A stretch of DNA of 64,000 nt from Clostridiales bacterium (GTDB lineage: Bacteria > Bacillota > Clostridia > Oscillospirales > CAG-272): positions 1 through 64,000 of the forward strand of contig JAAWDG010000007.1 of assembly GCA_022793655.1 (NCBI GenBank). Reading direction: 5' to 3'. The notes under the pieces are model-generated. The model ran no database searches. It was given only the letters and a program-made list of their open reading frames with translations, and was not told where the DNA came from. Below are positions 1 through 64,000 of the stretch, in pieces (the first letter of the stretch is position 1; each line of letters starts with the position of its first letter). Position numbers and translations under genes: made by a program.

Positions 1-1
1 C

Positions 2-751
2 GACGATTATTATTTGTGGAACGGGTCTACTGGCCCGGTTTATGTATTCACCGCCGACAGATATCCCAAGGTGGGCGATACCGTATATTATGGAACACCG
101 GGCGCAAGTATATACCCGACGAGTTTCGGTCAGTACGACAATGTAAAAACGGTAAACGCCGATGGCACAATCACACTGACGTGTCAGGATACGTTAACCT
201 ATGCGCAGGGGGTAATCCTCAGCCTGACGAATCATAAGGACATTCCGGTAATGGGCTACGAGCGGATCGGTGAAAAACCATGGCGGATTTTGCTTGATTA
301 TACGGCTTCGGACAGCACGCAAAGCCATCTGTATGCGAATAAAGACATAGATGGCAATGCGTTTTCAGTCTCAGAAATCGAGGTCTATTTTGCCCTTGAA
401 GTTCCGGGGTCTAATACAGAGTATGCACATCGGTTTGTACTGATGGGGAATACAAATTCTTCTGTCACGAATACGAACAGTATGTTTAAACTTTCCGCTT
501 CCAATGGGAGTAACTATGGAAGTCTTAGGATGAATTTAAACCCGGTTTTGAGTGGGTGGAGTGGCATTGCTGAATGGTCAACATCAAAAACAACTAATTT
601 TTCAGAAAATAATCCAAGTAATGTATATGCCGCACATCAATTTGGCTCACCGGGAATATTGTCCAGCTTTAGTATCAATGGCGCGATAAAGGGTAACACC
701 AGCGCTGCACCTTTTTATACCGGCACCCGCTTTGTTGTGAGAGGGCGGTGA
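2..751 (+). CDS. Phage tail / receptor-binding protein, C-terminal part (5' end outside window)
   Basis: The reading frame is open from base 2, so the gene begins left of the window; an in-frame TTG at 14 is not needed as a start. About 250 residues are visible. They are rich in Gly, Ser, Thr and Asn with many aromatic residues and look beta-rich, as in the tip domains of phage tail fibres or receptor-binding proteins. I recognise no named domain. It lies directly upstream of holin and endolysin, a usual place for the last tail gene. The call rests on composition and position rather than on a motif. Confidence 0.6.
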   Translation, partial: DDYYLWNGSTGPVYVFTADRYPKVGDTVYYGTPGASIYPTSFGQYDNVKTVNADGTITLTCQDTLTYAQGVILSLTNHKDIPVMGYERIGEKPWRILLDYTASDSTQSHLYANKDIDGNAFSVSEIEVYFALEVPGSNTEYAHRFVLMGNTNSSVTNTNSMFKLSASNGSNYGSLRMNLNPVLSGWSGIAEWSTSKTTNFSENNPSNVYAAHQFGSPGILSSFSINGAIKGNTSAAPFYTGTRFVVRGR

Positions 752-830
752 GTTGATGTCTAAACGCTTGCCGATTAAAGAAGATATATAACGAAAGAAA
801 TAAAAAAGCAGATATGAGAAAGGAAAAAAG

Positions 831-1256
831 ATGAAAGAAATGATTTGTACCGGAATCGGTGTGGTGGGAAGCATTATCGCTTCACTGTTCGGAGGCTGGG
901 ACGCTGCCTTGATCACCTTGGTGATCTTCATGGGTATCGATTACGTAACCGGCCTGATCGTGGCTGGGGTGTTCCACAAATCCGAAAAAACCGAAAACGG
1001 CGCGCTGGAATCGCGTGCCGGCTGGAAGGGACTTTGCCGAAAGGGCGTGACCCTCTTAATTGTGCTGGTAGCCTACCGATTAGATGTGGTGATCGGTTCT
1101 ACGTTCATCCGGGACGCAGTCGTGATTGCCTTCATCGCCAATGAAACAATCTCCATTGTTGAGAACGCAGGGCTGATGGGCATTCCGGTTCCAGGGGCTC
1201 TTGTTAAGGCGGTTGAAGTCTTGCGGAAGAAGTCGGAAGGTGAGAAAGATGATTAA
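831..1256 (+). CDS. Phage holin, holin-4 / TcdE-like family
   Basis: 141 residues with several hydrophobic segments (about 5-20, 24-45, 73-90 and 95-125) and a charged C-terminus, the size and layout of the Firmicutes holin family that includes TcdE. The segment around residue 35 (GIDYVTG) is typical of the family. A Shine-Dalgarno site (AAAGGA, about 819-824) precedes the ATG. The gene overlaps the endolysin by 8 nt, so the two are probably translationally coupled. Its product would permeabilise the membrane to release the endolysin. An 11-codon ORF (756-791) in the gap upstream is possible but unsupported. Confidence 0.88.
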   Translation: MKEMICTGIGVVGSIIASLFGGWDAALITLVIFMGIDYVTGLIVAGVFHKSEKTENGALESRAGWKGLCRKGVTLLIVLVAYRLDVVIGSTFIRDAVVIAFIANETISIVENAGLMGIPVPGALVKAVEVLRKKSEGEKDD

Positions 1257-2058
1257 AAAAGTCATAACCAATCTGATCGCCGAAAGCAAATGGGATTTAA
1301 AATGTCCTTATACAATGAAGCCCACGCGTATCGTGATACATAACACCGCAAACGATGCCAGCGCACAAGACGAGATCGCCTATATGGGCCGGAACGATAG
1401 CACGACATCGTATCACTACGCCGTAGACGATCAGGCAGCCGTGCAGGGCTTACCCCTTTCCCGTAACGGCTGGCATGCAGGAGACGGAGCCTTTGGCAAA
1501 GGGAACCGGGAGGGAATCGGTATTGAGATATGCTATTCTAAATCGGGAGGCAAGCGCTTTGAAGAGGCACAAGAGAATGCCGCTGAGCTGTGCGCACAGC
1601 TGCTGAAGGAGCAGGGATGGGGACTTGATCTTAGCAAGATCACAAAACACGAGGACTACGCACCAAAGCATTGCCCGCACCGCACGCTGGACGATTACGG
1701 CTGGGATTATTTTTTACAGATGGTAAAACAAAAGTATGAAGAGATGGAGGAAGAACCCATGACAAAAGAAGAAAAAGCCGCCTTTGAGAAGCTGGCGGCC
1801 AGAGTAGATACACTGGTAAAAGAAAATGTAGAACTGAAAGAACGCCTTGATAAGTACGACAAGATGGGCGTCTATGAGAATGCGGCGATTAAATGGGCGT
1901 ACAACGATGGCAATCTGCCTTCCTGGGCGCGCCCAACGGTGAAGAAACTGACGGGTAAAGGGTATTTGTATGGAAACGATAAAAATTCATTAGAGCTTTC
2001 CTATATCATGCTGAGATTACTGGTCATTCTTGATCGGGCTGGGTGCTTTGGCGAGTAA
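1249..2058 (+). CDS. N-acetylmuramoyl-L-alanine amidase (phage endolysin)
   Basis: 269 residues from the ATG at 1249; an upstream in-frame start would run far into holin. The N-terminal half is an Amidase_2-type domain: RIVIHNTAN with the first zinc-binding His, SYHYAVDD with a second conserved His region, GIGIEICY with the catalytic Glu area, and KHEDYAPKHCPHRTL with the late zinc ligand. It would cleave the amide bond between muramic acid and the stem peptide. Residues about 165-205 are Glu/Lys-rich and probably a coiled-coil linker. The last 60 residues have an SLH-like look (WAYNDG...LPSWARPTVKKL), possibly for wall binding. It has no signal peptide, as expected for a holin-dependent lysin. 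Confidence 0.9.
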   Translation: MIKKVITNLIAESKWDLKCPYTMKPTRIVIHNTANDASAQDEIAYMGRNDSTTSYHYAVDDQAAVQGLPLSRNGWHAGDGAFGKGNREGIGIEICYSKSGGKRFEEAQENAAELCAQLLKEQGWGLDLSKITKHEDYAPKHCPHRTLDDYGWDYFLQMVKQKYEEMEEEPMTKEEKAAFEKLAARVDTLVKENVELKERLDKYDKMGVYENAAIKWAYNDGNLPSWARPTVKKLTGKGYLYGNDKNSLELSYIMLRLLVILDRAGCFGE

Positions 2059-2071
2059 GTGAGGTGAAGCG

Positions 2072-2515
2072 ATGCCAGGACAAAGATTAAACATTGACTG
2101 GGAAAAGCTAAAATGCGAATATGCACTTGGTACCATGAGTACAAATGACATGGCCGAAAAATATGGATGTTCTCACTCAACCATACTTAAGCACTGCCAG
2201 TCCGACCACTGGAAGGCTGCCAGAAAGGCGTATAAGGACAAGATGGTGAAAAGCGCAATTCATGAAGCGGCCGAGGCGGCCGGGGACAAGCTTTTTTCCT
2301 TAATGCAAGCCTCTGATAAGCTGGACGACATGATTGGCCACATCTGTCTTTTACTTGACAATGAAGAACTAACGGTGCGAGATATTAAAGACTTGGCCTC
2401 TGCTATTAAGGACGCGATTACCATTAAACGAGACCTGTGGAATTTGCCCAAGGAAAAGGCGAAGGAGGCGGAAATCGTGGTTCGTTTTGACGGGCCTGAG
2501 GAATATGCGACATGA
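2072..2515 (+). CDS. terS: Phage terminase small subunit
   Basis: 147 residues. The N-terminal 50 contain a helix-turn-helix (MSTNDMAEKYGCSHSTILKH) as used for recognising the packaging site, followed by helical Lys/Glu-rich sequence for oligomerisation. It lies upstream of the terminase large subunit, separated only by a 25-codon ORF whose ATG overlaps this gene's stop (ATGA). Size and position fit the small subunit of the DNA-packaging motor. The exact subfamily is not recognised. Confidence 0.8.
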   Translation: MPGQRLNIDWEKLKCEYALGTMSTNDMAEKYGCSHSTILKHCQSDHWKAARKAYKDKMVKSAIHEAAEAAGDKLFSLMQASDKLDDMIGHICLLLDNEELTVRDIKDLASAIKDAITIKRDLWNLPKEKAKEAEIVVRFDGPEEYAT

Positions 2516-2589
2516 GTCATTTAACAATTCCCGAACTAAGTGAAAAACAAAAGCTGTTTTTAACCAACCAGCGGAGGAAGTATGAGTAG
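2512..2589 (+). pseudogene. 25-codon ORF resembling the N-terminus of terminase large subunit
   Basis: ATG at 2512 overlaps the terS stop (ATGA) and the ORF ends with TAG at 2587-2589, inside the start region of the terL gene. Its peptide shares the core EKQKLFLT and following Q with residues 11-20 of the downstream TerL, and both begin MS..TI. The DNA carries an exact 20-bp direct repeat with the TerL start (2542-2561 and 2612-2631, offset 70). I read it as a partial tandem duplication or recombination scar of the terL 5' end, now serving as a short coupling ORF that carries the terL ribosome-binding site (GGAGGAAG, 2573-2580). Confidence 0.55.
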
Positions 2590-2631
2590 TGTGACCATTC
2601 AATCACCAAACGAAAAACAAAAGCTGTTTTT
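2542..2631 (+). repeat. 20-bp direct repeat, offset 70 bp
   Basis: The same 20 bases beginning GAAAAACAAAAGC occur at 2542-2561 and 2612-2631. The second copy encodes residues 11-17 of TerL; the first lies in the 25-codon ORF between terS and terL. The offset is not a multiple of three, so the copies are read in different frames relative to each other. Confidence 0.9.
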
Positions 2632-3994
2632 GACTGATCAGCATAAATTCGTTGCATTCGGCGGAGCCAGGGGGGGCGGCAAAAGCTGGGCAGTGCGGAC
2701 AAAGGCCAAGCTACTTTGTCTAAACTATCCGGGCATTAAGCTGCTGATCATCCGTAAGACTTATAAGGAATTAGACAATAACCATATCAGTCCTTTGCGG
2801 GGAGAACTAAGCGGTATTGCCACCTATAACGATTCCAAGAAACGCTTTACCTTTCCGCAAAATCGAAAGGGGGCTTTCCTTGGTGCCTCGACCATTTCCT
2901 TTGGTTATTGTGCCAGTGACGCTGACGCTGAACAATATCAGGGGGCCGAATACGATGTCATTTTTATTGACGAGGCCACAAATTTGGATGAAATGTGGAT
3001 TCGTAAAATTATTGCCTGTTGCCGCGGGGTAAACGGCTTTCCCAAGCGGGTGTACTACACCTGCAACCCCGGCGGGCGCAGCCACCACTACATCAAACGG
3101 CTTTTTATTGACCGGAATTTTCATGATACAGAAGACCCGGACGAGTATTCCTTTATCCAGGCGCTGGTACAGGACAACACGGTATTAATGAAAACACAGC
3201 CCGACTATGTAAAGCAGCTTGAGGTACTGCCCCCAAAACTGCGTGACGCTTGGCTGTATGGCCGGTGGGATGTATTTGCCGGACAATTTTTTGAAGAGTT
3301 TGTGGACGACCCCGCCCACTATGCGGATGGTGTATGGACCCATGTGGTTGATCCGCTGCCTCTTGCTAAAATTCGGCGCATGAACATTTGGCGCAGCTAT
3401 GACTGGGGGTATAACAAGCCCTTTTCCTGCGGCTGGTGGGGAATTGACGCGGACGGAGTGGTTTATCGGCTGCTTGAACTTTACGGCTGCACCGAATCTC
3501 CTGATGAAGGGGTGAAATGGACCAACGACAAACAATTCAAAGAAATGGCCGACATCGAGCGGCAGCACCCTTACCTAAAGGGCAAAAAGATTCAAGGGGT
3601 GGCCGATCCTTCCATTTGGGACGCTTCTCACGGGGAGTCCACCGCCGAGGCGGCCAGCCGGTACGGTATTTACTTTGAGCCGGGCGACAATGAACGCATC
3701 GCCGGGTGGATGCAAATGCGTTATCGGCTGCAATTTGACGGGAACGGAAAACCTCGAATGTATATTTTTAACACCTGTAAGGCGTTTATCCGCACAATTC
3801 CTCTCTTGCAGTATTCGGAAACCCACCCAGAGGATTTAGATACCAAGCAGGAAGACCATGTAGCGGATGAAAGCCGGTATTTCTGTATGGCCCGTCCAGT
3901 AAAGCCGCTCATACAGGAAGAAAAGAGACCACCAATCTATGATCCGCTTGGTACATTAAAAGAAAACAAACGAGTGACTCAATTTAGAATCTAA
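2582..3994 (+). CDS. terL: Phage terminase large subunit (packaging ATPase/nuclease)
   Basis: 470 residues. Walker A GGARGGGKS (residues 27-35) and Walker B VIFIDE (126-131) give the packaging ATPase; the Asn/Thr-containing coupling segment YYTCNPGG follows. The C-terminal half has the RNase H-like nuclease start SYDWGYNKP (about residue 274) with the first metal-binding Asp, and a later VADPSIW segment with another. Length fits the Terminase_6-type families. It pumps DNA through the portal and cuts it. The ATG at 2582 follows a strong Shine-Dalgarno site and overlaps the short duplicated ORF. The portal gene begins 12 nt downstream. Confidence 0.95.
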   Translation: MSSVTIQSPNEKQKLFLTDQHKFVAFGGARGGGKSWAVRTKAKLLCLNYPGIKLLIIRKTYKELDNNHISPLRGELSGIATYNDSKKRFTFPQNRKGAFLGASTISFGYCASDADAEQYQGAEYDVIFIDEATNLDEMWIRKIIACCRGVNGFPKRVYYTCNPGGRSHHYIKRLFIDRNFHDTEDPDEYSFIQALVQDNTVLMKTQPDYVKQLEVLPPKLRDAWLYGRWDVFAGQFFEEFVDDPAHYADGVWTHVVDPLPLAKIRRMNIWRSYDWGYNKPFSCGWWGIDADGVVYRLLELYGCTESPDEGVKWTNDKQFKEMADIERQHPYLKGKKIQGVADPSIWDASHGESTAEAASRYGIYFEPGDNERIAGWMQMRYRLQFDGNGKPRMYIFNTCKAFIRTIPLLQYSETHPEDLDTKQEDHVADESRYFCMARPVKPLIQEEKRPPIYDPLGTLKENKRVTQFRI

Positions 3995-4006
3995 GGAGTG
4001 TAAAAT

Positions 4007-5923
4007 ATGGCTTTTTTTAAGAGACGGCCACAGACAGAAGATCCAGAAAACAAAGAGGTAAGTGACGCCGTCATTGGTGCAAAGGAAATTAAGCATTTTA
4101 ACGAGGTACTGAAAAAATACAAAGAGGGAAAGGGAAGCATTGAGCGCCGGGTGGTGGATAACGAAGAATGGTGGAAGCTACACCAGTGGCAGCAGACTGG
4201 CAATGGAAACCCGGAAGATATCCAGCCGAAAGGCGCGTATTTATGGAACACCATTGAGGTGAAACACGCTGATGTGACGGCGGCTTATCCGGAACCTTCT
4301 GTGCGTCCGCGAAATGCGGAGGATGAACCCGAGGCTAAAAAACTATCTTCGGTATTGCCGGTTGTCTTAGAACAAAACGATTTTCGCAGAACATGGAGTG
4401 AGGTAAACAAATACAAGCTCAAACAGGGGACGGGTGTTTACGGCGTTTTTTGGGACGCAGGCAAGCACGGCGGGCTTGGAGACATATCCATTTGCAAGAT
4501 CGATTTGCTGCGGATTTTTTGGGAGCCGGGGATACAAGATATTCAACATTCAAGATATGTATTTTTGACTGATCTTGTGGATATCGATTTGCTGGAACAA
4601 CAATACCCTGAACATAAGGGCAAGCTGCGAGCGGGCGGATCCTTTAACGTCCAAAAATATTTATATGACGACCATGTGGATGACTCTGAAAAGACGGTAG
4701 TGATTGACGTCTATTACAAAGTAAAACGAGATGGCCGGACGATTCTCCATTATTGCAAATACGCGGGCAACTGTGTTTTGTATGCGACCGAGAACGACCA
4801 AGGGGCGGTTATCGACAACGATACAGGCGAGCCACAGGGGGACTCTCCAAGCGTACGGGGGCTTTATGATCATGGCCTTTATCCCTTTGTATTTGACCCT
4901 CTTTTTGAGGTGGAAGGCAGTGTGGCCGGGTATGGCTACATTGACATTGGCAAATCTATGCAGATGCAGATTGATCTTATGGATCAAGCCTTTATTAAAT
5001 CCACTCTGGCCAACTGCACGCCGCGGTATCTGGTGGGCGGTAATTTGAACATTAATGAAGCAGAATTTGCCGATTTTACCAAGCCCTTTGTGCGGGCCGA
5101 GGGGTTAGTGAGCGATACGAATATGAGGGAGATTCCCAAGACCTCTCTTTCGGGCAATTTTCTAAACGTCTATCAAATGAAGGTGAATGAAATCAAAGAG
5201 GTGCTGGGCAACCGAGACGTAGCCAACGGTGGAACGACAAGTGGGGTGACGGCCGCTTCTGCGATTGCCACATTGCAGGAAGTTTCCGGCCGTATGAGCA
5301 AGGATTCCACCCGTGATGCGTATAATGCTTACCGGCAAATTGTCATCTTATGCATTGAATTGATCAGGCAATTTTACGACTTGCCTCGCACATTCCGCAT
5401 ACTGGGTGACCGAGGGACTGAAGAATTTATTGAATATACCAACCAAGGCCTTGGCGAGCAGGCGCAGACCAATATTATGGGGGTGGAGATGGGGTTGCGG
5501 CTGCCAGTTTTTGATGTGGAGGTTTCGGCCCAAAATGCGACCGAATACACTAAGCAAAGCCAAAATGAGATGGCGCTGCAATTTTTCAATCTGGGTTTCT
5601 TTAATCCCCAGCTTGCCGACCAGGCGCTTGCCTGTCTTGATATTATGGATTTTGACCACAAAGAAGAGATTGAGGAGCGAGTGCAGCAAAACGGACTCAT
5701 GTTCCAGCAGCTTCAGCAATTGCAGCAAATGGTGTTGGCTTTAGCGCAGAAATATGAGCCGGCTCTCGCCGCCCAGCTTATGGAAACCGGACTTGTGGGT
5801 GCACAGCCCATGCCCCAGGCGAAAACGTCTTTTTCAGCCGGCACAGCAGGGGAAGAACATGCGTTTGTGAAAAGGGCGAGACAGGCGGCCGATGAGGCGG
5901 CAAGACCAGAGGGGGCCTCATGA
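4007..5923 (+). CDS. Phage portal protein, P22 gp1-like
   Basis: 638 residues, long for a portal and consistent with the P22/podovirus type. Features include an acidic/basic N-terminus, a WKLHQW tryptophan-rich start of the wing region, a long central region with aromatic-rich beta segments, and a Gln/Met-rich C-terminal helix (LQQLQQMVLAL, about residues 566-576) as in the barrel region of long portals. It forms the dodecameric DNA channel at one capsid vertex, with terminase docking before it and connectors after. It lies between terL and prp; its stop overlaps the prp ATG (ATGA). Confidence 0.88.
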   Translation: MAFFKRRPQTEDPENKEVSDAVIGAKEIKHFNEVLKKYKEGKGSIERRVVDNEEWWKLHQWQQTGNGNPEDIQPKGAYLWNTIEVKHADVTAAYPEPSVRPRNAEDEPEAKKLSSVLPVVLEQNDFRRTWSEVNKYKLKQGTGVYGVFWDAGKHGGLGDISICKIDLLRIFWEPGIQDIQHSRYVFLTDLVDIDLLEQQYPEHKGKLRAGGSFNVQKYLYDDHVDDSEKTVVIDVYYKVKRDGRTILHYCKYAGNCVLYATENDQGAVIDNDTGEPQGDSPSVRGLYDHGLYPFVFDPLFEVEGSVAGYGYIDIGKSMQMQIDLMDQAFIKSTLANCTPRYLVGGNLNINEAEFADFTKPFVRAEGLVSDTNMREIPKTSLSGNFLNVYQMKVNEIKEVLGNRDVANGGTTSGVTAASAIATLQEVSGRMSKDSTRDAYNAYRQIVILCIELIRQFYDLPRTFRILGDRGTEEFIEYTNQGLGEQAQTNIMGVEMGLRLPVFDVEVSAQNATEYTKQSQNEMALQFFNLGFFNPQLADQALACLDIMDFDHKEEIEERVQQNGLMFQQLQQLQQMVLALAQKYEPALAAQLMETGLVGAQPMPQAKTSFSAGTAGEEHAFVKRARQAADEAARPEGAS

Positions 5924-6234
5924 TTCAAGTAGTTTATGAAAAGAAAAAAGCGCGCCTTTACTGCACTGGACATGCCCGAAGCGGGGAGCCGGGAAAGGAT
6001 TTGGTATGCGCGGCCTGCTCCATGCTGATCTATGGTCTTGCGGATTCCATCGCTAAATTGAGCGGCAAGGCAGAGCTTACGCTTGAATCGGGAAGGGCTG
6101 TGATAGGCAGTCAAACAAAAAACATGAAGAGAAAGAAGCGGGCTAAGGTAGAGGCGGTGTATTGGGGCTATCGAAACGCTTTTCGTCTTCTTGCCGACAA
6201 TTATCCGGCGTTTGTTGCTTATCTGGAAAAATAA
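5920..6234 (+). CDS. prp: Prp-type cysteine protease (DUF464), phage-encoded
   Basis: 104 residues, the usual size of Prp. The catalytic pair is visible: His18 in TGHARSG and Cys30 in DLVCAACS, 12 residues apart as in the Staphylococcus enzyme, with the conserved Gly/Asp between. In the host family Prp removes the N-terminal extension of ribosomal protein L27 after an LNLQFF-type motif, and the staphylococcal enzyme also trims phage capsid and scaffold proteins. Here the gene sits between portal and scaffold, and the next two gene products carry the matching motif at their N-termini, so it is very likely this phage's maturation protease. Starts by ATGA overlap with portal. Confidence 0.93.
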   Translation: MIQVVYEKKKARLYCTGHARSGEPGKDLVCAACSMLIYGLADSIAKLSGKAELTLESGRAVIGSQTKNMKRKKRAKVEAVYWGYRNAFRLLADNYPAFVAYLEK

Positions 6235-6318
6235 TTTTGGGGCGAGGTTAGAAAATAGTTTTTCTATATCTTATAGTAGTATTAGAGTCGCGGGCTTTAC
6301 TCGCAGAAAGGAAAAAAT
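6235..6318 (+). other. Short gap with possible internal promoter
   Basis: 84 bases between prp and scaffold. It contains TATAGTAT-like AT-rich sequence at about 6270-6280 and a Shine-Dalgarno site AAAGGA before the scaffold ATG. A promoter for the abundant head proteins is possible but no good -35 box is seen. Confidence 0.25.
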
Positions 6319-7275
6319 ATGAAAAATTTGAGGCTGAATTTAACCCTGTTTGGCGAAGAAGGCACGGGGACGCCCGGAACGGAAAGCACAGGGAATGAGG
6401 CAAGCTCGCCACTTGCAGAAGTACAAAAGAATCAAGATGCCGCACCGCGTGTGGTATATGGAAAGCAAAAGGTGAATCCCGAAGCAAAGCCGGAGGAAAA
6501 AGAGCCGGCGTCAGAAGAAGAGACTGCTTCTGATCGGAAAGCAGAAACAGAAAGTTTTGAGGATTTAATTGCCGGAAAGTACAAAGAAGATTTTGAAAAA
6601 CGGGTAGAGGACATCTGGAAAAAGCGATTCAAGAACAAGACGGGGTTCGCTGAACTCGAGGAGCAAAACGCCTCAATGCGGGAACTTTTGGAAAACACCG
6701 CAAGGCGCTATGGACTTGATCCTGCTTCCGAAACTTTATTGGATGACATTCGAAAAGCACAGGATGCAGACGATGAAATCTACGCTAAAGAGGCGTATGA
6801 CAAAGGGGTTAGCGTAGAAGAATACCGGCGCGATTTAAAGCGGGAACAAGAGATCAAAACGCTAAGCCAAAAGGTGGAGGAAAATGAAAAGCGGGAAGCG
6901 CAGCGCGTTTGGCTGCAAAACTTACAAAACCAGGTACCGCAGGTACAAAAGATTTTCCCTACTTTTAATTTAGACGAGGAAATGAAAAATCCGGATTTCG
7001 CATACTTGGTGCGCCCCGGTTCCCCTACCTCAATTGAGGACGCAATGTATGCGGTTCACCACCGCGAAATTCTATCGGGAGCGGTGAAAACAGCAGCACA
7101 AGAGGCGGCGAAAAAGACGGCCAATACCATTGCGGCAGGTAGGGCGCGTCCGATAGAGGGAGGGCTTTCCACACCACCGCCTGTCATTGTGAAAAACGAT
7201 CCTTCAAAATGGACTAAAGAGGACCTTGCGGAAATTCGCCGCAGGGTGGCAAGAGGAGAACGAATTGAGTTATAA
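6319..7275 (+). CDS. Phage scaffolding protein with N-terminal Prp cleavage motif
   Basis: 318 residues, strongly charged (Glu/Lys) and predicted mostly helical with coiled-coil stretches (about 100-215), typical of a scaffold. The first 15 residues are MKNLRLNLTLFGEEG: LNLTLF matches the L27/phage Prp site LNLQFF, so cleavage after Phe11 is predicted. Residues 17-75 are a disordered acidic segment. It lies immediately upstream of the major capsid protein. It would guide capsid assembly and then leave. A role as a head protease is unlikely since no catalytic motif is seen and Prp is encoded upstream. Confidence 0.85.
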   Translation: MKNLRLNLTLFGEEGTGTPGTESTGNEASSPLAEVQKNQDAAPRVVYGKQKVNPEAKPEEKEPASEEETASDRKAETESFEDLIAGKYKEDFEKRVEDIWKKRFKNKTGFAELEEQNASMRELLENTARRYGLDPASETLLDDIRKAQDADDEIYAKEAYDKGVSVEEYRRDLKREQEIKTLSQKVEENEKREAQRVWLQNLQNQVPQVQKIFPTFNLDEEMKNPDFAYLVRPGSPTSIEDAMYAVHHREILSGAVKTAAQEAAKKTANTIAAGRARPIEGGLSTPPPVIVKNDPSKWTKEDLAEIRRRVARGERIEL

Positions 7276-7289
7276 GAGAAAGAAAGGAA

Positions 7290-8273
7290 ATGATGATGAA
7301 AGAATTTATTGTTAATTTACAGTTATTTGCTGACGCGGCGTCGGCGACTGTTTATGATGCATCAACCGTGGGTATGACAACGGCAAAGCCCGAATCTATG
7401 TCCCACGAAATGAAAACCTATTACAACAAAGAACTGTTAGAAAACGCGAAGCCGAATCTGGTGTACATACAATTCGGAAAAGAATGTCCCATTCCGGCCG
7501 GCAGTGGCAAAGCGGCCGAGTGGCGGAAATTTTCGCAGTTTGAACGGGTGTCTACCCCACTGACCGAGGGCGTGGTTCCCAGTCCGACGGCGGCTACCGT
7601 CACCACGGTTACCGCTTCTACCAACCAATATGGCGCGTGGACGCCGGTTTCAGATGTACTGGATTTGACGGCCATTGATAATGTGATCTTAGAGGTGACC
7701 AAGGAGCATGGCGATAATGCTGGGCGCTCTCTTGACAGCTTGGTGCGAGATGTAGTCTATGCCAACACCAACATAATGGGAGATGGCACTTCGGTGATTA
7801 CGCCCGCGCTCATTGCACAGTGTGTAGCAGCCCTAAAGCGACAGAACGCGCCTTCCATTAACGGGAAATATCACTGCATTATCCATCCTTCTGTGGCCTA
7901 TGATTTAATGCAGGACGACGCATGGATTGACGCGCACAAGTACAAGAATCCCGAAAACATCTATGCGGGCGAAATTGGTGAAATGTATGGGGTGCGCTTT
8001 TTTGAAAGTACGCAAGCACCTTTGACCAGCGAAAAAATTTACTATACTCCGATTTTCGGCGCCGATGCGTACGGTGTGGTGAACATTGAGGGCGGCGGTC
8101 TTGAAACGATTGTTAAAGACAAGAGCGAAGGGGGCACGGCCAATCCGTTGAACCAATACAGCACGGTGGGCTGGAAGGTGACGGCCTTTGGTGCGGTCAT
8201 GCTTTATCCCGAACGGCTGGTGAATTTGAAAGTAACATCTACATTGGCGGCGGCTGACACAGCAAATGTATAA
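7290..8273 (+). CDS. Phage major capsid protein with N-terminal Prp cleavage motif
   Basis: 327 residues, beginning MMMKEF; the third ATG (7296) has the best spacing to AAAGGA at 7283-7288 and may be the true start. The N-terminus reads FIVNLQLFADAAS: NLQLFA is a close match to the Prp site in L27, with cleavage predicted between Phe and Ala. The remainder resembles HK97-fold capsid proteins of Firmicutes phages: a proline/threonine-rich E-loop region near residues 75-105, a DSLVRDVVY spine-helix segment, and a C-terminal GWKVTAFGAVMLYPERLVNLK strand typical of this family's end. Position after the scaffold supports the call. Confidence 0.92.
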   Translation: MMMKEFIVNLQLFADAASATVYDASTVGMTTAKPESMSHEMKTYYNKELLENAKPNLVYIQFGKECPIPAGSGKAAEWRKFSQFERVSTPLTEGVVPSPTAATVTTVTASTNQYGAWTPVSDVLDLTAIDNVILEVTKEHGDNAGRSLDSLVRDVVYANTNIMGDGTSVITPALIAQCVAALKRQNAPSINGKYHCIIHPSVAYDLMQDDAWIDAHKYKNPENIYAGEIGEMYGVRFFESTQAPLTSEKIYYTPIFGADAYGVVNIEGGGLETIVKDKSEGGTANPLNQYSTVGWKVTAFGAVMLYPERLVNLKVTSTLAAADTANV

Positions 8274-8286
8274 GGGGGAATGCAAA

Positions 8287-8520
8287 TTGGCAGAGAAAAA
8301 GAATGCAAATACGGAGAAGGCAACTGAAATGATGACCATTCGCCTTCCCAAAAAACGGGGCGAGGATGCGAAATTCGTTGGCATTGACGGGGTATCTTAT
8401 CTGGTCAAGCGAGGGATTGATGTTGAAGTACCGAAGGCAGTTTATGATGAAATTATGCGTGCCGAGGCCGCTGAGACGCGAGCAGAGGAAAAGGCAGAGA
8501 CACTTGCTGCCAGTGAATAA
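8287..8520 (+). CDS. Small phage protein following the capsid gene, unknown function
   Basis: 77 residues from a TTG start at 8287, chosen because AAGGGGGAA (8272-8280) lies 6 nt upstream; an ATG at 8266 lies within the capsid gene and has no such site. The product is charged with a central strand-like MTIRLPKK, a GVSYLVKRG segment and an Ala/Glu-rich helical tail. Small proteins of this kind commonly follow capsid genes in clostridial phages, but I know no assigned function. Could be a head-decoration or completion protein by position only. Confidence 0.6.
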   Translation: MAEKKNANTEKATEMMTIRLPKKRGEDAKFVGIDGVSYLVKRGIDVEVPKAVYDEIMRAEAAETRAEEKAETLAASE

Positions 8521-8527
8521 CGAATCA

Positions 8528-8546
8528 GGGCCGCTTGAAGCGGCCC
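8528..8546 (+). terminator. Hairpin between capsid-associated and connector genes
   Basis: A 7-bp GC-rich stem GGGCCGC / GCGGCCC with loop TTGAA, followed by only TTTCC. It begins 7 nt after the 8520 stop. It may be a weak terminator or a processing/attenuation site that lowers expression of the tail genes relative to the capsid gene. Confidence 0.5.
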
Positions 8547-8576
8547 TTTCCATCAATGGAAGGGGAACAAAACGAA

Positions 8577-8942
8577 ATGAAAGTGATCGATGTAATTTCT
8601 TACGTGGATAAGGTATGCCATAACTCGCTTGACGGACAGGTCAAAATCAAGATGTTGGAAAGACTGGACAGACAGATAGCCAGAGACGTTTTTGACACAC
8701 ACGAAGGGTCACCGGAATATGATTTGCGTGAATACACAGAATCGACTGAATTATTGGTTCCGGATGATTTTTCTGAACTCTATTTTTTCTATTTAGAATC
8801 TAAAATTTGGCTTCTTTTAAATCAAATAGCCCGGTATCAAAACATGGCGGTGATCTATGATACGGCGTATACGGCCTTTGTGTCTGATTACAACCGTACA
8901 CACAAACCAAAACACCCTGTATCTGCTTTGAGGTTCGCATGA
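8577..8942 (+). CDS. Putative head-tail connector protein
   Basis: 121 residues from the ATG at 8577, preceded by GGAAGGGG; the upstream in-frame ATG at 8535 falls inside the hairpin. The product is helical with an aromatic-rich centre (SELYFFYLESKIWLLLNQIARYQN) and a short basic tail. Size and position after the capsid gene fit an adaptor/connector that binds the portal. No family-defining motif is recognised. The stop overlaps the next ATG (ATGA). Confidence 0.5.
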   Translation: MKVIDVISYVDKVCHNSLDGQVKIKMLERLDRQIARDVFDTHEGSPEYDLREYTESTELLVPDDFSELYFFYLESKIWLLLNQIARYQNMAVIYDTAYTAFVSDYNRTHKPKHPVSALRFA

Positions 8943-10990
8943 ACAATTTACCATATAAGAACATGACAAGCGCGCAAATGAACCAGGAGATGATCACGCA
9001 GTTTTTAGGATACAACCACTATCTGCGGCCTGGAGAGGGCGAATGGTTCGACATGAAAAATATTACCAGCAGTGATTATCCTGTTTTTTCTCCACGCCGT
9101 CCTCGTGGTGAAAAGCAGCAGATTCCACGCTTGCAGGGGATGGCGGGTAAGGATAAACTGGCCTATGTAGCCGACAACAAACTCTATTATGACGGGAAAG
9201 AGATTTTTGACTTAGTAGCCGACCGATGGCAGCTAATGTTTGCAACTCCTACAGATTGGGAAGAGGACTGCACTCGTTACTTTAAGGATACCGAAGGAAC
9301 CAGAGTGGAACCGGGTACGTCCTTTAAGGCTGACAAATTTTATAAAAATCCCTACTATGACACACAGCGTACACTGGTTTCCATGGGTGCTTATTTAGTC
9401 ATTTTTCCCGATAAGCGTTATATCAACACGGTTGATTTTTCTGACAAAGGTGATTTAGAGGCGGTTGTTGACTTTAAAGAAAGCTTTATGGGAGATTTGC
9501 CTCCGACGGTGTTTTTTAGTCCCTGCGATCAGGAGGGCACTGTCTATGAACAAAAGACTTTTCGCCTGCTTACTGAAGAGCCTGATGACTGGAGCGAAAA
9601 TTATAAGACTAAATATTATTTATGGAAGGGGCCGACACAAGGCTATTGTTTATACGATGATACAATTGTATGGCACCCCAATGTTGTTTACGAAAAAGTA
9701 GAATTGATTGGAACAGAGAAGCCGCTGCATCCTATGGACGGCGATATATGGATTGATACGACCACCCCGGAGAATCCGGTGACGCGCAAATATTCTTCTA
9801 CTATGCAGATGTGGACAGTTGTTTCCTCTACCTATTTCAAGGTAGAATCGCCTGGCATTGGGGCGCCTTTTCGCGATGGTGATACGGTAACGTTATTTTG
9901 CTATGGAGACATGGATTTAAATGGAGACTATAACATTGTGAAAGCAGATAACGATTCATTCATTGTGGCGGGCGTTTTGGCTTCTTTTCGTAAGGTTGAC
10001 AGCGGTGTCATAATCAAAAGAGTTTGTCCTGATATGGATTTTGTCATTGAGGGAGAAAACCGGTTATGGGGTTGCCGGTACGGCATCAGTGAGAAAACCG
10101 GAAAATTTGTCAATGAAATTTATGCCTGCAAGCTGGGGGATTTCAAGAACTGGTATACCTATGCAGGGGTTAGCACTGACGCCTACGCGGTGAGTCTTGG
10201 CAGTGACGGGGCCTTTACAGGCGCGGTCTTTTATGCGGGCTCTCCTACTTTCTTTAAAGAAAGATATGTACACCGCATTACCGGCAATATTCCGGCCAAT
10301 TACTGCCTATACACAACAGTGTGTGAAGGGGTACAGGCGGGCAGCGGAAAAAGTCTTGCCGTGGTAGACGGAAATTTACTTTACAAAAGTCCCACTGGCG
10401 TGATGACCTATACAGGCGGGTATCCTTCCTCCATTAGTTCGGCATTTGGTGATGAAATCTATTACGGAGCTGTGGCGGGTGAGGTGAACCACAAGTACTA
10501 TCTTTCTATGCGGAACGAGAAAGGAGTATATCGGTTATTCGTTTTTGACACTGCAAAAGGACTTTGGCACATTGAGGACGATATTGAGGTAAAAGGCTTT
10601 GCCAGGGTGAGTGATGTGTTGTACGGCTGGTGCGATGATAATATTTTTGCTATGGTTGGCAGGTGCGATGAAAGTAGTGAGAGGGATGTTGACTGGTATG
10701 CTGAAACGGGTATTTGCGGGGCTGTGTACCCTGATCAATCCTTCGTATCTAAAATTGCGGTGCGTGCGTCTTTGCCACCAGGGTCGCATATAGAGGCATA
10801 CATTGAATACGATTCGGACGGCAAATGGCAACCTGTTGGCAGTGTGGCGGGGACCAGCTTTATGAGCACATCCTTTTCCATTTTGCCCAGGCGCTGTGAT
10901 CATTACGCGCTGCGCTTTGAGGGAGTGGGAGATTGCAAAATTTATTCCATCACCAAAACGATTGAGCAGGGGAGTGATGCGACATGGTAG
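8939..10990 (+). CDS. Large phage tail-hub / nozzle-like structural protein
   Basis: 683 residues, strongly beta in character with many aromatic residues, Gly and Asp, and repeated short segments such as YYDGKEIFDL, LLYKSPTGVM and YYLSMRNEKGVYRLFVFD that look like blades of a beta-propeller. In podoviruses the nozzle proteins (T7 gp12, P22 gp10) are beta-propeller proteins located after the connector, and this gene is in the matching place. The assignment is an inference from position and appearance. It overlaps genes on both sides (8939-8942 and 10984-10990), so translation is coupled. Confidence 0.5.
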   Translation: MNNLPYKNMTSAQMNQEMITQFLGYNHYLRPGEGEWFDMKNITSSDYPVFSPRRPRGEKQQIPRLQGMAGKDKLAYVADNKLYYDGKEIFDLVADRWQLMFATPTDWEEDCTRYFKDTEGTRVEPGTSFKADKFYKNPYYDTQRTLVSMGAYLVIFPDKRYINTVDFSDKGDLEAVVDFKESFMGDLPPTVFFSPCDQEGTVYEQKTFRLLTEEPDDWSENYKTKYYLWKGPTQGYCLYDDTIVWHPNVVYEKVELIGTEKPLHPMDGDIWIDTTTPENPVTRKYSSTMQMWTVVSSTYFKVESPGIGAPFRDGDTVTLFCYGDMDLNGDYNIVKADNDSFIVAGVLASFRKVDSGVIIKRVCPDMDFVIEGENRLWGCRYGISEKTGKFVNEIYACKLGDFKNWYTYAGVSTDAYAVSLGSDGAFTGAVFYAGSPTFFKERYVHRITGNIPANYCLYTTVCEGVQAGSGKSLAVVDGNLLYKSPTGVMTYTGGYPSSISSAFGDEIYYGAVAGEVNHKYYLSMRNEKGVYRLFVFDTAKGLWHIEDDIEVKGFARVSDVLYGWCDDNIFAMVGRCDESSERDVDWYAETGICGAVYPDQSFVSKIAVRASLPPGSHIEAYIEYDSDGKWQPVGSVAGTSFMSTSFSILPRRCDHYALRFEGVGDCKIYSITKTIEQGSDATW

Positions 10991-11202
10991 AGAGACCAGC
11001 ACCGTTATACGGCAGCGAATCTGACCAAATTAGGCAAATCCATGACTATTTATGCCGGTTGGCAGATCAGTTAAACGACACCGATTTACAAGCAAGCGAG
11101 TTGGCGGATAAAATTTTAGAAAACGACTGCGGGACAGGCGTACCGTTGAAGGATCAATTCAAAGCAATGAAAAATATTTATGGAGGAGGCAATAATGGCT
11201 AA
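10984..11202 (+). CDS. Small phage protein, unknown function
   Basis: 72 residues, probably helical (QIRQIHDYLCRLADQLND is amphipathic). Starts within the end of the nozzle-like gene and its 3' end contains the Shine-Dalgarno site GGAGGAGG for the next gene, which it overlaps by 8 nt. This places it in the same translational chain of virion genes. Function not recognised; could be a tail-assembly chaperone or minor virion protein. Confidence 0.6.
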   Translation: MVERPAPLYGSESDQIRQIHDYLCRLADQLNDTDLQASELADKILENDCGTGVPLKDQFKAMKNIYGGGNNG

Positions 11203-12313
11203 ATGGTTAAATGGCGTGGATGATGAGACGATGCAGCGCATGAACGCGCCTTATAGTCAGAGTGATGAAGTAAATCAAAAAGGGGTTGAAGCACAAAATG
11301 CGTATTTTGCGGTGAAAAACTGGCAGGGGAGCGGAAAGGCGCAGGCAGCGCTCGATAAATGGAAAAATACGGGACCGTTTTCCTATGACCCTGATTCGGA
11401 TAGCTTATTCCAGAGCGCCAAGGCAAATGCGATTGCAAACGGCAAGGTGGCCATGCAGGACACCATTGGGCAGGCTTCGGCTTTGACGGGCGGGTATGGC
11501 AATTCCTATGCTACGACGGCGGGAAGCCAAGCCTATCAAAATTACTTAAAATCTTTAGACGATGATTTAGCGACTTATTATCAGCTGGCACTGGATCAAT
11601 ATCAGCAAAACAAGAACGATTTGCTAACCGAATACTCCATTGAAAGTGAACGGGACGATACCGATTATTCCCGGCTGTACAACGCCTATAATGTGGCACA
11701 GGATCGGTATAACACCGACCGTTCCTTTGATTATGGCAAGTGGGCGGACGAATATCAGCAGGCGGTCTCTATGGCTGGTATGCAGAACCAGGACTACTGG
11801 ACACAAAAGAATTTTGACGAAGAGGCACGACGGTGGCAGGCTAATTACGATGAGAGCAAAAGACAGTTTGATGCTAATTTGGCCGAGAGCCAGCGACAGT
11901 ATGATCAAAATTATTATGCCAGCACCTCATCGGGGTCTGGGGGAAAAAGCAACGGTTTCACCAGTCAGCAGTACTGGGATGTGACGGATGATGCGAAAAA
12001 TATACGTGATCAATACTCGGATGATCCAGAAAAAGCGAATCAAGAAGTTTTTCGGCGTGCTAACGCTGCCTATAACGGTGGACAGATGAGCGACGATGAA
12101 TATATTTCTTTGCTGCATAATTATATTGATGGGGATTGGTTGGAGAGATTCACGATTACTGACAACAACGGAAATATAGTATTTAATCAATCAGCATACG
12201 ATGAGTATATAAATAACGCAACAAGCAATAGTAATAGTGGCAAGAGTACAGGCGCATCGCCATCAATTATAGATGGATTTATTGGTGGTGCTATTAAGAA
12301 AAAGAACAGGTAA
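11195..12313 (+). CDS. Phage coiled-coil protein, possible ejection/internal virion protein
   Basis: 372 residues from the ATG at 11195 (GGAGGAGG 8 nt upstream). It is very rich in Gln, Asn, Tyr, Asp and Ala. A segment at about 75-100 (QASALTGGYGNSYATTAGSQ) is a recognisable conserved patch in proteins of Firmicutes phages with no assigned function. Residues about 105-245 are heptad-like and probably coiled coil. A Gly/Ser linker (about 247-255) separates a C-terminal helical part (QYSDDPEKANQEVFRRA). Last gene of the prophage. By place and composition it could be a DNA-ejection or internal protein, but this is not shown. Confidence 0.6.
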   Translation: MAKWLNGVDDETMQRMNAPYSQSDEVNQKGVEAQNAYFAVKNWQGSGKAQAALDKWKNTGPFSYDPDSDSLFQSAKANAIANGKVAMQDTIGQASALTGGYGNSYATTAGSQAYQNYLKSLDDDLATYYQLALDQYQQNKNDLLTEYSIESERDDTDYSRLYNAYNVAQDRYNTDRSFDYGKWADEYQQAVSMAGMQNQDYWTQKNFDEEARRWQANYDESKRQFDANLAESQRQYDQNYYASTSSGSGGKSNGFTSQQYWDVTDDAKNIRDQYSDDPEKANQEVFRRANAAYNGGQMSDDEYISLLHNYIDGDWLERFTITDNNGNIVFNQSAYDEYINNATSNSNSGKSTGASPSIIDGFIGGAIKKKNR

Positions 12314-12334
12314 AATCTACCTGTTCTTTTTCTT
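12301..12334 (+). terminator. Terminator of the phage late operon
   Basis: 11-bp stem AAAGAACAGGT / ACCTGTTCTTT with a 7-nt loop (12312-12318), followed by TTCTTTT. The last gene's stop codon lies in the stem/loop boundary. It marks the end of the structural operon. Confidence 0.9.
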
Positions 12335-12549
12335 TTCCTGCATTATAGGCAATGAAGGACAGTAAGAGAATAGCCCGGAAAAACAGGGTGATCTGTACAC
12401 GTTTTTTACACGTTTGAAACAAAGGGAATGTATTTTTGATAAAACGTGCTGAAATTAATATAGTGCAAAAATGCTTGTATATCAAGGGGTTTTGGTGATA
12501 TTTGCATACAAAACTAAATGAAGAAAAAAGCAAAAAAGCGGTGAAATCA
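12335..12549. other. Non-coding phage right end (attachment-site arm)
   Basis: 215 bases without a plausible gene between the late-operon terminator and the tmRNA fragment. AT-rich in its second half, with short direct and inverted words that could be integrase arm sites; no site is recognisable by eye. Confidence 0.4.
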
Positions 12550-12570
12550 GAACCCCTCGTCTCCACCAAA
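12550..12570 (+). other. Probable attR: 3'-end fragment of ssrA (tmRNA)
   Basis: Bases 12551-12568 read AACCCCTCGTCTCCACCA. CGTCTCC plus ACCA is the 3' acceptor strand expected to pair with the GGGGACG 5' end typical of Firmicutes tmRNA, preceded by the CCCC of the T-stem. The upstream sequence (GTGAAATCAG) does not form the other half of a T-arm, so this is a fragment, not a gene. A strong terminator follows 6 nt later, as expected after ssrA. The simplest reading is that the phage integrated into the 3' end of ssrA, leaving the original end here and a rebuilt full gene at attL outside the window. Confidence 0.72.
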
Positions 12571-12574
12571 TAGT

Positions 12575-12612
12575 CAGAATCCGAACCGGAAAGGTTCGGA
12601 TTCTGTTGTTTT
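12575..12612 (+). terminator. ssrA: Strong terminator, probably of the host ssrA gene
   Basis: 13-bp perfect stem (12575-12587 with 12593-12605), loop GGAAA, followed by TTGTTTT. It follows the tmRNA fragment directly and no other gene is near, so it is probably the displaced terminator of ssrA. Confidence 0.85.
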
Positions 12613-12771
12613 AGCTTCGCCAAAATTATTACTGTCTCAACTTGTGAAGAAGAGATGTTTCTTTTTTGTTACAGGTTTGTATAGTGTGAATGCGTCTTCA
12701 TCAAATAAACTAATACATGCTATTTGCAATTCATGACCATTTCAGATTACATAAGAATTTAAGGGGTTAAA

Positions 12772-13887
12772 ATGTTCTATAATAGCAAAAAACTGATCGA
12801 TGAAAAAGTTCTGCAACAATACTTTTTTGAAAAATTTATGTTGGCAAATGCGCAAGAAATGAAAAGTCTGCTACCTGCAAAATACCATGCTTTGTACCCT
12901 GATATACGGAGTAGAAAAGGATTGCAGCCCGAAGTTGCGTTGGGAGGGGTAACTAACGAGAAAATTCATAAAACTGATTTTGTTTTGTATCCAACATCAA
13001 GCGCTTCAAAAAGATTAAATATAGAAATTAAGTGGAAAAAAGATGACTTTGAAACGTGGCGTTATCCTTATTATGACGGAACATATAACGATGGTTTTGT
13101 AGTATGTTTAGGAACATTAGGTGATAGAAATGATGACAAAATAAATGGAACAGACATTCCTGTTATTTATTTAGACAGACATGATTTTGAGCAATGGTTT
13201 ATTCTAAATGCACAAACTATCATTTCACAAGCGCTATCTAATAAATTAGGTGTTTCACCGATTCGATTAACCGGACACAAATATTGGGTAGTATCTGTCG
13301 GTAATAAAGCTTTAGACCATTATATTAATTTTGGACGAAAAAATTTTATATGGGCGTTTCGAAATAATGTTAGCCCTTGCAATATTATGAAAATTTTGGA
13401 GGGAGACTATGTTATATTTTTTAATTTGAGTTACTGCGAGCCAGGAAGAATGTTGGTGCCTAATTATACGAATAAAAATCGTATCAAACCAACGACGAGA
13501 GGCGGGCAGGTAAAGTCGGGAGACATCAGATGGGCAATCGGCTTAGCCGATGTATATCAAGTGAAAAAAGGGTACCATTTAAATTTTGGAAATAGTCCTT
13601 TGTATTCAGGCTTTGAAACGAAAAACTGGGATAAAAGACCGGATACAAAAGATTATACACAATATATTTCCTTTTATAACAATTCTAATAATACTGATAA
13701 TTTCCAATATCGATGGCCGGATAATACAAATAAGGTTTTACCTCGCGAATTGTTTCCGGATACAGATGCCAATTTGAGGGAATTGGTATTAGCATTTAGT
13801 CAATCTTTCAATCATGTAGGTGATGCTAAAGAAATAAGTTTTTCTTCTTTTCAGGCTTTTATGCAGCTTTTACATGCAGTGTCATGA
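12772..13887 (+). CDS. Putative restriction endonuclease: PD-(D/E)XK nuclease plus PUA/EVE-like domain
   Basis: 371 residues. Residues about 50-130 show a PD-(D/E)XK pattern: Asp69 (KTDFVLYP), then Glu85-x-Lys87 (NIEIKWKK), with Glu54 as a possible extra acid. Residues about 168-262 look like a PUA/EVE-type fold: HKYWVVSVG at its start, NFIWAFRNN, GDYVIFFN and WAIGLADV, resembling the strands around the base-binding pocket in EVE proteins that read modified cytosine. Together this suggests a modification-dependent nuclease acting against modified phage DNA. The gene is AT-rich against its neighbours, stands alone without a methyltransferase, and sits 200 bp from the prophage attachment site. 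No known enzyme name can be given. Confidence 0.6.
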   Translation: MFYNSKKLIDEKVLQQYFFEKFMLANAQEMKSLLPAKYHALYPDIRSRKGLQPEVALGGVTNEKIHKTDFVLYPTSSASKRLNIEIKWKKDDFETWRYPYYDGTYNDGFVVCLGTLGDRNDDKINGTDIPVIYLDRHDFEQWFILNAQTIISQALSNKLGVSPIRLTGHKYWVVSVGNKALDHYINFGRKNFIWAFRNNVSPCNIMKILEGDYVIFFNLSYCEPGRMLVPNYTNKNRIKPTTRGGQVKSGDIRWAIGLADVYQVKKGYHLNFGNSPLYSGFETKNWDKRPDTKDYTQYISFYNNSNNTDNFQYRWPDNTNKVLPRELFPDTDANLRELVLAFSQSFNHVGDAKEISFSSFQAFMQLLHAVS

Positions 13888-14002
13888 TAGATGGTTACAA
13901 TTTTGATTCTATTCATTTTAACGGATATTATTCTATATTTGCGGTTATCCTGACTTGTTCGCATGATTTTACATATTTTCACTATGACAGTAATCAATCG
14001 TA

Positions 14003-14031
14003 TTGACGAATCAGTGCTTTTCTGTTATACT
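14003..14031 (+). promoter_or_regulatory. Sigma-A type promoter of the carrier protein gene
   Basis: -35 TTGACG (14003-14008), 17-bp spacer, -10 TATACT (14026-14031). It lies 38 nt upstream of the ATG at 14070, which has GGAGA at 14058-14062. Confidence 0.8.
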
Positions 14032-14069
14032 CTTGCTTGAAAATATTCTGATTATTTGGAGAAATTAAT

Positions 14070-14306
14070 ATGGATACCAAAGAAACTGTTTTAAAAATTT
14101 TACAGGAAATAAGACCTGATATAGCGTTTGAAACCGAGACAAAGCTCATTGATGACGGTATTTTAGATTCTTTTGACATTGTTTCCATTGTTGGCGATTT
14201 AAACAATGAGTTTGAGATTGAAATTTCAGTAGATGAACTTGTGCCAGAAAACTTCAATACGCTGCAGGCGATTACCGACCTTGTGGAAAAAATGGTGCAG
14301 GATTAA
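14070..14306 (+). CDS. Acyl/peptidyl carrier protein (DltC-like)
   Basis: 78 residues, the size of a carrier protein. The phosphopantetheine attachment site is the Ser in GILDSFDIVSIV, followed by an acidic helix II; the sequence is closer to DltC-like and secondary carrier proteins than to FabD-pathway AcpP, which carries DSLD(T/S)VELVM. It stands alone with its own promoter and terminator; no AMP-ligase, acyltransferase or ketosynthase is adjacent, so its partner enzymes lie elsewhere. The charged group could be an amino acid or a fatty acid. Confidence 0.85.
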   Translation: MDTKETVLKILQEIRPDIAFETETKLIDDGILDSFDIVSIVGDLNNEFEIEISVDELVPENFNTLQAITDLVEKMVQD

Positions 14307-14330
14307 TTCGAAAAACATAATATGACGGCA

Positions 14331-14361
14331 AAAAATCCCGATGTAAATCGGGATTTTGTTT
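14331..14361 (+). terminator. Terminator of the carrier protein gene
   Basis: 10-bp stem AAATCCCGAT / ATCGGGATTT with loop GTAA, followed by TGTTTTT. Located 25 nt after the stop codon. Confidence 0.92.
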
Positions 14362-14382
14362 TTGCACGAAAGCCTATCGATA

Positions 14383-14411
14383 TTGACAAAAACAGGGTTT
14401 TAGCGTACAAT
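14383..14411 (+). promoter_or_regulatory. Orphan sigma-A type promoter
   Basis: -35 TTGACA (14383-14388), 17-bp spacer, -10 TACAAT (14406-14411). No gene with a ribosome-binding site follows; the next + strand gene starts at 14811 and the tRNA in between is on the other strand. It could drive a small RNA or a long leader antisense to the tRNA. Confidence 0.5.
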
Positions 14412-14577
14412 AGATACGACTTATATTCATTTTTGAAATGACCCCAAATAATGAAAAACAACGATGTATATTTGATGTTTAAAAATAAAATATAGTAAGC
14501 GATTGATTATTTGACCGGAGAATAAGACTGTAAAAATGTTTGCTGTTGAAGAAAGGTATTGAACCTTGGTAACAAAT

Positions 14578-14608
14578 AAAAAATCGGAACGAATATGATC
14601 CGTTCCGA
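14578..14608 (-). terminator. Terminator of tRNA-Ser
   Basis: On the minus strand an 8-bp stem TCGGAACG / CGTTCCGA with a 9-nt loop is followed by six T. It begins directly after the CCA end of the tRNA. Confidence 0.9.
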
Positions 14609-14609
14609 C

Positions 14610-14698
14610 TGGCGGAGAGGGAGGGATTCGAACCCTCGTGTGCTTGCGCACAAACTGATTTCGAGTCAGCCCCGTTATGACCACTTCGATACCTCTCC
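14610..14698 (-). tRNA. tRNA-Ser (anticodon CGA)
   Basis: 89 nt on the minus strand. Acceptor stem GGAGAGG / CCTCTCC, discriminator G, encoded CCA. The anticodon loop is CTCGAAA, giving anticodon CGA for codon UCG. A long variable arm (TTTGTGCGCAAGCACACG) marks a class II tRNA, and the T-loop GGTTCGAATCC is standard. Confidence 0.95.
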
Positions 14699-14714
14699 CA
14701 ATAAAACCGCAAAC

Positions 14715-14743
14715 ATTATAGCACATTCTAATCGAAAAAGCAA
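14715..14743 (-). promoter_or_regulatory. Promoter of tRNA-Ser
   Basis: Minus strand: -35 TTGCTT (14743-14738), 17-bp spacer, -10 TATAAT (14720-14715), 16 nt upstream of the tRNA 5' end. Confidence 0.8.
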
Positions 14744-14810
14744 GAACTTGGTTTAAATAAAGTGTTTGATAAAAAGTTATAGCCGGTGGATGGCGGGAAA
14801 AGGAGCGAAA

Positions 14811-15926
14811 ATGGCAATGAAAATTGGTTTGCTTGGATTTGGCTTTATGGGGAAAACACATGCCTATGCTGTTCAAAATCTAAAGTTCTTTTATAAGGAT
14901 CTTCCTTTTGAAGCCGAGATTGTTTCGGTTTGTACTGCTCATGTAGAGACGGCCAAAGCCGCGGCTGAGCAATTTGGCATTCCACATTATACAAATAATG
15001 AAGATGATATTTTAATGGATGATAGTATTGATATTGTTGATATCTGCACGCCGAATATTTATCACTATGATACACTAAAAAAAGCGATCATGGCCGGTAA
15101 GCATATTTATTGCGAAAAACCGTTATGTGTGACCTATGCACAGGCAGAGGAGATTCGAGCGCTGGCTGAAAAGAAAAAGGTTAAGTGCCAAATCGTATTT
15201 AATAATCGTTTTTTAGCGCCGATTATGCGGGCAAAAGAGATGATTAACGAGGGTGCTTTAGGACGCATTCTTTCTTTTCGTGCCTCTTATCTGCATGCAA
15301 GCGCAACTGATGCGGAACGCGCGGCAGGCTGGAAACAGGATAAAGAAATCTGCGGCGGCGGTGTATTATTTGATTTAGGCAGCCATATCATTGATTTAAT
15401 ATATTATTTGTGTGGTCCTTTTGTTTCTGTGACCGGCCAAAGCCAAATTGCTTATCCTGTTCGTGCAGGGCGGGACGGCAGCAAGTGGACAACCAACGCT
15501 GATGAGGCCTTTTATATGTTAGCTACCCTAAAAAATGGAGCTATGGGCACCTTAGAGGCGAGCAAAATCACAGTGGGTACAAATGATGATTTAACTCTTG
15601 CGATTTATGGTGAGAAGGGCGCTGTTCGATTTGATTTAATGGAACCCAACTGGCTTTATTATTACGATGCAAGACCTAAAGATGCGCCGCTTGGCGGTAC
15701 AAAGGGTTTTACTAAAATTGAGTGTGTGGGACGGTATCCTATGCCAGGTGGAACTTTCCCTGGAGCTAAAGCACCCGTAGGCTGGCTGCGTGGACATTTA
15801 GGCAGCATGTATTCTTTTTTGAATTGTGTTTATGAAAATAGAGAACCATCGCCTTCTTTTGCGGAAGCGGCTCACGTACAGTGGGTGATGGAACAAGCTT
15901 ATCTCAGTGATGGAAAAATACAGTAG
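14811..15926 (+). CDS. Gfo/Idh/MocA family oxidoreductase
   Basis: 371 residues from ATG 14811, preceded by AAAGGAG; the longer in-frame start at 14766 has no such site. The N-terminal Rossmann motif is GLLGFGFMGKTH, and the family lysine motif CEKPLCV follows near residue 100. A GGGVLFDLGSHIID segment near residue 180 carries the catalytic-region His. Members oxidise or reduce sugar or inositol derivatives with NAD(P). No sugar-transport or catabolic gene is next to it, so the substrate is unknown. It overlaps nothing; coaE follows 7 nt later and may be cotranscribed. Confidence 0.9.
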   Translation: MAMKIGLLGFGFMGKTHAYAVQNLKFFYKDLPFEAEIVSVCTAHVETAKAAAEQFGIPHYTNNEDDILMDDSIDIVDICTPNIYHYDTLKKAIMAGKHIYCEKPLCVTYAQAEEIRALAEKKKVKCQIVFNNRFLAPIMRAKEMINEGALGRILSFRASYLHASATDAERAAGWKQDKEICGGGVLFDLGSHIIDLIYYLCGPFVSVTGQSQIAYPVRAGRDGSKWTTNADEAFYMLATLKNGAMGTLEASKITVGTNDDLTLAIYGEKGAVRFDLMEPNWLYYYDARPKDAPLGGTKGFTKIECVGRYPMPGGTFPGAKAPVGWLRGHLGSMYSFLNCVYENREPSPSFAEAAHVQWVMEQAYLSDGKIQ

Positions 15927-15933
15927 CGCAAAA

Positions 15934-16557
15934 ATGGAGAAGCAAAGTGTTAAGAAGGTAGGAAAAATAGTTGGGTTAACCGGCGGAATTGGCGCCGGCA
16001 AAAGTTATGCGGCGCTTCTCTTTGTTCAGCATGGTTTTGCACTCATTGATGCGGACGAGATAAGCCGAAATATTTATCAAAAAGGCGGAGAATGTACTTT
16101 AGAAGTTATAGAATGCTTTGGACGGGCTATACTGGATAATGAGGGAAATATAGACCGTAAAGCGCTGGCGGCTATTGTTTTTCAGGATCGGGAAAAGCTC
16201 ATTCGTTTAAATCAGATTGTGCATCGATATATTATGGAACGGATTCAACAGCGGGTAGCAGCTTTGAAAGAACAAGGAAAAGCGTATATTTTATTGGATG
16301 CTCCTCAGTTGTTTGAAGCGGGCGCTGATCGCATTTGCGATTGCGTGGTGTCGGTTATTGCCCCAGAATCGCTGCGGCTAAAGCGTGTGATCCATCGGGA
16401 TGGCGTTTCTGCTGAACAGGCCGCCGCACGCATGCGTATGCAATATGAAGACGCTTTTTTTACAGCGCATTCAGATTATATAATTTATAATGATGAAAAA
16501 AATGACTTGGCAGAACAGGTCAATCAGATATGCCGCGAAATTATGGAGGAACAATGA
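15934..16557 (+). CDS. coaE: Dephospho-CoA kinase
   Basis: 207 residues from ATG 15934. P-loop GLTGGIGAGKS near residue 14-24, then the CoaE signature DADEISR and the lid segment with DAPQLFEAG. It phosphorylates the ribose 3'-OH of dephospho-CoA, the last step of CoA synthesis. Length is as usual. The start is chosen to keep the P-loop near the N-terminus; the ribosome-binding site is weak. Next gene begins 2 nt after the stop, so the two are coupled. Confidence 0.93.
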   Translation: MEKQSVKKVGKIVGLTGGIGAGKSYAALLFVQHGFALIDADEISRNIYQKGGECTLEVIECFGRAILDNEGNIDRKALAAIVFQDREKLIRLNQIVHRYIMERIQQRVAALKEQGKAYILLDAPQLFEAGADRICDCVVSVIAPESLRLKRVIHRDGVSAEQAAARMRMQYEDAFFTAHSDYIIYNDEKNDLAEQVNQICREIMEEQ

Positions 16558-16558
16558 G

Positions 16559-17953
16559 ATGGATAAAATGAATACAAAAGATTTGCAGGAGAAGTTGTTC
16601 TATCAGCCCTGTCAGGTATATGACCACATGGACGAAATCGAAGCAGATGCAATGGAAACAATGTCTCAGCATTACATTCGTTTTTTGGCAGAAGCGAAAA
16701 CCGAGCGAGAAGCCGTGCGCTATGCCGTGCGTCGGGCTGAAGAAAACGGTTATCGTGAATATCATTTCGGACAGCCTGTTAAGGCTGGCGACAAGCTCTA
16801 TTTTAATAACCGCGGCAAGAGTATTTATTTATTCCGCATTGGGTCAGAATCAATTGAAAAAGGGCTGCGTATTACGGCGGCGCATATTGATTCGCCTCGT
16901 GTTGATCTAAAGCAAAATCCTTTATATGAGGATGGCAATATGGGTTTTTTAAAGACCCATTATTACGGCGGTATTAAGAAATATCAATGGACTACCGTGC
17001 CTTTGGCGCTGCATGGTGTTGTTTTTAAGAAGGATGGCACATCAGTTGAGATTAATATAGGCGAAGACGCCGCAGATCCTATTTTTTATATCAATGATTT
17101 GCTGCCCCATTTAGCAGGCGAACAAATGAAAAAAACGATGGCAGAGGGAATCGGCGGTGAATCGCTGAACATTTTGATTGGTTCAAAGCCTTATGGGGAT
17201 AAGGAAGCAACCGAGCGCATTAAGTTAAACTTATTGTCTTTGCTTTATGATAAATATGGGATCACCGAAGCAGATTTTATGAGCGCAGAGCTTTGTGCAG
17301 TACCTGCTTTTCCACCGCGTGAAATTGGTTTTGACCGTTCATTGATCGGAGGTTACGGGCATGATGATCGCGTGTGTGCTTTTCCGGCATTGGAAGCGCT
17401 TTTCGATACCGATGATTCCAAGCATACCTGCATGGTTATTTTAGCGGATAAAGAGGAGATTGGCAGTGATGGAAACACGGGTATGAAGACATGGTGCTTT
17501 GTTGATATTATCAACGAGTTAGCCGCTGCTTTAGGCGGCAATGCAAATACGGTTCGTATGCATTCAAAATGTCTGTCAGCCGATGTAAACGCTGCCTTTG
17601 ACCCGAACTTTAAAGATGTGTATGAACCTAAAAACGCTTCTTTTATCAATCACGGTGTAGTGCTGACTAAATATACCGGCAGCAGAGGAAAAAGCGGAAC
17701 AAATGATGCCTCGGCTGAGTATGTGGCGTTTGTGCGGCAGTTATTTGATAAAGCCGGCGTTGTCTATCAAACGGCCGAGCTTGGTAAGGTGGATATAGGC
17801 GGCGGCGGTACCGTGGCTAAATATATTGCAGAGAAAAATATTGAAGTGGTTGATCTTGGGGTGGCTGTAATTTCTATGCACGCGCCCTATGAGGTAATCG
17901 CAAAAGCTGATTTGTATATGACATATAAAGGAATGTGTGCATTTAACCAATGA
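16559..17953 (+). CDS. M18 family aminopeptidase
   Basis: 464 residues from ATG 16559 with GGAGGA at 16545-16550. Metal-site motifs of the M18 family are present: [13 protein letters not shown] (first His and Asp), DKEEIGSDG (catalytic Glu pair), GYGHDDRV with a bridging Asp, and the late [11 protein letters not shown] His. It removes N-terminal residues from peptides with two zinc ions, as a large cytoplasmic oligomer. It lies in a close gene chain with coaE and prfA (ATGA overlap with prfA). Confidence 0.92.
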
Positions 17954-19020
17954 TAGAAAAATTAAACGATGCAGAAAAGAAATATGAGGGAATGAACGAG
18001 CGCCTTAGCGATCCTGCTGTGGTAGCCAATCAAGAGGAATTTCGGGCGCTGATGAAAGAGCATAAGCTTTTGACGCCTATAATTGAAAAGTTCAGAGAAT
18101 ATAAAGAAGCAATGCAGCGTGTCCAAGAAGCGGAGGAACTGCTTTCCGAATCAAACGATGCCGATTTGAAAGAATTGGCTGAGGAGGAATACAAAATCGA
18201 GAAAGAACGGTGCGCCGTGTTGTTTGAAGAGTTGAAGATTCTTCTTTTGCCTCGCGATGAAAATGACGATAAAAATGTAATTGTTGAAATCCGCGGCGGC
18301 GCCGGTGGTGAAGAAGCGGCGCTGTTTGCCGGTGTTTTGTATCGTATGTACACCATGTATGCCGATATGGCTGGTTTTAAAACCGAACGAATGAGTGCGA
18401 ATGAGACTGAACTCGGTGGATTTAAAGAAATTTCGTTTATGATTGAAGGGGACGGTGCCTTTTCAAAATTCAAGTTTGAAAGCGGTGTACACCGAGTGCA
18501 GCGGGTCCCTGAGACCGAAACGCAGGGGCGTATCCATACCTCTACGGTTACGGTGGCGGTGCTACCTGAGGCAGAGGATGTTGAGGTGGCTCTAAATCCG
18601 TCTGATTTAGTGATTGAAACTTGCAAAGCCAGCGGAGCAGGCGGCCAGCATATTAATAAAACCGAGTCGGCGATTCGGATTGTACATAAGCCAACCGGTA
18701 TTGTGGTGGAATGTCAGGACGAACGCAGTCAGCATAAAAACAAAGAAAAGGCTTTGAAAGTGTTGAAAACAAAGCTTTTTGATATGAAACAGGCGGAACA
18801 GCATGACAAAATTGCGTCAGAACGCAAGAGCCAAGTTGGCACTGGTGATCGAAGCGAACGCATCCGAACTTATAATTATCCGCAGGGGCGGGTGACCGAT
18901 CATCGCATTGGCTTAACACTTTATAGCTTAGAGAATTTTTTAAATGGCAACATCGGCGAAATGATTGACGCATTAATTACTGCCGATACAGCGGAAAAGT
19001 TAAAGAATAGTGAGTATTGA
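17950..19020 (+). CDS. prfA: Peptide chain release factor 1
   Basis: 356 residues. The GGQ motif that triggers peptide release is at 231-233 in [11 protein letters not shown], and the stop-codon reading tripeptide is Pro-Glu-Thr (187-189) in RVPETE, the PxT type of RF1 (UAA/UAG) rather than the SPF of RF2. Starts by ATGA overlap with the aminopeptidase. The methyltransferase gene prmC, often adjacent, is not here; the next gene is tsaC-like, overlapping by one base at TGATG. Confidence 0.96.
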
Positions 19021-20054
19021 TGAAAACAATTGTAGCAGGAAACAGCCAAGATGAAATTTTGCAGGCCGCAAAAATACTGCGGACCGGCGGTTTGGTTGTG
19101 TTTCCGACCGAAACGGTATATGGGTTGGGCGCCAATGCGCTGGATGGTTCCGCAGCGGGTCGCATTTATGCGGCGAAGGGCCGTCCATCGGATAATCCCT
19201 TAATTGTACATTTAGCGGATCCGGAGCAGGCAAAGGAATATTGTTTTCCTACACCGCTATTTGAGAAGTTAGCCGCGCGATTTATGCCCGGCCCCTTAAC
19301 TGTCATTCTACCCAAAAAAGATTGCATACCGGAAACGGTAACAGGCGGTCTTGATACGGTTGGCATTCGTGTGCCTTCGCATCCTACAGCGAAAGCGCTT
19401 TTGCAAGCATGTGGATTGCCGATTGCCGCTCCTTCTGCGAATTTGTCGACTAAACCAAGTCCGACCAGGGTTGAACATGCCGTGCGGGATTTATATGGAC
19501 GAGTGGATATGATTATCGACGGCGGACCGTGTATAATTGGTCTTGAATCGACGATTGTAAAGCTAACCGGTGAGGATTCAATGACACTGCTTCGTCCGGG
19601 TGGGGTAACTTATGAACAGCTTTGCGAAATTTGCCGGAATGTGACGGTGGACAAGGCGGTATACAGTAGATTGGGAGATAACGAAAAGGCGGAAGCGCCG
19701 GGCATGAAATATCGTCACTATGCACCGTCCGCGCAAGTCATTGTTGTGGAAGGACCTCATGAGGCGGTGATTCGTTATATCAAACAAAAAAGTGTTGCTG
19801 CATCTTGTGGTGTGATTTGTTTTGAAGAGGACAAAACTTGTTTTTCCGGGCCTGTTTTCTCGCTTGGCAGTCGTTTATCAACAGAGCAGCAGGCACAGAA
19901 GTTGTTTGATTGTCTACGTGCGATTGATGGGCAAAAAGAAATCGAACGTGTGTATGCGTTTATGCCAGAGACTGGCGGCCTAGGGCTCGCGGTTATGAAT
20001 CGGCTGGTCAAAGCGGCTGGCTTTATCATTGAACATGTAAAAGAGGAAGAGTAA
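19020..20054 (+). CDS. sua5: L-threonylcarbamoyladenylate synthase (Sua5/YwlC type)
   Basis: 344 residues from ATG 19020, whose A is the last base of the prfA stop. The YrdC domain (residues 1-205) shows GGLVVFPTETVYGLGANA, KGRPSDNPLIVH and PSANLSTKPSPT. A Sua5 C-terminal domain follows the linker (APGMKYRHYAP, about 225-235). The enzyme makes threonylcarbamoyl-AMP from Thr, bicarbonate and ATP for the t6A37 modification of ANN-decoding tRNAs. Placement next to prfA is a known arrangement in Firmicutes. Confidence 0.95.
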   Translation: MKTIVAGNSQDEILQAAKILRTGGLVVFPTETVYGLGANALDGSAAGRIYAAKGRPSDNPLIVHLADPEQAKEYCFPTPLFEKLAARFMPGPLTVILPKKDCIPETVTGGLDTVGIRVPSHPTAKALLQACGLPIAAPSANLSTKPSPTRVEHAVRDLYGRVDMIIDGGPCIIGLESTIVKLTGEDSMTLLRPGGVTYEQLCEICRNVTVDKAVYSRLGDNEKAEAPGMKYRHYAPSAQVIVVEGPHEAVIRYIKQKSVAASCGVICFEEDKTCFSGPVFSLGSRLSTEQQAQKLFDCLRAIDGQKEIERVYAFMPETGGLGLAVMNRLVKAAGFIIEHVKEEE

Positions 20055-22307
20055 GTGGCAAGAAAAAAAGGATCGAAAGAAATCGAAAGATATACATCTG
20101 AACCGGCGGCGCCGGCTATATTGCAGCCGATTACCGAAACGATCGAGAAAAACTATATGCCGTATGCAATGAGTGTGATTATATCCCGCGCATTGCCGGA
20201 AATTGACGGGTTTAAACCTTCTCATCGCAAGCTGTTGTATACCATGTATAAAATGGGGCTCTTGACGGGCAATCGAACCAAAAGTGCTAATGTAGTTGGA
20301 CAAACTATGAAGCTAAATCCACATGGAGACGCTGCTATTTATGAAACGCTGGTGCGTTTAACGCGTGCTAATGAGACTCTGTTGCATCCTTTAGTGGATT
20401 CTAAGGGCAGCTTTGGCAAGCAGTATTCATCTGAGATGGCCTATGCGGCTTCTCGTTATACAGAGGTAAAATTAGATCCCTTTTGTGTAGAACTATTTCG
20501 CGGTATTGATAAAAATGCTGTAGATATGGTGGACAATTACGATAATACGATGAAAGAGCCGGCTTTGCTGCCGACCTCTTTCCCGAATATTTTGCTTTCA
20601 CCTACTATGGGCATTGCTGTCGGCATGGCCAGCAAAATTTGTTCTTTTAATTTGGCAGAGTTGTGCGACGGCACGGTGCAGATGTTAAAAAATCCTTATA
20701 CTGATGTCGACACACTGTTAGATATCATCAAAGCGCCTGATTTTTCAGGCGGAGGATATATTCTTTATAACCGCGATCAGTTAAGCCAGATCTATACGAA
20801 GGGAACGGGCAGCGTGCGGCTGCGGGCTCGCTATGTCTATGACAAAGCGGCTGGCTGTATTGATATTTTAGAAATTCCTTATTCAACAACGATTGAGTTG
20901 ATTATGAAAGCCATAACTGATCTTGTCAAAGAAGGTAAGTTAAAAGAGGTGTCTGATTTTAGAGACGAAATCGATAAAGAGGGCTTTAAGTTAACCTTAG
21001 ATATCAAAAAGGGCACAGACCCCGATCAGCTTATGGCCAAACTATATAAGCTGACCCCGTTAGAGGACACCTTTTCCTGCAATTTCAATATCATTTTAGA
21101 TGGTGTGCCTAAGACGCTGGGTGTGGCCGCTATTTTGCGGGAATGGATTGCGTTTCGTATGGGATGTGTCAAGCGAGAGCTTACCTTTGACAAGCAGAAG
21201 AAAGAAGAAAAGCTGCATTTATTGTTGGGACTTGGCAAGATCTTACTTGATATTGATAAAGCAATTCGCATTGTCAGAGAGACCGAGAATGACAAAGAGG
21301 TCATTCCGAATTTGATGAACGGTTTTGTCATTGACCAGGTGCAGGCCGAGTATATTGCAGACATTAAGCTGCGCAACTTAAACAAAGAATATATTATGAA
21401 TCGCATTCAAGAGATTGAAAGCCTGCAAACGGAAATTAAACGCTTAGGCGATATCATTGCCAGCGAAGATAAAACCAAGGAATTCATTGCCGAGCAGCTT
21501 ATCGAGATCAAGAAGAAATACGGCAAGTCACGAAAAACCCAAATTCTTTATGACGATCACTTAGAGGCATATGAGCCAGAAAGCGTGGTAGAGAATTATA
21601 ATTGCAAGATTTTGCTGACGCATGATGGCTATTTTAAGAAAAACACCCTTCTTTCTCTTCGGGGAAATGATGAACAGAAATTAAAAGATGATGACTATTT
21701 GGTGTGTGTCGAAGAAGTGCAAAATGTAGACGAACTTTTATTTTTCTCGGACAAGGCACAGGTGTATAAGGCGAGAGTTGCTGATTTCGAGCCGGTCAAA
21801 GCATCAGCTTTAGGAGACTATATACCGGCCAAGTTAGGCTTTGACGAGGGAGAAAAGGTTTTGTTTATGAAGAGTGTTCATGAATATAAACAAGGCGATC
21901 ACTTTATCTTTGCTTTTGAAAATGGCAAGTGTGTAAGAGTGCCAGTGAATGCTTATCAAACTAAATCGCGCAGAAAGAAGTTAACGAATGCGTATTCGGA
22001 TGTTTCCGGATTAGCGGGTATGCTGTATGAAAACGAACCGATGGAAGTGTTAATTGGTACGAACCAAAATCGATGTATCGTGATTGATTCTGCCATGATA
22101 ACCGAAAAGACGACCCGTTCCAGTCAGGGCATTACGGTACTAAAACCGAAAAAGAATGAGAAAGTTACGCTGATTACAGCTAATATTGAAAAGCTGTGCG
22201 GCGAAGGCGGCACAAAAGGTTTTCGGAAATATAAAATTCCAGCAGCCGGTACACCGTTTGGCCGCAGTTTAGAGAGAATGAAAAAGCATTTGTTGGAGAA
22301 TGAATAG
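20055..22307 (+). CDS. Type IIA DNA topoisomerase subunit A (ParC/GyrA-like)
   Basis: 750 residues from a GTG directly after the sua5 stop. Catalytic Tyr135 is in AASRYTEVKL. The winged-helix region with QTMKLNPHGDAAIYETLVRL is clear; Ala93 stands at the place of GyrA Ser83 and Glu97 at the place of Asp87. A coiled-coil (about 375-490) and a C-terminal beta-pinwheel-like domain follow, without a clear GyrA box (QRRGGKG). This fits topoisomerase IV-like A subunits of Clostridia better than gyrase. The partner B subunit is not in the window, which is unusual since they are often adjacent. Confidence 0.88.
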   Translation: MARKKGSKEIERYTSEPAAPAILQPITETIEKNYMPYAMSVIISRALPEIDGFKPSHRKLLYTMYKMGLLTGNRTKSANVVGQTMKLNPHGDAAIYETLVRLTRANETLLHPLVDSKGSFGKQYSSEMAYAASRYTEVKLDPFCVELFRGIDKNAVDMVDNYDNTMKEPALLPTSFPNILLSPTMGIAVGMASKICSFNLAELCDGTVQMLKNPYTDVDTLLDIIKAPDFSGGGYILYNRDQLSQIYTKGTGSVRLRARYVYDKAAGCIDILEIPYSTTIELIMKAITDLVKEGKLKEVSDFRDEIDKEGFKLTLDIKKGTDPDQLMAKLYKLTPLEDTFSCNFNIILDGVPKTLGVAAILREWIAFRMGCVKRELTFDKQKKEEKLHLLLGLGKILLDIDKAIRIVRETENDKEVIPNLMNGFVIDQVQAEYIADIKLRNLNKEYIMNRIQEIESLQTEIKRLGDIIASEDKTKEFIAEQLIEIKKKYGKSRKTQILYDDHLEAYEPESVVENYNCKILLTHDGYFKKNTLLSLRGNDEQKLKDDDYLVCVEEVQNVDELLFFSDKAQVYKARVADFEPVKASALGDYIPAKLGFDEGEKVLFMKSVHEYKQGDHFIFAFENGKCVRVPVNAYQTKSRRKKLTNAYSDVSGLAGMLYENEPMEVLIGTNQNRCIVIDSAMITEKTTRSSQGITVLKPKKNEKVTLITANIEKLCGEGGTKGFRKYKIPAAGTPFGRSLERMKKHLLENE

Positions 22308-22320
22308 AAAGGAATTTAAA

Positions 22321-22764
22321 ATGAGCAAAAAAAGGCTTCTAATTTTAATTGTTTCGGCTGTATTGGTGCTTTCCATAACAGTGAGTATAGGGATTCATGC
22401 GGCAACCGAGGATAAAAATTTAACATTAGTTTCAGTGGATTATATTGACAATGCCCTAAAGCCATGGATTAAGGAGCAAATCAGTGCGGGCAATGGTTTT
22501 TATGAGGTGGTTTATTTAACCAAGGGACAAGAATTAGTGCCTGAAACCTCGGCTGAAATCGTATTGCGTTCTGGTTCAGCTGTAGCTATTTCGCCAAGTA
22601 AGTCGCAGGGACTTTCTGATTTGACCACAGGTAAAGAATTATATGATGGTAATGGAATCGAGATTAATCATCAGTTATTAGTACCGCGCGCGGATGGCCG
22701 CGGTATCCGCATTACATCAAATGAATCGTATGTGATGATCAGGGGGGCTTACACCATTGAATAA
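22321..22764 (+). CDS. Exported protein of unknown function
   Basis: 147 residues from ATG 22321 (AAAGGAA upstream; an earlier ATG at 22300 lies inside the topoisomerase gene). A basic start (MSKKR) and hydrophobic segment (residues 6-27) form a signal anchor or signal peptide ending near HAAT. The outer part has no motif I recognise. It overlaps the start of the SpoIID-domain gene by 8 nt, and its end carries that gene's ribosome-binding site, so the two probably act together at the cell or forespore surface. Confidence 0.7.
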   Translation: MSKKRLLILIVSAVLVLSITVSIGIHAATEDKNLTLVSVDYIDNALKPWIKEQISAGNGFYEVVYLTKGQELVPETSAEIVLRSGSAVAISPSKSQGLSDLTTGKELYDGNGIEINHQLLVPRADGRGIRITSNESYVMIRGAYTIE

Positions 22765-24631
22765 GAGAGGCTCTCGTTATTTAGTGCGGGCGGTTTGCAT
22801 GCTGCTGGCGGCGCTTATGGTGATTGGCTTTGTCATTATGCTTTTACCATCTAAAGCCGCATCTAAGGGATATAACGTACAATACCCGGCGGATCTTATG
22901 GTGCGTATTGGAATCGCGTATGGAAGCAGCGCGCCGGCTACCTATCAAGTTTCTTCACCGGGTGGGTTTTCGCTTGGCTATGTGCATCAAAAACAGTTTA
23001 CGTCTGTTTTTACATATAATGCATCGTCGCTCATTGTTTGTCAGGCTAATCATTTAGTGCAAACGGATGATGGCTATGAACCGGCCGAGGATGATGAGAC
23101 AATTGATATTGGTGGTTATCATATGGAATTTGATATTGATCCGATGGTAGCCGACTTTGAAACCCAGTATGCCGATATTGTTGATTTGCTTAGTGAATAT
23201 GGTTTGCCGGTTTATCCCGCCTTTGTCAATAAAACGATGAAAGTGCGGGCGGGATGCTATAAAACACTCGAAGCAGTAACAAGGGCAATGGAAAAGATCA
23301 CAAAAACGCATCGTTTATATGGACATGTGGCGACGCCATCCGAAAGCGGCATTACGTTAATCAACCCTAATACAAATCGAGTTGTTTTCCAGTTTGATGG
23401 TGGCAGCGGATTGCTGTTTGGCATGCAAGGCGGGCGGCCTTATGAGGATCGCTATTATATAACCGTACCAAACGGATATGCCTATGCAGGTACCATGCAG
23501 TTTGAGCGAACAGCAACAGGATTGTGTGTGGTCAATGTGCTGCCTATCGAGCGGTATATCGAAGGGGTGCTGCCGCATGAAATCAGTTCTTCATGGAACA
23601 GGGAGGCGCAAAAAGCGTTTGCGGTGGCGGTGCGTTCTTATACAATCTGCAATTTAAATAAACATGAAAAAACGTATGGTTTTGACCTATGTAATACGAC
23701 CGAATGCCAAGTGTATGGTGGTGTAAAAGGAGTCAATACGGCTGTTAAAGAGTGTGTATCTGCGACTAAGTCACAGGTGTTGTCCTATCATGATCATCCG
23801 TTCAGCGCTTATTATTCCTCTTCTACAGGGGGATGTACGGCCAGTGCTTATGATGTATGGGGCGGTACTTCATTTCCTTATTTAGCAGGTGTTGCTACGC
23901 CATGGGAACAGTATGAGAGCTATCCGGGCGGTTCTTGGCGCGTTGAGGTTAGCGGAAGTCAGCTTTACGACGCCTTGAAGTCAAAGGGATATACCGGTCT
24001 TACCGGTGCGGTATCTTCAATTAATATCAATAGTTTTGCGTCTGGCTCAACGTATGTCAATTCCATTACATTTACGGATGTCAACGGTAAAAGCATTCTC
24101 ATTAGTAAAAGTGACCGAATCAGACAGGCTTTGTCCTCATATTTAAAGAGCGCTAATTTTGTCGTGGAACGGGGCGAACGCAGCGTATCAGTTACGGATT
24201 TTAAGTTAGATGTTGATTTTACTAAGCCGGCCTACGCAAATGGTGTAAACGTGCTTACCTTTTTTGGTAAAAAATTTCAGAAACAAGGTGAAGAGTTTAT
24301 GGTGGCCGGCGCCAGAAATTCTTCCGCTTATACCAATACAGATCCTTTCATGGTGCTTTCTTCTACTGGTGCCGTCAAATATGACCGCGCTTTGATTGAT
24401 GAGGATGTGCTGCCGGATATTAACAGCGCCAGTGTGAGCAAGACAACGCGTACGGTCAAGACAGGGGGGCGTTTTTCTAATTTTGTATTTATCGGACGGG
24501 GAAATGGTCATGGGGTTGGATTGAGCCAATATGGCGCTAAAGACTTAGGTGAATTTGGTTATCCGTATGACATGATTTTAAAGGCCTATTTTCCTGATGC
24601 AGAATTAGTAAATATGTCTGTACTCGAATGA
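22757..24631 (+). CDS. SpoIID/LytB-domain protein
   Basis: 624 residues from a TTG at 22757, chosen because GGGGGG (22742-22747) precedes it. An N-terminal membrane segment (residues 8-32) is followed by about 220 residues that include SPOR-like material, then the SpoIID domain from about 255: RYIEGVLPHEISSSWNREA with the catalytic Glu, AVRSYT, and SSSTGGCT. The family cleaves glycan strands as a lytic transglycosylase; SpoIID drives membrane migration in engulfment. The domain is completed by GRGNGHGVGLSQYGA near the C-terminus, with a long insertion between. It is longer than SpoIID of Bacillus (about 340), so it may be a LytB-like paralogue. Confidence 0.88.
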   Translation: MNKRGSRYLVRAVCMLLAALMVIGFVIMLLPSKAASKGYNVQYPADLMVRIGIAYGSSAPATYQVSSPGGFSLGYVHQKQFTSVFTYNASSLIVCQANHLVQTDDGYEPAEDDETIDIGGYHMEFDIDPMVADFETQYADIVDLLSEYGLPVYPAFVNKTMKVRAGCYKTLEAVTRAMEKITKTHRLYGHVATPSESGITLINPNTNRVVFQFDGGSGLLFGMQGGRPYEDRYYITVPNGYAYAGTMQFERTATGLCVVNVLPIERYIEGVLPHEISSSWNREAQKAFAVAVRSYTICNLNKHEKTYGFDLCNTTECQVYGGVKGVNTAVKECVSATKSQVLSYHDHPFSAYYSSSTGGCTASAYDVWGGTSFPYLAGVATPWEQYESYPGGSWRVEVSGSQLYDALKSKGYTGLTGAVSSININSFASGSTYVNSITFTDVNGKSILISKSDRIRQALSSYLKSANFVVERGERSVSVTDFKLDVDFTKPAYANGVNVLTFFGKKFQKQGEEFMVAGARNSSAYTNTDPFMVLSSTGAVKYDRALIDEDVLPDINSASVSKTTRTVKTGGRFSNFVFIGRGNGHGVGLSQYGAKDLGEFGYPYDMILKAYFPDAELVNMSVLE

Positions 24632-24723
24632 AATAGTGCAGGTTCGGTTTGTTTTCTGATAAAAAATAGTGTTTAGGGTATTTCTATACCAATATAAAAC
24701 GACATGAGCAGATGATACTGTAC

Positions 24724-24758
24724 GAGAGTGAAAGCGCTCGTTGCTTTCGCTCTCTTTT
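24724..24758 (+). terminator. Terminator of the SpoIID-domain gene unit
   Basis: 12-bp stem (one G-T pair) GAGAGTGAAAGC / GCTTTCGCTCTC with a 7-nt loop, followed by TTTT. Confidence 0.88.
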
Positions 24759-24867
24759 CCGTTTGAAAAAAGCTCAACTTTTAGGGGTTGCTTCATTGAC
24801 CATTGATTAGGTGCTTTCTCTGCTTGTTTATACAAACAGAGAAAGAATAGAAAAATTCATATATGGA

Positions 24868-24876
24868 TGCTATAAT
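24868..24876 (+). promoter_or_regulatory. Extended -10 promoter upstream of the TfoX-C-like gene
   Basis: TGC then TATAAT (24871-24876). No good -35 box is seen at 17 bp. If it is used, the transcript has a leader of about 205 nt before the ATG at 25090. Confidence 0.5.
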
Positions 24877-25089
24877 GTAAGAATATAAATTGGCCAATTG
24901 ATATTTGAAAAAGTGGATTTAAGTAAAACAAGAGAGAATGATTTTAATTCCGGCTCTCTGGAAACTGGAAAAAACACATTTTAAATGTTTTTACAAAAGA
25001 TTCCAATATGGAAAAACCGGTTCATATGCACATAGATGATTTTTACCATTTTACAGGGATAAAGCAAAATATATAATATGGGAGAAAAA

Positions 25090-25353
25090 ATGGCAGAATT
25101 AACATCAATGATGAATATCGGTAAAGAAATGGCGAAAAAGCTAACCTCCGTTGGTATCGAATCTGATGAAAAACTTATTGAGACCGGCGCAAAAGAAGCA
25201 TTCCTTAGATTAAAGCAGAAATACCCGAATGTGTGTTTGGTGCATTTATATACATTAGAGGGTGCAATTCATGAGACAGAGTTTAACTGTCTTTCAGAAG
25301 AGACGAAAAAAGACTTGAAAGAATTTAGCGATAAACTGTCTTTATGGGCGTGA
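25090..25353 (+). CDS. TfoX C-terminal domain-like protein
   Basis: 87 residues from ATG 25090, with GGGAG at 25080-25084; the ATG at 25078 would overlap this site. The sequence has the TfoX_C pattern: a helix-hairpin-helix-like start (MNIGKEMAKKLTSVGI, residues about 8-23) and LIETGAKEAFLRLKQKYPNVC. In proteobacteria TfoX/Sxy acts in competence, but single-domain C-terminal proteins in Firmicutes have no proven role. It stands alone with its own long leader. Confidence 0.82.
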   Translation: MAELTSMMNIGKEMAKKLTSVGIESDEKLIETGAKEAFLRLKQKYPNVCLVHLYTLEGAIHETEFNCLSEETKKDLKEFSDKLSLWA

Positions 25354-25430
25354 TCAATGCTGTCTGCATCTATGTGTGTTGTCCTATTTGTGGTGCTGAA
25401 ATCTTGCCCAACACGTATACGAAGAGATGA
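25350..25430 (+). CDS. Possible 26-residue protein with CCPICG motif
   Basis: A GTG at 25350 overlaps the previous stop (GTGA) and opens an ORF with VCCPICGAE, a single zinc-knuckle-like motif, ending at TGA 25428-25430. No ribosome-binding site is seen. It could be a small translationally coupled protein or a remnant of a CPxCG zinc-ribbon protein. Confidence 0.2.
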   Translation: MINAVCIYVCCPICGAEILPNTYTKR

Positions 25431-25450
25431 GAGGATGCAAGCAGGGACAG

Positions 25451-25477
25451 AAAAATCTTTGAAAGACAGATTTTTTT
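25451..25477 (+). terminator. Terminator after the TfoX-C-like gene
   Basis: 8-bp stem AAAAATCT / AGATTTTT with a 9-nt loop, followed by more T. AT-rich but well placed. Confidence 0.7.
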
Positions 25478-25571
25478 CACCTCTATAAACATTTGCAAGG
25501 TTTTATAAAATGAATTCTGTCTATAAAATCAATAAAAATGCATATTAATAGTTTAGCAGGAGGGTATTGCT

Positions 25572-26045
25572 ATGGATAAAATTTTGTGTTTGCTGGAAGA
25601 GAATAGCAGATTAACGAATCGGCAGTTAGCTGCCATGACAGATCGAAGCGAGGCAGAAGTGGCCGCTGCCTTAGAGGCATATGAAAAAGCAGGTGTTGTT
25701 TTGGGATATCCAGCACTGATTGACTGGGATCAGACTGATAAAGAATATGTGCAAGCTATTATTGAGTTAAAGGTGACACCAGAACGGGACACCGGTTTTG
25801 ATAAAGTGGCTGAGGCTGTCTGTAAATTCGATGAGGTGAAAAGTATTTACCTTATGTCGGGCGCGTATGATCTTTCTTTAATTGTCGAAGGAAAGACAAT
25901 GAAAGACATTGCGTTTTTTGTGGCTAAACAGCTTGCTTCGATTGATTCGGTTACCTCGACAGCTACCCATTTTATTATGAAGAAATATAAGGATAAAGGC
26001 GTGAATTTTCCGGCTCCTGAAGATGAAAGGGATAATGTTAATTAA
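25572..26045 (+). CDS. Lrp/AsnC family transcriptional regulator
   Basis: 157 residues. An N-terminal winged helix (residues 1-45, LLEENSRLTNRQLAAMTDRSEAEV) is followed by a RAM/AsnC_trans_reg ligand-binding domain (about 65-140). AGGAGGG precedes the ATG. It overlaps the aminotransferase gene by one base (TAATG), so it very likely controls that gene in response to an amino acid. This regulator/aminotransferase pair is common in Firmicutes. Confidence 0.92.
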   Translation: MDKILCLLEENSRLTNRQLAAMTDRSEAEVAAALEAYEKAGVVLGYPALIDWDQTDKEYVQAIIELKVTPERDTGFDKVAEAVCKFDEVKSIYLMSGAYDLSLIVEGKTMKDIAFFVAKQLASIDSVTSTATHFIMKKYKDKGVNFPAPEDERDNVN

Positions 26046-27211
26046 TGATGAATTACAATGAGATACTTTCAAAAAAGGTAGTGGACATGAAGCCTTCCGG
26101 CATTCGAAAATTTTTTGATTTTCTTTCGGATCGCAAGGATGTCATATCGCTTACCGTTGGACAGCCGGATTTTGTAACGCCATGGCATATTCGTGATGCG
26201 GCCATTGACAGTTTGCAAAAAGGAAAAACTTATTATACCTCGAATAGAGGTACAATGGATCTGAGAAAAGAGATTTGTCGGTATATGCAGCGTCGTCATA
26301 CGCTGACATATTCACCTGAGGACGAAACGCTGGTGACCGTAGGAGGGAGCGAGGCCATTGATCTTGCTATCCGAGCATGTGTGTGTGCGGGTGATGAGGT
26401 GATTATTCCGGTGCCGTCTTTTGTTTGTTATGGCCCGATTGTGACTTTGGCAGGCGGTACGCCTATTTATATTGATTGTAAAGAGGAAAATCGGTTTCGG
26501 TTGACAGCAGAGCAATTAAAAGATGCCATTACCGAAAAAACAAAAATGATTGTTCTGCCTTTTCCAAACAATCCAACCGGTGCTATATTGGAACGCGAGG
26601 ACTTGGAGTCAATTGCCGCGCTGATTCGAGATACAAATATCCTGATTTTATCAGATGAAATCTATGCAGAACTTACTTATGGGGTCAAGCATGTTTCCAT
26701 TGCTTCGCTGCCAGGCATGAGAGAGCGAACAATTATCGCCAGCGGTTTTTCAAAATCGTATGCAATGACGGGTTGGCGAATTGGTTATACATTGGCACCG
26801 CCTGAAATTACGGAACAAATGTTTAAAATACATCAATATGCGATTATGTGCGCACCAACGGTTAGTCAGTATGCAGCTGCTGAGGCGGTGAAAAATGGTG
26901 ATGAGGATATTGCTTATATGACAGGCCAGTATGACCAGCGCCGAAAGTTGATTGTTAGTGAACTGCGCGCCATGGGGATTGCTTGTTTTGAACCGCAGGG
27001 AGCTTTTTATGTGTTCCCCAATATTGGCTCTTTTGGGCTTAGCAGCGATGAATTTTGTGAAAGGCTAATGACAGAAGCAGGCGTGGCGATTGTGCCGGGT
27101 ACGGCTTTTGGCGACAGCGGAGAAGGATTTGCTCGTATTTCATATGCGTATTCGATTAATCATATTATGAAAGCGCTCGAAAAAATTGATAAATTTATAC
27201 ATACGTTGTAA
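26045..27211 (+). CDS. PLP-dependent class I/II aminotransferase
   Basis: 388 residues. Fold-type I motifs: NNPTG (175-179), SDEIY with the Asp that contacts the pyridine nitrogen (Asp204), and SGFSKSYAMTGWRIG with the Schiff-base Lys237. A conserved Arg near the C-terminus (GFARISYA) binds the substrate carboxylate. Closest in appearance to aspartate/PatA-type aminotransferases; the amino donor cannot be told from sequence. Coupled to the upstream Lrp/AsnC regulator and followed by a terminator. Confidence 0.93.
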   Translation: MMNYNEILSKKVVDMKPSGIRKFFDFLSDRKDVISLTVGQPDFVTPWHIRDAAIDSLQKGKTYYTSNRGTMDLRKEICRYMQRRHTLTYSPEDETLVTVGGSEAIDLAIRACVCAGDEVIIPVPSFVCYGPIVTLAGGTPIYIDCKEENRFRLTAEQLKDAITEKTKMIVLPFPNNPTGAILEREDLESIAALIRDTNILILSDEIYAELTYGVKHVSIASLPGMRERTIIASGFSKSYAMTGWRIGYTLAPPEITEQMFKIHQYAIMCAPTVSQYAAAEAVKNGDEDIAYMTGQYDQRRKLIVSELRAMGIACFEPQGAFYVFPNIGSFGLSSDEFCERLMTEAGVAIVPGTAFGDSGEGFARISYAYSINHIMKALEKIDKFIHTL

Positions 27212-27222
27212 ATAATAATAGT

Positions 27223-27253
27223 AAAAAGGACAGGATTTTCCTGTCCTTTTTTA
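27223..27253 (+). terminator. Terminator of the Lrp-aminotransferase operon
   Basis: 12-bp stem AAAAAGGACAGG / CCTGTCCTTTTT with loop ATTTT, continuing in T. Confidence 0.93.
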
Positions 27254-27288
27254 TTGCTGTGATTATGGTAGCAGAAGCTGTAAAAAGA

Positions 27289-27297
27289 CATATGATA
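27289..27297 (+). promoter_or_regulatory. Possible sporulation-sigma -10 box
   Basis: CATATGATA matches the mother-cell -10 pattern CATANNNTA and lies 38 nt upstream of the glycosyltransferase ATG. The -35 part is not convincing, so this is only a candidate for SigE/SigK control. Confidence 0.3.
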
Positions 27298-27335
27298 GAC
27301 ATAGAGGGACTGTGATGATGTAGGAGGTTTAAAGC

Positions 27336-28448
27336 ATGCCAACCGTGAGCTTGTGTATGATTGTGCGGAATGAAGAAGATGTTTTAGGGCGTTGCCTGGC
27401 CTGCATGAAAGAGATTGCAGACGAGATAATTATTGTTGACACTGGTTCAACAGATAAGACAAAAGAAGTGGCAGCGGCCTATACCGAAAAGATTTATGAT
27501 TTCTTGTGGATCAATGATTTTGCGGCGGCCAGAAATTTTTCATTTTCGAAAGCCAGCATGGACTATATTATGTGGCTTGATGCAGATGACTTTATCGATA
27601 TCAAAAACCAACACAAATTGTTGGCGCTGAAAAACAGCTTAGATCTAAAAACAGATGTCGTGATGATGCCCTATCATGTGGCGTTTGATGAAAACGACAA
27701 CCCGACTTTCTCCTATTATAGGGAAAGACTGATGAAGCGTTCGCAGCATTTTGAATGGAATGGGGCTGTTCATGAAGCTATCACGCCGCGCGGCGTGATT
27801 GAGTATAGTGAAATTATTGTACAGCATAGGAAATGTAAAGTAAATGATCCGGATCGAAATTTGAATATTTTCAAAAAGCTAATGGAAGATGGCAAATCTT
27901 TGGATACAAGGCAAAAGTATTATTACGCCAGAGAGTTGTATTACCATGAGCAATATAGTGAGGCCATCGATGCTTTCAAGCTATTTTTCTCTGAAAAGGA
28001 TCGCTGGACTGAAAATAGTATAGGCGCGTGCCTTGATTTATCCAGATGTTATAGCCAGCTTGGTGAAGAAGACAAAGCGTTGCTCGCTTTGTTTAACAGT
28101 TTTTTATATGACCGTCCCAGAGCTGAAATATGCTGTGAAATAGGATTGATCAAAATGAAAAATCAGCAATATGGGCAGGCAATATTTTGGTATGAATGTG
28201 CTCTTAGCAGTGAAAATTCGGCCGAATATGGCGGTTTTTCGTCGATTGATTGTTTTGGCTATATACCTTATATGCAGCTTTGTGTTTGCTATGATCAGCT
28301 TGGCGAATATCAGAAAGCCTATGAGTGCAATGAAAAGGCAGGAGAAAGAAAACCCGATAATGAAAATTATCTGGCCAATAAACGCTATTTCCAACAAAAA
28401 TTCGCAGAAATAGCTAAGAAGGAGGAAGTTTCAAATGAGAAATTTTAA
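27336..28448 (+). CDS. Family 2 glycosyltransferase with TPR-like C-terminus
   Basis: 370 residues, with AGGAGG upstream. The GT-A domain (1-about 190) begins [18 protein letters not shown], has [10 protein letters not shown] for nucleotide-sugar binding and the metal-binding LDADDF (81-86). From about 195 there are TPR-like helices ([55 protein letters not shown]). Proteins of this architecture glycosylate peptides or surface proteins. It overlaps the collagen-like gene by 14 nt, so that protein is the natural substrate, as for the BclA-glycosylating enzymes of spore formers. Confidence 0.9.
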
Positions 28449-29637
28449 TGGTTCAGACAGATTTGCGAACCAGTGCCCATGCTGTCCGCCTACGCCTGAA
28501 TGTGTGTGCACCATTATGGGCCCAACGGGTCCGACTGGCCCTGCGGGCATAACCGGTGCAACCGGCGCGACTGGTCCAATGGGGCCAATGGGACTTATGG
28601 GACCAGCAGGTCCAACGGGCGCCGCAGGTTCTGATGGTGCCACAGGAGCAACTGGTCCTACTGGTCCGGTCGGCGCAACTGGTGCGACCGGATTAGCCGG
28701 AGCTACAGGGCCAATGGGAGCAACCGGACCAACCGGTGCCAACGGTATCACCGGTCCCACCGGCCCATCGGGGGCAACCGGTCCGACTGGCCCGACGGGC
28801 GGTACAGGTATAACTGGTGCGACCGGAACAACAGGTGCCACAGGTCCAATAGGCCCAACGGGCCCTACTGGAGCAACCGGACCAACGGGTGCAACTGGCC
28901 CCACGGGGCCAACAGGGCCTGAATGCACAATAACAATTGGTACCGTGGATACAGCGGAGCCAGGTGTCCCCGCTTCTGCAACGATTACAGGCACCGCACC
29001 AAATTTCATTCTGAATTTAGTGCTGCCGCAAGGCCCGACCGGCCCGGTTGGCGCGACAGGTGCCGCCGGTGCCACCGGTGTTACTGGTCCAACCGGTGCA
29101 AATGGTATCACGGGTCCAACCGGAGCCACTGGTGTTACGGGTGCGAATGGTGTAACTGGCCCGACCGGCCCAACGGGCGCAACTGGCCCAATAGGTTTAG
29201 CAGGTCCGACCGGTGCAACCGGTGCAACCGGCGCGACGGGTACTGCTGGTGCTCCCGGTGTAACAGGCCCAACCGGTGCAAATGGCATCACGGGTCCAAC
29301 CGGAGCCACTGGTGTTACAGGTGCGAATGGTGTAACCGGCCCGACAGGGCCAACGGGCGCAACTGGCCCTACAGGTTCGGCAGGTCCGATTGGTCCGACT
29401 GGTGCAACCGGCGCGACAGGCACTGCAGGCGCTCCCGGTGCAACAGGTCCAACAGGGGCAAATGGCATCACGGGTCCAACAGGGGCAACAGGTGTTACGG
29501 GTGCTACAGGAGCAACGGGTGCAACTGGCCCCAGAGGCGCAACTGGTCCTACTGGTCCGACAGGTCCCAGAGGTGATGATAATGTGGTGAATTCGACCCA
29601 ATTGAGCGATCATGAGGTCGATCTTGAAACTGATTAA
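28435..29637 (+). CDS. Collagen-like (Gly-X-Thr) surface protein, BclA-like exosporium candidate
   Basis: 400 residues. A 28-residue N-terminus with clustered Cys ([12 protein letters not shown]) precedes two Gly-X-Y tracts, mostly GPT/GAT: about 29-161 and 203-377. They are split by a 40-residue non-collagen segment ([12 protein letters not shown]...FILNLVLPQ) of a kind seen in other bacterial collagen-like proteins. Thr in the Y position is a common O-glycosylation site. The C-terminus is a short acidic tail; the TNF-like trimerisation domain of BclA is missing. No signal peptide, as in mother-cell-assembled exosporium proteins. AAGGAGGAAG precedes the ATG. The opposite-strand proline-rich ORF is a shadow of the repeats. 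Confidence 0.9.
29077..29520 (+). repeat. 180-bp tandem repeats inside the collagen-like gene
   Basis: Units start at 29077, 29257 and 29437 (exact 180-bp period, 60 residues, 20 triplets). Each begins with codons for [17 protein letters not shown] or a near copy. The third unit is partial. Copies are nearly identical in DNA, pointing to recent duplication and to likely length variation between strains. Confidence 0.9.
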
Positions 29638-29644
29638 GATAGAA

Positions 29645-29736
29645 TAAGAACAAGCCATATGGCTTGTTCTTAGAAAACTGTTTTATGTTATGGTGAGCGA
29701 ATCACTTAACTAAGCGAAATTCTGGCAAAGCCAGAA
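29645..29736 (+). repeat. Structured intergenic element, divergent copy C
   Basis: First hairpin: 12-bp stem TAAGAACAAGCC / GGCTTGTTCTTA, loop ATAT (29645-29672), which may also terminate the collagen gene. Second hairpin: TTCTGGC-AAA-GCCAGAA (29720-29736), enclosed by TTTTA / TAAAA. The order and the 7-bp stem with a 3-nt loop match copies near 33.96 kb and 59.84 kb. Confidence 0.5.
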
Positions 29737-29787
29737 CCACTAAAATATAAGTGTGATAAGGCTTTATTATATAAAGCACTTGAATAA

Positions 29788-29821
29788 AAAAGTCAATTCT
29801 CTAAAAAGAGAATTGACTTTT
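29788..29821. terminator. Bidirectional terminator between convergent genes
   Basis: 14-bp stem AAAAGTCAATTCTC / GAGAATTGACTTTT with a 6-nt loop, flanked by A-run and T-run. It separates the collagen gene (+) from the regulator gene (-). Confidence 0.93.
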
Positions 29822-29835
29822 CATTTTTTATATTG

Positions 29836-30957
29836 TTATATGATTTTTTTGAGTTTATCGATACAATGTAAAAAACGCGGCTCGTTTATAAATATCTCGT
29901 AACAGGATTTGTGAGTAAGATCATAGTGTAATTCGTTGCACCGGTTTTCGATAAAATCTAAATCAGACCAGGTAAAGGAAAGATTTTGCACGTAAAAAGA
30001 GCTATGACGCGTTTCATCAGATAAAAGGTCATATGTTGCCGCTGTTTCACAAGCGCATTCAATAAAATTTAATGCTTTTTCTGATTCATTTTTTTCTAAA
30101 TAAAGTTCGGCTAATGATTGATATAATTGACTGACATGAAGATTGGCGGCGCCGAAATCTTTCTTTTCATAGATGATTTCATATATTTTGAGTATATTCG
30201 ACAACTTATCAATTTTTTCATCAATCGAAATACTAAAACTATGGGCGCGGCACACTCTTTCCATTTTCTGTATGAGCATATTGGTGAGAACAACAATATT
30301 TTCTTTTACATATGTAATCGATTGTTGTTCGTTTTCAGACCAAAAGGTTTCTCTAATTTCAGGTAAGGTATCTTGGTAAGAGGCGGGCAGTTTATTCAAA
30401 ATTTGTTTTGCTTGCATGGGACCACGCAGTTCTTTAACAGCACAAGCCCAGAGATGGATGGCTTGATCACGCAAATGAGGTATACTGCAGTAATCAATAA
30501 CACGCTGGCAAATTTCTTCAATGATTTCATAATGTTTGGCTAATTGTTTTCGATACAGCGTTTTTGAAGTACGTGCGTTTTGGTTGCTAAGTTTTTGCCA
30601 TAGACTCCATGCATAGGCAACGGCTATTCGATAATCAAAAGGATATTTTTGATACGCTTTTTCGAGCAGCGTATATTTGTTTATATCATCTTCCTTTGAA
30701 CGGAGTGCTTCTAATTCATCGAGTATATATTGAATTTCATGTTCTTGTTCGATTAAAAGACAGTCAAGCAGATTATCGGTGGTGGTATCAAAAAATTGTG
30801 CAATAATGGGAATATATTCTAATTTAGGATAATTAATACCAAGTTCCCAACTGGAGATTGCCTGCGGCATGACGCCTAGGTAACTGGCCAGCGTTTTTTG
30901 GGTTACGCGGTGTTCTTTACGCAATATTTTTATTTTTTCACCGATATTAATTTTCAT
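29836..30957 (-). CDS. XRE-family regulator with long helical (TPR-like) C-terminus
   Basis: 373 residues. The N-terminal 65 residues are a helix-turn-helix of the Cro/cI type (LRKEHRVTQKTLASYLGVMPQAISSWELG). The remaining 300 are helical and repeat-like, with TPR-type patterns such as SLAELYLEKNESEKALNFIECAC. This layout resembles peptide-sensing RRNPP regulators (PlcR/Rgg), but no signal peptide gene is evident next to it. The target genes are unknown. Transcribed toward the collagen gene, separated by a terminator. Confidence 0.82.
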   Translation of the reverse strand: MKINIGEKIKILRKEHRVTQKTLASYLGVMPQAISSWELGINYPKLEYIPIIAQFFDTTTDNLLDCLLIEQEHEIQYILDELEALRSKEDDINKYTLLEKAYQKYPFDYRIAVAYAWSLWQKLSNQNARTSKTLYRKQLAKHYEIIEEICQRVIDYCSIPHLRDQAIHLWACAVKELRGPMQAKQILNKLPASYQDTLPEIRETFWSENEQQSITYVKENIVVLTNMLIQKMERVCRAHSFSISIDEKIDKLSNILKIYEIIYEKKDFGAANLHVSQLYQSLAELYLEKNESEKALNFIECACETAATYDLLSDETRHSSFYVQNLSFTWSDLDFIENRCNELHYDLTHKSCYEIFINEPRFLHCIDKLKKII

Positions 30958-31151
30958 GAACCGCCGTTGATCCTTTCTATAAGCAGAAACCTCTCTTTAA
31001 GTATAAAACAAAAGCGACAAAAGTCAATGTATGGTTTGTTGATATAAAAACAATGAAATATTGTTTTTATATTAGAACTCGTATAGAAAGCAAAAGGAAG
31101 GATCGCCTGAGTCTGACGGTCCTTCTAACATGAAAAAAGTATTTTGAATTT

Positions 31152-32195
31152 TTAACGATTTTCCTGCAGGATTTTTTTAATGAGGCGATTGGTATCTTGC
31201 GTGAGTTTTGTAAAATTCATTGCTTGTATATAGTTTTCTTCTATGCTGAAATGGGCTTCGGCAATCTGCGCAAAAAAGTCAGTTGCCATAGAGGAGAGTT
31301 CATCTTTGCATCTGCGTGCAAAGCGCAGTTTGTTTTTGGCTTTTGCAAGAAGCGTTTTATCAACGAATCTTTCGGTGTTAATAACTTTATCACTGGCCTC
31401 TTTTGCGTGTCCTATGGTAAAGGATACATCTTGTTCGGGCAAATATATACCATCAATCGTAGCAGTGTCTAAAAAACGATAGCTGATTCGCATTTCAAGA
31501 TGTTTTTTATGCAGTGATTGATAAATTGCATTGATAAGAAGATATTCGGTTAAATAGAGTGGTTTTATCTTATAGTTAGTGCCTGCTTGAAAAGAAGAAA
31601 GCGTTTTAAAGCCTCTCATACCGACTGAATCAATCAAACGAATTTTCTCTTTGCCAAAAGCATATGGTACAAATTGTTTGGTAAGGCGGGCGGCATAAGA
31701 CTCTGCTTTTTCATGATTAAAGGCGGGATAAGAACAACCTTTAGTAATGTTTTCTACCCGATCCATCGCGTTTAAACAATTATAAGCTTTTGCATATAGC
31801 GTTGATTTTTCAGCGCATTTTTCTTTTATTTTGTCTGCGTTCTGCGATAGCTTTTGCTTGTTCCAATAATTGCCGAGATTGACAAGTTCAGAATTAATAC
31901 CAGGCAAATCAACATCACAAAGATGGGGGGCAGTGCCGTCGATCATACACACGCCAAGATCAGTAATAATGATGCCGTCCACTGAATTTGGATCAGAAGA
32001 ACACAAAATATATTCCGTTTGATAACCTAATTCTTCAGCGGCGCTGCCTAATTTTTTCATAAGCGAAGATTTACCGGTGCCTGAACCGCCTTTCAGTATG
32101 TAACGATATGAGCACTCACCAAATACTTGATCAAAAAAACTGATAAACCCATCCTTTGAATTCGCAGAAGCGAAGTAAACATCATTAACAGACAT
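31152..32195 (-). CDS. P-loop ATPase of unknown function
   Basis: 347 residues. A Walker A motif GGSGTGKSS lies at about residues 36-44, followed by GIIITDLGVCMIDGTAPH, which carries a Walker B-like acidic turn. The rest is helical and charged. The pattern (FASANSKDGFISFFDQVF at the N-terminus) recalls a family of clostridial/bacilli ATPases seen only as hypothetical proteins. It stands alone on the minus strand between the regulator and a methyltransferase gene. Substrate or partner cannot be inferred. Confidence 0.75.
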   Translation of the reverse strand: MSVNDVYFASANSKDGFISFFDQVFGECSYRYILKGGSGTGKSSLMKKLGSAAEELGYQTEYILCSSDPNSVDGIIITDLGVCMIDGTAPHLCDVDLPGINSELVNLGNYWNKQKLSQNADKIKEKCAEKSTLYAKAYNCLNAMDRVENITKGCSYPAFNHEKAESYAARLTKQFVPYAFGKEKIRLIDSVGMRGFKTLSSFQAGTNYKIKPLYLTEYLLINAIYQSLHKKHLEMRISYRFLDTATIDGIYLPEQDVSFTIGHAKEASDKVINTERFVDKTLLAKAKNKLRFARRCKDELSSMATDFFAQIAEAHFSIEENYIQAMNFTKLTQDTNRLIKKILQENR

Positions 32196-32251
32196 ACAAT
32201 ATACTCCTTTGCAGTTTTATCAGTATATTATATGTTTTTTTGTCGCTGTGG

Positions 32252-33019
32252 TTAATAAATATTTTGCCGCACGGCCTCAAAGGCTAAAATAGCAGCCGCT
32301 GAGGCGGCCGATAAAGAAAAACCGCATTCTCTGCCATAGTCAATTTTGACAATGCGATCGCACTTTCCACAAAGAGCTTTTGAAATACCTCGCTTTTCGC
32401 CGCCAATAATAAGAAAAAGGGGAAATGTGAGAGGGGCTTCGTACATATTGACTGACTTTTCAAGACCCGTGCCAATAACTTGATACCCCGCTTGATGAAA
32501 AAGAGAAGCGGCCTCGATTCCATCTGCTTCATATAAATCAAAAAGTTCTGAGGCACCGGCTGAGGCACGGCAGACAACACCGGCTGCGCTCATCCAGTTG
32601 CGCGGTGAAAGAATCACCGCGTCGACGCCGGCGGCATATAGCGAGCGTAGTGCATAACCAAAATTATAAGGATCTTCTATGCCATCTAAATAAACATAGA
32701 AGCCTTTTGGTTTAATGTGTGAAAGGGCAAGAGGGGGCAACTTTCTTTGCGTACAAGAGGCGACAATGCCGCCGTGGGTTGTACCTAAGGCCATGTTTTT
32801 CAGTTCTTCAGCGGATATAAATTCAATGGGAAATGAATGTTCTTCTGCCTTGTGTTGTAGAAATGATAATTCTTTGCTTTTGTTTTTATTGGTTTGATTT
32901 GCTTTATCAATCCACATTTTTTTGATTTTTCGCTTAGCATTTTCGGCAAGAAGCGGGCGTATGGAGATCATGCCTTCAAATAATACAGAAGAGTTCAGTT
33001 TTTCTATTTCTTTTTTCAT
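32252..33019 (-). CDS. TrmH/SpoU-family RNA methyltransferase
   Basis: 255 residues from the ATG at 33019, preceded by AAGGAGG; the upstream in-frame start lies within that site's region. The C-terminal SPOUT domain has motif 1 DGIEDPYNFGYALRS, motif 2 FLIIGGEKRGIS and motif 3 FSLSAASAAAIL; the usual Asn of NVS in motif 3 is Ser here. The N-terminal 95 residues resemble the SpoU substrate-binding domain. It would 2'-O-methylate tRNA or rRNA; the target is unknown. It follows the Ppx/GppA gene, separated by 17 nt. Confidence 0.87.
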   Translation of the reverse strand: MKKEIEKLNSSVLFEGMISIRPLLAENAKRKIKKMWIDKANQTNKNKSKELSFLQHKAEEHSFPIEFISAEELKNMALGTTHGGIVASCTQRKLPPLALSHIKPKGFYVYLDGIEDPYNFGYALRSLYAAGVDAVILSPRNWMSAAGVVCRASAGASELFDLYEADGIEAASLFHQAGYQVIGTGLEKSVNMYEAPLTFPLFLIIGGEKRGISKALCGKCDRIVKIDYGRECGFSLSAASAAAILAFEAVRQNIY

Positions 33020-33036
33020 ATGTACGAGCCTCCTTC

Positions 33037-33924
33037 TCATATGATGGAAAGCAGATACCCTTTGCGAATATTGCTAAGAGGAAATGTGGCTTTTGAAGCC
33101 TTTATATGATCGGCTATCGCACAAAGGGCGATGAGCCCGGGCATGAAAGTATATTTTCGCTCGGGAATAATGGCCTCTAATTGGTTCTCTGTGTCATTGG
33201 ATAATAGTAGCTGTTCTTTTAGTGCTAGTAAATTAGCGGTATCAATTGCATAAAGTTTTTGACTGTTTTGACAATGTATCTGACCGTGTAAGGTGCAAAT
33301 CGCTCGTCCTGTACCGCCAACAATATACAGTGTATCTTGTTTTGGTATTAAGGAATCGTTGAATTGGTCGAGAACATAAGCGGCAATACGTTCCGCTTCA
33401 GCGGGGATGGGCAGAGTGTCTTGCACAAATTGATGATAAAGAGAAAGACAGCCAAATGGCATGCTGCGGGCAGACAATATTTTTTCGCCGTCAAAAAGAA
33501 CTTTTTCCGTACTGCCGCCGCCCATATCTAACATGATTCCGCTTTTGCCAGGGCCAATCTCATGCTGAACAGCTTTCATACTGAGAAGAGCCTCTTCTTC
33601 TTCGCTTACTAATTTTATTTTCAAATGTGTTTGAGCAAATACTTCTTGTATCACATGCTGCGCATTGGCGGCTCGGCGCAAAGAAGCAGTTGCTAAGCAA
33701 AATACTTGGGCATGTTTTATGCAGTAGATTTGTCTTATAAATTGATGCAAGATTGCACAAAGTTTGTTGATTCCATCCTGGGTCATATAATTGTTTTCAA
33801 TATAATTAATCAGTCCAGCGGTAATCGATTCTCTTTGGTCAAGTGTAATATTGTTTGGCCCAGAAACGGAAAATACATCCATTTTTACCGTGTTGGAACC
33901 AATATCAATGATGATATATTTCAT
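33037..33924 (-). CDS. Ppx/GppA-family phosphatase
   Basis: 295 residues, the short two-lobed form. ASKHA-fold motifs: IIIDIGSNTVKMDV at the N-terminus (phosphate loop 1), LDMGGGSTEKV (second phosphate loop) and IVGGTGRAI (adenosine-type loop). Catalytic Glu is expected in SEEEEALLS. Members hydrolyse polyphosphate or pppGpp; the short form cannot be assigned to one. It is in a two-gene minus-strand unit with the methyltransferase. Confidence 0.88.
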   Translation of the reverse strand: MKYIIIDIGSNTVKMDVFSVSGPNNITLDQRESITAGLINYIENNYMTQDGINKLCAILHQFIRQIYCIKHAQVFCLATASLRRAANAQHVIQEVFAQTHLKIKLVSEEEEALLSMKAVQHEIGPGKSGIMLDMGGGSTEKVLFDGEKILSARSMPFGCLSLYHQFVQDTLPIPAEAERIAAYVLDQFNDSLIPKQDTLYIVGGTGRAICTLHGQIHCQNSQKLYAIDTANLLALKEQLLLSNDTENQLEAIIPERKYTFMPGLIALCAIADHIKASKATFPLSNIRKGYLLSII

Positions 33925-33954
33925 GTAAATCTCCTTTGTGAAATTGGGATCATC

Positions 33955-34102
33955 TAATCAACGCAGGCTGACGCCAGCGTTGATTAAAAAGTTTGTCTTA
34001 AGGCCTGGCGGGGCCATATTTCGGCAGTGCCGAAACCGCCAAACTTTAGAGCGGCAGAAACGATATAGTTTAATAAAGCAGGCTGACGCCAGCGTTTGTT
34101 GG
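33955..34102 (+). repeat. Structured intergenic element, copy A (plus partial second unit)
   Basis: Hairpin 1: TAATCAACGC (33955-33964) pairs with GCGTTGATTA (33977-33986). Hairpin 2: outer stem AAAGTTTG (33988-33995) / CAAACTTT (34040-34047), then GGCGG (34007-34011) / CCGCC (34036-34040), then TTTCGGC-AGT-GCCGAAA (34019-34035). A 19-bp word (33963-33981) returns at 34078-34096, 115 bp later, as the start of a second unit. Copy B at 59.84 kb has the same architecture with different but still pairing bases. Confidence 0.72.
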
Positions 34103-34204
34103 TTTATATGTAGATATACCTGCATGGACAGTTGTGCGACCCTGGGAACGAATCTTTGCTATGTTCCTATTATAACATAAAATTTTTGGAAATAGGAGAA
34201 AAAT

Positions 34205-34894
34205 ATGTTTAGCCTGATTCTCAATTATTTGTTTTTATTTCTGAAGGTTTCAGCTGGCGGCTCATTTCCGCCGCCGTTAGGCGCAGAAGAAGAAGCGGAA
34301 TGTTTTATGCGCATGAAGGCGGGTGATGTTAAGGCCAGAGAAAAATTAATTGAACATAATTTGCGTTTAGTGGCCCATATTGTAAAAAAATATTATACCT
34401 CAGCGGAAGATCAGGATGATTTGATTTCCATTGGTACGATTGGTTTAATCAAAGCGGTGGACACATTTAACGATGCAAACGGCGCGAGATTTGCAACCTA
34501 TGCTAGCAAATGTTTGCAAAATGAAATTTTAATGTATTTCAGGTCTCGCAAAAAATCATCTTGTGAAGTATCAATTAACGAAACAATTGATATTGACAAA
34601 GATGGAAATCCATTAACTTATATGGATATTATTAGCTGCGAGGACACGATTGCCGACGATATTGATAAAAAGATAAAAAGCGCAAAGGCGCTCCGGGTAA
34701 TTAACAATCGTTTGACTGATCGAGAGCGTACGATTATTGTACTTCGTTATGGATTAGGTGATATTAAGCCGGTTACACAACGAGAAATTGCGGCGAAGCT
34801 TGGCATCTCGCGCAGCTATGTATCCCGCATCGAAAAAGCAGCGCTTGATAAAATTTATGAGGCCTTAGAGGGGACAATCGGTTACGAATTGTAA
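34205..34894 (+). CDS. sigK: RNA polymerase sigma-K factor (late mother-cell sigma)
   Basis: 229 residues. The hydrophobic start MFSLILNYLFLFLKVSAGGSF is the pro-sequence that holds SigK inactive at the membrane until SpoIVFB cuts it; the cut is expected near residue 15. Region 2 (LIEHNLRLVAHIVKKYY, DLISIGTIGLIKAVDTF) and region 4 (REIAAKLGISRSYVSRIEKAAL) are close to SigK of Bacillus and Clostridium. The gene is uninterrupted, with no skin element. SigK turns on late coat genes; the SipL-like gene follows 59 nt later. Confidence 0.95.
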   Translation: MFSLILNYLFLFLKVSAGGSFPPPLGAEEEAECFMRMKAGDVKAREKLIEHNLRLVAHIVKKYYTSAEDQDDLISIGTIGLIKAVDTFNDANGARFATYASKCLQNEILMYFRSRKKSSCEVSINETIDIDKDGNPLTYMDIISCEDTIADDIDKKIKSAKALRVINNRLTDRERTIIVLRYGLGDIKPVTQREIAAKLGISRSYVSRIEKAALDKIYEALEGTIGYEL

Positions 34895-34953
34895 TAAAGT
34901 TGTCTTGTTCATCATATAAATATAACACGTAAATACGAATTGGAGAGTTGTAC

Positions 34954-36543
34954 ATGGAAAATACCGAAAGCAGAGCTATGTCGGATAAGTATCTGACAAA
35001 TTCTTTTGCCGATGACGGGCTAATTGAACTGACCGACGATTTTGTTTTGCCGGAGCATCTTGATGATGCCAAAAAAATCATTCGATGCGAAGGCACGCTC
35101 AGACCAGGCGGTCGGTATATAAGCGGTCAGGAAGTGGAATATGAAGGAGAGATGGTTTATTCTGTTCTTTATATTACCGATAGCAACAGTTTAAAAAATG
35201 TTGTTTATAAAACCAAATACGCAAAAAAATTCAGCGTTCCAAATTTATCAGAAAATAGTGAAATGAATGTGTTTCCTGCAGTGGACTCTGTAGAATGCAA
35301 ACTGGTGAATCCCAGAAAAATGAATGTAAGATGTCATGTTTTTTTGCATTATCAGGTGGTGTCAGAAGAGAGCTGTTCACCTACCTTTATAGGTGACACG
35401 CCGGAAGAGGACATGGCTTCTTGTGAAACGCAAAAAAATGAGGCTTATTTTATGCGGACCGTTACGGCCGAAAAGAGAGAAAATCGAGTCAGCCGTGATT
35501 TTGAAATGGAATCATCTGCAAAGCCGATTAAAGAAATTATCAGTTGCTCACTGCAAATGCAGTCTGCTGGATGCAGCGTGCGTACAGGCGGCTTGTCGGT
35601 GCGAATGAAGGCGGTTTTTGATTGTGTTTACCTTGTCAAAAATGATGATGATCTTGAATATGCCTGCGCGACCAAAACATTTGATTTAGAAAATGATATG
35701 AACGCGCCTGAACTTTCAGAAGACTTTGAAGGACGTGTTTGTTTCTTCGTTCAGGAATTGTCTGTTTCTTTATCCAAAGATTCTTCTGGCGAAAACCGAG
35801 TGATTGAAATTGATTTTACATATGATATATTAGCAAGATTATATGCTAATGAGCTTTGTTTTCCTGTTTCTGATATTTATTCTTGTGATTTTGAATGTGC
35901 AGCAGAATCAGGCGTATTGGGCACGGAAAAGTATGACGGCTGTACCGAAGGATCGGCCGACTTTTCAGAAACGGTAGATGCACCGCATGTTGTTGAAATT
36001 ATGGCACCACGTGCGGAATTGCGACTCCATGGTGTTCGATTTGATGCGACGGAGCAGCGCATGTATGCAGATGCGGATGTATTAGCCACAGCGGTTACTA
36101 AAGGTGATGATGGGCGTATTGCCGCTTTTGAAAGAAATATACCTGTGAGAATTAAGTTTAGGGACGGATATGACCATTCCGAGCGGAGCAGTATTCAAGC
36201 CGAATTGCCATCTTTTGAAATTAAATTACAGGGTGACAGTATTCAGCTGACAGGAGAAGTAGAGGCCAAAATTTTTAATTTTGAAAATGAGAATAAACAG
36301 ATCGTCAGAACGGTGCACGTTATGCATGACAAACCAAGGGACGATACCAATAAATTGCCGATAACTTTTTATTATCCGGATGATGGCGAGCAATTGTGGA
36401 ATATTGCGAAAAAGTATGGAACAACCGAAGAGATTATCAGAAGCGCTAATGATATTACTGATGACAATAGTATTGGAAAGAAAGTGCTTCTTATTCCTGC
36501 AAAACGAAGAAAGCCGCTGTTTTCCAAGGTGATTTCTAAGTAA
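34954..36543 (+). CDS. sipL: SipL-like spore coat morphogenetic protein (SPOCS/DUF3794 + LysM)
   Basis: 529 residues from ATG 34954 (GGAGAG upstream). The N-terminal 400 residues contain SPOCS/DUF3794-type beta domains (KIIRCEGTLRPGGRYISGQEVEYEGEMVYSVLY and repeats). A LysM domain closes the protein (about 480-525, EQLWNIAKKYGTTEEIIRSAN...GKKVLLIPA). This is the layout of SipL, which in Clostridioides binds SpoIVA and anchors the coat around the forespore. Its position after sigK and before spoIVB fits. Cysteines are frequent. Symbol given by architecture rather than close identity. Confidence 0.82.
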   Translation: MENTESRAMSDKYLTNSFADDGLIELTDDFVLPEHLDDAKKIIRCEGTLRPGGRYISGQEVEYEGEMVYSVLYITDSNSLKNVVYKTKYAKKFSVPNLSENSEMNVFPAVDSVECKLVNPRKMNVRCHVFLHYQVVSEESCSPTFIGDTPEEDMASCETQKNEAYFMRTVTAEKRENRVSRDFEMESSAKPIKEIISCSLQMQSAGCSVRTGGLSVRMKAVFDCVYLVKNDDDLEYACATKTFDLENDMNAPELSEDFEGRVCFFVQELSVSLSKDSSGENRVIEIDFTYDILARLYANELCFPVSDIYSCDFECAAESGVLGTEKYDGCTEGSADFSETVDAPHVVEIMAPRAELRLHGVRFDATEQRMYADADVLATAVTKGDDGRIAAFERNIPVRIKFRDGYDHSERSSIQAELPSFEIKLQGDSIQLTGEVEAKIFNFENENKQIVRTVHVMHDKPRDDTNKLPITFYYPDDGEQLWNIAKKYGTTEEIIRSANDITDDNSIGKKVLLIPAKRRKPLFSKVISK

Positions 36544-36600
36544 TGTTGGGAAAGTAAGCAAGTTACAAAACATCTAAATGCTGTTATTTGCAAAAATAAA

Positions 36601-36681
36601 TAACCAAATTGCCGGCTTTGCAAAAAGCCGACAATAAAGATAGTGGTTTAACAAAAAGCCAGTAACCAAATTGCCGGCTTT
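36601..36681 (+). repeat. 19-bp direct repeat with GCCGGCTTT core
   Basis: TAACCAAATTGCCGGCTTT occurs at 36601-36619 and 36663-36681, 62 bp apart. The first copy also forms a hairpin with AAAAGCCG...CAAT; the second is the 3' half of the terminator at 36651-36685. It may be a decayed relative of the structured intergenic elements. Confidence 0.7.
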
Positions 36682-36685
36682 TTGT
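36651..36685 (+). terminator. Terminator after the sipL-like gene
   Basis: 10-bp stem ACAAAAAGCC (36651-36660) / GGCTTTTTGT (36676-36685) with a 15-nt loop; the T-run lies in the stem's 3' arm. Confidence 0.75.
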
Positions 36686-36782
36686 ATATTCGTGCAAATT
36701 TTGTGCGATATAATAAAGTGAAAAATGCAAAGATTATATATGTATCTGTCATGGATACAAAGCGACAAAAAAGGAAAAGAAA

Positions 36783-38012
36783 ATGCTAAGACAAACAATA
36801 AAAAAGAATGGCTTTGCAGCAGCTGGTTTTCGCCTTTTTATGTTAGTGGCGATCAGTGCATGCTGCATATTTACAGCGACAGCAATGTATATACCAAACA
36901 GCCTTTCGGTGCGTGCTTCAGAGGCTGATGAGATCAGTGTGTCTTTGCCGTTTGTGACAATCAGTACAGACAACGCCGTTTCAGTGTATCACGATCAGGC
37001 AATGAACGGCACACGAAGTGCATCATATGAGGCGCAGGCGCGCATCTTAGGCTTGCCTGTAAAAGCAGTTACCGTTAATATCTATGATGATAATCTGCGG
37101 TTGTATCCGGGCGGCAGCACTTTTGGTGTGCGACTGCAAACTAAAGGTGTTGTAGTAGTAGGAATCAGTGAAGTAGCAACGGAAGGCGCAAAAGCAACAC
37201 CAGCTTTAGACGCAGGACTTTGTGTAGGCGATATTATTACAAAAGTCAGCGGCAAAGAGGTCAATACGGTGGATGAGGTTACGCAGCAGATTGCAGAAAG
37301 TGACGGTAAGCCGGTCGAATTATCGGTGGAGCGTAAAGACACCACGCTTACGTTAACTTTGATGCCTGCTAAAAGTGCTGATGATGGCTTTTATCGGGCG
37401 GGTTTATGGATTCGAGACGGTACAGCTGGTATAGGTACAGTCACCTATGTCAATCCAGAGGATTTGAGTTTTGGAGGATTAGGCCACGGTGTATGCGATG
37501 GTGATACCGGTGAGATTATGCCGTTATTGGATGGCACCGTTTTCTCGGTTACACTCAGTGGCATTGTAAAAGGCGAAAATGGCAGCCCTGGTGAAATAAA
37601 AGGCTATTTCAACGCCGGAAAAACCGGTATGTTGACAGCGAATAAAAACACAGGTGTATACGGCATTTTTGCGAATCTTCCAGAATGCGGAAGCGAGCCG
37701 ATGGAAATAGCATTAAGTGATGAAATTCAAAACGGTGAGGCTAAAATTCTTTGCTCGCTGAATGGAGACGGTATTTGCGAATATGCTGTTGAGATTGAAA
37801 AACTGCCAGGGAACAATGGTGAGAAAAACATGATGGTTCATGTTACCGACGAAAAGCTTCTTTCGTTAACGGGTGGTATTATTCAAGGCATGAGCGGCAG
37901 TCCTATTATCCAAAATGGTAAACTGATTGGTGCTGTAACTCATGTGCTGATTAGTGATCCGACCAGCGGTTATGGAATCTTTATTGAAAACATGCTTCAA
38001 AATGCAGAGTAG
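36783..38012 (+). CDS. spoIVB: SpoIVB peptidase (S55), sporulation signalling protease
   Basis: 409 residues with AAAGGAAAAG before the ATG. A signal anchor (16-37) precedes a PDZ domain (about 125-195, AGLCVGDIITKVSGKEV). The protease part has His235 in GLGHGVCDGDTGE, Asp355 in VTDEKL and Ser371 in GMSGSPI. SpoIVB is secreted from the forespore and triggers the SpoIVFB cleavage of pro-SigK; finding it two genes from sigK is striking. spoIVFA/B are not in the window. A strong terminator follows. Confidence 0.94.
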   Translation: MLRQTIKKNGFAAAGFRLFMLVAISACCIFTATAMYIPNSLSVRASEADEISVSLPFVTISTDNAVSVYHDQAMNGTRSASYEAQARILGLPVKAVTVNIYDDNLRLYPGGSTFGVRLQTKGVVVVGISEVATEGAKATPALDAGLCVGDIITKVSGKEVNTVDEVTQQIAESDGKPVELSVERKDTTLTLTLMPAKSADDGFYRAGLWIRDGTAGIGTVTYVNPEDLSFGGLGHGVCDGDTGEIMPLLDGTVFSVTLSGIVKGENGSPGEIKGYFNAGKTGMLTANKNTGVYGIFANLPECGSEPMEIALSDEIQNGEAKILCSLNGDGICEYAVEIEKLPGNNGEKNMMVHVTDEKLLSLTGGIIQGMSGSPIIQNGKLIGAVTHVLISDPTSGYGIFIENMLQNAE

Positions 38013-38024
38013 TAATAGAAGCAG

Positions 38025-38054
38025 AAAAAATCCCGGAGATAACCGGGATTTTTT
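38025..38054. terminator. Bidirectional terminator between spoIVB and the LTA synthase gene
   Basis: 12-bp stem AAAAAATCCCGG / CCGGGATTTTTT with loop AGATAA; works for both convergent genes. Confidence 0.95.
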
Positions 38055-38059
38055 CAATA

Positions 38060-39919
38060 TTATGACCAATTGTTAATGCGAATCAGATTATTGTTTAAAA
38101 TATACTGACTATCCGCAATTGTTTTTTTCGCTAAATCGCTTTTGTCTTGATAGAGAGCGGCATTTAATTCTCTCATCGTGAATTTATCAAATACTTTAAG
38201 ACCAGTGCTGGTGTTGACGGCTAAGACGTGATCATCAATAAAAGAACCGATGCTTAAATGATTTTGCATATAAATGACGCCGTGATTATTGTTAATGATA
38301 TCTTGGCCGAACATAACGGCTTTATCATTGTTAATGCCTAAAAGGTTTAAAATGGTTGGCTCATAGTCCAAATGGCCGCCAGTTGTGTGAATGGTTTCGG
38401 TTATGCCGCTTCCCGGAATATGAACAATGAGCGGTATATTGAATATTTCCTCTCGATTATATGGAATGCCTAAAAATTCGCTCATAAAGCCGTCGTCGTT
38501 TTGTGTGTTTAACGCGTAATGGTCACCATAAATCGTAATCATTGATCGCTCATATAAACCGCTTTTTTTAAGATTTTCAATAAATTCACCTAACACTATA
38601 TCGACATAATGAACCGATTGTAGGTAATCGCCAAATAAGGTGTCTTCATGTTTTTCTTCTAAAGTGAGCAGGCGATATTCGTTCGGCATCGAAAATGGAT
38701 GATGAGAACTTAGCGTAATCATAAAGGCATAAAAAGGCTCTTCATAACTCATAAGATAGGGCAGACTTTGGTTAAAAAATTCACGGTCGCTAATGCCCAT
38801 ACCGATAATATCTTTTTCTTCAAAATGGCTTTTACCGATATATTCGTCATAACCTTGATAGGGATAGGCTTTGTCTCGGTTCCAAAAAGTTTCGATGTAG
38901 CCATGGAACACATAAGCGCCTTTATAGCCATTGTCCTTTAATAAAAAGGGCAGGCCATAATAGTCTAATTCAGTAAATTTATCATAGGCGGCTTCTTGAT
39001 CAGGTGCGTAAAGAGAGTTGTTAACTGCAAACTCCGCGTCAGATGTGCCACCACCACCGACAACCCAATAATAGTTATCAAAATAAATTGAGTTTTCTCG
39101 AATTAATGCATTGAGATTTGGCGTGAGTTCTTGGCCGTTATAATAAGCGTTAATGACAAAATTTTGCAGGGCTTCCACTTGAATATTAATCAAGTTCATG
39201 CCTTCGGCAATGCCATGATATTGAGCTTTACTATTTTCGCTTTTAAGATATTGGGCAAGGTCGGTAGCACCATCATCGGCATGGGGTAGCAAAACGCTTA
39301 CTATATCCTGCGTATGATAATAAAGAAGTTCGTTTTTTAACGCTTGGAAATAACCGCCCTGTGCCGAAATCGAAACCGACGTGATCATAATCAACACAGA
39401 ACATAATGCACTTAGCACGCATTTAGCTAATTTGAATATGTTTTCTTTTGTGATTTTTGCAAGCTTGGCCAATCGTTTGCGAAAGAAAATAAGGTAAACA
39501 ACGATAAAAGGCAAATCGATTAAATAAAAAAGTTGTTTATAGTTAAATAAAGCGCCTACACTGTCAGTTACGCCAACCAAATATTTTAACAATGTTAGTT
39601 TACGCACACCGGGCAGACTTGAAAAATAGGAAAAGTATAAAACATCAATAAATATCAGAATACATAATGCAAAATAAATGCCGATCAAAATGGTGGCAGG
39701 ATTCTTTTTTGTAAAAAGAAGGAAAAGGAGATACATGATAAAAAGGACACAAACAGTAGCCAGAGAGATAGCGAAGGAATAATTTTCTAGCCCTGTTAAT
39801 AAATAAAAAGCATAGCATTTTACAAAGGCGCCTATTAGAAGATAGACTAATTCGATATAAGAGAGAAAGCTATTACGTGGGTTGGTTATTTTTACGGGCT
39901 TCTGGTTTCTTTCTTTCAT
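38060..39919 (-). CDS. LTA synthase family sulfatase-fold membrane protein
   Basis: 619 residues. Five membrane helices within 20-185 are followed by an outer sulfatase-fold domain. Catalytic Thr292 is in VGGGGTSDAEFAV, the LtaS type nucleophile; Glu249 (IQVEALQ) and the late ITIYGDHYAL and GHLDYEPT give the metal site. It transfers glycerol-phosphate from phosphatidylglycerol to build or modify teichoic acid. Length agrees with LtaS. Convergent with spoIVB; own promoter at 40026-40054. Which polymer it makes is not known. Confidence 0.9.
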   Translation of the reverse strand: MKERNQKPVKITNPRNSFLSYIELVYLLIGAFVKCYAFYLLTGLENYSFAISLATVCVLFIMYLLFLLFTKKNPATILIGIYFALCILIFIDVLYFSYFSSLPGVRKLTLLKYLVGVTDSVGALFNYKQLFYLIDLPFIVVYLIFFRKRLAKLAKITKENIFKLAKCVLSALCSVLIMITSVSISAQGGYFQALKNELLYYHTQDIVSVLLPHADDGATDLAQYLKSENSKAQYHGIAEGMNLINIQVEALQNFVINAYYNGQELTPNLNALIRENSIYFDNYYWVVGGGGTSDAEFAVNNSLYAPDQEAAYDKFTELDYYGLPFLLKDNGYKGAYVFHGYIETFWNRDKAYPYQGYDEYIGKSHFEEKDIIGMGISDREFFNQSLPYLMSYEEPFYAFMITLSSHHPFSMPNEYRLLTLEEKHEDTLFGDYLQSVHYVDIVLGEFIENLKKSGLYERSMITIYGDHYALNTQNDDGFMSEFLGIPYNREEIFNIPLIVHIPGSGITETIHTTGGHLDYEPTILNLLGINNDKAVMFGQDIINNNHGVIYMQNHLSIGSFIDDHVLAVNTSTGLKVFDKFTMRELNAALYQDKSDLAKKTIADSQYILNNNLIRINNWS

Positions 39920-40025
39920 TGAATCAAAAAATCCTTTTCATCAAAAATCATGTAGCAGCTATACTGCATCAGTTTCGTACAGATATAATGATTCGGTGTA
40001 TCTTTTCCGAACAAACAATTGACTT

Positions 40026-40054
40026 ATTATAACACGATTATCCATAATTTTCAA
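40026..40054 (-). promoter_or_regulatory. Promoter of the LTA synthase-family gene
   Basis: Minus strand: -35 TTGAAA (40054-40049), 17-bp spacer, -10 TATAAT (40031-40026). Leader of about 100 nt. Confidence 0.78.
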
Positions 40055-40121
40055 CTTTAAAGTTTTGGTGTGTTTTTCTATATAGTATTGGCAAATAAAT
40101 ATCAAAAATTCATTTCGTTCG

Positions 40122-40150
40122 TTGCAGCAGAGATTATTATATGATATGAT
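40122..40150 (+). promoter_or_regulatory. Candidate promoter of the P-loop kinase gene
   Basis: -35 TTGCAG (40122-40127), 17-bp spacer, -10 TATGAT (40145-40150), about 80 nt before the ATG at 40233. Confidence 0.5.
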
Positions 40151-40232
40151 AAGAGTAAACTTTGCGGGCTAATTTTTTGTTCATAACAATATTGAACAAA
40201 ACAATATGATATGAATGTTGTGGAGAATTGAT

Positions 40233-40757
40233 ATGATTTTATTAATTGCCGGTGCTTCTCATACGGGCAAAACTGCTTTCGCACAAAAACTTCTTCTAAA
40301 ATATGGATATCCGTATCTGTCTATTGATCATTTGAAAATGGGATTAATTCGCAGCCGCTATACAACGCTGACCCCCTTCAGCGATGACCATGATTTGACC
40401 AATTATTTGTGGCCGATTGTACGTGAAATGATTAAAACAGCAATCGAAAATAAGCAGAATTTAATTGTAGAAGGATGCTATATACCGTTTGATTGGGCAA
40501 ATAGCTTTGAAAAGATATATCTTGAACACATTCGATATCGCTGTTTAGTCATGAGCAAAGCTTATATAAGAGGGCATTATCAGGATATAAAAAAACATGC
40601 TAATACGATCGAAAATCGAGGGGATGATTCGGATTGCACAATCGAATCTTTAATCGAGGATAACTGGGAAATGCTCATAATGTGTAAACGATATGGCTTA
40701 GATTATATTTTAATTGATGATATTTATCCTGCTAAGATGGATTTTGATATGAATTGA
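40233..40757 (+). CDS. P-loop nucleoside/nucleotide kinase-like protein
   Basis: 174 residues from ATG 40233 (GGAGA upstream; the earlier ATG at 40215 lacks a site). Walker A GASHTGKTAFA at 7-17, then YPYLSIDHLKMGLIRS typical of small ATP-dependent kinases, and LIVEGCYIP as Walker B-like strand. No adjacent pathway genes show the substrate. The gene's stop codon overlaps the -35 box of the RNase P RNA promoter. Confidence 0.75.
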   Translation: MILLIAGASHTGKTAFAQKLLLKYGYPYLSIDHLKMGLIRSRYTTLTPFSDDHDLTNYLWPIVREMIKTAIENKQNLIVEGCYIPFDWANSFEKIYLEHIRYRCLVMSKAYIRGHYQDIKKHANTIENRGDDSDCTIESLIEDNWEMLIMCKRYGLDYILIDDIYPAKMDFDMN

Positions 40758-40782
40758 CAGAAAAATTTTTTTAAGCTATAAT
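40754..40782 (+). promoter_or_regulatory. Consensus promoter of rnpB
   Basis: Perfect -35 TTGACA (40754-40759), 17-bp spacer, perfect -10 TATAAT (40777-40782). The -35 box includes the TGA stop of the kinase gene. Confidence 0.95.
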
Positions 40783-40789
40783 ATGCATG

Positions 40790-41171
40790 GACCAAGCTGC
40801 GGAATCGCGTAATATGGCGCCGAAAGGTATTATTATGAGGAAAGTCCGGGCTTCACAGGGCAGGATAACGGATAACGTCCGCCGAAGGCGACTTCAGGGA
40901 AAGTGCAACAGAAATAAACCGCCGTGTATAGCACGGTAAGGATGGAAAGGCGAGGTAAGAGCTCACCGGCACACTGGCGACTTTGTGCCAATGTAAACCC
41001 TATCCGAAGTAACACCGTATGCAGAGGGTCGTAAGACTATACCGGCCCGGTATGGTTCTGCAGGTGGCACGCGGGACCACTCGCGGAGCGGGGTGGTAAC
41101 ACTTCGTCATAGATAGATGATTCCGGCGGCCGCGTATGCGGCCGAACAAAACCCGGCTTATAGGCTCGGTC
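40790..41171 (+). ncRNA. rnpB: RNase P RNA, class A-like
   Basis: About 382 nt. The conserved 5' core GAGGAAAGTCCGGGCT (P4 side, 40847-40862) and 3' core ACAAAACCCGGCTTATAG (about 41147-41164) are present, as are the ACAGAAA and AGTAACACC-like conserved internal segments. The ends pair as P1 (GACCAAGC with GCTCGGTC). It is the catalytic RNA that trims tRNA 5' leaders. It has its own consensus promoter and a terminator directly after it. Exact ends are inferred from the P1 pairing. Confidence 0.95.
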
Positions 41172-41173
41172 TG

Positions 41174-41203
41174 AAAGGGCGCTGAATGACAGCGCCCTTT
41201 ATC
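41174..41203 (+). terminator. Terminator of rnpB
   Basis: 10-bp stem AAAGGGCGCT / AGCGCCCTTT with loop GAATGAC, starting 2 nt after the RNA. Confidence 0.92.
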
Positions 41204-41325
41204 ATATGCGGACTTTGCAAAATTCTGTAAAATCTAAATAGAGAATTGATATGAGTACTTATACACTATATCCCGAAAGGGTATTGTTTTAAGCATAAAA
41301 AGATGTTTTAAAGGAATGGAGAAGC

Positions 41326-42303
41326 ATGGCGCTGCAAATTGGTGATATTGAGTTAAAATACGGGCTTATGCTGGCGCCTATGGCTGGGGTAAGTGACAGG
41401 GCTTTTCGTTTGCTTTGCAGAGAATATGGTGCTGAGTTTTGCTTTACCGAAATGGTTAGTGCAAAAGCGGTGCAGTTTCGTGATAAAAAAACATTTGCGC
41501 TGGCTCATATTGAAAAAGAGGATATGCCTTGCGCTTTGCAGCTTTTCGGCGCTGAGCCAGATGTGGTTGCACAAAGCGCTTCCTATCTAATGCAGAACAC
41601 AATAGGGGCGCCGCCTTGTTCAATTGATATTAATATGGGGTGTCCTGTTCGCAAAATTGTTTCGAATGGAGAGGGAAGCGCGCTTATGCGTAATCCTAAG
41701 CTTGCCGGCCAAATTATTCGCCAAACCGTGCAGGCTGTTCCGGTGCCTGTTTCTGTGAAAATTCGGGCTGGGTGGGATGAAACAAAAAAGAATGCGGTGT
41801 CCTTTGCTTTGATGGCACAGGAAAATGGCGCTTCATTTGTGACGGTTCATGGAAGAACCAGAAGCCAGATGTATGCACCGCCAGTCGATTGGGAAATCAT
41901 AAAGCAGGTGAAGGAGTCTCTTTCGATTCCTGTTATTGGGAACGGCGGTATTTTTTGCGCACAGGATGCGCTCAATATGTTAGCGTACACTAAATGCGAT
42001 GGTGTTATGGTGGCCAGGGGCGCTATGGGCAACCCTTTTCTTTTTGCTGAGATTCAAGCAGCACTTGCCGGTAAGGCTTATGAAGCCCCTGACTTAAATC
42101 AAAGAATGGAGACGGCAAAAAGGCATTTGCTTTTCATGTTAAAGGAAAAGGCCGATGCTGCGATTTTTGAATTTCGTAAACACGCAGCTTGGTATACAAA
42201 AGGAATTAAGGGGGCGGCAGCGCTTAGACATCAATTGAATACGGCTGGCTCTCAAGAAGAAATTTTAGAGTTGTTAGAGCGAATCAAAAAAACAGGGGCT
42301 TAA
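41326..42303 (+). CDS. dusB: tRNA-dihydrouridine synthase (DusB type)
   Basis: 325 residues. TIM-barrel FMN enzyme: LAPMAGVSDRAFR at the start, NMGCPVRKIVSNGEG with the catalytic Cys, VHGRTRSQMY, IPVIGNGGI and GVMVARGAMGNPF for FMN phosphate binding. It reduces specific uridines in the tRNA D-loop with NADPH. GGAGAA precedes the ATG. Its stop lies in the bidirectional terminator shared with the convergent gene downstream. Confidence 0.94.
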   Translation: MALQIGDIELKYGLMLAPMAGVSDRAFRLLCREYGAEFCFTEMVSAKAVQFRDKKTFALAHIEKEDMPCALQLFGAEPDVVAQSASYLMQNTIGAPPCSIDINMGCPVRKIVSNGEGSALMRNPKLAGQIIRQTVQAVPVPVSVKIRAGWDETKKNAVSFALMAQENGASFVTVHGRTRSQMYAPPVDWEIIKQVKESLSIPVIGNGGIFCAQDALNMLAYTKCDGVMVARGAMGNPFLFAEIQAALAGKAYEAPDLNQRMETAKRHLLFMLKEKADAAIFEFRKHAAWYTKGIKGAAALRHQLNTAGSQEEILELLERIKKTGA

Positions 42304-42314
42304 GCCCCTGTTTT
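42289..42314. terminator. Bidirectional terminator overlapping two stop codons
   Basis: Palindrome AAAACAGGGGC-TTAA-GCCCCTGTTTT. The TTAA loop contains the dus stop on + and the stop of the metallo-beta-lactamase gene on -, so the two genes overlap by 4 nt in the loop. Confidence 0.92.
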
Positions 42315-43217
42315 GTTAACGAGAGAAACGGTATTTCCATTACTGGAAAAAACGATATTGCCATATTCGTCGGTTCGGTAACAGCGAACGTCTTGCTCGG
42401 CCAATCGTTTTATAATTTCACTATGAGGATGACCGTAGTCATTGTTTTTTCCACAGGAAATGATTGCATAAGACGGTTTAAGTGTTTCAAGCAATTCTAA
42501 TGTAGAAGAAGTATTGGAACCATGATGACCAACTTGATACAGGTCGCAAGAAAGCGTTTGGCCGGCAAACATATCAAGCATTTGTTTTTCAGCTTTCGCT
42601 TCGGCGTCGCCCGTGAAAACAAAGGCCGTGTTTCCGTAAACAAAGCGGAGCATGATACTGCAATTATTCAGGTTGTTTTTTTCGGTTTGAATGGGACCGA
42701 GAATGGTCATTTGAGCTGTATCGCCAATGGTATAGGTTTGTGCTGGTTCTGCTATGTAGTTTTGGCAATTTTCATTTTCGATGGCATCCAATGTTTGAGT
42801 GAAAATACGAGTATTGGTAATGGCATCCGGCATAATCACATTGGCTATCTCAAAATTTTCAAATACACTGGGGGCGCCGCCGATATGATCTTCATGCGGA
42901 TGGGTGAGAATGAAATAATCGATTTGAGTGACACCAACATCGGTTAAATAGCGAGTAAGAGCCGGAGCCGCGCTTTTGGGTCCTGCGTCAATTAAAATAT
43001 GGGAACCATCCGGCAGGGCAATGAGACTGGAGTCTCCTTGTCCAACATCAATATAATGTATATAGGCAACTCCGTCTTGGGTTGCAGATGTGTAAAGAGA
43101 ATCATTAAAATGAAAAAGATTGTTAAGGGCGGCGATTCCAAGACAAATGCATAGCAGTATACAAGCAATGAGCGGAAGTCTAATAAAATGTAGTGGTCGT
43201 TTTGTTTTATGTTTCAT
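42300..43217 (-). CDS. ComEC-type metallo-beta-lactamase fold hydrolase
   Basis: 305 residues. One N-terminal membrane helix (10-32) anchors an outer MBL-fold domain. Motifs: YIDVGQGDSSLI, LIDAG, and the metal site ILTHPHEDHIGG (HxHxDH variant: THPHEDH), then FTGDAE and QVGHHGS. This is the hydrolase domain found at the C-terminus of ComEC, here free-standing without the competence channel. Substrate unknown; roles in DNA uptake or extracellular nucleotide cleavage are possible. Confidence 0.88.
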   Translation of the reverse strand: MKHKTKRPLHFIRLPLIACILLCICLGIAALNNLFHFNDSLYTSATQDGVAYIHYIDVGQGDSSLIALPDGSHILIDAGPKSAAPALTRYLTDVGVTQIDYFILTHPHEDHIGGAPSVFENFEIANVIMPDAITNTRIFTQTLDAIENENCQNYIAEPAQTYTIGDTAQMTILGPIQTEKNNLNNCSIMLRFVYGNTAFVFTGDAEAKAEKQMLDMFAGQTLSCDLYQVGHHGSNTSSTLELLETLKPSYAIISCGKNNDYGHPHSEIIKRLAEQDVRCYRTDEYGNIVFSSNGNTVSLVNKTGA

Positions 43218-43297
43218 GCAGTTATCTCCTTTTTATCCATTATACGACAATTGACGTCAAATTACAATCAAAAAATGTCTCCTGCTTTAAGGAGACA

Positions 43298-43690
43298 TTA
43301 AAAAAAGTTGTTTTTAATATAGTCACATATTTTAAGCGCTGGAAAGGAAAGCAAAAACCACAGAAACGAGTATAAAAGGCAAATTTGGCCGAATAAATTA
43401 AAACGCAGCCTTGAATAATCCCAAATGCCCATATGCAGCATTATGTTTAAAATAATGCCGGCTGTAAATTCCAGCGCGGTGATCAGCATAGAACAGAAAA
43501 AACAGCGCCGAGGCTGGCTTTGAGTCGCACTTTTTTCATTGATATAATAAATGCCGCAAAGGCCTAAACCACCGACAATCGCCATGGTCCAGTGTGTGAA
43601 GCCGCGCCATAGAATTTCAATGGCTGAGTAGGCAGCGGCGCCAATAGCGAATAATGTTAGCATTCTTTTCCATTTGCTCAAAAAAATCAC
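43298..43690 (-). CDS. Four-helix membrane protein, CmpB-like putative ABC permease family
   Basis: 130 residues with four hydrophobic segments (about 9-27, 36-50, 64-85, 95-120). The patches ALEFTAGIILN and WDYSRLRFNLFGQICL are typical of the family called ABC-transporter type IV / CmpB, in which no ATPase partner is needed by evidence. Function is not established. It lies between the MBL protein and cardiolipin synthase on the same strand. Confidence 0.78.
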   Translation of the reverse strand: MIFLSKWKRMLTLFAIGAAAYSAIEILWRGFTHWTMAIVGGLGLCGIYYINEKSATQSQPRRCFFCSMLITALEFTAGIILNIMLHMGIWDYSRLRFNLFGQICLLYSFLWFLLSFPALKICDYIKNNFF

Positions 43691-43750
43691 CCTGTAACAG
43701 TTTGGTCAATCGGGTGATTTTTATGCTTGTTTTTTAAAAATTTTTTATAT

Positions 43751-45325
43751 TTAAAATAACGGAGAGAATAATTTTAAAAGCTGAGCGAAAATGCGTGAGA
43801 AACCTTTATCTTTGCGGCAATCATTTTCGGTTATTTCGATCGATATTTTGAATGTGTCTTCAAAGTCTTTTTTTAGGTCTTTAATGGCCGGATGGTCGTA
43901 AAAAAGCTGGGCGCATTCAAAATGAAGATACAAACTACGGTAATCAAAATTGACAGAACCGACAACGGCACAGCGATCATCGGTCAGGATGTTTTTAGAA
44001 TGGAGAAAACCGGGCTCATATTCATATATTTTTACACCGCTTTTGATCAGTTCCGCATAGCTGTTGCGGGTCATAATATGAACATATACTTTATCGGCAT
44101 GGTGAGGAGTAATGATACGAACATCCACACCGCTTTCAGCCGCTAATTTTAGGGCGGAATCGAGTTCTTCATCTAAAATCAGATAAGGAGTCATGATATA
44201 AATATAGTGATTTGCGCGGTTTATTAAATTCAAATAAACATTGCGCGCAACCTGCTTATCGTCAAAAGGACTGTCGCAATAAGGCTGAAAATAGCCAATA
44301 TTGCGATCCGCCTTGTGCATGCATAAATAGTTTGCGGGTGATTCAGGATTTTTTTCAAAAATATTCCAGTTGCGTAAAAACATTAAGGTGTATTCTGCTG
44401 CTGCAGCCCCTTTTACCAGGATGGCAGCATCTTTCCAATGTCCGAAACGTTCTACCACGTTGATATATTCATCTGAAAGATTGACACCGCCCGTATAGGC
44501 AACCTTTCCGTCAATGGCTACGATTTTTCGATGGTCTCGGTTGTTTTGCATAGTAGAGACTGCTGGCACAAAGCGATTGAATATTTTGCATTTGATACCG
44601 AGTGATTCTAAATATTTATTGTATTTTCTTGGCAGCGTGGTAATAGAGCCCATGCCGTCATATAGCATGCGCACGTCAACTCCGTCTTTAACTTTTTGCA
44701 CTAATAGATCCAATATAGTGTTCCACATGACCCCTTCGTGCACAATGAAAAACTCAATGAAAATATATTTTTCAGCTTTAGCCAGTTCTTCTAACAAAGA
44801 GGCATACATGCTTTCACCATTTGGAAAGTAAGTTGCGTCAGTGTGATCAAATAGCGGAAATCCGTTGCGGTTTAAATATTCTGTGTTGGGCGCAAATTCA
44901 GGGTGGTCAGCCGCAAATGATGAAATCAAATTCGGATATTTGTCAGAAACTGCTTTAATTTCATTGTCGACATCTTCGATGCGGCGTTTGAAGCGGAAAA
45001 TGCTGAGTCGACCTTGGCAGATAATATACAGAATGCCGCCAAAAGCCGGAAACATAAGGATAGGGACCGACCAAGCAAGTTTATAGGAATTACTTTCTCT
45101 TTTGTTGATAATATAAATAACAACCAGCACACTGACAACACGAAAAGCAATTTCAATATAAATGACCGATACATAAAGATTATATACATAAAAGCAGATA
45201 AGCACAATTTGCGCTGCGGCCAAAATGGCGATCAAGAAAAGATCGATAAAAAAAGAACGCATCGGTTTTTTTGTGTATTTTTTGTTTTTCTCTACAGAGA
45301 CATCACTATTTTTTTTCATGTTCAT
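43751..45325 (-). CDS. cls: Cardiolipin synthase
   Basis: 524 residues from the ATG at 45325; a TTG at 45334 is possible. Two membrane helices (about 22-45 and 50-72) precede two PLD domains with HxK motifs: RDHRKIVAIDGKVAYTGG and FLHSKNILTDDRCAVVGSVNFD. It joins two phosphatidylglycerols to cardiolipin at the membrane. The start lies within the end of the DUF951 gene (overlap of about 20 nt), so both are one operon. Confidence 0.94.
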   Translation of the reverse strand: MNMKKNSDVSVEKNKKYTKKPMRSFFIDLFLIAILAAAQIVLICFYVYNLYVSVIYIEIAFRVVSVLVVIYIINKRESNSYKLAWSVPILMFPAFGGILYIICQGRLSIFRFKRRIEDVDNEIKAVSDKYPNLISSFAADHPEFAPNTEYLNRNGFPLFDHTDATYFPNGESMYASLLEELAKAEKYIFIEFFIVHEGVMWNTILDLLVQKVKDGVDVRMLYDGMGSITTLPRKYNKYLESLGIKCKIFNRFVPAVSTMQNNRDHRKIVAIDGKVAYTGGVNLSDEYINVVERFGHWKDAAILVKGAAAAEYTLMFLRNWNIFEKNPESPANYLCMHKADRNIGYFQPYCDSPFDDKQVARNVYLNLINRANHYIYIMTPYLILDEELDSALKLAAESGVDVRIITPHHADKVYVHIMTRNSYAELIKSGVKIYEYEPGFLHSKNILTDDRCAVVGSVNFDYRSLYLHFECAQLFYDHPAIKDLKKDFEDTFKISIEITENDCRKDKGFSRIFAQLLKLFSPLF

Positions 45326-45509
45326 TGTTTCCAATTACCTGTTTGATATTTTTTTCCAGTTTAACACGGGGAACAATCATATCATGCCCGCATGTTTCGC
45401 ATCGAATCTTAATATCAGATCCGGCTACTAAAACGCGCATACGATTACTGCCGCACGGATGATTTTTTTTCATAACCAATACATCCTGCGGCGAAAATTT
45501 TATAATCAT
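45306..45509 (-). CDS. DUF951-family protein
   Basis: 67 residues from the ATG at 45509. The family pattern KKNHPCGSNRM...IRCETCGHDMIVPRVKLEK is clear: one Cys and a CxxC that may bind zinc. In Firmicutes this small protein is often near ychF/rpsF; here it precedes cardiolipin synthase. Function unknown. Confidence 0.9.
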   Translation of the reverse strand: MIIKFSPQDVLVMKKNHPCGSNRMRVLVAGSDIKIRCETCGHDMIVPRVKLEKNIKQVIGNNEHEKK

Positions 45510-45700
45510 TGTTTGCCACACTATCTTTCAAATTTTTATTTTCCAACTTCAATTTTTAGCGTTCGCCCTATTTGAATAACATGGAAGCTGTTTTTTATTC
45601 GATTTTAAATTCTAAATTATTATTTGAAAACGAATTATATTTACATTATATCATATAAAATAGGCGGTTGTAAATAATGGTTTAACATGAAAAATATGCT

Positions 45701-45729
45701 TTGACTTATATAAGGCGGTATGATATAAT
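45701..45729 (+). promoter_or_regulatory. Promoter of ruvCAB
   Basis: -35 TTGACT (45701-45706), 17-bp spacer, -10 TATAAT (45724-45729), 29 nt before the ruvC ATG with GGGAGG between. Confidence 0.88.
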
Positions 45730-45758
45730 TTATCTATTATAATGGGAGGAGTTGGCGA

Positions 45759-46259
45759 ATGATTATTCTGGGTATTGATCCAGGCTACGCGATTATTGGC
45801 TATGGCGTGATTGAATATCAGGCAGGTCGTTTTCGAACGCTTGGTTATGGTGCTGTCACAACGCCAGCTCATGTTGAAATGCCAAGGCGTTTGCAAATGA
45901 TTTATGATGAGTTGACATCCATAATGGCCAAATATAGGCCGGATGATGTGGCTATTGAGGAATTGTTTTTTCATAGTAATCATACAACCGCTATTGCGGT
46001 GGCCGAGGCGCGTGGTGTCATTTTGCTAACTGCTCAAAAAGCGGGAGTGCGCATCTTTGAATATACGCCGCTCCAAGTCAAGCAGGCCGTTGTTGGTTAT
46101 GGACGAGCTGAAAAAAAGCAAGTCATTACAATGACCAATCAATTGTTGTCCTTGGAAAAAGGGCCCAAATTAGATGATACGGCCGATGCGCTGGCCATTG
46201 CAGTTTGTCATGCACATACAGGTGCTTCAAGACTCAAGAATTTTTATAACATAAAGTAA
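45759..46259 (+). CDS. ruvC: Holliday junction endonuclease RuvC
   Basis: 166 residues. The acidic active site is seen in ILGIDPGYA (Asp7), AIEELFF (Glu) and DDTADALAIA (two Asp). It makes symmetric cuts in four-way junctions pulled by RuvAB. First gene of ruvC-ruvA-ruvB with a good promoter; gaps of 22 and 18 nt follow. Confidence 0.96.
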   Translation: MIILGIDPGYAIIGYGVIEYQAGRFRTLGYGAVTTPAHVEMPRRLQMIYDELTSIMAKYRPDDVAIEELFFHSNHTTAIAVAEARGVILLTAQKAGVRIFEYTPLQVKQAVVGYGRAEKKQVITMTNQLLSLEKGPKLDDTADALAIAVCHAHTGASRLKNFYNIK

Positions 46260-46281
46260 TGCCTTATTAATTGGAGAAAGA

Positions 46282-46875
46282 ATGTATTATTATATCTCGG
46301 GGAAATTAACGAAAACCGGCAGTAATTACGCGGTGATAGATAATCATGGTATCGGATATCTTTTAAGCGTTTCAGTCAATACCCTTCGGCATATAGACGG
46401 AACGGCCGAGGTTAAACTTTTTACTTATTTGAGTGTGCGAGAAGATGCCCAAGAGCTTTTTGGATTTTATAGTGAAGAGGAACTTTTTGCATTTAAGCAG
46501 TTGATTTCTGTTTCGGGGATTGGCCCGAAAGCGGCTTTAGCGATTCTTTCTGTTCTAACGCCGGCTGAACTGGCCAGTGCTATTGGGGCTGGCGATACAA
46601 AAGCGATTTGCGCAGCACAAGGGGTAGGCAAACGAACGGCCGAAAGAGTTGTGTTAGAACTAAAGGACAAGCTCGCTATTGGCACAACCGCTAATTCATC
46701 CGGTACGTCTGAATCGATGGTTGTCTCTTCTGCCTCGAATGTATCAGAAGCGGTAAACGCACTGATTGTTTTGGGCTATACGCGACAAGAGGCCATGAAG
46801 GCTGTTAGCGGTATTGACGCGGCAGGTATGGAGATTGATGATATTATTAAAGCGGCCTTGAAAAAAATGTTGTAA
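46282..46875 (+). CDS. ruvA: Holliday junction DNA helicase subunit RuvA
   Basis: 197 residues. OB-fold N-terminus (MYYYISGKL...), two helix-hairpin-helix motifs (SVSGIGPKAALAIL and AAQGVGKRTAERVVLELKDKL), Ser-rich linker, and the C-terminal domain that binds RuvB (ALIVLGYTRQEAMKAV). RuvA tetramers hold the junction open. Full length. Confidence 0.96.
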   Translation: MYYYISGKLTKTGSNYAVIDNHGIGYLLSVSVNTLRHIDGTAEVKLFTYLSVREDAQELFGFYSEEELFAFKQLISVSGIGPKAALAILSVLTPAELASAIGAGDTKAICAAQGVGKRTAERVVLELKDKLAIGTTANSSGTSESMVVSSASNVSEAVNALIVLGYTRQEAMKAVSGIDAAGMEIDDIIKAALKKML

Positions 46876-46893
46876 TGCTGTGAAGGAGAGAAA

Positions 46894-47961
46894 ATGGAAG
46901 AGTTTTTCGATTCAGAATATGATTTTGAAAATCGTTTGCTCTCGGTTCAGGCAGGCGAAGAAGAAGCCCAAAGCGAATTTACTTTGCGGCCGCAGACGTT
47001 GGAGGAATATGAAGGACAGCAAAAGGTTAAAGAGAATTTAAAGGTCTATATCGACGCGGCGAAACTTCGTTCCGAGGTGCTTGACCATGTATTGTTGTAT
47101 GGCCCGCCTGGGTTAGGCAAGACAACGCTGTCCAATATTATAGCCAATGAAATGGGGGTAAATATCCGCGTTACAAGTGGTCCTGCTATTGAAAAACAGG
47201 GTGATTTAGTGGCTCTGTTAACTAATTTGAACGATAAGGATATTTTGTTTATTGATGAAATCCACCGACTGTCTAGAACCATTGAGGAAATTTTATATCC
47301 AGCTATGGAGGATTATGAAATAGACATTATTGTCGGCAAAGGGCCTTCGGCTCGCAGCATTCGGTTGACACTTCCCAAGTTCACATTGGTTGGTGCTACA
47401 ACCAGGGCGGGACAGCTTTCGACGCCGCTGCGCGATCGGTTTGGTGTCTTGCTGAAGTTAGAATTATACTCGCCGGAAGAGTTAGAGGCCATTGTGTGCC
47501 GAAGCGCTTCGCTCTTAGGAATCGATATTGAAAAGAGCGGAGCCAAAGAAATTGCGTCCCGCTCACGCGGTACACCTCGTGTAGCAAACCGGTTGTTAAG
47601 GCGTGTGCGCGATTATGCGCAGGTTTTAGGTGATGGACGTATTGATGGCAAAATTGCGGCGTTTGCGCTTTCAAAGTTAGAAATTGATGGGTTAGGGCTA
47701 GATGCGCTTGACCGTAAAATGTTAGAAACAATTATCAAAAATTATAGAGGTGGTCCGGTAGGGCTTGAAACGCTGGCGGCTACCATTGGTGAGGAAGCAA
47801 TCACCATTGAGGATGTATATGAGCCTTATCTTATGCAGATTGGTTTTTTAAATAGAACCCCGAGAGGGCGTTGTGTAACACATCTTGCTTATGAGCATCT
47901 TGGTCTTCGAACGCCTCAAGCGGATGAGACGCAGGTGCGGATGTTTACAGACGAAGAATAA
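46894..47961 (+). CDS. ruvB: Holliday junction branch migration ATPase RuvB
   Basis: 355 residues. Walker [11 protein letters not shown], Walker [10 protein letters not shown], sensor 1 VGATTRAG, arginine finger region LRDRFG and a winged-helix C-terminus ([14 protein letters not shown]). N-terminus about 20 residues longer than average, acidic. It drives branch migration with RuvA. Confidence 0.96.
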
Positions 47962-47989
47962 CAAGGAAAGAACACGGGTAATTGCAGCT

Positions 47990-48877
47990 TTGATTTATAC
48001 GGCAGATAATTGGAAAGAGTATGAGTTAATCGACACAGCGGACGGTAAGAGGCTGGAACGCTGGGGAAAGTATATATTAGTGCGGCCTGATCCGCAAATC
48101 ATTTGGCGGGGCGAGCGGCAAGATCGCCGATGGCGGCAGGCGGACGCGGCTTATATACGCTCAAAAAAAGGCGGCGGGGCTTGGACTGAAAATTCACTGC
48201 CAGAGAGCTGGACAATTTCGTACGAACCGTTAGGGCTTCGCTTTATGATAAAACCAATGGGATTCAAGCATACAGGCTTGTTTCCTGAACAGGCTACCAA
48301 TTGGGAATGGTTTTATCAAGTGATTCGCAAGGCGGTGGAGCGCGGCCGTACGGTGAGAGTGTTAAATTTGTTTGCTTATACCGGCGGCGCCACGGTTGCA
48401 GCTGCCAAGGCGGGTGCACAGGTTTGCCATGTCGACGCTTCTAAGGGTATGGTGGCACAAGCGAAGGAGAACGCAGCACTGTCAGGACTTGCCAATGCGC
48501 CGATTCGTTATATTGTTGATGACTGCAAGAAATTTGTGGAACGCGAACTTCGCCGTGGGCATGTGTATGACGCGATTATTATGGATCCTCCATCCTATGG
48601 TCGTGGGCCAGGCGGAGAACTTTGGAAATTAGAAGAACAAATCGATCATTTGATACAGATTTGTCACGCTCTGCTAAGTGAAGATCCCTTGTTTTTTCTG
48701 CTTAATTCATATACAACGGGCCTTTCCCCTTCGACCATGGGATATATGTTGCATCTATCGTTAAAAGGGACGCTTGGCGGAACCGTAGAGGCAGGAGAGG
48801 TCGGTTTGCCGGTTACTGATTCGGGTGCTGTGCTGCCTTGCGGTGCCGCGGCCAGATGGTATCAAGAGGGACAATAG
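47990..48877 (+). CDS. Class I SAM-dependent RNA methyltransferase
   Basis: 295 residues from a TTG at 47990; an ATT at 47981 is better spaced to AAGGAAAG (47963-47970), so the start is uncertain. SAM site VLNLFAYTGGATVAAAKAG, then VDASKGMV, DDCKKFV, and the catalytic MDPPSYGRG, as in RlmI/RlmK-type enzymes. The target RNA is unknown. It follows ruvB in the same direction and precedes the ECF transporter genes. Confidence 0.87.
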   Translation: MIYTADNWKEYELIDTADGKRLERWGKYILVRPDPQIIWRGERQDRRWRQADAAYIRSKKGGGAWTENSLPESWTISYEPLGLRFMIKPMGFKHTGLFPEQATNWEWFYQVIRKAVERGRTVRVLNLFAYTGGATVAAAKAGAQVCHVDASKGMVAQAKENAALSGLANAPIRYIVDDCKKFVERELRRGHVYDAIIMDPPSYGRGPGGELWKLEEQIDHLIQICHALLSEDPLFFLLNSYTTGLSPSTMGYMLHLSLKGTLGGTVEAGEVGLPVTDSGAVLPCGAAARWYQEGQ

Positions 48878-48965
48878 CATGAAAAAACGATAAAGCAGGA
48901 ACAAAATACCGTTGATTCACGCGCAGCTATTTATGCCGTCGCAGAGCGGCGGATTGGAGATTGAT

Positions 48966-49841
48966 TTGAAAGATATATTTATCAAAACGGAAAATTTGTA
49001 TTTTGCCTATGAGGCTGAAAACGATGGTGCCGAAACGCTCGATGCACCAGCTGTTTTAAAGAATATCAATGTTGAAATAGAGAGAGGATCGTTTGTGGCA
49101 GTACTTGGCCACAACGGATCGGGCAAATCTACATTTGCAAAGCTGTTAAATTTGATATTGCGTCCTACGGCAGGCCGTATTTTGGTCGAAGGCGAGGACA
49201 TTACACGTGCCGATATGACCGAAGATGACATTTTTGCCATTCGTCGAAAGATAGGCATGGTTTTTCAAAATCCAGATAACCAACTGGTTTCGTCGGTTGT
49301 GGAAGAGGATGTCGCTTTTGGCCCGGAAAATCTCGGCGTTGAACCCGAAGAAATCCGCCGTCGGGTGGATGCAGCGTTGCAGGTGGTTGGTATGACCGAA
49401 TTTGCGCGGCATTCTCCACATCAGCTTTCTGGTGGTCAAAAGCAGAAAGTGGCTATTGCTGGTGTAATTGCTATGTTGCCTGCCTGCATTATTTTTGATG
49501 AATCGACGGCGATGCTCGACCCGCTTGGACGGGCTGATGTGCTCAAAACAATTCGTATGCTGAATAAAGAAAAGGGCATTACGGTGCTCCATATTACACA
49601 TAATATGAACGAAGCGGTTTTAGCCGATCGGGTTTTGGTGATGGATGATGGCGTTATTGCATTAGACGGGACGCCGAAAGAAGTGTTTAAGTACGTGGAT
49701 GAATTAAAAGCAATGGGGCTTGGTGTGCCGCAGGTGACAGAGCTTATGTACGAACTTTCAAAAAGCGGAATTTCTATTCCAGAAACCATGATTAGTGAAG
49801 AAGAGGGAGCCAAGCTGGCGCTTGCATTAATAAATCAATGA
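48966..49841 (+). CDS. ecfA1: Energy-coupling factor transporter ATPase EcfA1
   Basis: 291 residues from a TTG at 48966, where MKDIFIKTENL matches the family start and GGAG precedes; the longer TTG at 48912 is less likely. Walker A GHNGSGKST, Q-loop VFQNPDNQ, signature LSGGQKQK, Walker B CIIFDEST with Glu replacing nothing, H-loop HITHN. With EcfA2 and EcfT it powers vitamin uptake by various S components encoded elsewhere. Confidence 0.94.
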   Translation: MKDIFIKTENLYFAYEAENDGAETLDAPAVLKNINVEIERGSFVAVLGHNGSGKSTFAKLLNLILRPTAGRILVEGEDITRADMTEDDIFAIRRKIGMVFQNPDNQLVSSVVEEDVAFGPENLGVEPEEIRRRVDAALQVVGMTEFARHSPHQLSGGQKQKVAIAGVIAMLPACIIFDESTAMLDPLGRADVLKTIRMLNKEKGITVLHITHNMNEAVLADRVLVMDDGVIALDGTPKEVFKYVDELKAMGLGVPQVTELMYELSKSGISIPETMISEEEGAKLALALINQ

Positions 49842-50710
49842 CGGCAAAAATAGAGGTAAAAAACGTATCGTATATATACAGTCCCGACACACCTTTTCAA
49901 AAGGAGGCTCTATCTCATGTGAACTGTTCTTTTGAGGCGGGCATGATTACGGGATTGATTGGCCACACCGGTTCCGGAAAAAGCACGTTAGTGCAGCTTT
50001 TGAATGGACTTTTGAAGCCATCGGAAGGTGAGGTTCTTTTGGATGGTGAAAATATCTGGTCTGATCCTAAAAAAATTAAAAATGTGCGTTATCGAGTTGG
50101 GCTTGTTTTTCAATATCCTGAATATCAGCTCTTTGAAGAAACGGTGTTTGACGATATTGCCTATGGCCCTAAAAACATGGGCTTTTCAGCGCAAGAGGTA
50201 AGTGATCGCGTGTATGCCTCGGCGCGAATGGTAGGACTTGGCGAGGATTTAATGAAAAAGTCGCCTTTTGATTTATCGGGCGGGCAAAAGCGGAGGGTTG
50301 CTATCGCCGGTATTTTGGCGATGGAACCAGAGGTTCTTATCTTAGATGAACCAGCTGCGGGCCTGGATCCTATAGGCCGAAAAATGATTTTTGAGACGAT
50401 CACACAATATCAGGCGCAAAACAAAGCTACCGTTATTATTGTTAGCCACAGCATGGAGGATATGGCCGAATATGCACAGCGTATTGTGGTGATGAAGGGA
50501 TCACAAATTCTGATGCAGGACACGCCGCAAGCTATTTTTAAAAAAGCTGATCTTTTGACCGAAGCGGGCCTTGACGTACCGCAGATTACACGTATGATGA
50601 TGCGCTTAAGAGAACTTGGCGGCGGTAACCGGACAGACATTTTTACGGTGCAGGCTGCCCGCGAGGAACTACTTCGGTTGATAAGAAAGGGCGGTGAACC
50701 GATTGCTTAA
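49838..50710 (+). CDS. ecfA2: Energy-coupling factor transporter ATPase EcfA2
   Basis: 290 residues. Walker A GHTGSGKST, Q-loop VFQYPEYQLF, signature LSGGQKRR, Walker B LILDEPAAGLDP, H-loop VSHSM. Starts by ATGA overlap with ecfA1 and overlaps ecfT by 17 nt. Pairs with EcfA1 as the ATPase heterodimer. Confidence 0.95.
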   Translation: MTAKIEVKNVSYIYSPDTPFQKEALSHVNCSFEAGMITGLIGHTGSGKSTLVQLLNGLLKPSEGEVLLDGENIWSDPKKIKNVRYRVGLVFQYPEYQLFEETVFDDIAYGPKNMGFSAQEVSDRVYASARMVGLGEDLMKKSPFDLSGGQKRRVAIAGILAMEPEVLILDEPAAGLDPIGRKMIFETITQYQAQNKATVIIVSHSMEDMAEYAQRIVVMKGSQILMQDTPQAIFKKADLLTEAGLDVPQITRMMMRLRELGGGNRTDIFTVQAAREELLRLIRKGGEPIA

Positions 50711-51536
50711 GGACATTACGTTAGGACAATATTTCCCGGGACATTCTTTTTTGCATCGGCTTGATCCGCGAAACAAGATTGTGCTTACTTTTCTCTTTAT
50801 TGTGGCGCTTTTTTTAGCAAAAAGTATGCTTAGCTTTGCGCTGGTTGTTGTTTTTACAGCTGTGCTGATTATCATTTCTGGCATTTCATTTAAGGTGCTT
50901 TTAAAAGGATTAAAGCCGCTGTTATTTATCATTGTTTTTACGATGATACTTAATCTTTTCTTTACGAAAGGGGCCGACGAAGCGCCTATTATTTCCTTTT
51001 ATTTCATCCATATTTATCGCAAGGGTATTACATATGCGGTCTATATGATCATCCGCATTGTTTGTTTGCTGGCTGGTACAGGCGTTTTGCTTACTTATAC
51101 AACTTCTCCAATTGCGCTGACGGACGGTATCGAACAGCTTTTTGCACCTCTTTCTAAAATCAAGGTGCCTGTACATGAATTTGCGATGATGATGACGATT
51201 GCCCTTGGGTTTATTCCTACGCTTGTGGAAGAAACTGACAAAATTATGAGTGCGCAAAAGTCGAGAGGCGCTGATTTTTCAAGCGGTGGCCTGATTAAGC
51301 GGTCGAAAGCGTTGATTCCTATTTTGATTCCGCTTTTTGTTAATTCGTTTAAGCGGGCTTATGATTTAGCAACCGCGATGGAATGTCGTTGTTACCGGGG
51401 CGGTGAGGGACGCACACGTATGAATCGACTGCACTTCGGTGGTTTAGATGTAGTGGGGCTTAGTTTGCTGATCGTTTTTTGTGCAGGCATTTTGCTTCTT
51501 AATTATTTTACCATGGATATCGGATATGGACTATGA
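50694..51536 (+). CDS. ecfT: Energy-coupling factor transporter transmembrane protein EcfT
   Basis: 280 residues from a GTG at 50694. About five to six membrane helices. The coupling-helix Ala-Arg-Gly-type motifs are KSRGADF and ECRCYRGG. It links the ATPases to substrate-binding S subunits. Overlaps truA by 4 nt. Confidence 0.94.
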   Translation: MNRLLKDITLGQYFPGHSFLHRLDPRNKIVLTFLFIVALFLAKSMLSFALVVVFTAVLIIISGISFKVLLKGLKPLLFIIVFTMILNLFFTKGADEAPIISFYFIHIYRKGITYAVYMIIRIVCLLAGTGVLLTYTTSPIALTDGIEQLFAPLSKIKVPVHEFAMMMTIALGFIPTLVEETDKIMSAQKSRGADFSSGGLIKRSKALIPILIPLFVNSFKRAYDLATAMECRCYRGGEGRTRMNRLHFGGLDVVGLSLLIVFCAGILLLNYFTMDIGYGL

Positions 51537-52267
51537 AAATATTACTGCAATTAGCGTATGATGGAAGCGTTTTTCATGGCTGGCAGGTGCAAAAAAATGC
51601 GGTCACTGTGCAGGAAACACTGCAAAACGCGATCGAGGCGCTCTCAGGCCAGCGGCTGCCTGTAACCGGCTGCAGCCGAACCGATGCAGGCGTTCATGCC
51701 CGGGTGTTTTACTGCACTGTACCCGCAAAAGAGCTCTCGCATATAGCGCTACAAAATCTTCCATCCGCACTGAATGCTCATTTGCCGGATCATGTTGTCA
51801 TTGTATCGTCTGTTCTGGTAAATGATAAATTTCACCCACGCTATTCCTGCAAACAAAAAGAATATTTATACGATATTTATACTGGATCTTATCGTGATCC
51901 ATTTTGCATAGGGCGCTCATGGCAACTGTGCCGTGAATTGGATGTCGTCCGTATGAATGAGGCTGGGAGCTTTTTATGTGGTACACATGATTTTTCCTCT
52001 TTTTGTGCCTCTGGTTCGTCAGTCATCGATAAAGTGCGAACGATATCGGCCATAGAGATAAGCGGCGGATTGCATGTAGTCATGCGGATTTGTGCTGATG
52101 GCTTTTTATATAATATGGTTCGCATTATTATGGGAACATTGGTACAAGTAGGAACGGGAAAGATATCACCTGAGACTGTTAGCGCTATATTAGAAGGAAA
52201 AGACCGCGCTTTAGCCGGTACTACCGCACCAGCTTGTGGTTTGTATTTGAATCGTGTCATTTATTAG
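51533..52267 (+). CDS. truA: tRNA pseudouridine synthase A
   Basis: 244 residues. Catalytic Asp in GCSRTDAGVHA, nucleotide-loop motif HDFSSFCASG, and FLYNMVRIIMGTLVQVG near the end. It makes pseudouridine at positions 38-40 of tRNA. The ecfA1-ecfA2-ecfT-truA order is the usual Firmicutes one, here without the ribosomal protein genes that normally flank it. Confidence 0.95.
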   Translation: MKILLQLAYDGSVFHGWQVQKNAVTVQETLQNAIEALSGQRLPVTGCSRTDAGVHARVFYCTVPAKELSHIALQNLPSALNAHLPDHVVIVSSVLVNDKFHPRYSCKQKEYLYDIYTGSYRDPFCIGRSWQLCRELDVVRMNEAGSFLCGTHDFSSFCASGSSVIDKVRTISAIEISGGLHVVMRICADGFLYNMVRIIMGTLVQVGTGKISPETVSAILEGKDRALAGTTAPACGLYLNRVIY

Positions 52268-52310
52268 CAAACGCGTATCATATTACGAAATATAAAGAAA
52301 GGAAAACGCC

Positions 52311-53576
52311 ATGGCAAAACTTGCGTCAGCAGAAAAAACAAAAAAAGCGGCAGGCAGCTTTTCGGTTAATCAATACTATATTGATGTTGCCGATCGCATT
52401 GGTAAAATTAAATGGATCTGTTCAGGTTTGTTGCTTTTGGCGATTTTAGTCAGCGTCATTTTAGGGCGCTCTGATTTATCGTTTTATAATTTTCAATATT
52501 TGTTAAAACATTTTGCGGTCAATTCGGCTGATGCTACCTCGAATTTTCGTGAATTAAATTATGATAGCGACGGCAACTATGTTTTTGGCTATTTTAAAAA
52601 TGATTTGGTTGTCGTTTCAAAGCGCGGTATTGATTTTTATGATATGCGTGGTCATTCTGTTTTAAGTCAAACGCATACGTTGTCTAAGCCGCAAATTGTT
52701 GAAACAGATCAGTATTTATATTTATATGACCAAGGCTTTCATACCTATTCAGTTTATAATTCGTTTGCTTGTCTAAAAAGTGTGACAACTGAATATCCTA
52801 TTTATAAAATAGCTGGTAGCGACACAGGCGTTTACGCACTTTTAACGAAAAGTAATAATTACAAAGGTGTTGTTTCTATATACGATAAAAATTTTAAAAC
52901 CCTTAGCGAGGTATTCAAAGATAAGTATATAATAGATATAAATGTTGCTTCAGACGGCGGTCGCGTACTGCTTCTTTCTTGTGATACCAATCAGGAAGGA
53001 TCGTTTTTCACAGAAGTGCAGTCGGTTCTGCCAGGAAAAGAAGAAGCGGAATTTACCGTCGTGATTCAAGATTGTTTTCCGCTGCGTGCCTCTTATTTTT
53101 CCAATGGAAATATCGGTGTGTTATGTACAGGCCGATTCTTGACATATAATAGACAGGGAAATTTAATTTCTGAAATTGAATTTGTGGGCAATGAAACGCC
53201 TTCTTGCGATTTTGACAGCCACTATGCCGCTTTATCTTTTAAGAAAAACGCCATGGGAATTGAAAGCTTAGTCAAAGTGATTAATGAAAATGGCGAAGAA
53301 ATAGGCAATGATATTGAGGTGCAGGGTGAAATTAAAAAGATTTCAAGTGAGCCAACCGGTGTTTTTGCGCTGTTAACAGATGCGGTTGCCAGAATTGATT
53401 ATCGATCTTTGGACGTTTCTTATGAATCTGTTCAAGGAAATCCATTAGATTTCATCGTGAGGGATGAAGAGTCGCTTTTAATTTGCTACAATAACAAAAC
53501 TCAATCGGTATATTATGCATTTTCCGATCATCATGGGGAGGATCAAAATGACGACAATAACGGCGATAGTCATTGA
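52311..53576 (+). CDS. DUF5711-family membrane-anchored protein
   Basis: 421 residues. One membrane helix (about 34-53) is followed by a long beta-rich outer region with repeated short strands (YVFGYFKNDLVVVSKRGIDFYD, YLYLYDQGFHTYSVYN, VYALLTKSN), probably a beta-propeller. The acidic tail is DHHGEDQNDDNN. Family function unknown. Overlaps the CvpA gene by 29 nt. Confidence 0.82.
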   Translation: MAKLASAEKTKKAAGSFSVNQYYIDVADRIGKIKWICSGLLLLAILVSVILGRSDLSFYNFQYLLKHFAVNSADATSNFRELNYDSDGNYVFGYFKNDLVVVSKRGIDFYDMRGHSVLSQTHTLSKPQIVETDQYLYLYDQGFHTYSVYNSFACLKSVTTEYPIYKIAGSDTGVYALLTKSNNYKGVVSIYDKNFKTLSEVFKDKYIIDINVASDGGRVLLLSCDTNQEGSFFTEVQSVLPGKEEAEFTVVIQDCFPLRASYFSNGNIGVLCTGRFLTYNRQGNLISEIEFVGNETPSCDFDSHYAALSFKKNAMGIESLVKVINENGEEIGNDIEVQGEIKKISSEPTGVFALLTDAVARIDYRSLDVSYESVQGNPLDFIVRDEESLLICYNNKTQSVYYAFSDHHGEDQNDDNNGDSH

Positions 53577-54279
53577 TGTGTTTTTATGTTTAGTAGTTCT
53601 TTGGTGCTGTATAAGCGGATATCGAAAAGGCTTTGCTCATTCGTTCTTGAGCCTTGCCGGTTTTATCATTGCGCTTGTTGTAGCGTCGCTTTTTTCAGCG
53701 GCATTATCCGGCTGGTTAAATGATCAATATATAGAAAAAAATGTGCAGAATGTCATTTATGATGGTATCAATACCGCGTTTGAAGATAGCGATGGTCAGC
53801 AGGTTGGTGAAAAGCTGTTTAGTGCGGTGGATCGCTTTGTATTTGGCGGTGATCAGAATACACAGGCGTATGTTGACCAAATCGAAGGGGAGGGGCAGAG
53901 TGCTATTTTGCGTGTGTCGGGCGAATTAGCCAGCGCGATATCACATCCTTTATGCGATTCACTAGCCTTTTTGCTGTTGTTTTTAGCAGCTTTAATTGTG
54001 CTTAAAATTATTACTGTTTTAATTGATCATATATGCAGACTGCCGCTATTAAAACAGGCAAATCAAGTAGTGGGATTATTGTTTGGTGTGCTTGTCGGCT
54101 TGCTGTATGCTATGCTGCTTTCTCGTATATTTATTAGCATTTTGCCATGGCTTTCTCAGGCGGCTGGGCATCTATTTAGTACCGATTTAGTAGAACAAGC
54201 ACATGTACTCAAATTTTTCAGTGCCTTTAATTTGTTTAAGGGAATTATATCTGGCCTTGCTGGCTTCATTTATTCATGA
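53548..54279 (+). CDS. CvpA-family membrane protein
   Basis: 243 residues from ATG 53548 (GGGGAGG upstream). Four membrane segments; the N-terminal pattern VIDVFLCLVVLWCCISGYRKGFAHSFLSLAGFI is typical of CvpA. The family is linked to colicin V production and envelope stress tolerance. Between the DUF5711 gene and clpE. Confidence 0.88.
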   Translation: MTTITAIVIDVFLCLVVLWCCISGYRKGFAHSFLSLAGFIIALVVASLFSAALSGWLNDQYIEKNVQNVIYDGINTAFEDSDGQQVGEKLFSAVDRFVFGGDQNTQAYVDQIEGEGQSAILRVSGELASAISHPLCDSLAFLLLFLAALIVLKIITVLIDHICRLPLLKQANQVVGLLFGVLVGLLYAMLLSRIFISILPWLSQAAGHLFSTDLVEQAHVLKFFSAFNLFKGIISGLAGFIYS

Positions 54280-54341
54280 TACTTGGTAAACGGATTTTCG
54301 TTCAAATAATATTCGACAAAACAAAGGAGTAACGGTTTAGT

Positions 54342-56618
54342 ATGGATTTGTGCGCACGTTGTCATAAGAGATATGCGGTTGTCTATATTCAGCGTATAGA
54401 GAACAACGAGACAAAAAGTGAGGGAATTTGCTTAAAATGTGCCAAAGAGTTAGGCATTAAGCCCATTGATGAAATGATGAGTAAAATGGGGATTAATGAG
54501 GAAGACATAGATCGCTTGGATGATGAGATGGAGGGGTTGATTGCTTCTGGAGAACTCTTGCCTGATGAGGATGGCGAGGGGAGAGCGCCTGCGGTTGATT
54601 TCAGTAAGATCTTTGGTGGTTTTGGTTCTTCTGATAAAAAAGAGGATACCAAGAAGGACAAAACTAAAAAGAATAAAGAGCCAAAGAAAAAGTTTTTGAC
54701 TGAGTATTGTCTGGATCTAACCAAAAAGGCAAGAGATGGTGAATTGGATGCCATCATAGGCAGAGAACGAGAGATTGGCCGCTTGATTCAAATTTTGTGT
54801 CGGCGTCAAAAAAATAATCCCTGTTTAATTGGTGAGCCGGGTGTGGGTAAAACAGCCATCGCGGAGGCTCTTTCGCAAAGAATTGCCGCAGGTCAGGTGC
54901 CGTATAAACTAAAGGATAAAGAAGTACATTTGGTTGATTTGACCTCTTTAGTAGCCGGCACACAATTTAGAGGACAGTTTGAGCAGCGTATCAAGGGTTT
55001 GATTAACGAGGTTAAAAAATTAGGCAATATCATTTTGGTTATCGATGAGGTTCATAGTATAGTTGGTGCAGGTGACGCCGAAGGCAGTATGAATGCAGCT
55101 AATATCTTAAAACCGGCTTTATCTAGGGGTGAGATTCAGTTAATTGGTGCGACAACGCTGGCTGAATATCGCAAATATATTGAAAAAGATTCGGCGTTAG
55201 AACGTCGTTTTCAACCGATTGTGGTGGAAGAGCCATCGGTTGAGGATTCGATTAACATGCTGACGGGTATTAAAGGTTACTATGAAACGTTTCACGGTAT
55301 TCGCATTCCGGAAGAAACAGTACGCCGCGCTGTGCTGTTGGCAGAAAGATATATTACTGATCGTTTTTTGCCGGATAAGGCAATTGATTTGTTAGATGAG
55401 GCCAGCGCTTATTTAGCACTGCACTCACCCGTTATCGAAGAATTAAACGAAGTGGTTGACCGCATGGGTGCTTTAAAATTGCAAAGAGAAGCGATTGAGT
55501 CACAAGGCGATCTGGAAGATGAGAACGCCCAAGAGCGATATCGCTTGTTAGCTGATTGCAAGGCAGAGGAGTTGCGCCTGCAAAGCGAGTATGACCGTTT
55601 AACCGACCAACAAGAGCATGTTCGTTTAAGTGATGCTGATTTGGCGCAGGTGATTGAGATTTGGACGGGCATTCCCGCAGCGAATATTACCGAGCATGAG
55701 TTTGATAAAATTGATAAATTAGAGCAAAAGCTAAGAGAACGAATTATCGGGCAGGATGAGGCCATTCGCGCGCTGAGCTGTGCGATTAAACGCAATCGGG
55801 CAGGGGTTTCCTATAAAAAGAAACCAGTTTCCTTTATTTTTGCCGGTCCAACAGGCGTGGGCAAGACAGAATTAGTCAAAACTTTGGCAAGTGAATTATT
55901 TGATTCTCCTGAGACATTAATTCGCTTAGACATGTCAGAATTTATGGAGAAACATTCGGTGTCGCGCATGATTGGAGCGCCTCCCGGTTATGTTGGCTAT
56001 GATGACGCGGGGCAGCTCACCGAAAAAATTCGACGCAAGCCGTATTCAGTCGTATTATTTGATGAGATTGAAAAAGCGCATCCTGATGTGATGAATGTGT
56101 TGCTGCAAATTTTGGATGACGGCAGAGTAACCGATTCACACGGAAAACAAGTAAATTTTGAAAACACTGTGATTGTGATGACAACAAACGCTGGCTCCAA
56201 TCTCAATACAAATGCCGCCGGTTTTTCAGAAAAAGCAGGCGCTAATTCAAAAGACCGAACCATGAAAGCACTGTCTGATTTTTTAAGGCCAGAGTTTTTA
56301 AATCGAGTTGATGAAGTAATTACGTTTAATTCTTTGAATGAAGAAGATTTTGCACGTATTGCCGGTATCATGCTAAATGAGTTGAAAACGGCGTTAGCTG
56401 AAAAAGGGATTGTAGTTTCCTATACTGAGGCCGCCGCCGCATATATTGCGAGTGAGTCGTTTAGTATTAAATTTGGCGCTCGCAATATGCGTCGCTTTAT
56501 TCAAACAAAAGTGGAGGATGAGGTTGCTTCTCAGATTATTGCCGGTCATGGCCGTGCGATACAAACCATTACAATTGACTGTAAAGAGGGAAAAGAATTA
56601 GAGATTCATTGTATATAA
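54342..56618 (+). CDS. clpE: ClpE-type AAA+ unfoldase with N-terminal zinc finger
   Basis: 758 residues. A C4 zinc finger opens the protein (Cys4, Cys7, Cys30, Cys33), then an acidic linker and a Lys-rich stretch (about 90-122). D1 has GEPGVGKT and VIDEVHS; a middle coiled coil lies at about 370-430; D2 has GPTGVGKT and LFDEIEKAH. NAAGFSEKA in D2 corresponds to the ClpP-docking loop (GF type). It would feed proteins to ClpP, in the manner of ClpE with its zinc finger. It lacks the Clp-N repeats of ClpC. The next gene begins on the base after the stop. Confidence 0.9.
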   Translation: MDLCARCHKRYAVVYIQRIENNETKSEGICLKCAKELGIKPIDEMMSKMGINEEDIDRLDDEMEGLIASGELLPDEDGEGRAPAVDFSKIFGGFGSSDKKEDTKKDKTKKNKEPKKKFLTEYCLDLTKKARDGELDAIIGREREIGRLIQILCRRQKNNPCLIGEPGVGKTAIAEALSQRIAAGQVPYKLKDKEVHLVDLTSLVAGTQFRGQFEQRIKGLINEVKKLGNIILVIDEVHSIVGAGDAEGSMNAANILKPALSRGEIQLIGATTLAEYRKYIEKDSALERRFQPIVVEEPSVEDSINMLTGIKGYYETFHGIRIPEETVRRAVLLAERYITDRFLPDKAIDLLDEASAYLALHSPVIEELNEVVDRMGALKLQREAIESQGDLEDENAQERYRLLADCKAEELRLQSEYDRLTDQQEHVRLSDADLAQVIEIWTGIPAANITEHEFDKIDKLEQKLRERIIGQDEAIRALSCAIKRNRAGVSYKKKPVSFIFAGPTGVGKTELVKTLASELFDSPETLIRLDMSEFMEKHSVSRMIGAPPGYVGYDDAGQLTEKIRRKPYSVVLFDEIEKAHPDVMNVLLQILDDGRVTDSHGKQVNFENTVIVMTTNAGSNLNTNAAGFSEKAGANSKDRTMKALSDFLRPEFLNRVDEVITFNSLNEEDFARIAGIMLNELKTALAEKGIVVSYTEAAAAYIASESFSIKFGARNMRRFIQTKVEDEVASQIIAGHGRAIQTITIDCKEGKELEIHCI

Positions 56619-59600
56619 ATGAACAAATGGTATAATGCAGCGATAGGCGAAGTACTGTCTATGCTGAAAAGTAATCAATATGCAGGTCTTAAGAAAAAAG
56701 ACGCTAAAAAAAGGCTGACGAGGGACGGGAAAAATAATATTTACCCCGTCCCTAAGGGTTATTTCCGTGAATATCTTTTACATATGCTGACTGATTTTAC
56801 CTCGGTGCTTTTGCTCATTGCGGCGGTTCTTTGTATTGTGTTAGAGCATAATCGCTCGGCTGTCGTCATGGCGGTGACAATTTTGATCAGCTATTCTTTT
56901 TGCGCGCTTGTTTATATACGGGCGCAGAAAGTATTAGAAAATATGGGCGGATTTGCTCTTCCCGTGGCTAAAGTGATGCGTGATGCGCGTCTTTATTTAG
57001 TACGCTGTGAGCAGCTTGTAAAGGGTGATATCGTTTTTTTAAGTGCTGGTGACGTGGTGCCTGCTGATGTACGATTGTTAGAAAGTGACGCGCTGGTGAT
57101 TGATGAAACCTTATTATTCAACAGCGCTGCCGTACATAAAGATGCGCATTTTTTGTCCGATGGGTCGATTGATGCGAGTGAACAAAAAAATATAGCTTTT
57201 GCTTCTACTGTAGTGCTATATGGATCGGCTAAGGGGGTTGTAGCGGCTACTGGTCAGGAAACCGTTGTGAGTCGATTGAAAAAGAACAAACCGATTCTTT
57301 CACACGACAAGCTAAGAGTGCTCGAACGATTGCGCAAAGTTTGCAGCATTTGGAGTCTTGTTATGCTTGCACTTGTATTTGTGCTGACGGCTCTTTCTCT
57401 TTTTTTGGGGCGAGGGAGTTTGTTTGTATCGATGCTTTCTCTTTTATCGTTGGCGGTCGCTTCTATGGCGGAGCTGTATATGGCGTTTGGCTATATTGTG
57501 GTGGCCAGCGGTATATTTAGTGCGCTTAGACAATATAAGGATGTCAATGCGGGTGCTTTGATTAAGAATTCCGCTAAGCTGGATGAGATTCGGCGTATCT
57601 CTTGCGTCATTGCACCTAAAGACGGTTGTTTTGTAGTGGACGAGTTATCCGTTGAGCAGATTTATTGTGATGATATTCTTTATGGCGTAAAAGACAAAGG
57701 TTTTCTTAAAACTTGCGGTGCTATGTTAGAATATGCCGTTATATCAACGGGAATCTACGGCGCCAAAAATTTAGTCAACATGAATAGCATTAGCAGTCTT
57801 GTCTATTCGACCGAAGAAGAGGCAATTATTTCTTTGGCGCAGGAATACGCGCTGTATAATTATAATTTGGATAAAAAATTTCCCTTATTAGAACATCGAG
57901 CAGCGGATGAGACCAATCCCTTTGATACATCGTTAGTTTCAAGAGCGGGTGAAAATTTGGTTGTCATAAGGGGCGATGCGATTGAACTGATTTATAAATG
58001 TACCCATTGCAGACGGGCGGGTGGCCAAGAGGTGCTTTCTGCACATGAGACGAATGAACTGTTGTTAGCAGCCAATCGAATGGCGATTGGCGGTTACCGC
58101 GTATGCGGTATTGCGACCAAAGGAACGAGTGTCATGAATCTGAAGCTCTTGTCTAAAGCCCAGCAAAGACTGACTTTTGAAGGATTTATTGTTTTCAGGG
58201 AAAGTCTTTTGCCGGACGCGGCTAAAAATATCAAGTTGTGCGAAGAAGCGGGTATTAAGGTGATTATGTTTGCCGATACAATATGTGAGCATAACCGTTA
58301 TACAGCCAGGGCACTGGGCGTCATGAAAAATGATGAAGAGATTATGACTGGCAAGATCTTAGATCAAATGGATGAAGGCGTATTCGTTGCGAATGCAAGG
58401 CATTATTCACTATATGAAGGACTATCAATCAAACAGAAACGAAAAGTAATTAATATGCTTCAATTGGCAGGCGAAAACGTGGCTTATTTAGGGGGGCGCG
58501 TCGAAGAAAGTTCTTTGCTTGGTGAAGCAAATGTGGGGTATTGCCAATCACTTACACTTTCTGCCCGTGCTGATCGTGGTGGAATTGATTCGCTGAACCG
58601 AGATATCCCCATTCTTCATAAATCAACAGGCAGTGGTTCAGGGCGCGGCTGTGATGCCTTGAAATTAAAGGCCGATGTTATCGTTTCAATGGCAGATTGT
58701 GCGGGACGTGGCGGCTTTAATGCGATGGTAAAATCGATTCGTGTGGCCAAAAGCGTGTTTGAAAATTTATATCATATGCTCGGTTATTTGGTTTCAGCGC
58801 AAGCAGCCCGATTGATTTTAGTGATTTTTTCAATATTTTCAAATATAGCTATTTTTTCTCCAGTGCAAATTATTGTAAGTGGGTTAATCATTGATTTTGC
58901 CACTGTGATGGTTTTTGCTTTTGATCAGCCTAAAAAAAATGCCCTGGCGGAGAGCGAAAAGACATTGTCCCAGCCTTTTGGTTTGCGGCATGGATTTGTA
59001 CAGTCGATAGGTTTTGCGGCAATATGGGCTGTCCTGATTGCGGTGAGCGTGTTGTTGGCTGCTTATTTTGCTGTTGATACAGGAACGGTGGCTTTTTTCA
59101 GTTTTTTGTTGACACAGCTTGTCATGGTGAGTGAATGTAGAAGTGAAAAAAGCATTTTTCGCTCAGGAAAAGGATTTAATAATGTATACGCTTTCTTTTT
59201 AACGCTGGTTTTATCATTTATGGCGTTGATTGGCCTGAATACAGAAATTTCTTCGTTGGTCGATGTACAAATATTGACGGTTCCAACGTTGGTATTGTGT
59301 GTGATAGTGCCGGTAATCATGCTGATTGGCTGTGAATTTTATAAACTCTATCTCAATCATCGAAAGAAAAGTGATGTCCCAGCTGATTCAGTGCAAGAGC
59401 CAAGAGACCAAGCGGATAATGATTCAGTTTCAACGGATATGGATTCTTCAAATAAGAGAAAAAATTTGAAGAAAAAGAAACATAAAGATAAAACTGAAGC
59501 TTTTATTGAAAAAAACTTTGCAGAACAAGAGATCCCAACACGCGAAGAATCACCCGAGGACGCCTTGTTTCCGGTACTGGATGAAGAAACAAAGCGAGAA

Positions 59601-59840
59601 CTTGTGTTTTTGTCTGTGAAATGCGGTATTACCGAAATGGATATCGCGGCATGGGGGAGCGATGCACCGGAGTATGATGAATTGGCAGAAATAATAGCCG
59701 ATTCCATTCGGCCGGATTCATCGGTAGAAGTCATTGCAACGGTTGTGATTGCTTCGCTTAGTGCCAAGAAAATTAGCGGTGTTTCGTTTGATACTTGCAT
59801 GCAGTGCGCCGAACAAATTAGAGAAAATATGATGTTATAA
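56619..59840 (+). CDS. P-type ATPase homologue lacking catalytic motifs (pseudoenzyme)
   Basis: 1073 residues. The overall plan is that of a P2-type cation ATPase: N-terminal cation_ATPase_N-like part, membrane pairs at about 58-98, 245-305, and a C-terminal helix set at 715-935. The A-domain strand GDIVFLSAGDVVPADVRLLESDALVIDE is well kept. But the TGES loop reads FNSAAVHK, the phosphorylation motif DKTGT reads APKDGCFV (332-338), the TM4 PEGLP is AELYM, TGD is FADT (551-554), and GDGxND is GGRVEESS. A Lys-rich linker (about 960-978) and a 90-residue helical tail are added. The frame is intact. It abuts clpE with no gap, so both are probably made together. Confidence 0.85.
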   Translation: MNKWYNAAIGEVLSMLKSNQYAGLKKKDAKKRLTRDGKNNIYPVPKGYFREYLLHMLTDFTSVLLLIAAVLCIVLEHNRSAVVMAVTILISYSFCALVYIRAQKVLENMGGFALPVAKVMRDARLYLVRCEQLVKGDIVFLSAGDVVPADVRLLESDALVIDETLLFNSAAVHKDAHFLSDGSIDASEQKNIAFASTVVLYGSAKGVVAATGQETVVSRLKKNKPILSHDKLRVLERLRKVCSIWSLVMLALVFVLTALSLFLGRGSLFVSMLSLLSLAVASMAELYMAFGYIVVASGIFSALRQYKDVNAGALIKNSAKLDEIRRISCVIAPKDGCFVVDELSVEQIYCDDILYGVKDKGFLKTCGAMLEYAVISTGIYGAKNLVNMNSISSLVYSTEEEAIISLAQEYALYNYNLDKKFPLLEHRAADETNPFDTSLVSRAGENLVVIRGDAIELIYKCTHCRRAGGQEVLSAHETNELLLAANRMAIGGYRVCGIATKGTSVMNLKLLSKAQQRLTFEGFIVFRESLLPDAAKNIKLCEEAGIKVIMFADTICEHNRYTARALGVMKNDEEIMTGKILDQMDEGVFVANARHYSLYEGLSIKQKRKVINMLQLAGENVAYLGGRVEESSLLGEANVGYCQSLTLSARADRGGIDSLNRDIPILHKSTGSGSGRGCDALKLKADVIVSMADCAGRGGFNAMVKSIRVAKSVFENLYHMLGYLVSAQAARLILVIFSIFSNIAIFSPVQIIVSGLIIDFATVMVFAFDQPKKNALAESEKTLSQPFGLRHGFVQSIGFAAIWAVLIAVSVLLAAYFAVDTGTVAFFSFLLTQLVMVSECRSEKSIFRSGKGFNNVYAFFLTLVLSFMALIGLNTEISSLVDVQILTVPTLVLCVIVPVIMLIGCEFYKLYLNHRKKSDVPADSVQEPRDQADNDSVSTDMDSSNKRKNLKKKKHKDKTEAFIEKNFAEQEIPTREESPEDALFPVLDEETKRELVFLSVKCGITEMDIAAWGSDAPEYDELAEIIADSIRPDSSVEVIATVVIASLSAKKISGVSFDTCMQCAEQIRENMML

Positions 59841-60190
59841 GAATAATCCTTATAGATTATTCTTATAAAGATTGACTTGTCACTATTAGGGGCGGCATTC
59901 CGGCTGTGCCGGAAACGCCAATCTTTACGGTGGTTAAAATGTTTGTTGATACAATAAGAATAACCCTTGCGGGTTATTCTTAGAAAATTTAACTGGCCGT
60001 GCTCCGTACAACCCTGGATAAATCGGCAACGTCGTGGTGGCGGTAAACTTTGTAATACTATAAAATAATCCTTACGAGTTAATCTTAAAAAGTTTACCTT
60101 GCAGTCTGCAGAGCTGCATATCAGCAAAGCTGGAGACGATGAACTTTGAGATAGCTGAAAAGTTTGTTATAAAACAAGACTTGCGGTTTG
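59835..60190 (+). repeat. Structured intergenic element, tandem array B (about 3 units)
   Basis: Unit B1: hairpin 1 with 14-bp stem (59835-59848 / 59855-59868), then outer stem TAAAGATT (59866-59873) / AATCTTTA (59920-59927), GGCG / CGCC, and TTCCGGC-TGT-GCCGGAA (59898-59914). Unit B2: hairpin 1 AAGAATAACCC-TTGC-GGGTTATTCTT (59956-59981), outer stem degenerate. Unit B3: weak hairpin 1 near 60064-60087, outer AAAGTT (about 60079-60084) / AACTTT (about 60142-60147), inner CAGC-AAA-GCTG (60122-60132). Periods are about 117 and 105 bp. A trace of a fourth unit follows. No gene is present here. Confidence 0.7.
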
Positions 60191-60220
60191 CCTTGGGCTG
60201 ATAAAAATTTATGATATAAA

Positions 60221-60250
60221 GAAACAGCTGAGCAAAAGCTCAGCTGTTTC
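60221..60250 (-). terminator. Terminator of the mrp-like gene
   Basis: 13-bp stem GAAACAGCTGAGC / GCTCAGCTGTTTC, loop TTTT on the minus strand, followed by TTTATA. Confidence 0.92.
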
Positions 60251-60254
60251 TTTA

Positions 60255-61073
60255 TTATGCTTCTATTTTGTCAAAAGCGTTATCTAACAGATTGTTATCC
60301 ATCAACTCGAGCATGCCTTTATCGCACAGAGCGGCAAGTTTAGGATCAAGCGGCAGTTTGGCAAGTATATCGATATTATGCTCGATGGCCGCTTCATCAA
60401 TATGGCTTTTGCCGAATAATTCGATTTTTTTACCGCAGTCGGGACACAGCGCATAGCTGTAATTTTCAATCATTCCTAAAATTGGAATATTCATCATGCG
60501 CGCCATGTTGACTGCTTTAGCCACAATCATAGATACTAATTCTTGCGGACTGGTCACGATAATAATGCCGCTTAGCGGAATTGACTGAAAAACAGTTAGC
60601 GGTACATCGCCTGTTCCAGGAGGCATATCAATAAACATATAATCAACATCGCCCCATACGGTGTCTTGCCAAAACTGGTTTACCGTTCCCGAGATTACCG
60701 GACCACGCCAAATGACCGGCATGCTTTCTTCCTGCAGTAGCAGGTTGACAGATACCACTTTAATTCCAGTGGTTGTTTGACAAGGCAGCATTTTACCATT
60801 TTCGTCGGCTTTGATTTTATCTTCTAATTTAAAGATTTTAGGGATGGAAGGCCCTGTAATATCAGCATCTAAAATAGCGGTTTTATAATCCCTGCGCTGG
60901 GCAGTGACCGCCAGCATACTGGTGACCAGTGATTTTCCCACGCCGCCTTTACCGCTGATTACGCCAATTACTTTTCCAATCTTGCTGCCTGTATTGCTTT
61001 CCTTTTTAGCAGGTTTGCAGTCGGAGGAGCAGGTGGAACAATCATGATTGCATTCGTTATTAACGTCTGACAT
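60255..61073 (-). CDS. Mrp/NBP35-family ATP-binding Fe-S carrier
   Basis: 272 residues. An N-terminal Cys cluster (NECNHDCSTCSSDCK) is followed by the deviant Walker A SGKGGVGKS, LDADITGPSIPKIF, and FIDMPPGTGD. CPDCGK near residue 212 is the CxxC that bridges a 4Fe-4S cluster in the dimer. It carries Fe-S clusters to apoproteins. Adjacent to hydrogenase-like Fe-S proteins though on the other strand. Confidence 0.94.
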   Translation of the reverse strand: MSDVNNECNHDCSTCSSDCKPAKKESNTGSKIGKVIGVISGKGGVGKSLVTSMLAVTAQRRDYKTAILDADITGPSIPKIFKLEDKIKADENGKMLPCQTTTGIKVVSVNLLLQEESMPVIWRGPVISGTVNQFWQDTVWGDVDYMFIDMPPGTGDVPLTVFQSIPLSGIIIVTSPQELVSMIVAKAVNMARMMNIPILGMIENYSYALCPDCGKKIELFGKSHIDEAAIEHNIDILAKLPLDPKLAALCDKGMLELMDNNLLDNAFDKIEA

Positions 61074-61511
61074 TATTCATCACTCTCTTTTCTTTATTGA
61101 TTCTTAGTTTATCCACTGAAGCATTATATTATAAGATTCAGCGTAAAGCTGTTTTTTGCATTTTTATACTACTATACCTGACAGAAAAAGTCAACAAATT
61201 TGTTAAAATATGATTATTTAACATGAATCTATGATTGTTTTGCGCCAAGAACTTATAAATTTGGCAGTATATTTTTGAAACGGTAAAAAGTGTGCGTAAG
61301 AAAATATCAAAAATAGCAGGTTTTTTTAGAAAAAGGATAGAAATTTGTGTGTTGATGTGCTATAATACAGTAGGCAAGACGGGTCCTTTTATTCGCCTTG
61401 CCTACTGATTTGTTATTCAGTGAAACCTCTATATTAGGCACAAAAGTATTGTTCGTTTTGTGTGCGGCGCAGTAGTATTTTTCTTATTACAATGCAGAAA
61501 GGATTGTCCAA
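61074..61511. other. Intergenic region before the DRTGG cluster
   Basis: 438 bases, very AT-rich, divergent. It holds the extended -10 and hairpin at 61358-61407 and the ribosome-binding site AGAAAGGA (about 61496-61503). No supported ORF. The promoter of the mrp-like gene should lie near 61100-61200 on the minus strand but is not clear. Confidence 0.5.
61358..61407 (+). promoter_or_regulatory. Extended -10 promoter followed by a leader hairpin
   Basis: TGCTATAAT (61358-61366), then CAGTAGGCAAG (61368-61378) pairing with CTTGCCTACTG (61397-61407), 11 bp with an 18-nt loop. The hairpin stands at the very 5' end of a leader of about 140 nt before the first DRTGG gene and may stabilise or regulate the mRNA. 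Confidence 0.5.
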
Positions 61512-61877
61512 ATGAAAATATCAACGATAGCCAAGTTGCTTGGCGCGCAGATTATATATGGCGATGATATGATGGAAAATGAAGTTCATTCTGCTTGCGG
61601 ATGTGATATGATGAGCGATGTGCTTGCATATGTGAAAGATCAGGCAGTTCTTTTAACAGGCCTTTGTAATCAACAAGTTATACGAACTGCCGAGATGATG
61701 GATATGCGGTGCGTTGTGATGGTTAGAGGGAAAAAACCAACAGAAGATATGTTACAGTTGGCCAAAGAAGCAGGTATTGCCTTATTGACGACTGATCTTA
61801 GAATGTATGTGGCCTGTGGTATTCTTTATGCAAACGGTCTGATGGGCTCGGACAGTAGTGAGGATGGGACAGTCTGA
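61512..61877 (+). CDS. DRTGG-domain protein
   Basis: 121 residues. The DRTGG fold is seen in GAQIIYGDDMMENEVHSACGCDMMSDVLAYV and CVVMVRGKKPTEDMLQLAKEAGIALLTTDLRMY. The domain is linked to CBS and phosphotransacetylase proteins and probably binds a nucleotide or regulates. It overlaps the HATPase gene by one base (TGATG). A second DRTGG gene ends this cluster. Confidence 0.85.
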   Translation: MKISTIAKLLGAQIIYGDDMMENEVHSACGCDMMSDVLAYVKDQAVLLTGLCNQQVIRTAEMMDMRCVVMVRGKKPTEDMLQLAKEAGIALLTTDLRMYVACGILYANGLMGSDSSEDGTV

Positions 61878-62299
61878 TGAGTGAGCGAGTTAGTTTCCAT
61901 TTTGATGTGGATGGCGACAATTTTGCTTCTGCTGGTGAAGCATCGGTTACGATTAAAAAAATTTTGCGCCAGCTAGGTTTATCTCCTGAGGTTATACGCA
62001 GGGTATCTATTGCGATGTACGAAGGGGAGATTAACATGGTGATTCATGCGAACGGCGGCAGCGCCGATGTGCATGTTGATACCGATCAAATTACTATTAT
62101 CTTGGCTGATACGGGGCCGGGCATTGCCGATATAGAACTCGCAATGCAGGCCGGGTACTCAACCGCACCGGATACCGTGCGTTCACTTGGCTTTGGTGCC
62201 GGCATGGGGCTTCCAAACATGAAGCGATATACGGATGAGATGAATATTGATTCGGTTGTCGGCCAAGGCACTACGGTGACAATGGTAGTCAAAATTTAA
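61877..62299 (+). CDS. GHKL/HATPase domain protein (anti-sigma-factor-like)
   Basis: 140 residues, a single HATPase_c domain: N-box EGEINMVIHA, G1 ADTGPGI, G2 GFGAGMGLPNMKR. It is of the RsbW/SpoIIAB size, but no sigma or antagonist gene is adjacent. In this cluster it probably acts with the DRTGG and hydrogenase-like proteins, as a kinase or ATP sensor. Confidence 0.88.
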   Translation: MSERVSFHFDVDGDNFASAGEASVTIKKILRQLGLSPEVIRRVSIAMYEGEINMVIHANGGSADVHVDTDQITIILADTGPGIADIELAMQAGYSTAPDTVRSLGFGAGMGLPNMKRYTDEMNIDSVVGQGTTVTMVVKI

Positions 62300-62363
62300 T
62301 TCTTTGAGGTATCGCTACATAGAATTAATTTAGAATAAAACGCGGAAAGGAATGATTCATGTT

Positions 62364-63677
62364 ATGAGCAATTTCAAACATTCGGTTTCCTTGCTTCGCG
62401 AAAAATGCAAAGGCTGCACCAATTGTTTAAAGCGCTGTCCAACCGAGGCGATTCGCATTCGGGACGGCCATTCTCATATCGATGATGAAAAATGTATCGA
62501 TTGCGGCCAGTGCATTCGTGTGTGTCCTTATAATGCCAAAAAGGCATCCAGCGATAAGCTTGCGATGTTTTCGCATTATAAATATAAAATTGCGTTGCCA
62601 GCGCCTGCTTTATACGGCCAGTTTGAGCGGTTAGAGGATATTGATTACATTATTTCCGGCCTTTATGAATGTGGCTTTGACGAAGTGATGGAGGTCGCCA
62701 GAGCTGCGGAACTTGTCTCCAGTTATACACGCAGTTATTTGCAAAAAGAGGACGTTAAGAAACCGGTGATTTCATCGGCTTGTCCGGTTGTTTGTCGGCT
62801 TATCAGCATGCGTTTTCCTTTTTTGGCCGATAATTTACTACCCCTATTGCCGCCAATTGAGTTAGCAGCTAAACTGGCCAAAGAAGAGACGTTAGCTCTT
62901 CATCCGGAACTAACAGAAGAGGATGTTTGTGTACTATTTATTTCACCTTGTCCGGCTAAAGTGAGTTATGTGAAAAATCCGATTGGTATTGAAAAATCAT
63001 CGGTAGACGGCGTTTTGGCGATATCAGATATTTACTTTAAGCTTGTTTCTGTTATGAATCATTTGAACACGGTGTCTCATTCGTCTAAGACTGGCATTGT
63101 CGGCATTGGATGGGCTGGATCAGGCGGCGAGGCTTCTGCCTTATTGAATGATAAATATTTGGCGGCTGACGGCATTGATGAAGTTATCAATGTGTTAGAA
63201 GAAATAGAAAATGAAAATCTGTCGGGTCTTGAGTTTATTGAATTAAACGCTTGTCACGGCGGTTGTGTCGGCGGAACGCTGAATGTGGAAAATCCTTTTA
63301 TCGCAAAGGCAAGACTTACTTCTTTAAAACGTTATTTGCCTGTTTCTCCTAATCATTCACCGAAGAACAACGGTGCATTTATTCCCGATGATTTTCAGTG
63401 GGAAAAGCCGCTTGCCTATCAGCAGGTGTCGAAACTTTCCGATGATCGGGCGCAGGCTATGGCGATTATGAATAAAATCCAGCAAGTGAATAAGGCTTTC
63501 CCACAGTTAGATTGCGGGGCCTGTGGTTCACCAACTTGTCGGGCGTTGGCTGAGGATATTATCATGGGTGGCGGTGAACTGTCACAGTGTATCTTTATTT
63601 TAAAAGAAAAATACCGTAAACTCAGTAACGCTGCGGAACATAATCCATATGAGGAGGCAGATGATGACGGTTCTTGA
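62364..63677 (+). CDS. [FeFe]-hydrogenase-like protein with 4Fe-4S domains
   Basis: 437 residues from ATG 62364. Two ferredoxin 4Fe-4S motifs (CKGCTNCLKRCP, CIDCGQCIRVCP; residues 15-54) lead into the hydrogenase large-subunit fold. H-cluster Cys are at 140 (SSACP), 196 (SPCPAK), 297 and 301 (NACHGGCVGG). The first motif is SACP where catalytic enzymes have TSCCP, so the proton-transfer Cys is Ala. A CxxCxxxxC cluster motif (DCGACGSPTC) is near the end. Likely a sensory or redox protein; part of a conserved clostridial cluster. Confidence 0.88.
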   Translation: MSNFKHSVSLLREKCKGCTNCLKRCPTEAIRIRDGHSHIDDEKCIDCGQCIRVCPYNAKKASSDKLAMFSHYKYKIALPAPALYGQFERLEDIDYIISGLYECGFDEVMEVARAAELVSSYTRSYLQKEDVKKPVISSACPVVCRLISMRFPFLADNLLPLLPPIELAAKLAKEETLALHPELTEEDVCVLFISPCPAKVSYVKNPIGIEKSSVDGVLAISDIYFKLVSVMNHLNTVSHSSKTGIVGIGWAGSGGEASALLNDKYLAADGIDEVINVLEEIENENLSGLEFIELNACHGGCVGGTLNVENPFIAKARLTSLKRYLPVSPNHSPKNNGAFIPDDFQWEKPLAYQQVSKLSDDRAQAMAIMNKIQQVNKAFPQLDCGACGSPTCRALAEDIIMGGGELSQCIFILKEKYRKLSNAAEHNPYEEADDDGS

Positions 63678-63987
63678 ACTCAAGGAAAAACTATGCTTAG
63701 AAGCGTTAGCGCTGCCTGAACCTAAGAAAGAAGTAACGGGTGGCTATACAGGCGATTTGTTAAGCTGGGTCATGAGCAAAGCGCGAAGCGGTGACTTTTG
63801 GGTAACGATTATGACCAATGTTAATATTATTGCTGTAGCACATATGACGGATGTCGCTTGTGTTGTGATTGCTGAAGGGCAAGAAGTGCCTAAGGCTTTA
63901 ATTGATAAAGCCATGGAACAGCATATTAATTTGTTATCATCGCCACGTTCGGCCTATGAGATTTGTCATGAGCCGCTTGGCTTATGA
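63664..63987 (+). CDS. Second DRTGG-domain protein
   Basis: 107 residues from ATG 63664 (AGGAGG upstream; 63661 is too near). GGYTGDLLSWVMSKARSGDFWVTIMTNVNIIAVAHM and CVVIAEGQEVPKALIDKAMEQHINLLSSPRSAYE follow the DRTGG plan. It overlaps the hydrogenase-like gene by 14 nt. The cluster probably goes on to the right of the window (often PHP domain and NuoE/F-like genes). Confidence 0.85.
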   Translation: MTVLELKEKLCLEALALPEPKKEVTGGYTGDLLSWVMSKARSGDFWVTIMTNVNIIAVAHMTDVACVVIAEGQEVPKALIDKAMEQHINLLSSPRSAYEICHEPLGL

Positions 63988-64000
63988 TTTGCATATTCAT

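Follow-up and report, generated by a model that had tools for sequence, protein, structure and literature searches.

Why would a phage encode a protease of the family of the L27 enzyme right beside genes whose products begin like L27? The question is raised by a stretch of 64,000 nucleotides (the 64-kb window) from a Clostridiales bacterium. There, the genes for a holin, an endolysin, the small (TerS) and large (TerL) terminase subunits, a P22-like portal, a Prp, a scaffold-like protein and a major capsid protein (MCP) of the N4-gp56 family follow one another in this order (Table 1). The preliminary description had placed the Prp directly before scaffold and capsid genes whose products both carry an L27-like N-terminal site, and the sites indeed read LNLTLF↓GEEG and VNLQLF↓ADAA (the arrow marks the predicted cut).

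Table 1. Features of the prophage portion of the window; all positions are those of the window.
Feature	Position	Strand	Evidence
Holin	831-1256	+	PF05105 E 3e-38
Amidase endolysin	1249-2058	+	PF01510 E 2.2e-21
Terminase small subunit	2072-2515	+	phrog_1206 E 2.4e-12
Terminase large subunit	2582-3994	+	PF03237, phrog_2
P22-like portal protein, stop overlaps Prp start	4007-5923	+	PF16510 E 1.6e-31; phrog_156
Phage-encoded Prp cysteine protease, 104 aa	5920-6234	+	PF04327, phrog_4478, fold model
Putative scaffold protein, 318 aa, candidate substrate 1	6319-7275	+	phrog_13908 E 6e-58; homologues fused to Prp
Putative Prp site in scaffold, NLTLF↓G	6337-6354	+	sequence; conserved in relatives
MCP, N4-gp56 family, 327 aa, candidate substrate 2	7290-8273	+	TIGR04387, phrog_1357
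Putative Prp site in capsid protein, NLQLF↓A	7314-7331	+	sequence; conserved in relatives
683-aa virion protein (internal virion protein)	8939-10990	+	phrog_511 E 1.2e-56
20-bp direct repeat TACACGTTTTTTACACGTTT, probable att core	12396-12415	+	second copy beside integrase, contig C21, same genome

The phage Prp and its two candidate substrates

The length, His18 and Cys30 that had been given for the Prp were correct. The ORF contains the signature GHARSGEPGKDLVCAACS with His18, Asp27 and Cys30, and it matches Pfam Peptidase_Prp with E 2.9e-12 (47.1 bits; cut-off 27) and the PHROG family annotated 'peptidase' with E 3.7e-14. The catalytic dyad of MEROPS family C108 is present as H18 and C30, with D27 three residues before the Cys (H22, D31 and C34 in S. 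aureus). An AlphaFold2 model of the window Prp, built with 37 relatives, reached a pLDDT of 91.4. When it was compared with known structures by VIA-align, the strong matches were solved Prps only: Z 16.2 for 2idl, 14.7 for 1s12, 13.8 for 7kld and 13.6 for 7jvs, the last two being structures of the S. aureus enzyme with its product or substrate. The next unrelated chain had Z 7.0, and the predicted model has the Prp fold of PF04327 and C108. Overall, the window Prp resembles the bacterial Prp (YsxB, MEROPS C108, encoded in rplU-prp-rpmA) in fold, in its His/Asp/Cys signature and in the type of site: sequences of the C108 type, [ND]LQ(F/L)F↓A, occur in the neighbouring genes and are predicted to be cleaved. 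On the other hand, it belongs to a separate tree lineage and lies in a head operon, where it follows the portal gene instead of standing between rplU and rpmA. It also scores 30.3 bits against the NCBIfam L27-Prp equivalog, below the 133 or more of that family, a weak test in which the host Prp fails as well (44 against 135). The Prp start overlaps the portal stop (ATGA, 5920-5923), and the protease would be made late, in translational coupling to the portal gene.

The PHROG family of the first candidate substrate has no assigned function; we infer from its position, its size and the Prp fusions described below that the protein is the scaffold. Its N-terminus reads MKNLRLNLTLF↓GEEG, with the P1 residue Phe11 at 6349-6351, and the site departs from the L27 consensus by a Thr at P3 and a Gly at P1'. 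The capsid protein (195 bits against TIGR04387, cut-off 60; E 1.8e-62 against phrog_1357) begins M(M)(M)KEFIVNLQLF↓ADAA, with the P1 Phe at 7326-7328. Residues 1-11 of the capsid protein had been proposed to be trimmed. The position of the site after Phe stands; the exact length does not, since translation may start at 7290, 7293 or 7296 and the predicted removal is thus 11 to 13 residues. Prp would cut both proteins at an N-terminal [ND]L-x-[hydrophobic]-F, directly behind the Phe, and take off these 11 to 13 residues, as the host Prp does in phage 80alpha. By analogy with the same phage, the uncut N-terminus of the scaffold may be needed for assembly and be cut later.

How far such short motifs exceed chance depends on the pattern chosen. 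A loose motif, matched by about one quarter of genes within the first 32 residues, was dropped, and a stricter core motif, [ND][LI]x[..]F[ADGS], was applied to the first 30 residues. At phage loci with a Prp, 36 of 61 MCPs had this motif, against none of the 371 other genes lying outside the interval from Prp to MCP. A slightly wider motif, searched over the whole window with any start codon allowed, returned only the scaffold, the capsid protein and one unrelated minus-strand ORF (39688). By these motif counts, the putative sites in the window are beyond chance.

Co-occurrence of protease and site, and covariation of the two sites

An alignment of six phage Prps was used to search IMG/VR, GTDB contigs and 295 genomes of the order. 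The searches gave some 60 distinct phage loci, almost all with the order portal-Prp-scaffold-capsid, and with scaffold and capsid sites such as NLQLF↓AGEG and NLQLF↓ADAG, NLRLF↓DGDG and NLRLF↓DTQV, or GLQHF↓AEGG and SLQHF↓ANGA. For an estimate of co-occurrence that avoids picking loci by either Prp or site, we utilized a capsid profile from which the first 32 residues had been removed. It found 58 capsid genes, of which 3 were too close to contig ends and 55 were classified. With a profile built mostly from Prp-bearing loci, and with a Prp search that covered only a few kb on each side of the distant site-less loci, 39 loci had both Prp and site, 0 had a Prp without the site, 5 had the site without a Prp and 11 had neither (hand tally; Fisher p 4e-8). 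The site is present in 39 of 39 Prp-bearing loci and in 5 of the 16 loci where no Prp was found.

Several loci have individual features. Among the 39, one has a Leu at P1 instead of Phe (L110, NLQLL↓A) and one has its Prp 8.7 kb upstream (G003). Two loci (L010 and L011) carry Prp elsewhere in the phage, though none beside the MCP. One of the 11 loci classified as having neither (L217) has a site in the scaffold and none in the capsid protein, and one of the five site-only loci (G188) has a TerS-TerL-portal-Prp module elsewhere in its genome. From the comparative evidence, a pairing of Prp with these predicted substrates is very likely.

The two sites of a phage also resemble each other in detail. 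Among phages with Prps less than 50% identical, P1' was the same in the scaffold and capsid sites in 27 of 34, compared with 13.8 expected, and 0 of 20,000 shuffles was as high; because the loci share descent, counts and shuffling p-values of this kind overstate independence. The phage P1' is often Asp or Gly, whereas it is Ala in the host L27s examined, including all 23 host operons checked. Furthermore, the presence of an Asp in the catalytic loop of Prp was strongly associated across rows with the charge of P1' (Fisher p 6e-6 with 70% clustering and 9e-4 with 50% clustering); a comparison of phylogenetically independent pairs, of which the tree gave 3, was not significant. The apparent pairing of an acidic P1' with loss of this Asp is only suggestive.

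Prp-scaffold fusions and related phage systems

In four genomes, five ORFs (L121, L127, L129, L135 and L136) join the two genes: Prp occupies residues 1 to about 105, the scaffold family follows, and PHROGs recognises both domains in one protein. The only matching site in these fusions lies at residues 121-126, between the two domains, and reads LDLCRF↓DGEE, VDLCRF↓DGET, MVDLQLF↓AEGE, MIDLQLF↓AKKD and MVELQLF↓AEGG. The gene after each fusion encodes a capsid protein with its own site, whose P1' matches that of the joint (Asp in the first two, Ala in the last three). The two kinds fall into separate supported groups of the Prp tree, and fusion therefore probably arose twice. All three Ala-type fusions have an in-frame ATG before the site, and two of these also have a strong ribosome-binding-like sequence, so that the scaffold could also start there. 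Sites exactly at the joint suggest an enzyme dedicated to virus assembly. A nested protease-scaffold is known from phage lambda (C/Nu3). The fusion relatives resemble it in having Prp in frame with the scaffold and, in the Ala-type cases, an internal ATG; they differ from it in that Prp is a cysteine protease of another clan, and in the window the two genes are separate.

Cultured phages of Oenococcus and Dorea show the same predicted pairing with other head genes. In Oenococcus phages phiS13, phiS11 and phi9805, as in the window, the gene in question adjoins the portal gene; the records call it just 'peptidase'. In phiS13 and phi9805 it is a Prp, and NLQRF↓A sites were read in the scaffold (LLNLQRF↓AEGG) and the capsid protein (VNLQRF↓ADIA). 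Unlike the window, these phages have other head proteins and a gene order with a minor head gene in between. In Dorea phage DO134P1 the Prp gene is unannotated and the scaffold carries NLQLF↓AEGD; looser matches occur in the capsid protein (GLQVF↓TAPD) and in a tail protein (GLQVF↓SESN).

Two known systems come closest. In phage 80alpha, the host Prp cuts scaffold and capsid protein between F and A, and this cleavage is dispensable for viability (PMC5744158), in agreement with the earlier statement that staphylococcal phages rely on the host Prp for trimming. The window shares with 80alpha the L27-like N-terminal site on both scaffold and capsid protein (PMC5744158, PMC9405229). By contrast, 80alpha has no protease gene, while the window has its own Prp and an N4-gp56 capsid in a podovirus-like prophage. 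Another member of clan CR is the protease of phage Cp-1, which is reported to be essential for maturation and to remove 48 residues from the head protein (Martin et al. 1998, cited in PMC12445089). In our comparison, orf13 of this Streptococcus phage proved weakly related to Prp (E 1e-4 with the Prp profile; 18.5 bits with Pfam, under the cut-off), and near position 48 its capsid protein reads ARIN-H48↓A49, with no L27-like site. Cp-1 is like the window in that a phage-encoded C108/clan CR relative of Prp trims the major head protein, and unlike it in the 48 residues removed, in the lack of an L27-like site there and in the location of orf13 apart from the head genes. In principle, therefore, phages that encode a capsid protease of the Prp clan are already known. 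In the literature searched, whose coverage was incomplete so that absence is not proof, no description was found of a phage-encoded Prp with L27-like sites or of Prp-scaffold fusions. As far as that literature shows, what is new is the Prp in combination with L27-like sites in scaffold and capsid protein alike, together with the breadth of this arrangement and the fusions.

Host Prp, host L27 and the proposed role of the phage enzyme

The same genome has a host prp between rplU and rpmA (contig C3), and the phage Prp is thus an additional enzyme. Host and phage Prp have little in common beyond the active-site motif. A Prp tree of 86 rows (63 phage and 23 host Prps) contained a single label change, with support 67 from a short alignment, which argues that the phage did not recently copy its gene from the host. 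The host L27 begins MLRISLQFF↓AHKKG, with LRISLQFFAHKK as the putative cut-site peptide; the phage sites differ from it at P5 and P2, and the scaffold site also at P3 and P1'. Among 295 Bacteroidales genomes, two candidate cases of a phage Prp in a Prp-less host, one of which was a small contig of a MAG whose L27 is short, may reflect mis-binning and were set aside.

With an intact rplU-prp-rpmA and the related site ISLQFF↓A in its L27, the host Prp might suffice to cut the phage sites, as it does for 80alpha, which depends on it (PMC5744158); the phage copy would then be redundant or a dosage booster. The five phage-like loci with the site and no Prp found nearby point the same way, in that a phage's own Prp is not always needed. 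Nevertheless, we consider this explanation unlikely: the site is kept in every Prp-bearing locus, the scaffold and capsid sites covary and often have a P1' that no L27 examined has, and in the fusions the site sits at the Prp joint. Prps also discriminate between substrates, since C. difficile Prp leaves the S. aureus L27 peptide uncut, and recognition is species-tuned (PMC9405229). It is far less credible still that the phage Prp mainly targets host L27 and ribosome assembly in a translation takeover, with the motifs in the structural genes doing something else, for instance acting as a chaperone signal. The enzyme is of the same family as the L27 enzyme, and the authors of the 80alpha study weighed a shared chaperone role of the N-terminal peptide (PMC5744158), but in nearly all phages prp follows the portal gene and adjoins those for scaffold and capsid protein, Prp is fused to scaffold, and Prp and site are lost together.

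The nature of the element itself also has to be considered, as the cluster could, instead of a prophage, be a domesticated GTA-like element that uses Prp for its maturation. This reading was suggested by the gene content of 2072-12313, which is like FpGTA I plus lysis genes (PMC12946183), and by several relatives with compact or split clusters that have no integrase. However, the end of contig C21 shares exactly 98 bp with the left end of the window, and its genes do not fit an element without integration or replication genes: an integrase, a repressor, a replication initiator, RuvC-like and RecE-like proteins and a 2,731-aa virion protein, followed by pyr genes of the host. The 20-bp repeat recurs on C21 just after the integrase, and three of four genomes of the genus have no capsid gene. 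We rejected the GTA reading on the overlap, the integrase and replication genes and the repeat, and regard it as very improbable. From the same three observations, the element is a temperate prophage that spans about 35.7 kb and has the repeat at both ends, and the cluster forms its late half. The prophage host is a gut-type bacterium.

Overall, we consider it highly probable that this prophage encodes a Prp-family (C108) protease which is dedicated to head maturation and cuts the adjoining scaffold and MCP. The co-occurrence table, the covariation of the sites, the fusions with a site at the joint and the pairing in the Oenococcus and Dorea phages all support the proposal of a dedicated phage Prp whose targets match it. 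That cleavage takes place, by the phage rather than the host Prp, and serves assembly is what we infer from these comparisons of sequences. More tentatively, and with doubt slightly outweighing confidence, phage Prps may form a head-maturation lineage of their own that co-diversifies with both substrates; the catalytic-loop Asp would be mostly lost where P1' is Asp or Glu, so that specificity has moved off host L27, and some lineages may be self-cleaving, possibly nested, protease-scaffolds.

For the Prp family, an antibiotic-target family, these loci would provide dozens of natural protease-substrate pairs in which substrate choice may be readable from the sequence. They would also allow a direct test of why phages trim the N-termini of scaffold and capsid proteins, although this trimming is dispensable in 80alpha. 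Prp may then be viewed as a modular phage head protease used across several unrelated head gene sets, including scaffold fusions that would process themselves.

Extent of the prophage

The left end of the window (positions 1-98) and positions 1-98 of C21, the contig of the same genome that carries the integrase, repressor and replication genes, have 98 bp exactly in common. Jointly, the window and C21 hold a temperate prophage of approximately 35.7 kb, with the 20-bp repeat TACACGTTTTTTACACGTTT at its bounds. The 371-aa protein encoded near the repeat in the window had no Pfam match.

Features located in the window and in related loci
Feature	Location	Coordinates	Details
371-aa protein	window	12772-13887	just outside the prophage repeat, before tRNA-Ser
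tRNA-Ser	window	14610-14698	
Compact cluster	L254 (G108, complete chromosome)	5175-18488	terminase, portal, Prp, scaffold, capsid, tail, holin, lysin
Unannotated Prp gene	L278 (Dorea phage DO134P1)	5001-5276	
Putative tail protein	L278 (Dorea phage DO134P1)	8710-9261	N-terminus MRRKEMQGLQVF, then SESN after the predicted cut

Prp, its sites and its candidate substrates

Asp or Glu at P1' of the capsid site tended to occur among the phage Prps without the catalytic-loop Asp (D31 in S. aureus), namely those at loci L018-L021, L118, L121, L122, L124, L127, L212, L224, L226 and L229. The association between Asp loss and an acidic P1' is strong, but not independent of phylogeny. A third Prp substrate is possible in Dorea phage DO134P1, where the N-terminus of the putative tail protein carries a candidate site.

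In two IMG/VR phages (G295 and G296, loci L010 and L011), Prp lies distant from the scaffold and capsid genes, immediately after the portal gene in G296, and the sites are nevertheless present on both head proteins. At L217 (G246, contig C8), the scaffold carries the site ISLQFF before ASEE and the capsid protein carries none; no Prp was found within approximately 20 kb. Prp hits in Bacteroidales were limited to two (L043 and L158) among 295 genomes. The former is a phage-type Prp on a 46-kb contig, perhaps mis-binned, of a MAG that GTDB assigns to Bacteroidaceae and that has a short L27.

Split and compact clusters in relatives

In G188, a relative from the same family, TerS, TerL, portal and Prp genes (L140, contig C3) and scaffold, capsid and tail genes (L263, contig C6) are found at two different locations in the chromosome, and host genes lie on both sides of each. 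This arrangement resembles a dispersed gene transfer agent (GTA). In G104 and G062, the non-L27 Prp and the capsid gene are on different contigs. The L254 cluster spans only about 13 kb, and no integrase or replication gene was seen within it; both properties are as in FpGTA, the GTA of Faecalibacterium (PMC12946183). The Prp at L254 may be a GTA maturation enzyme.
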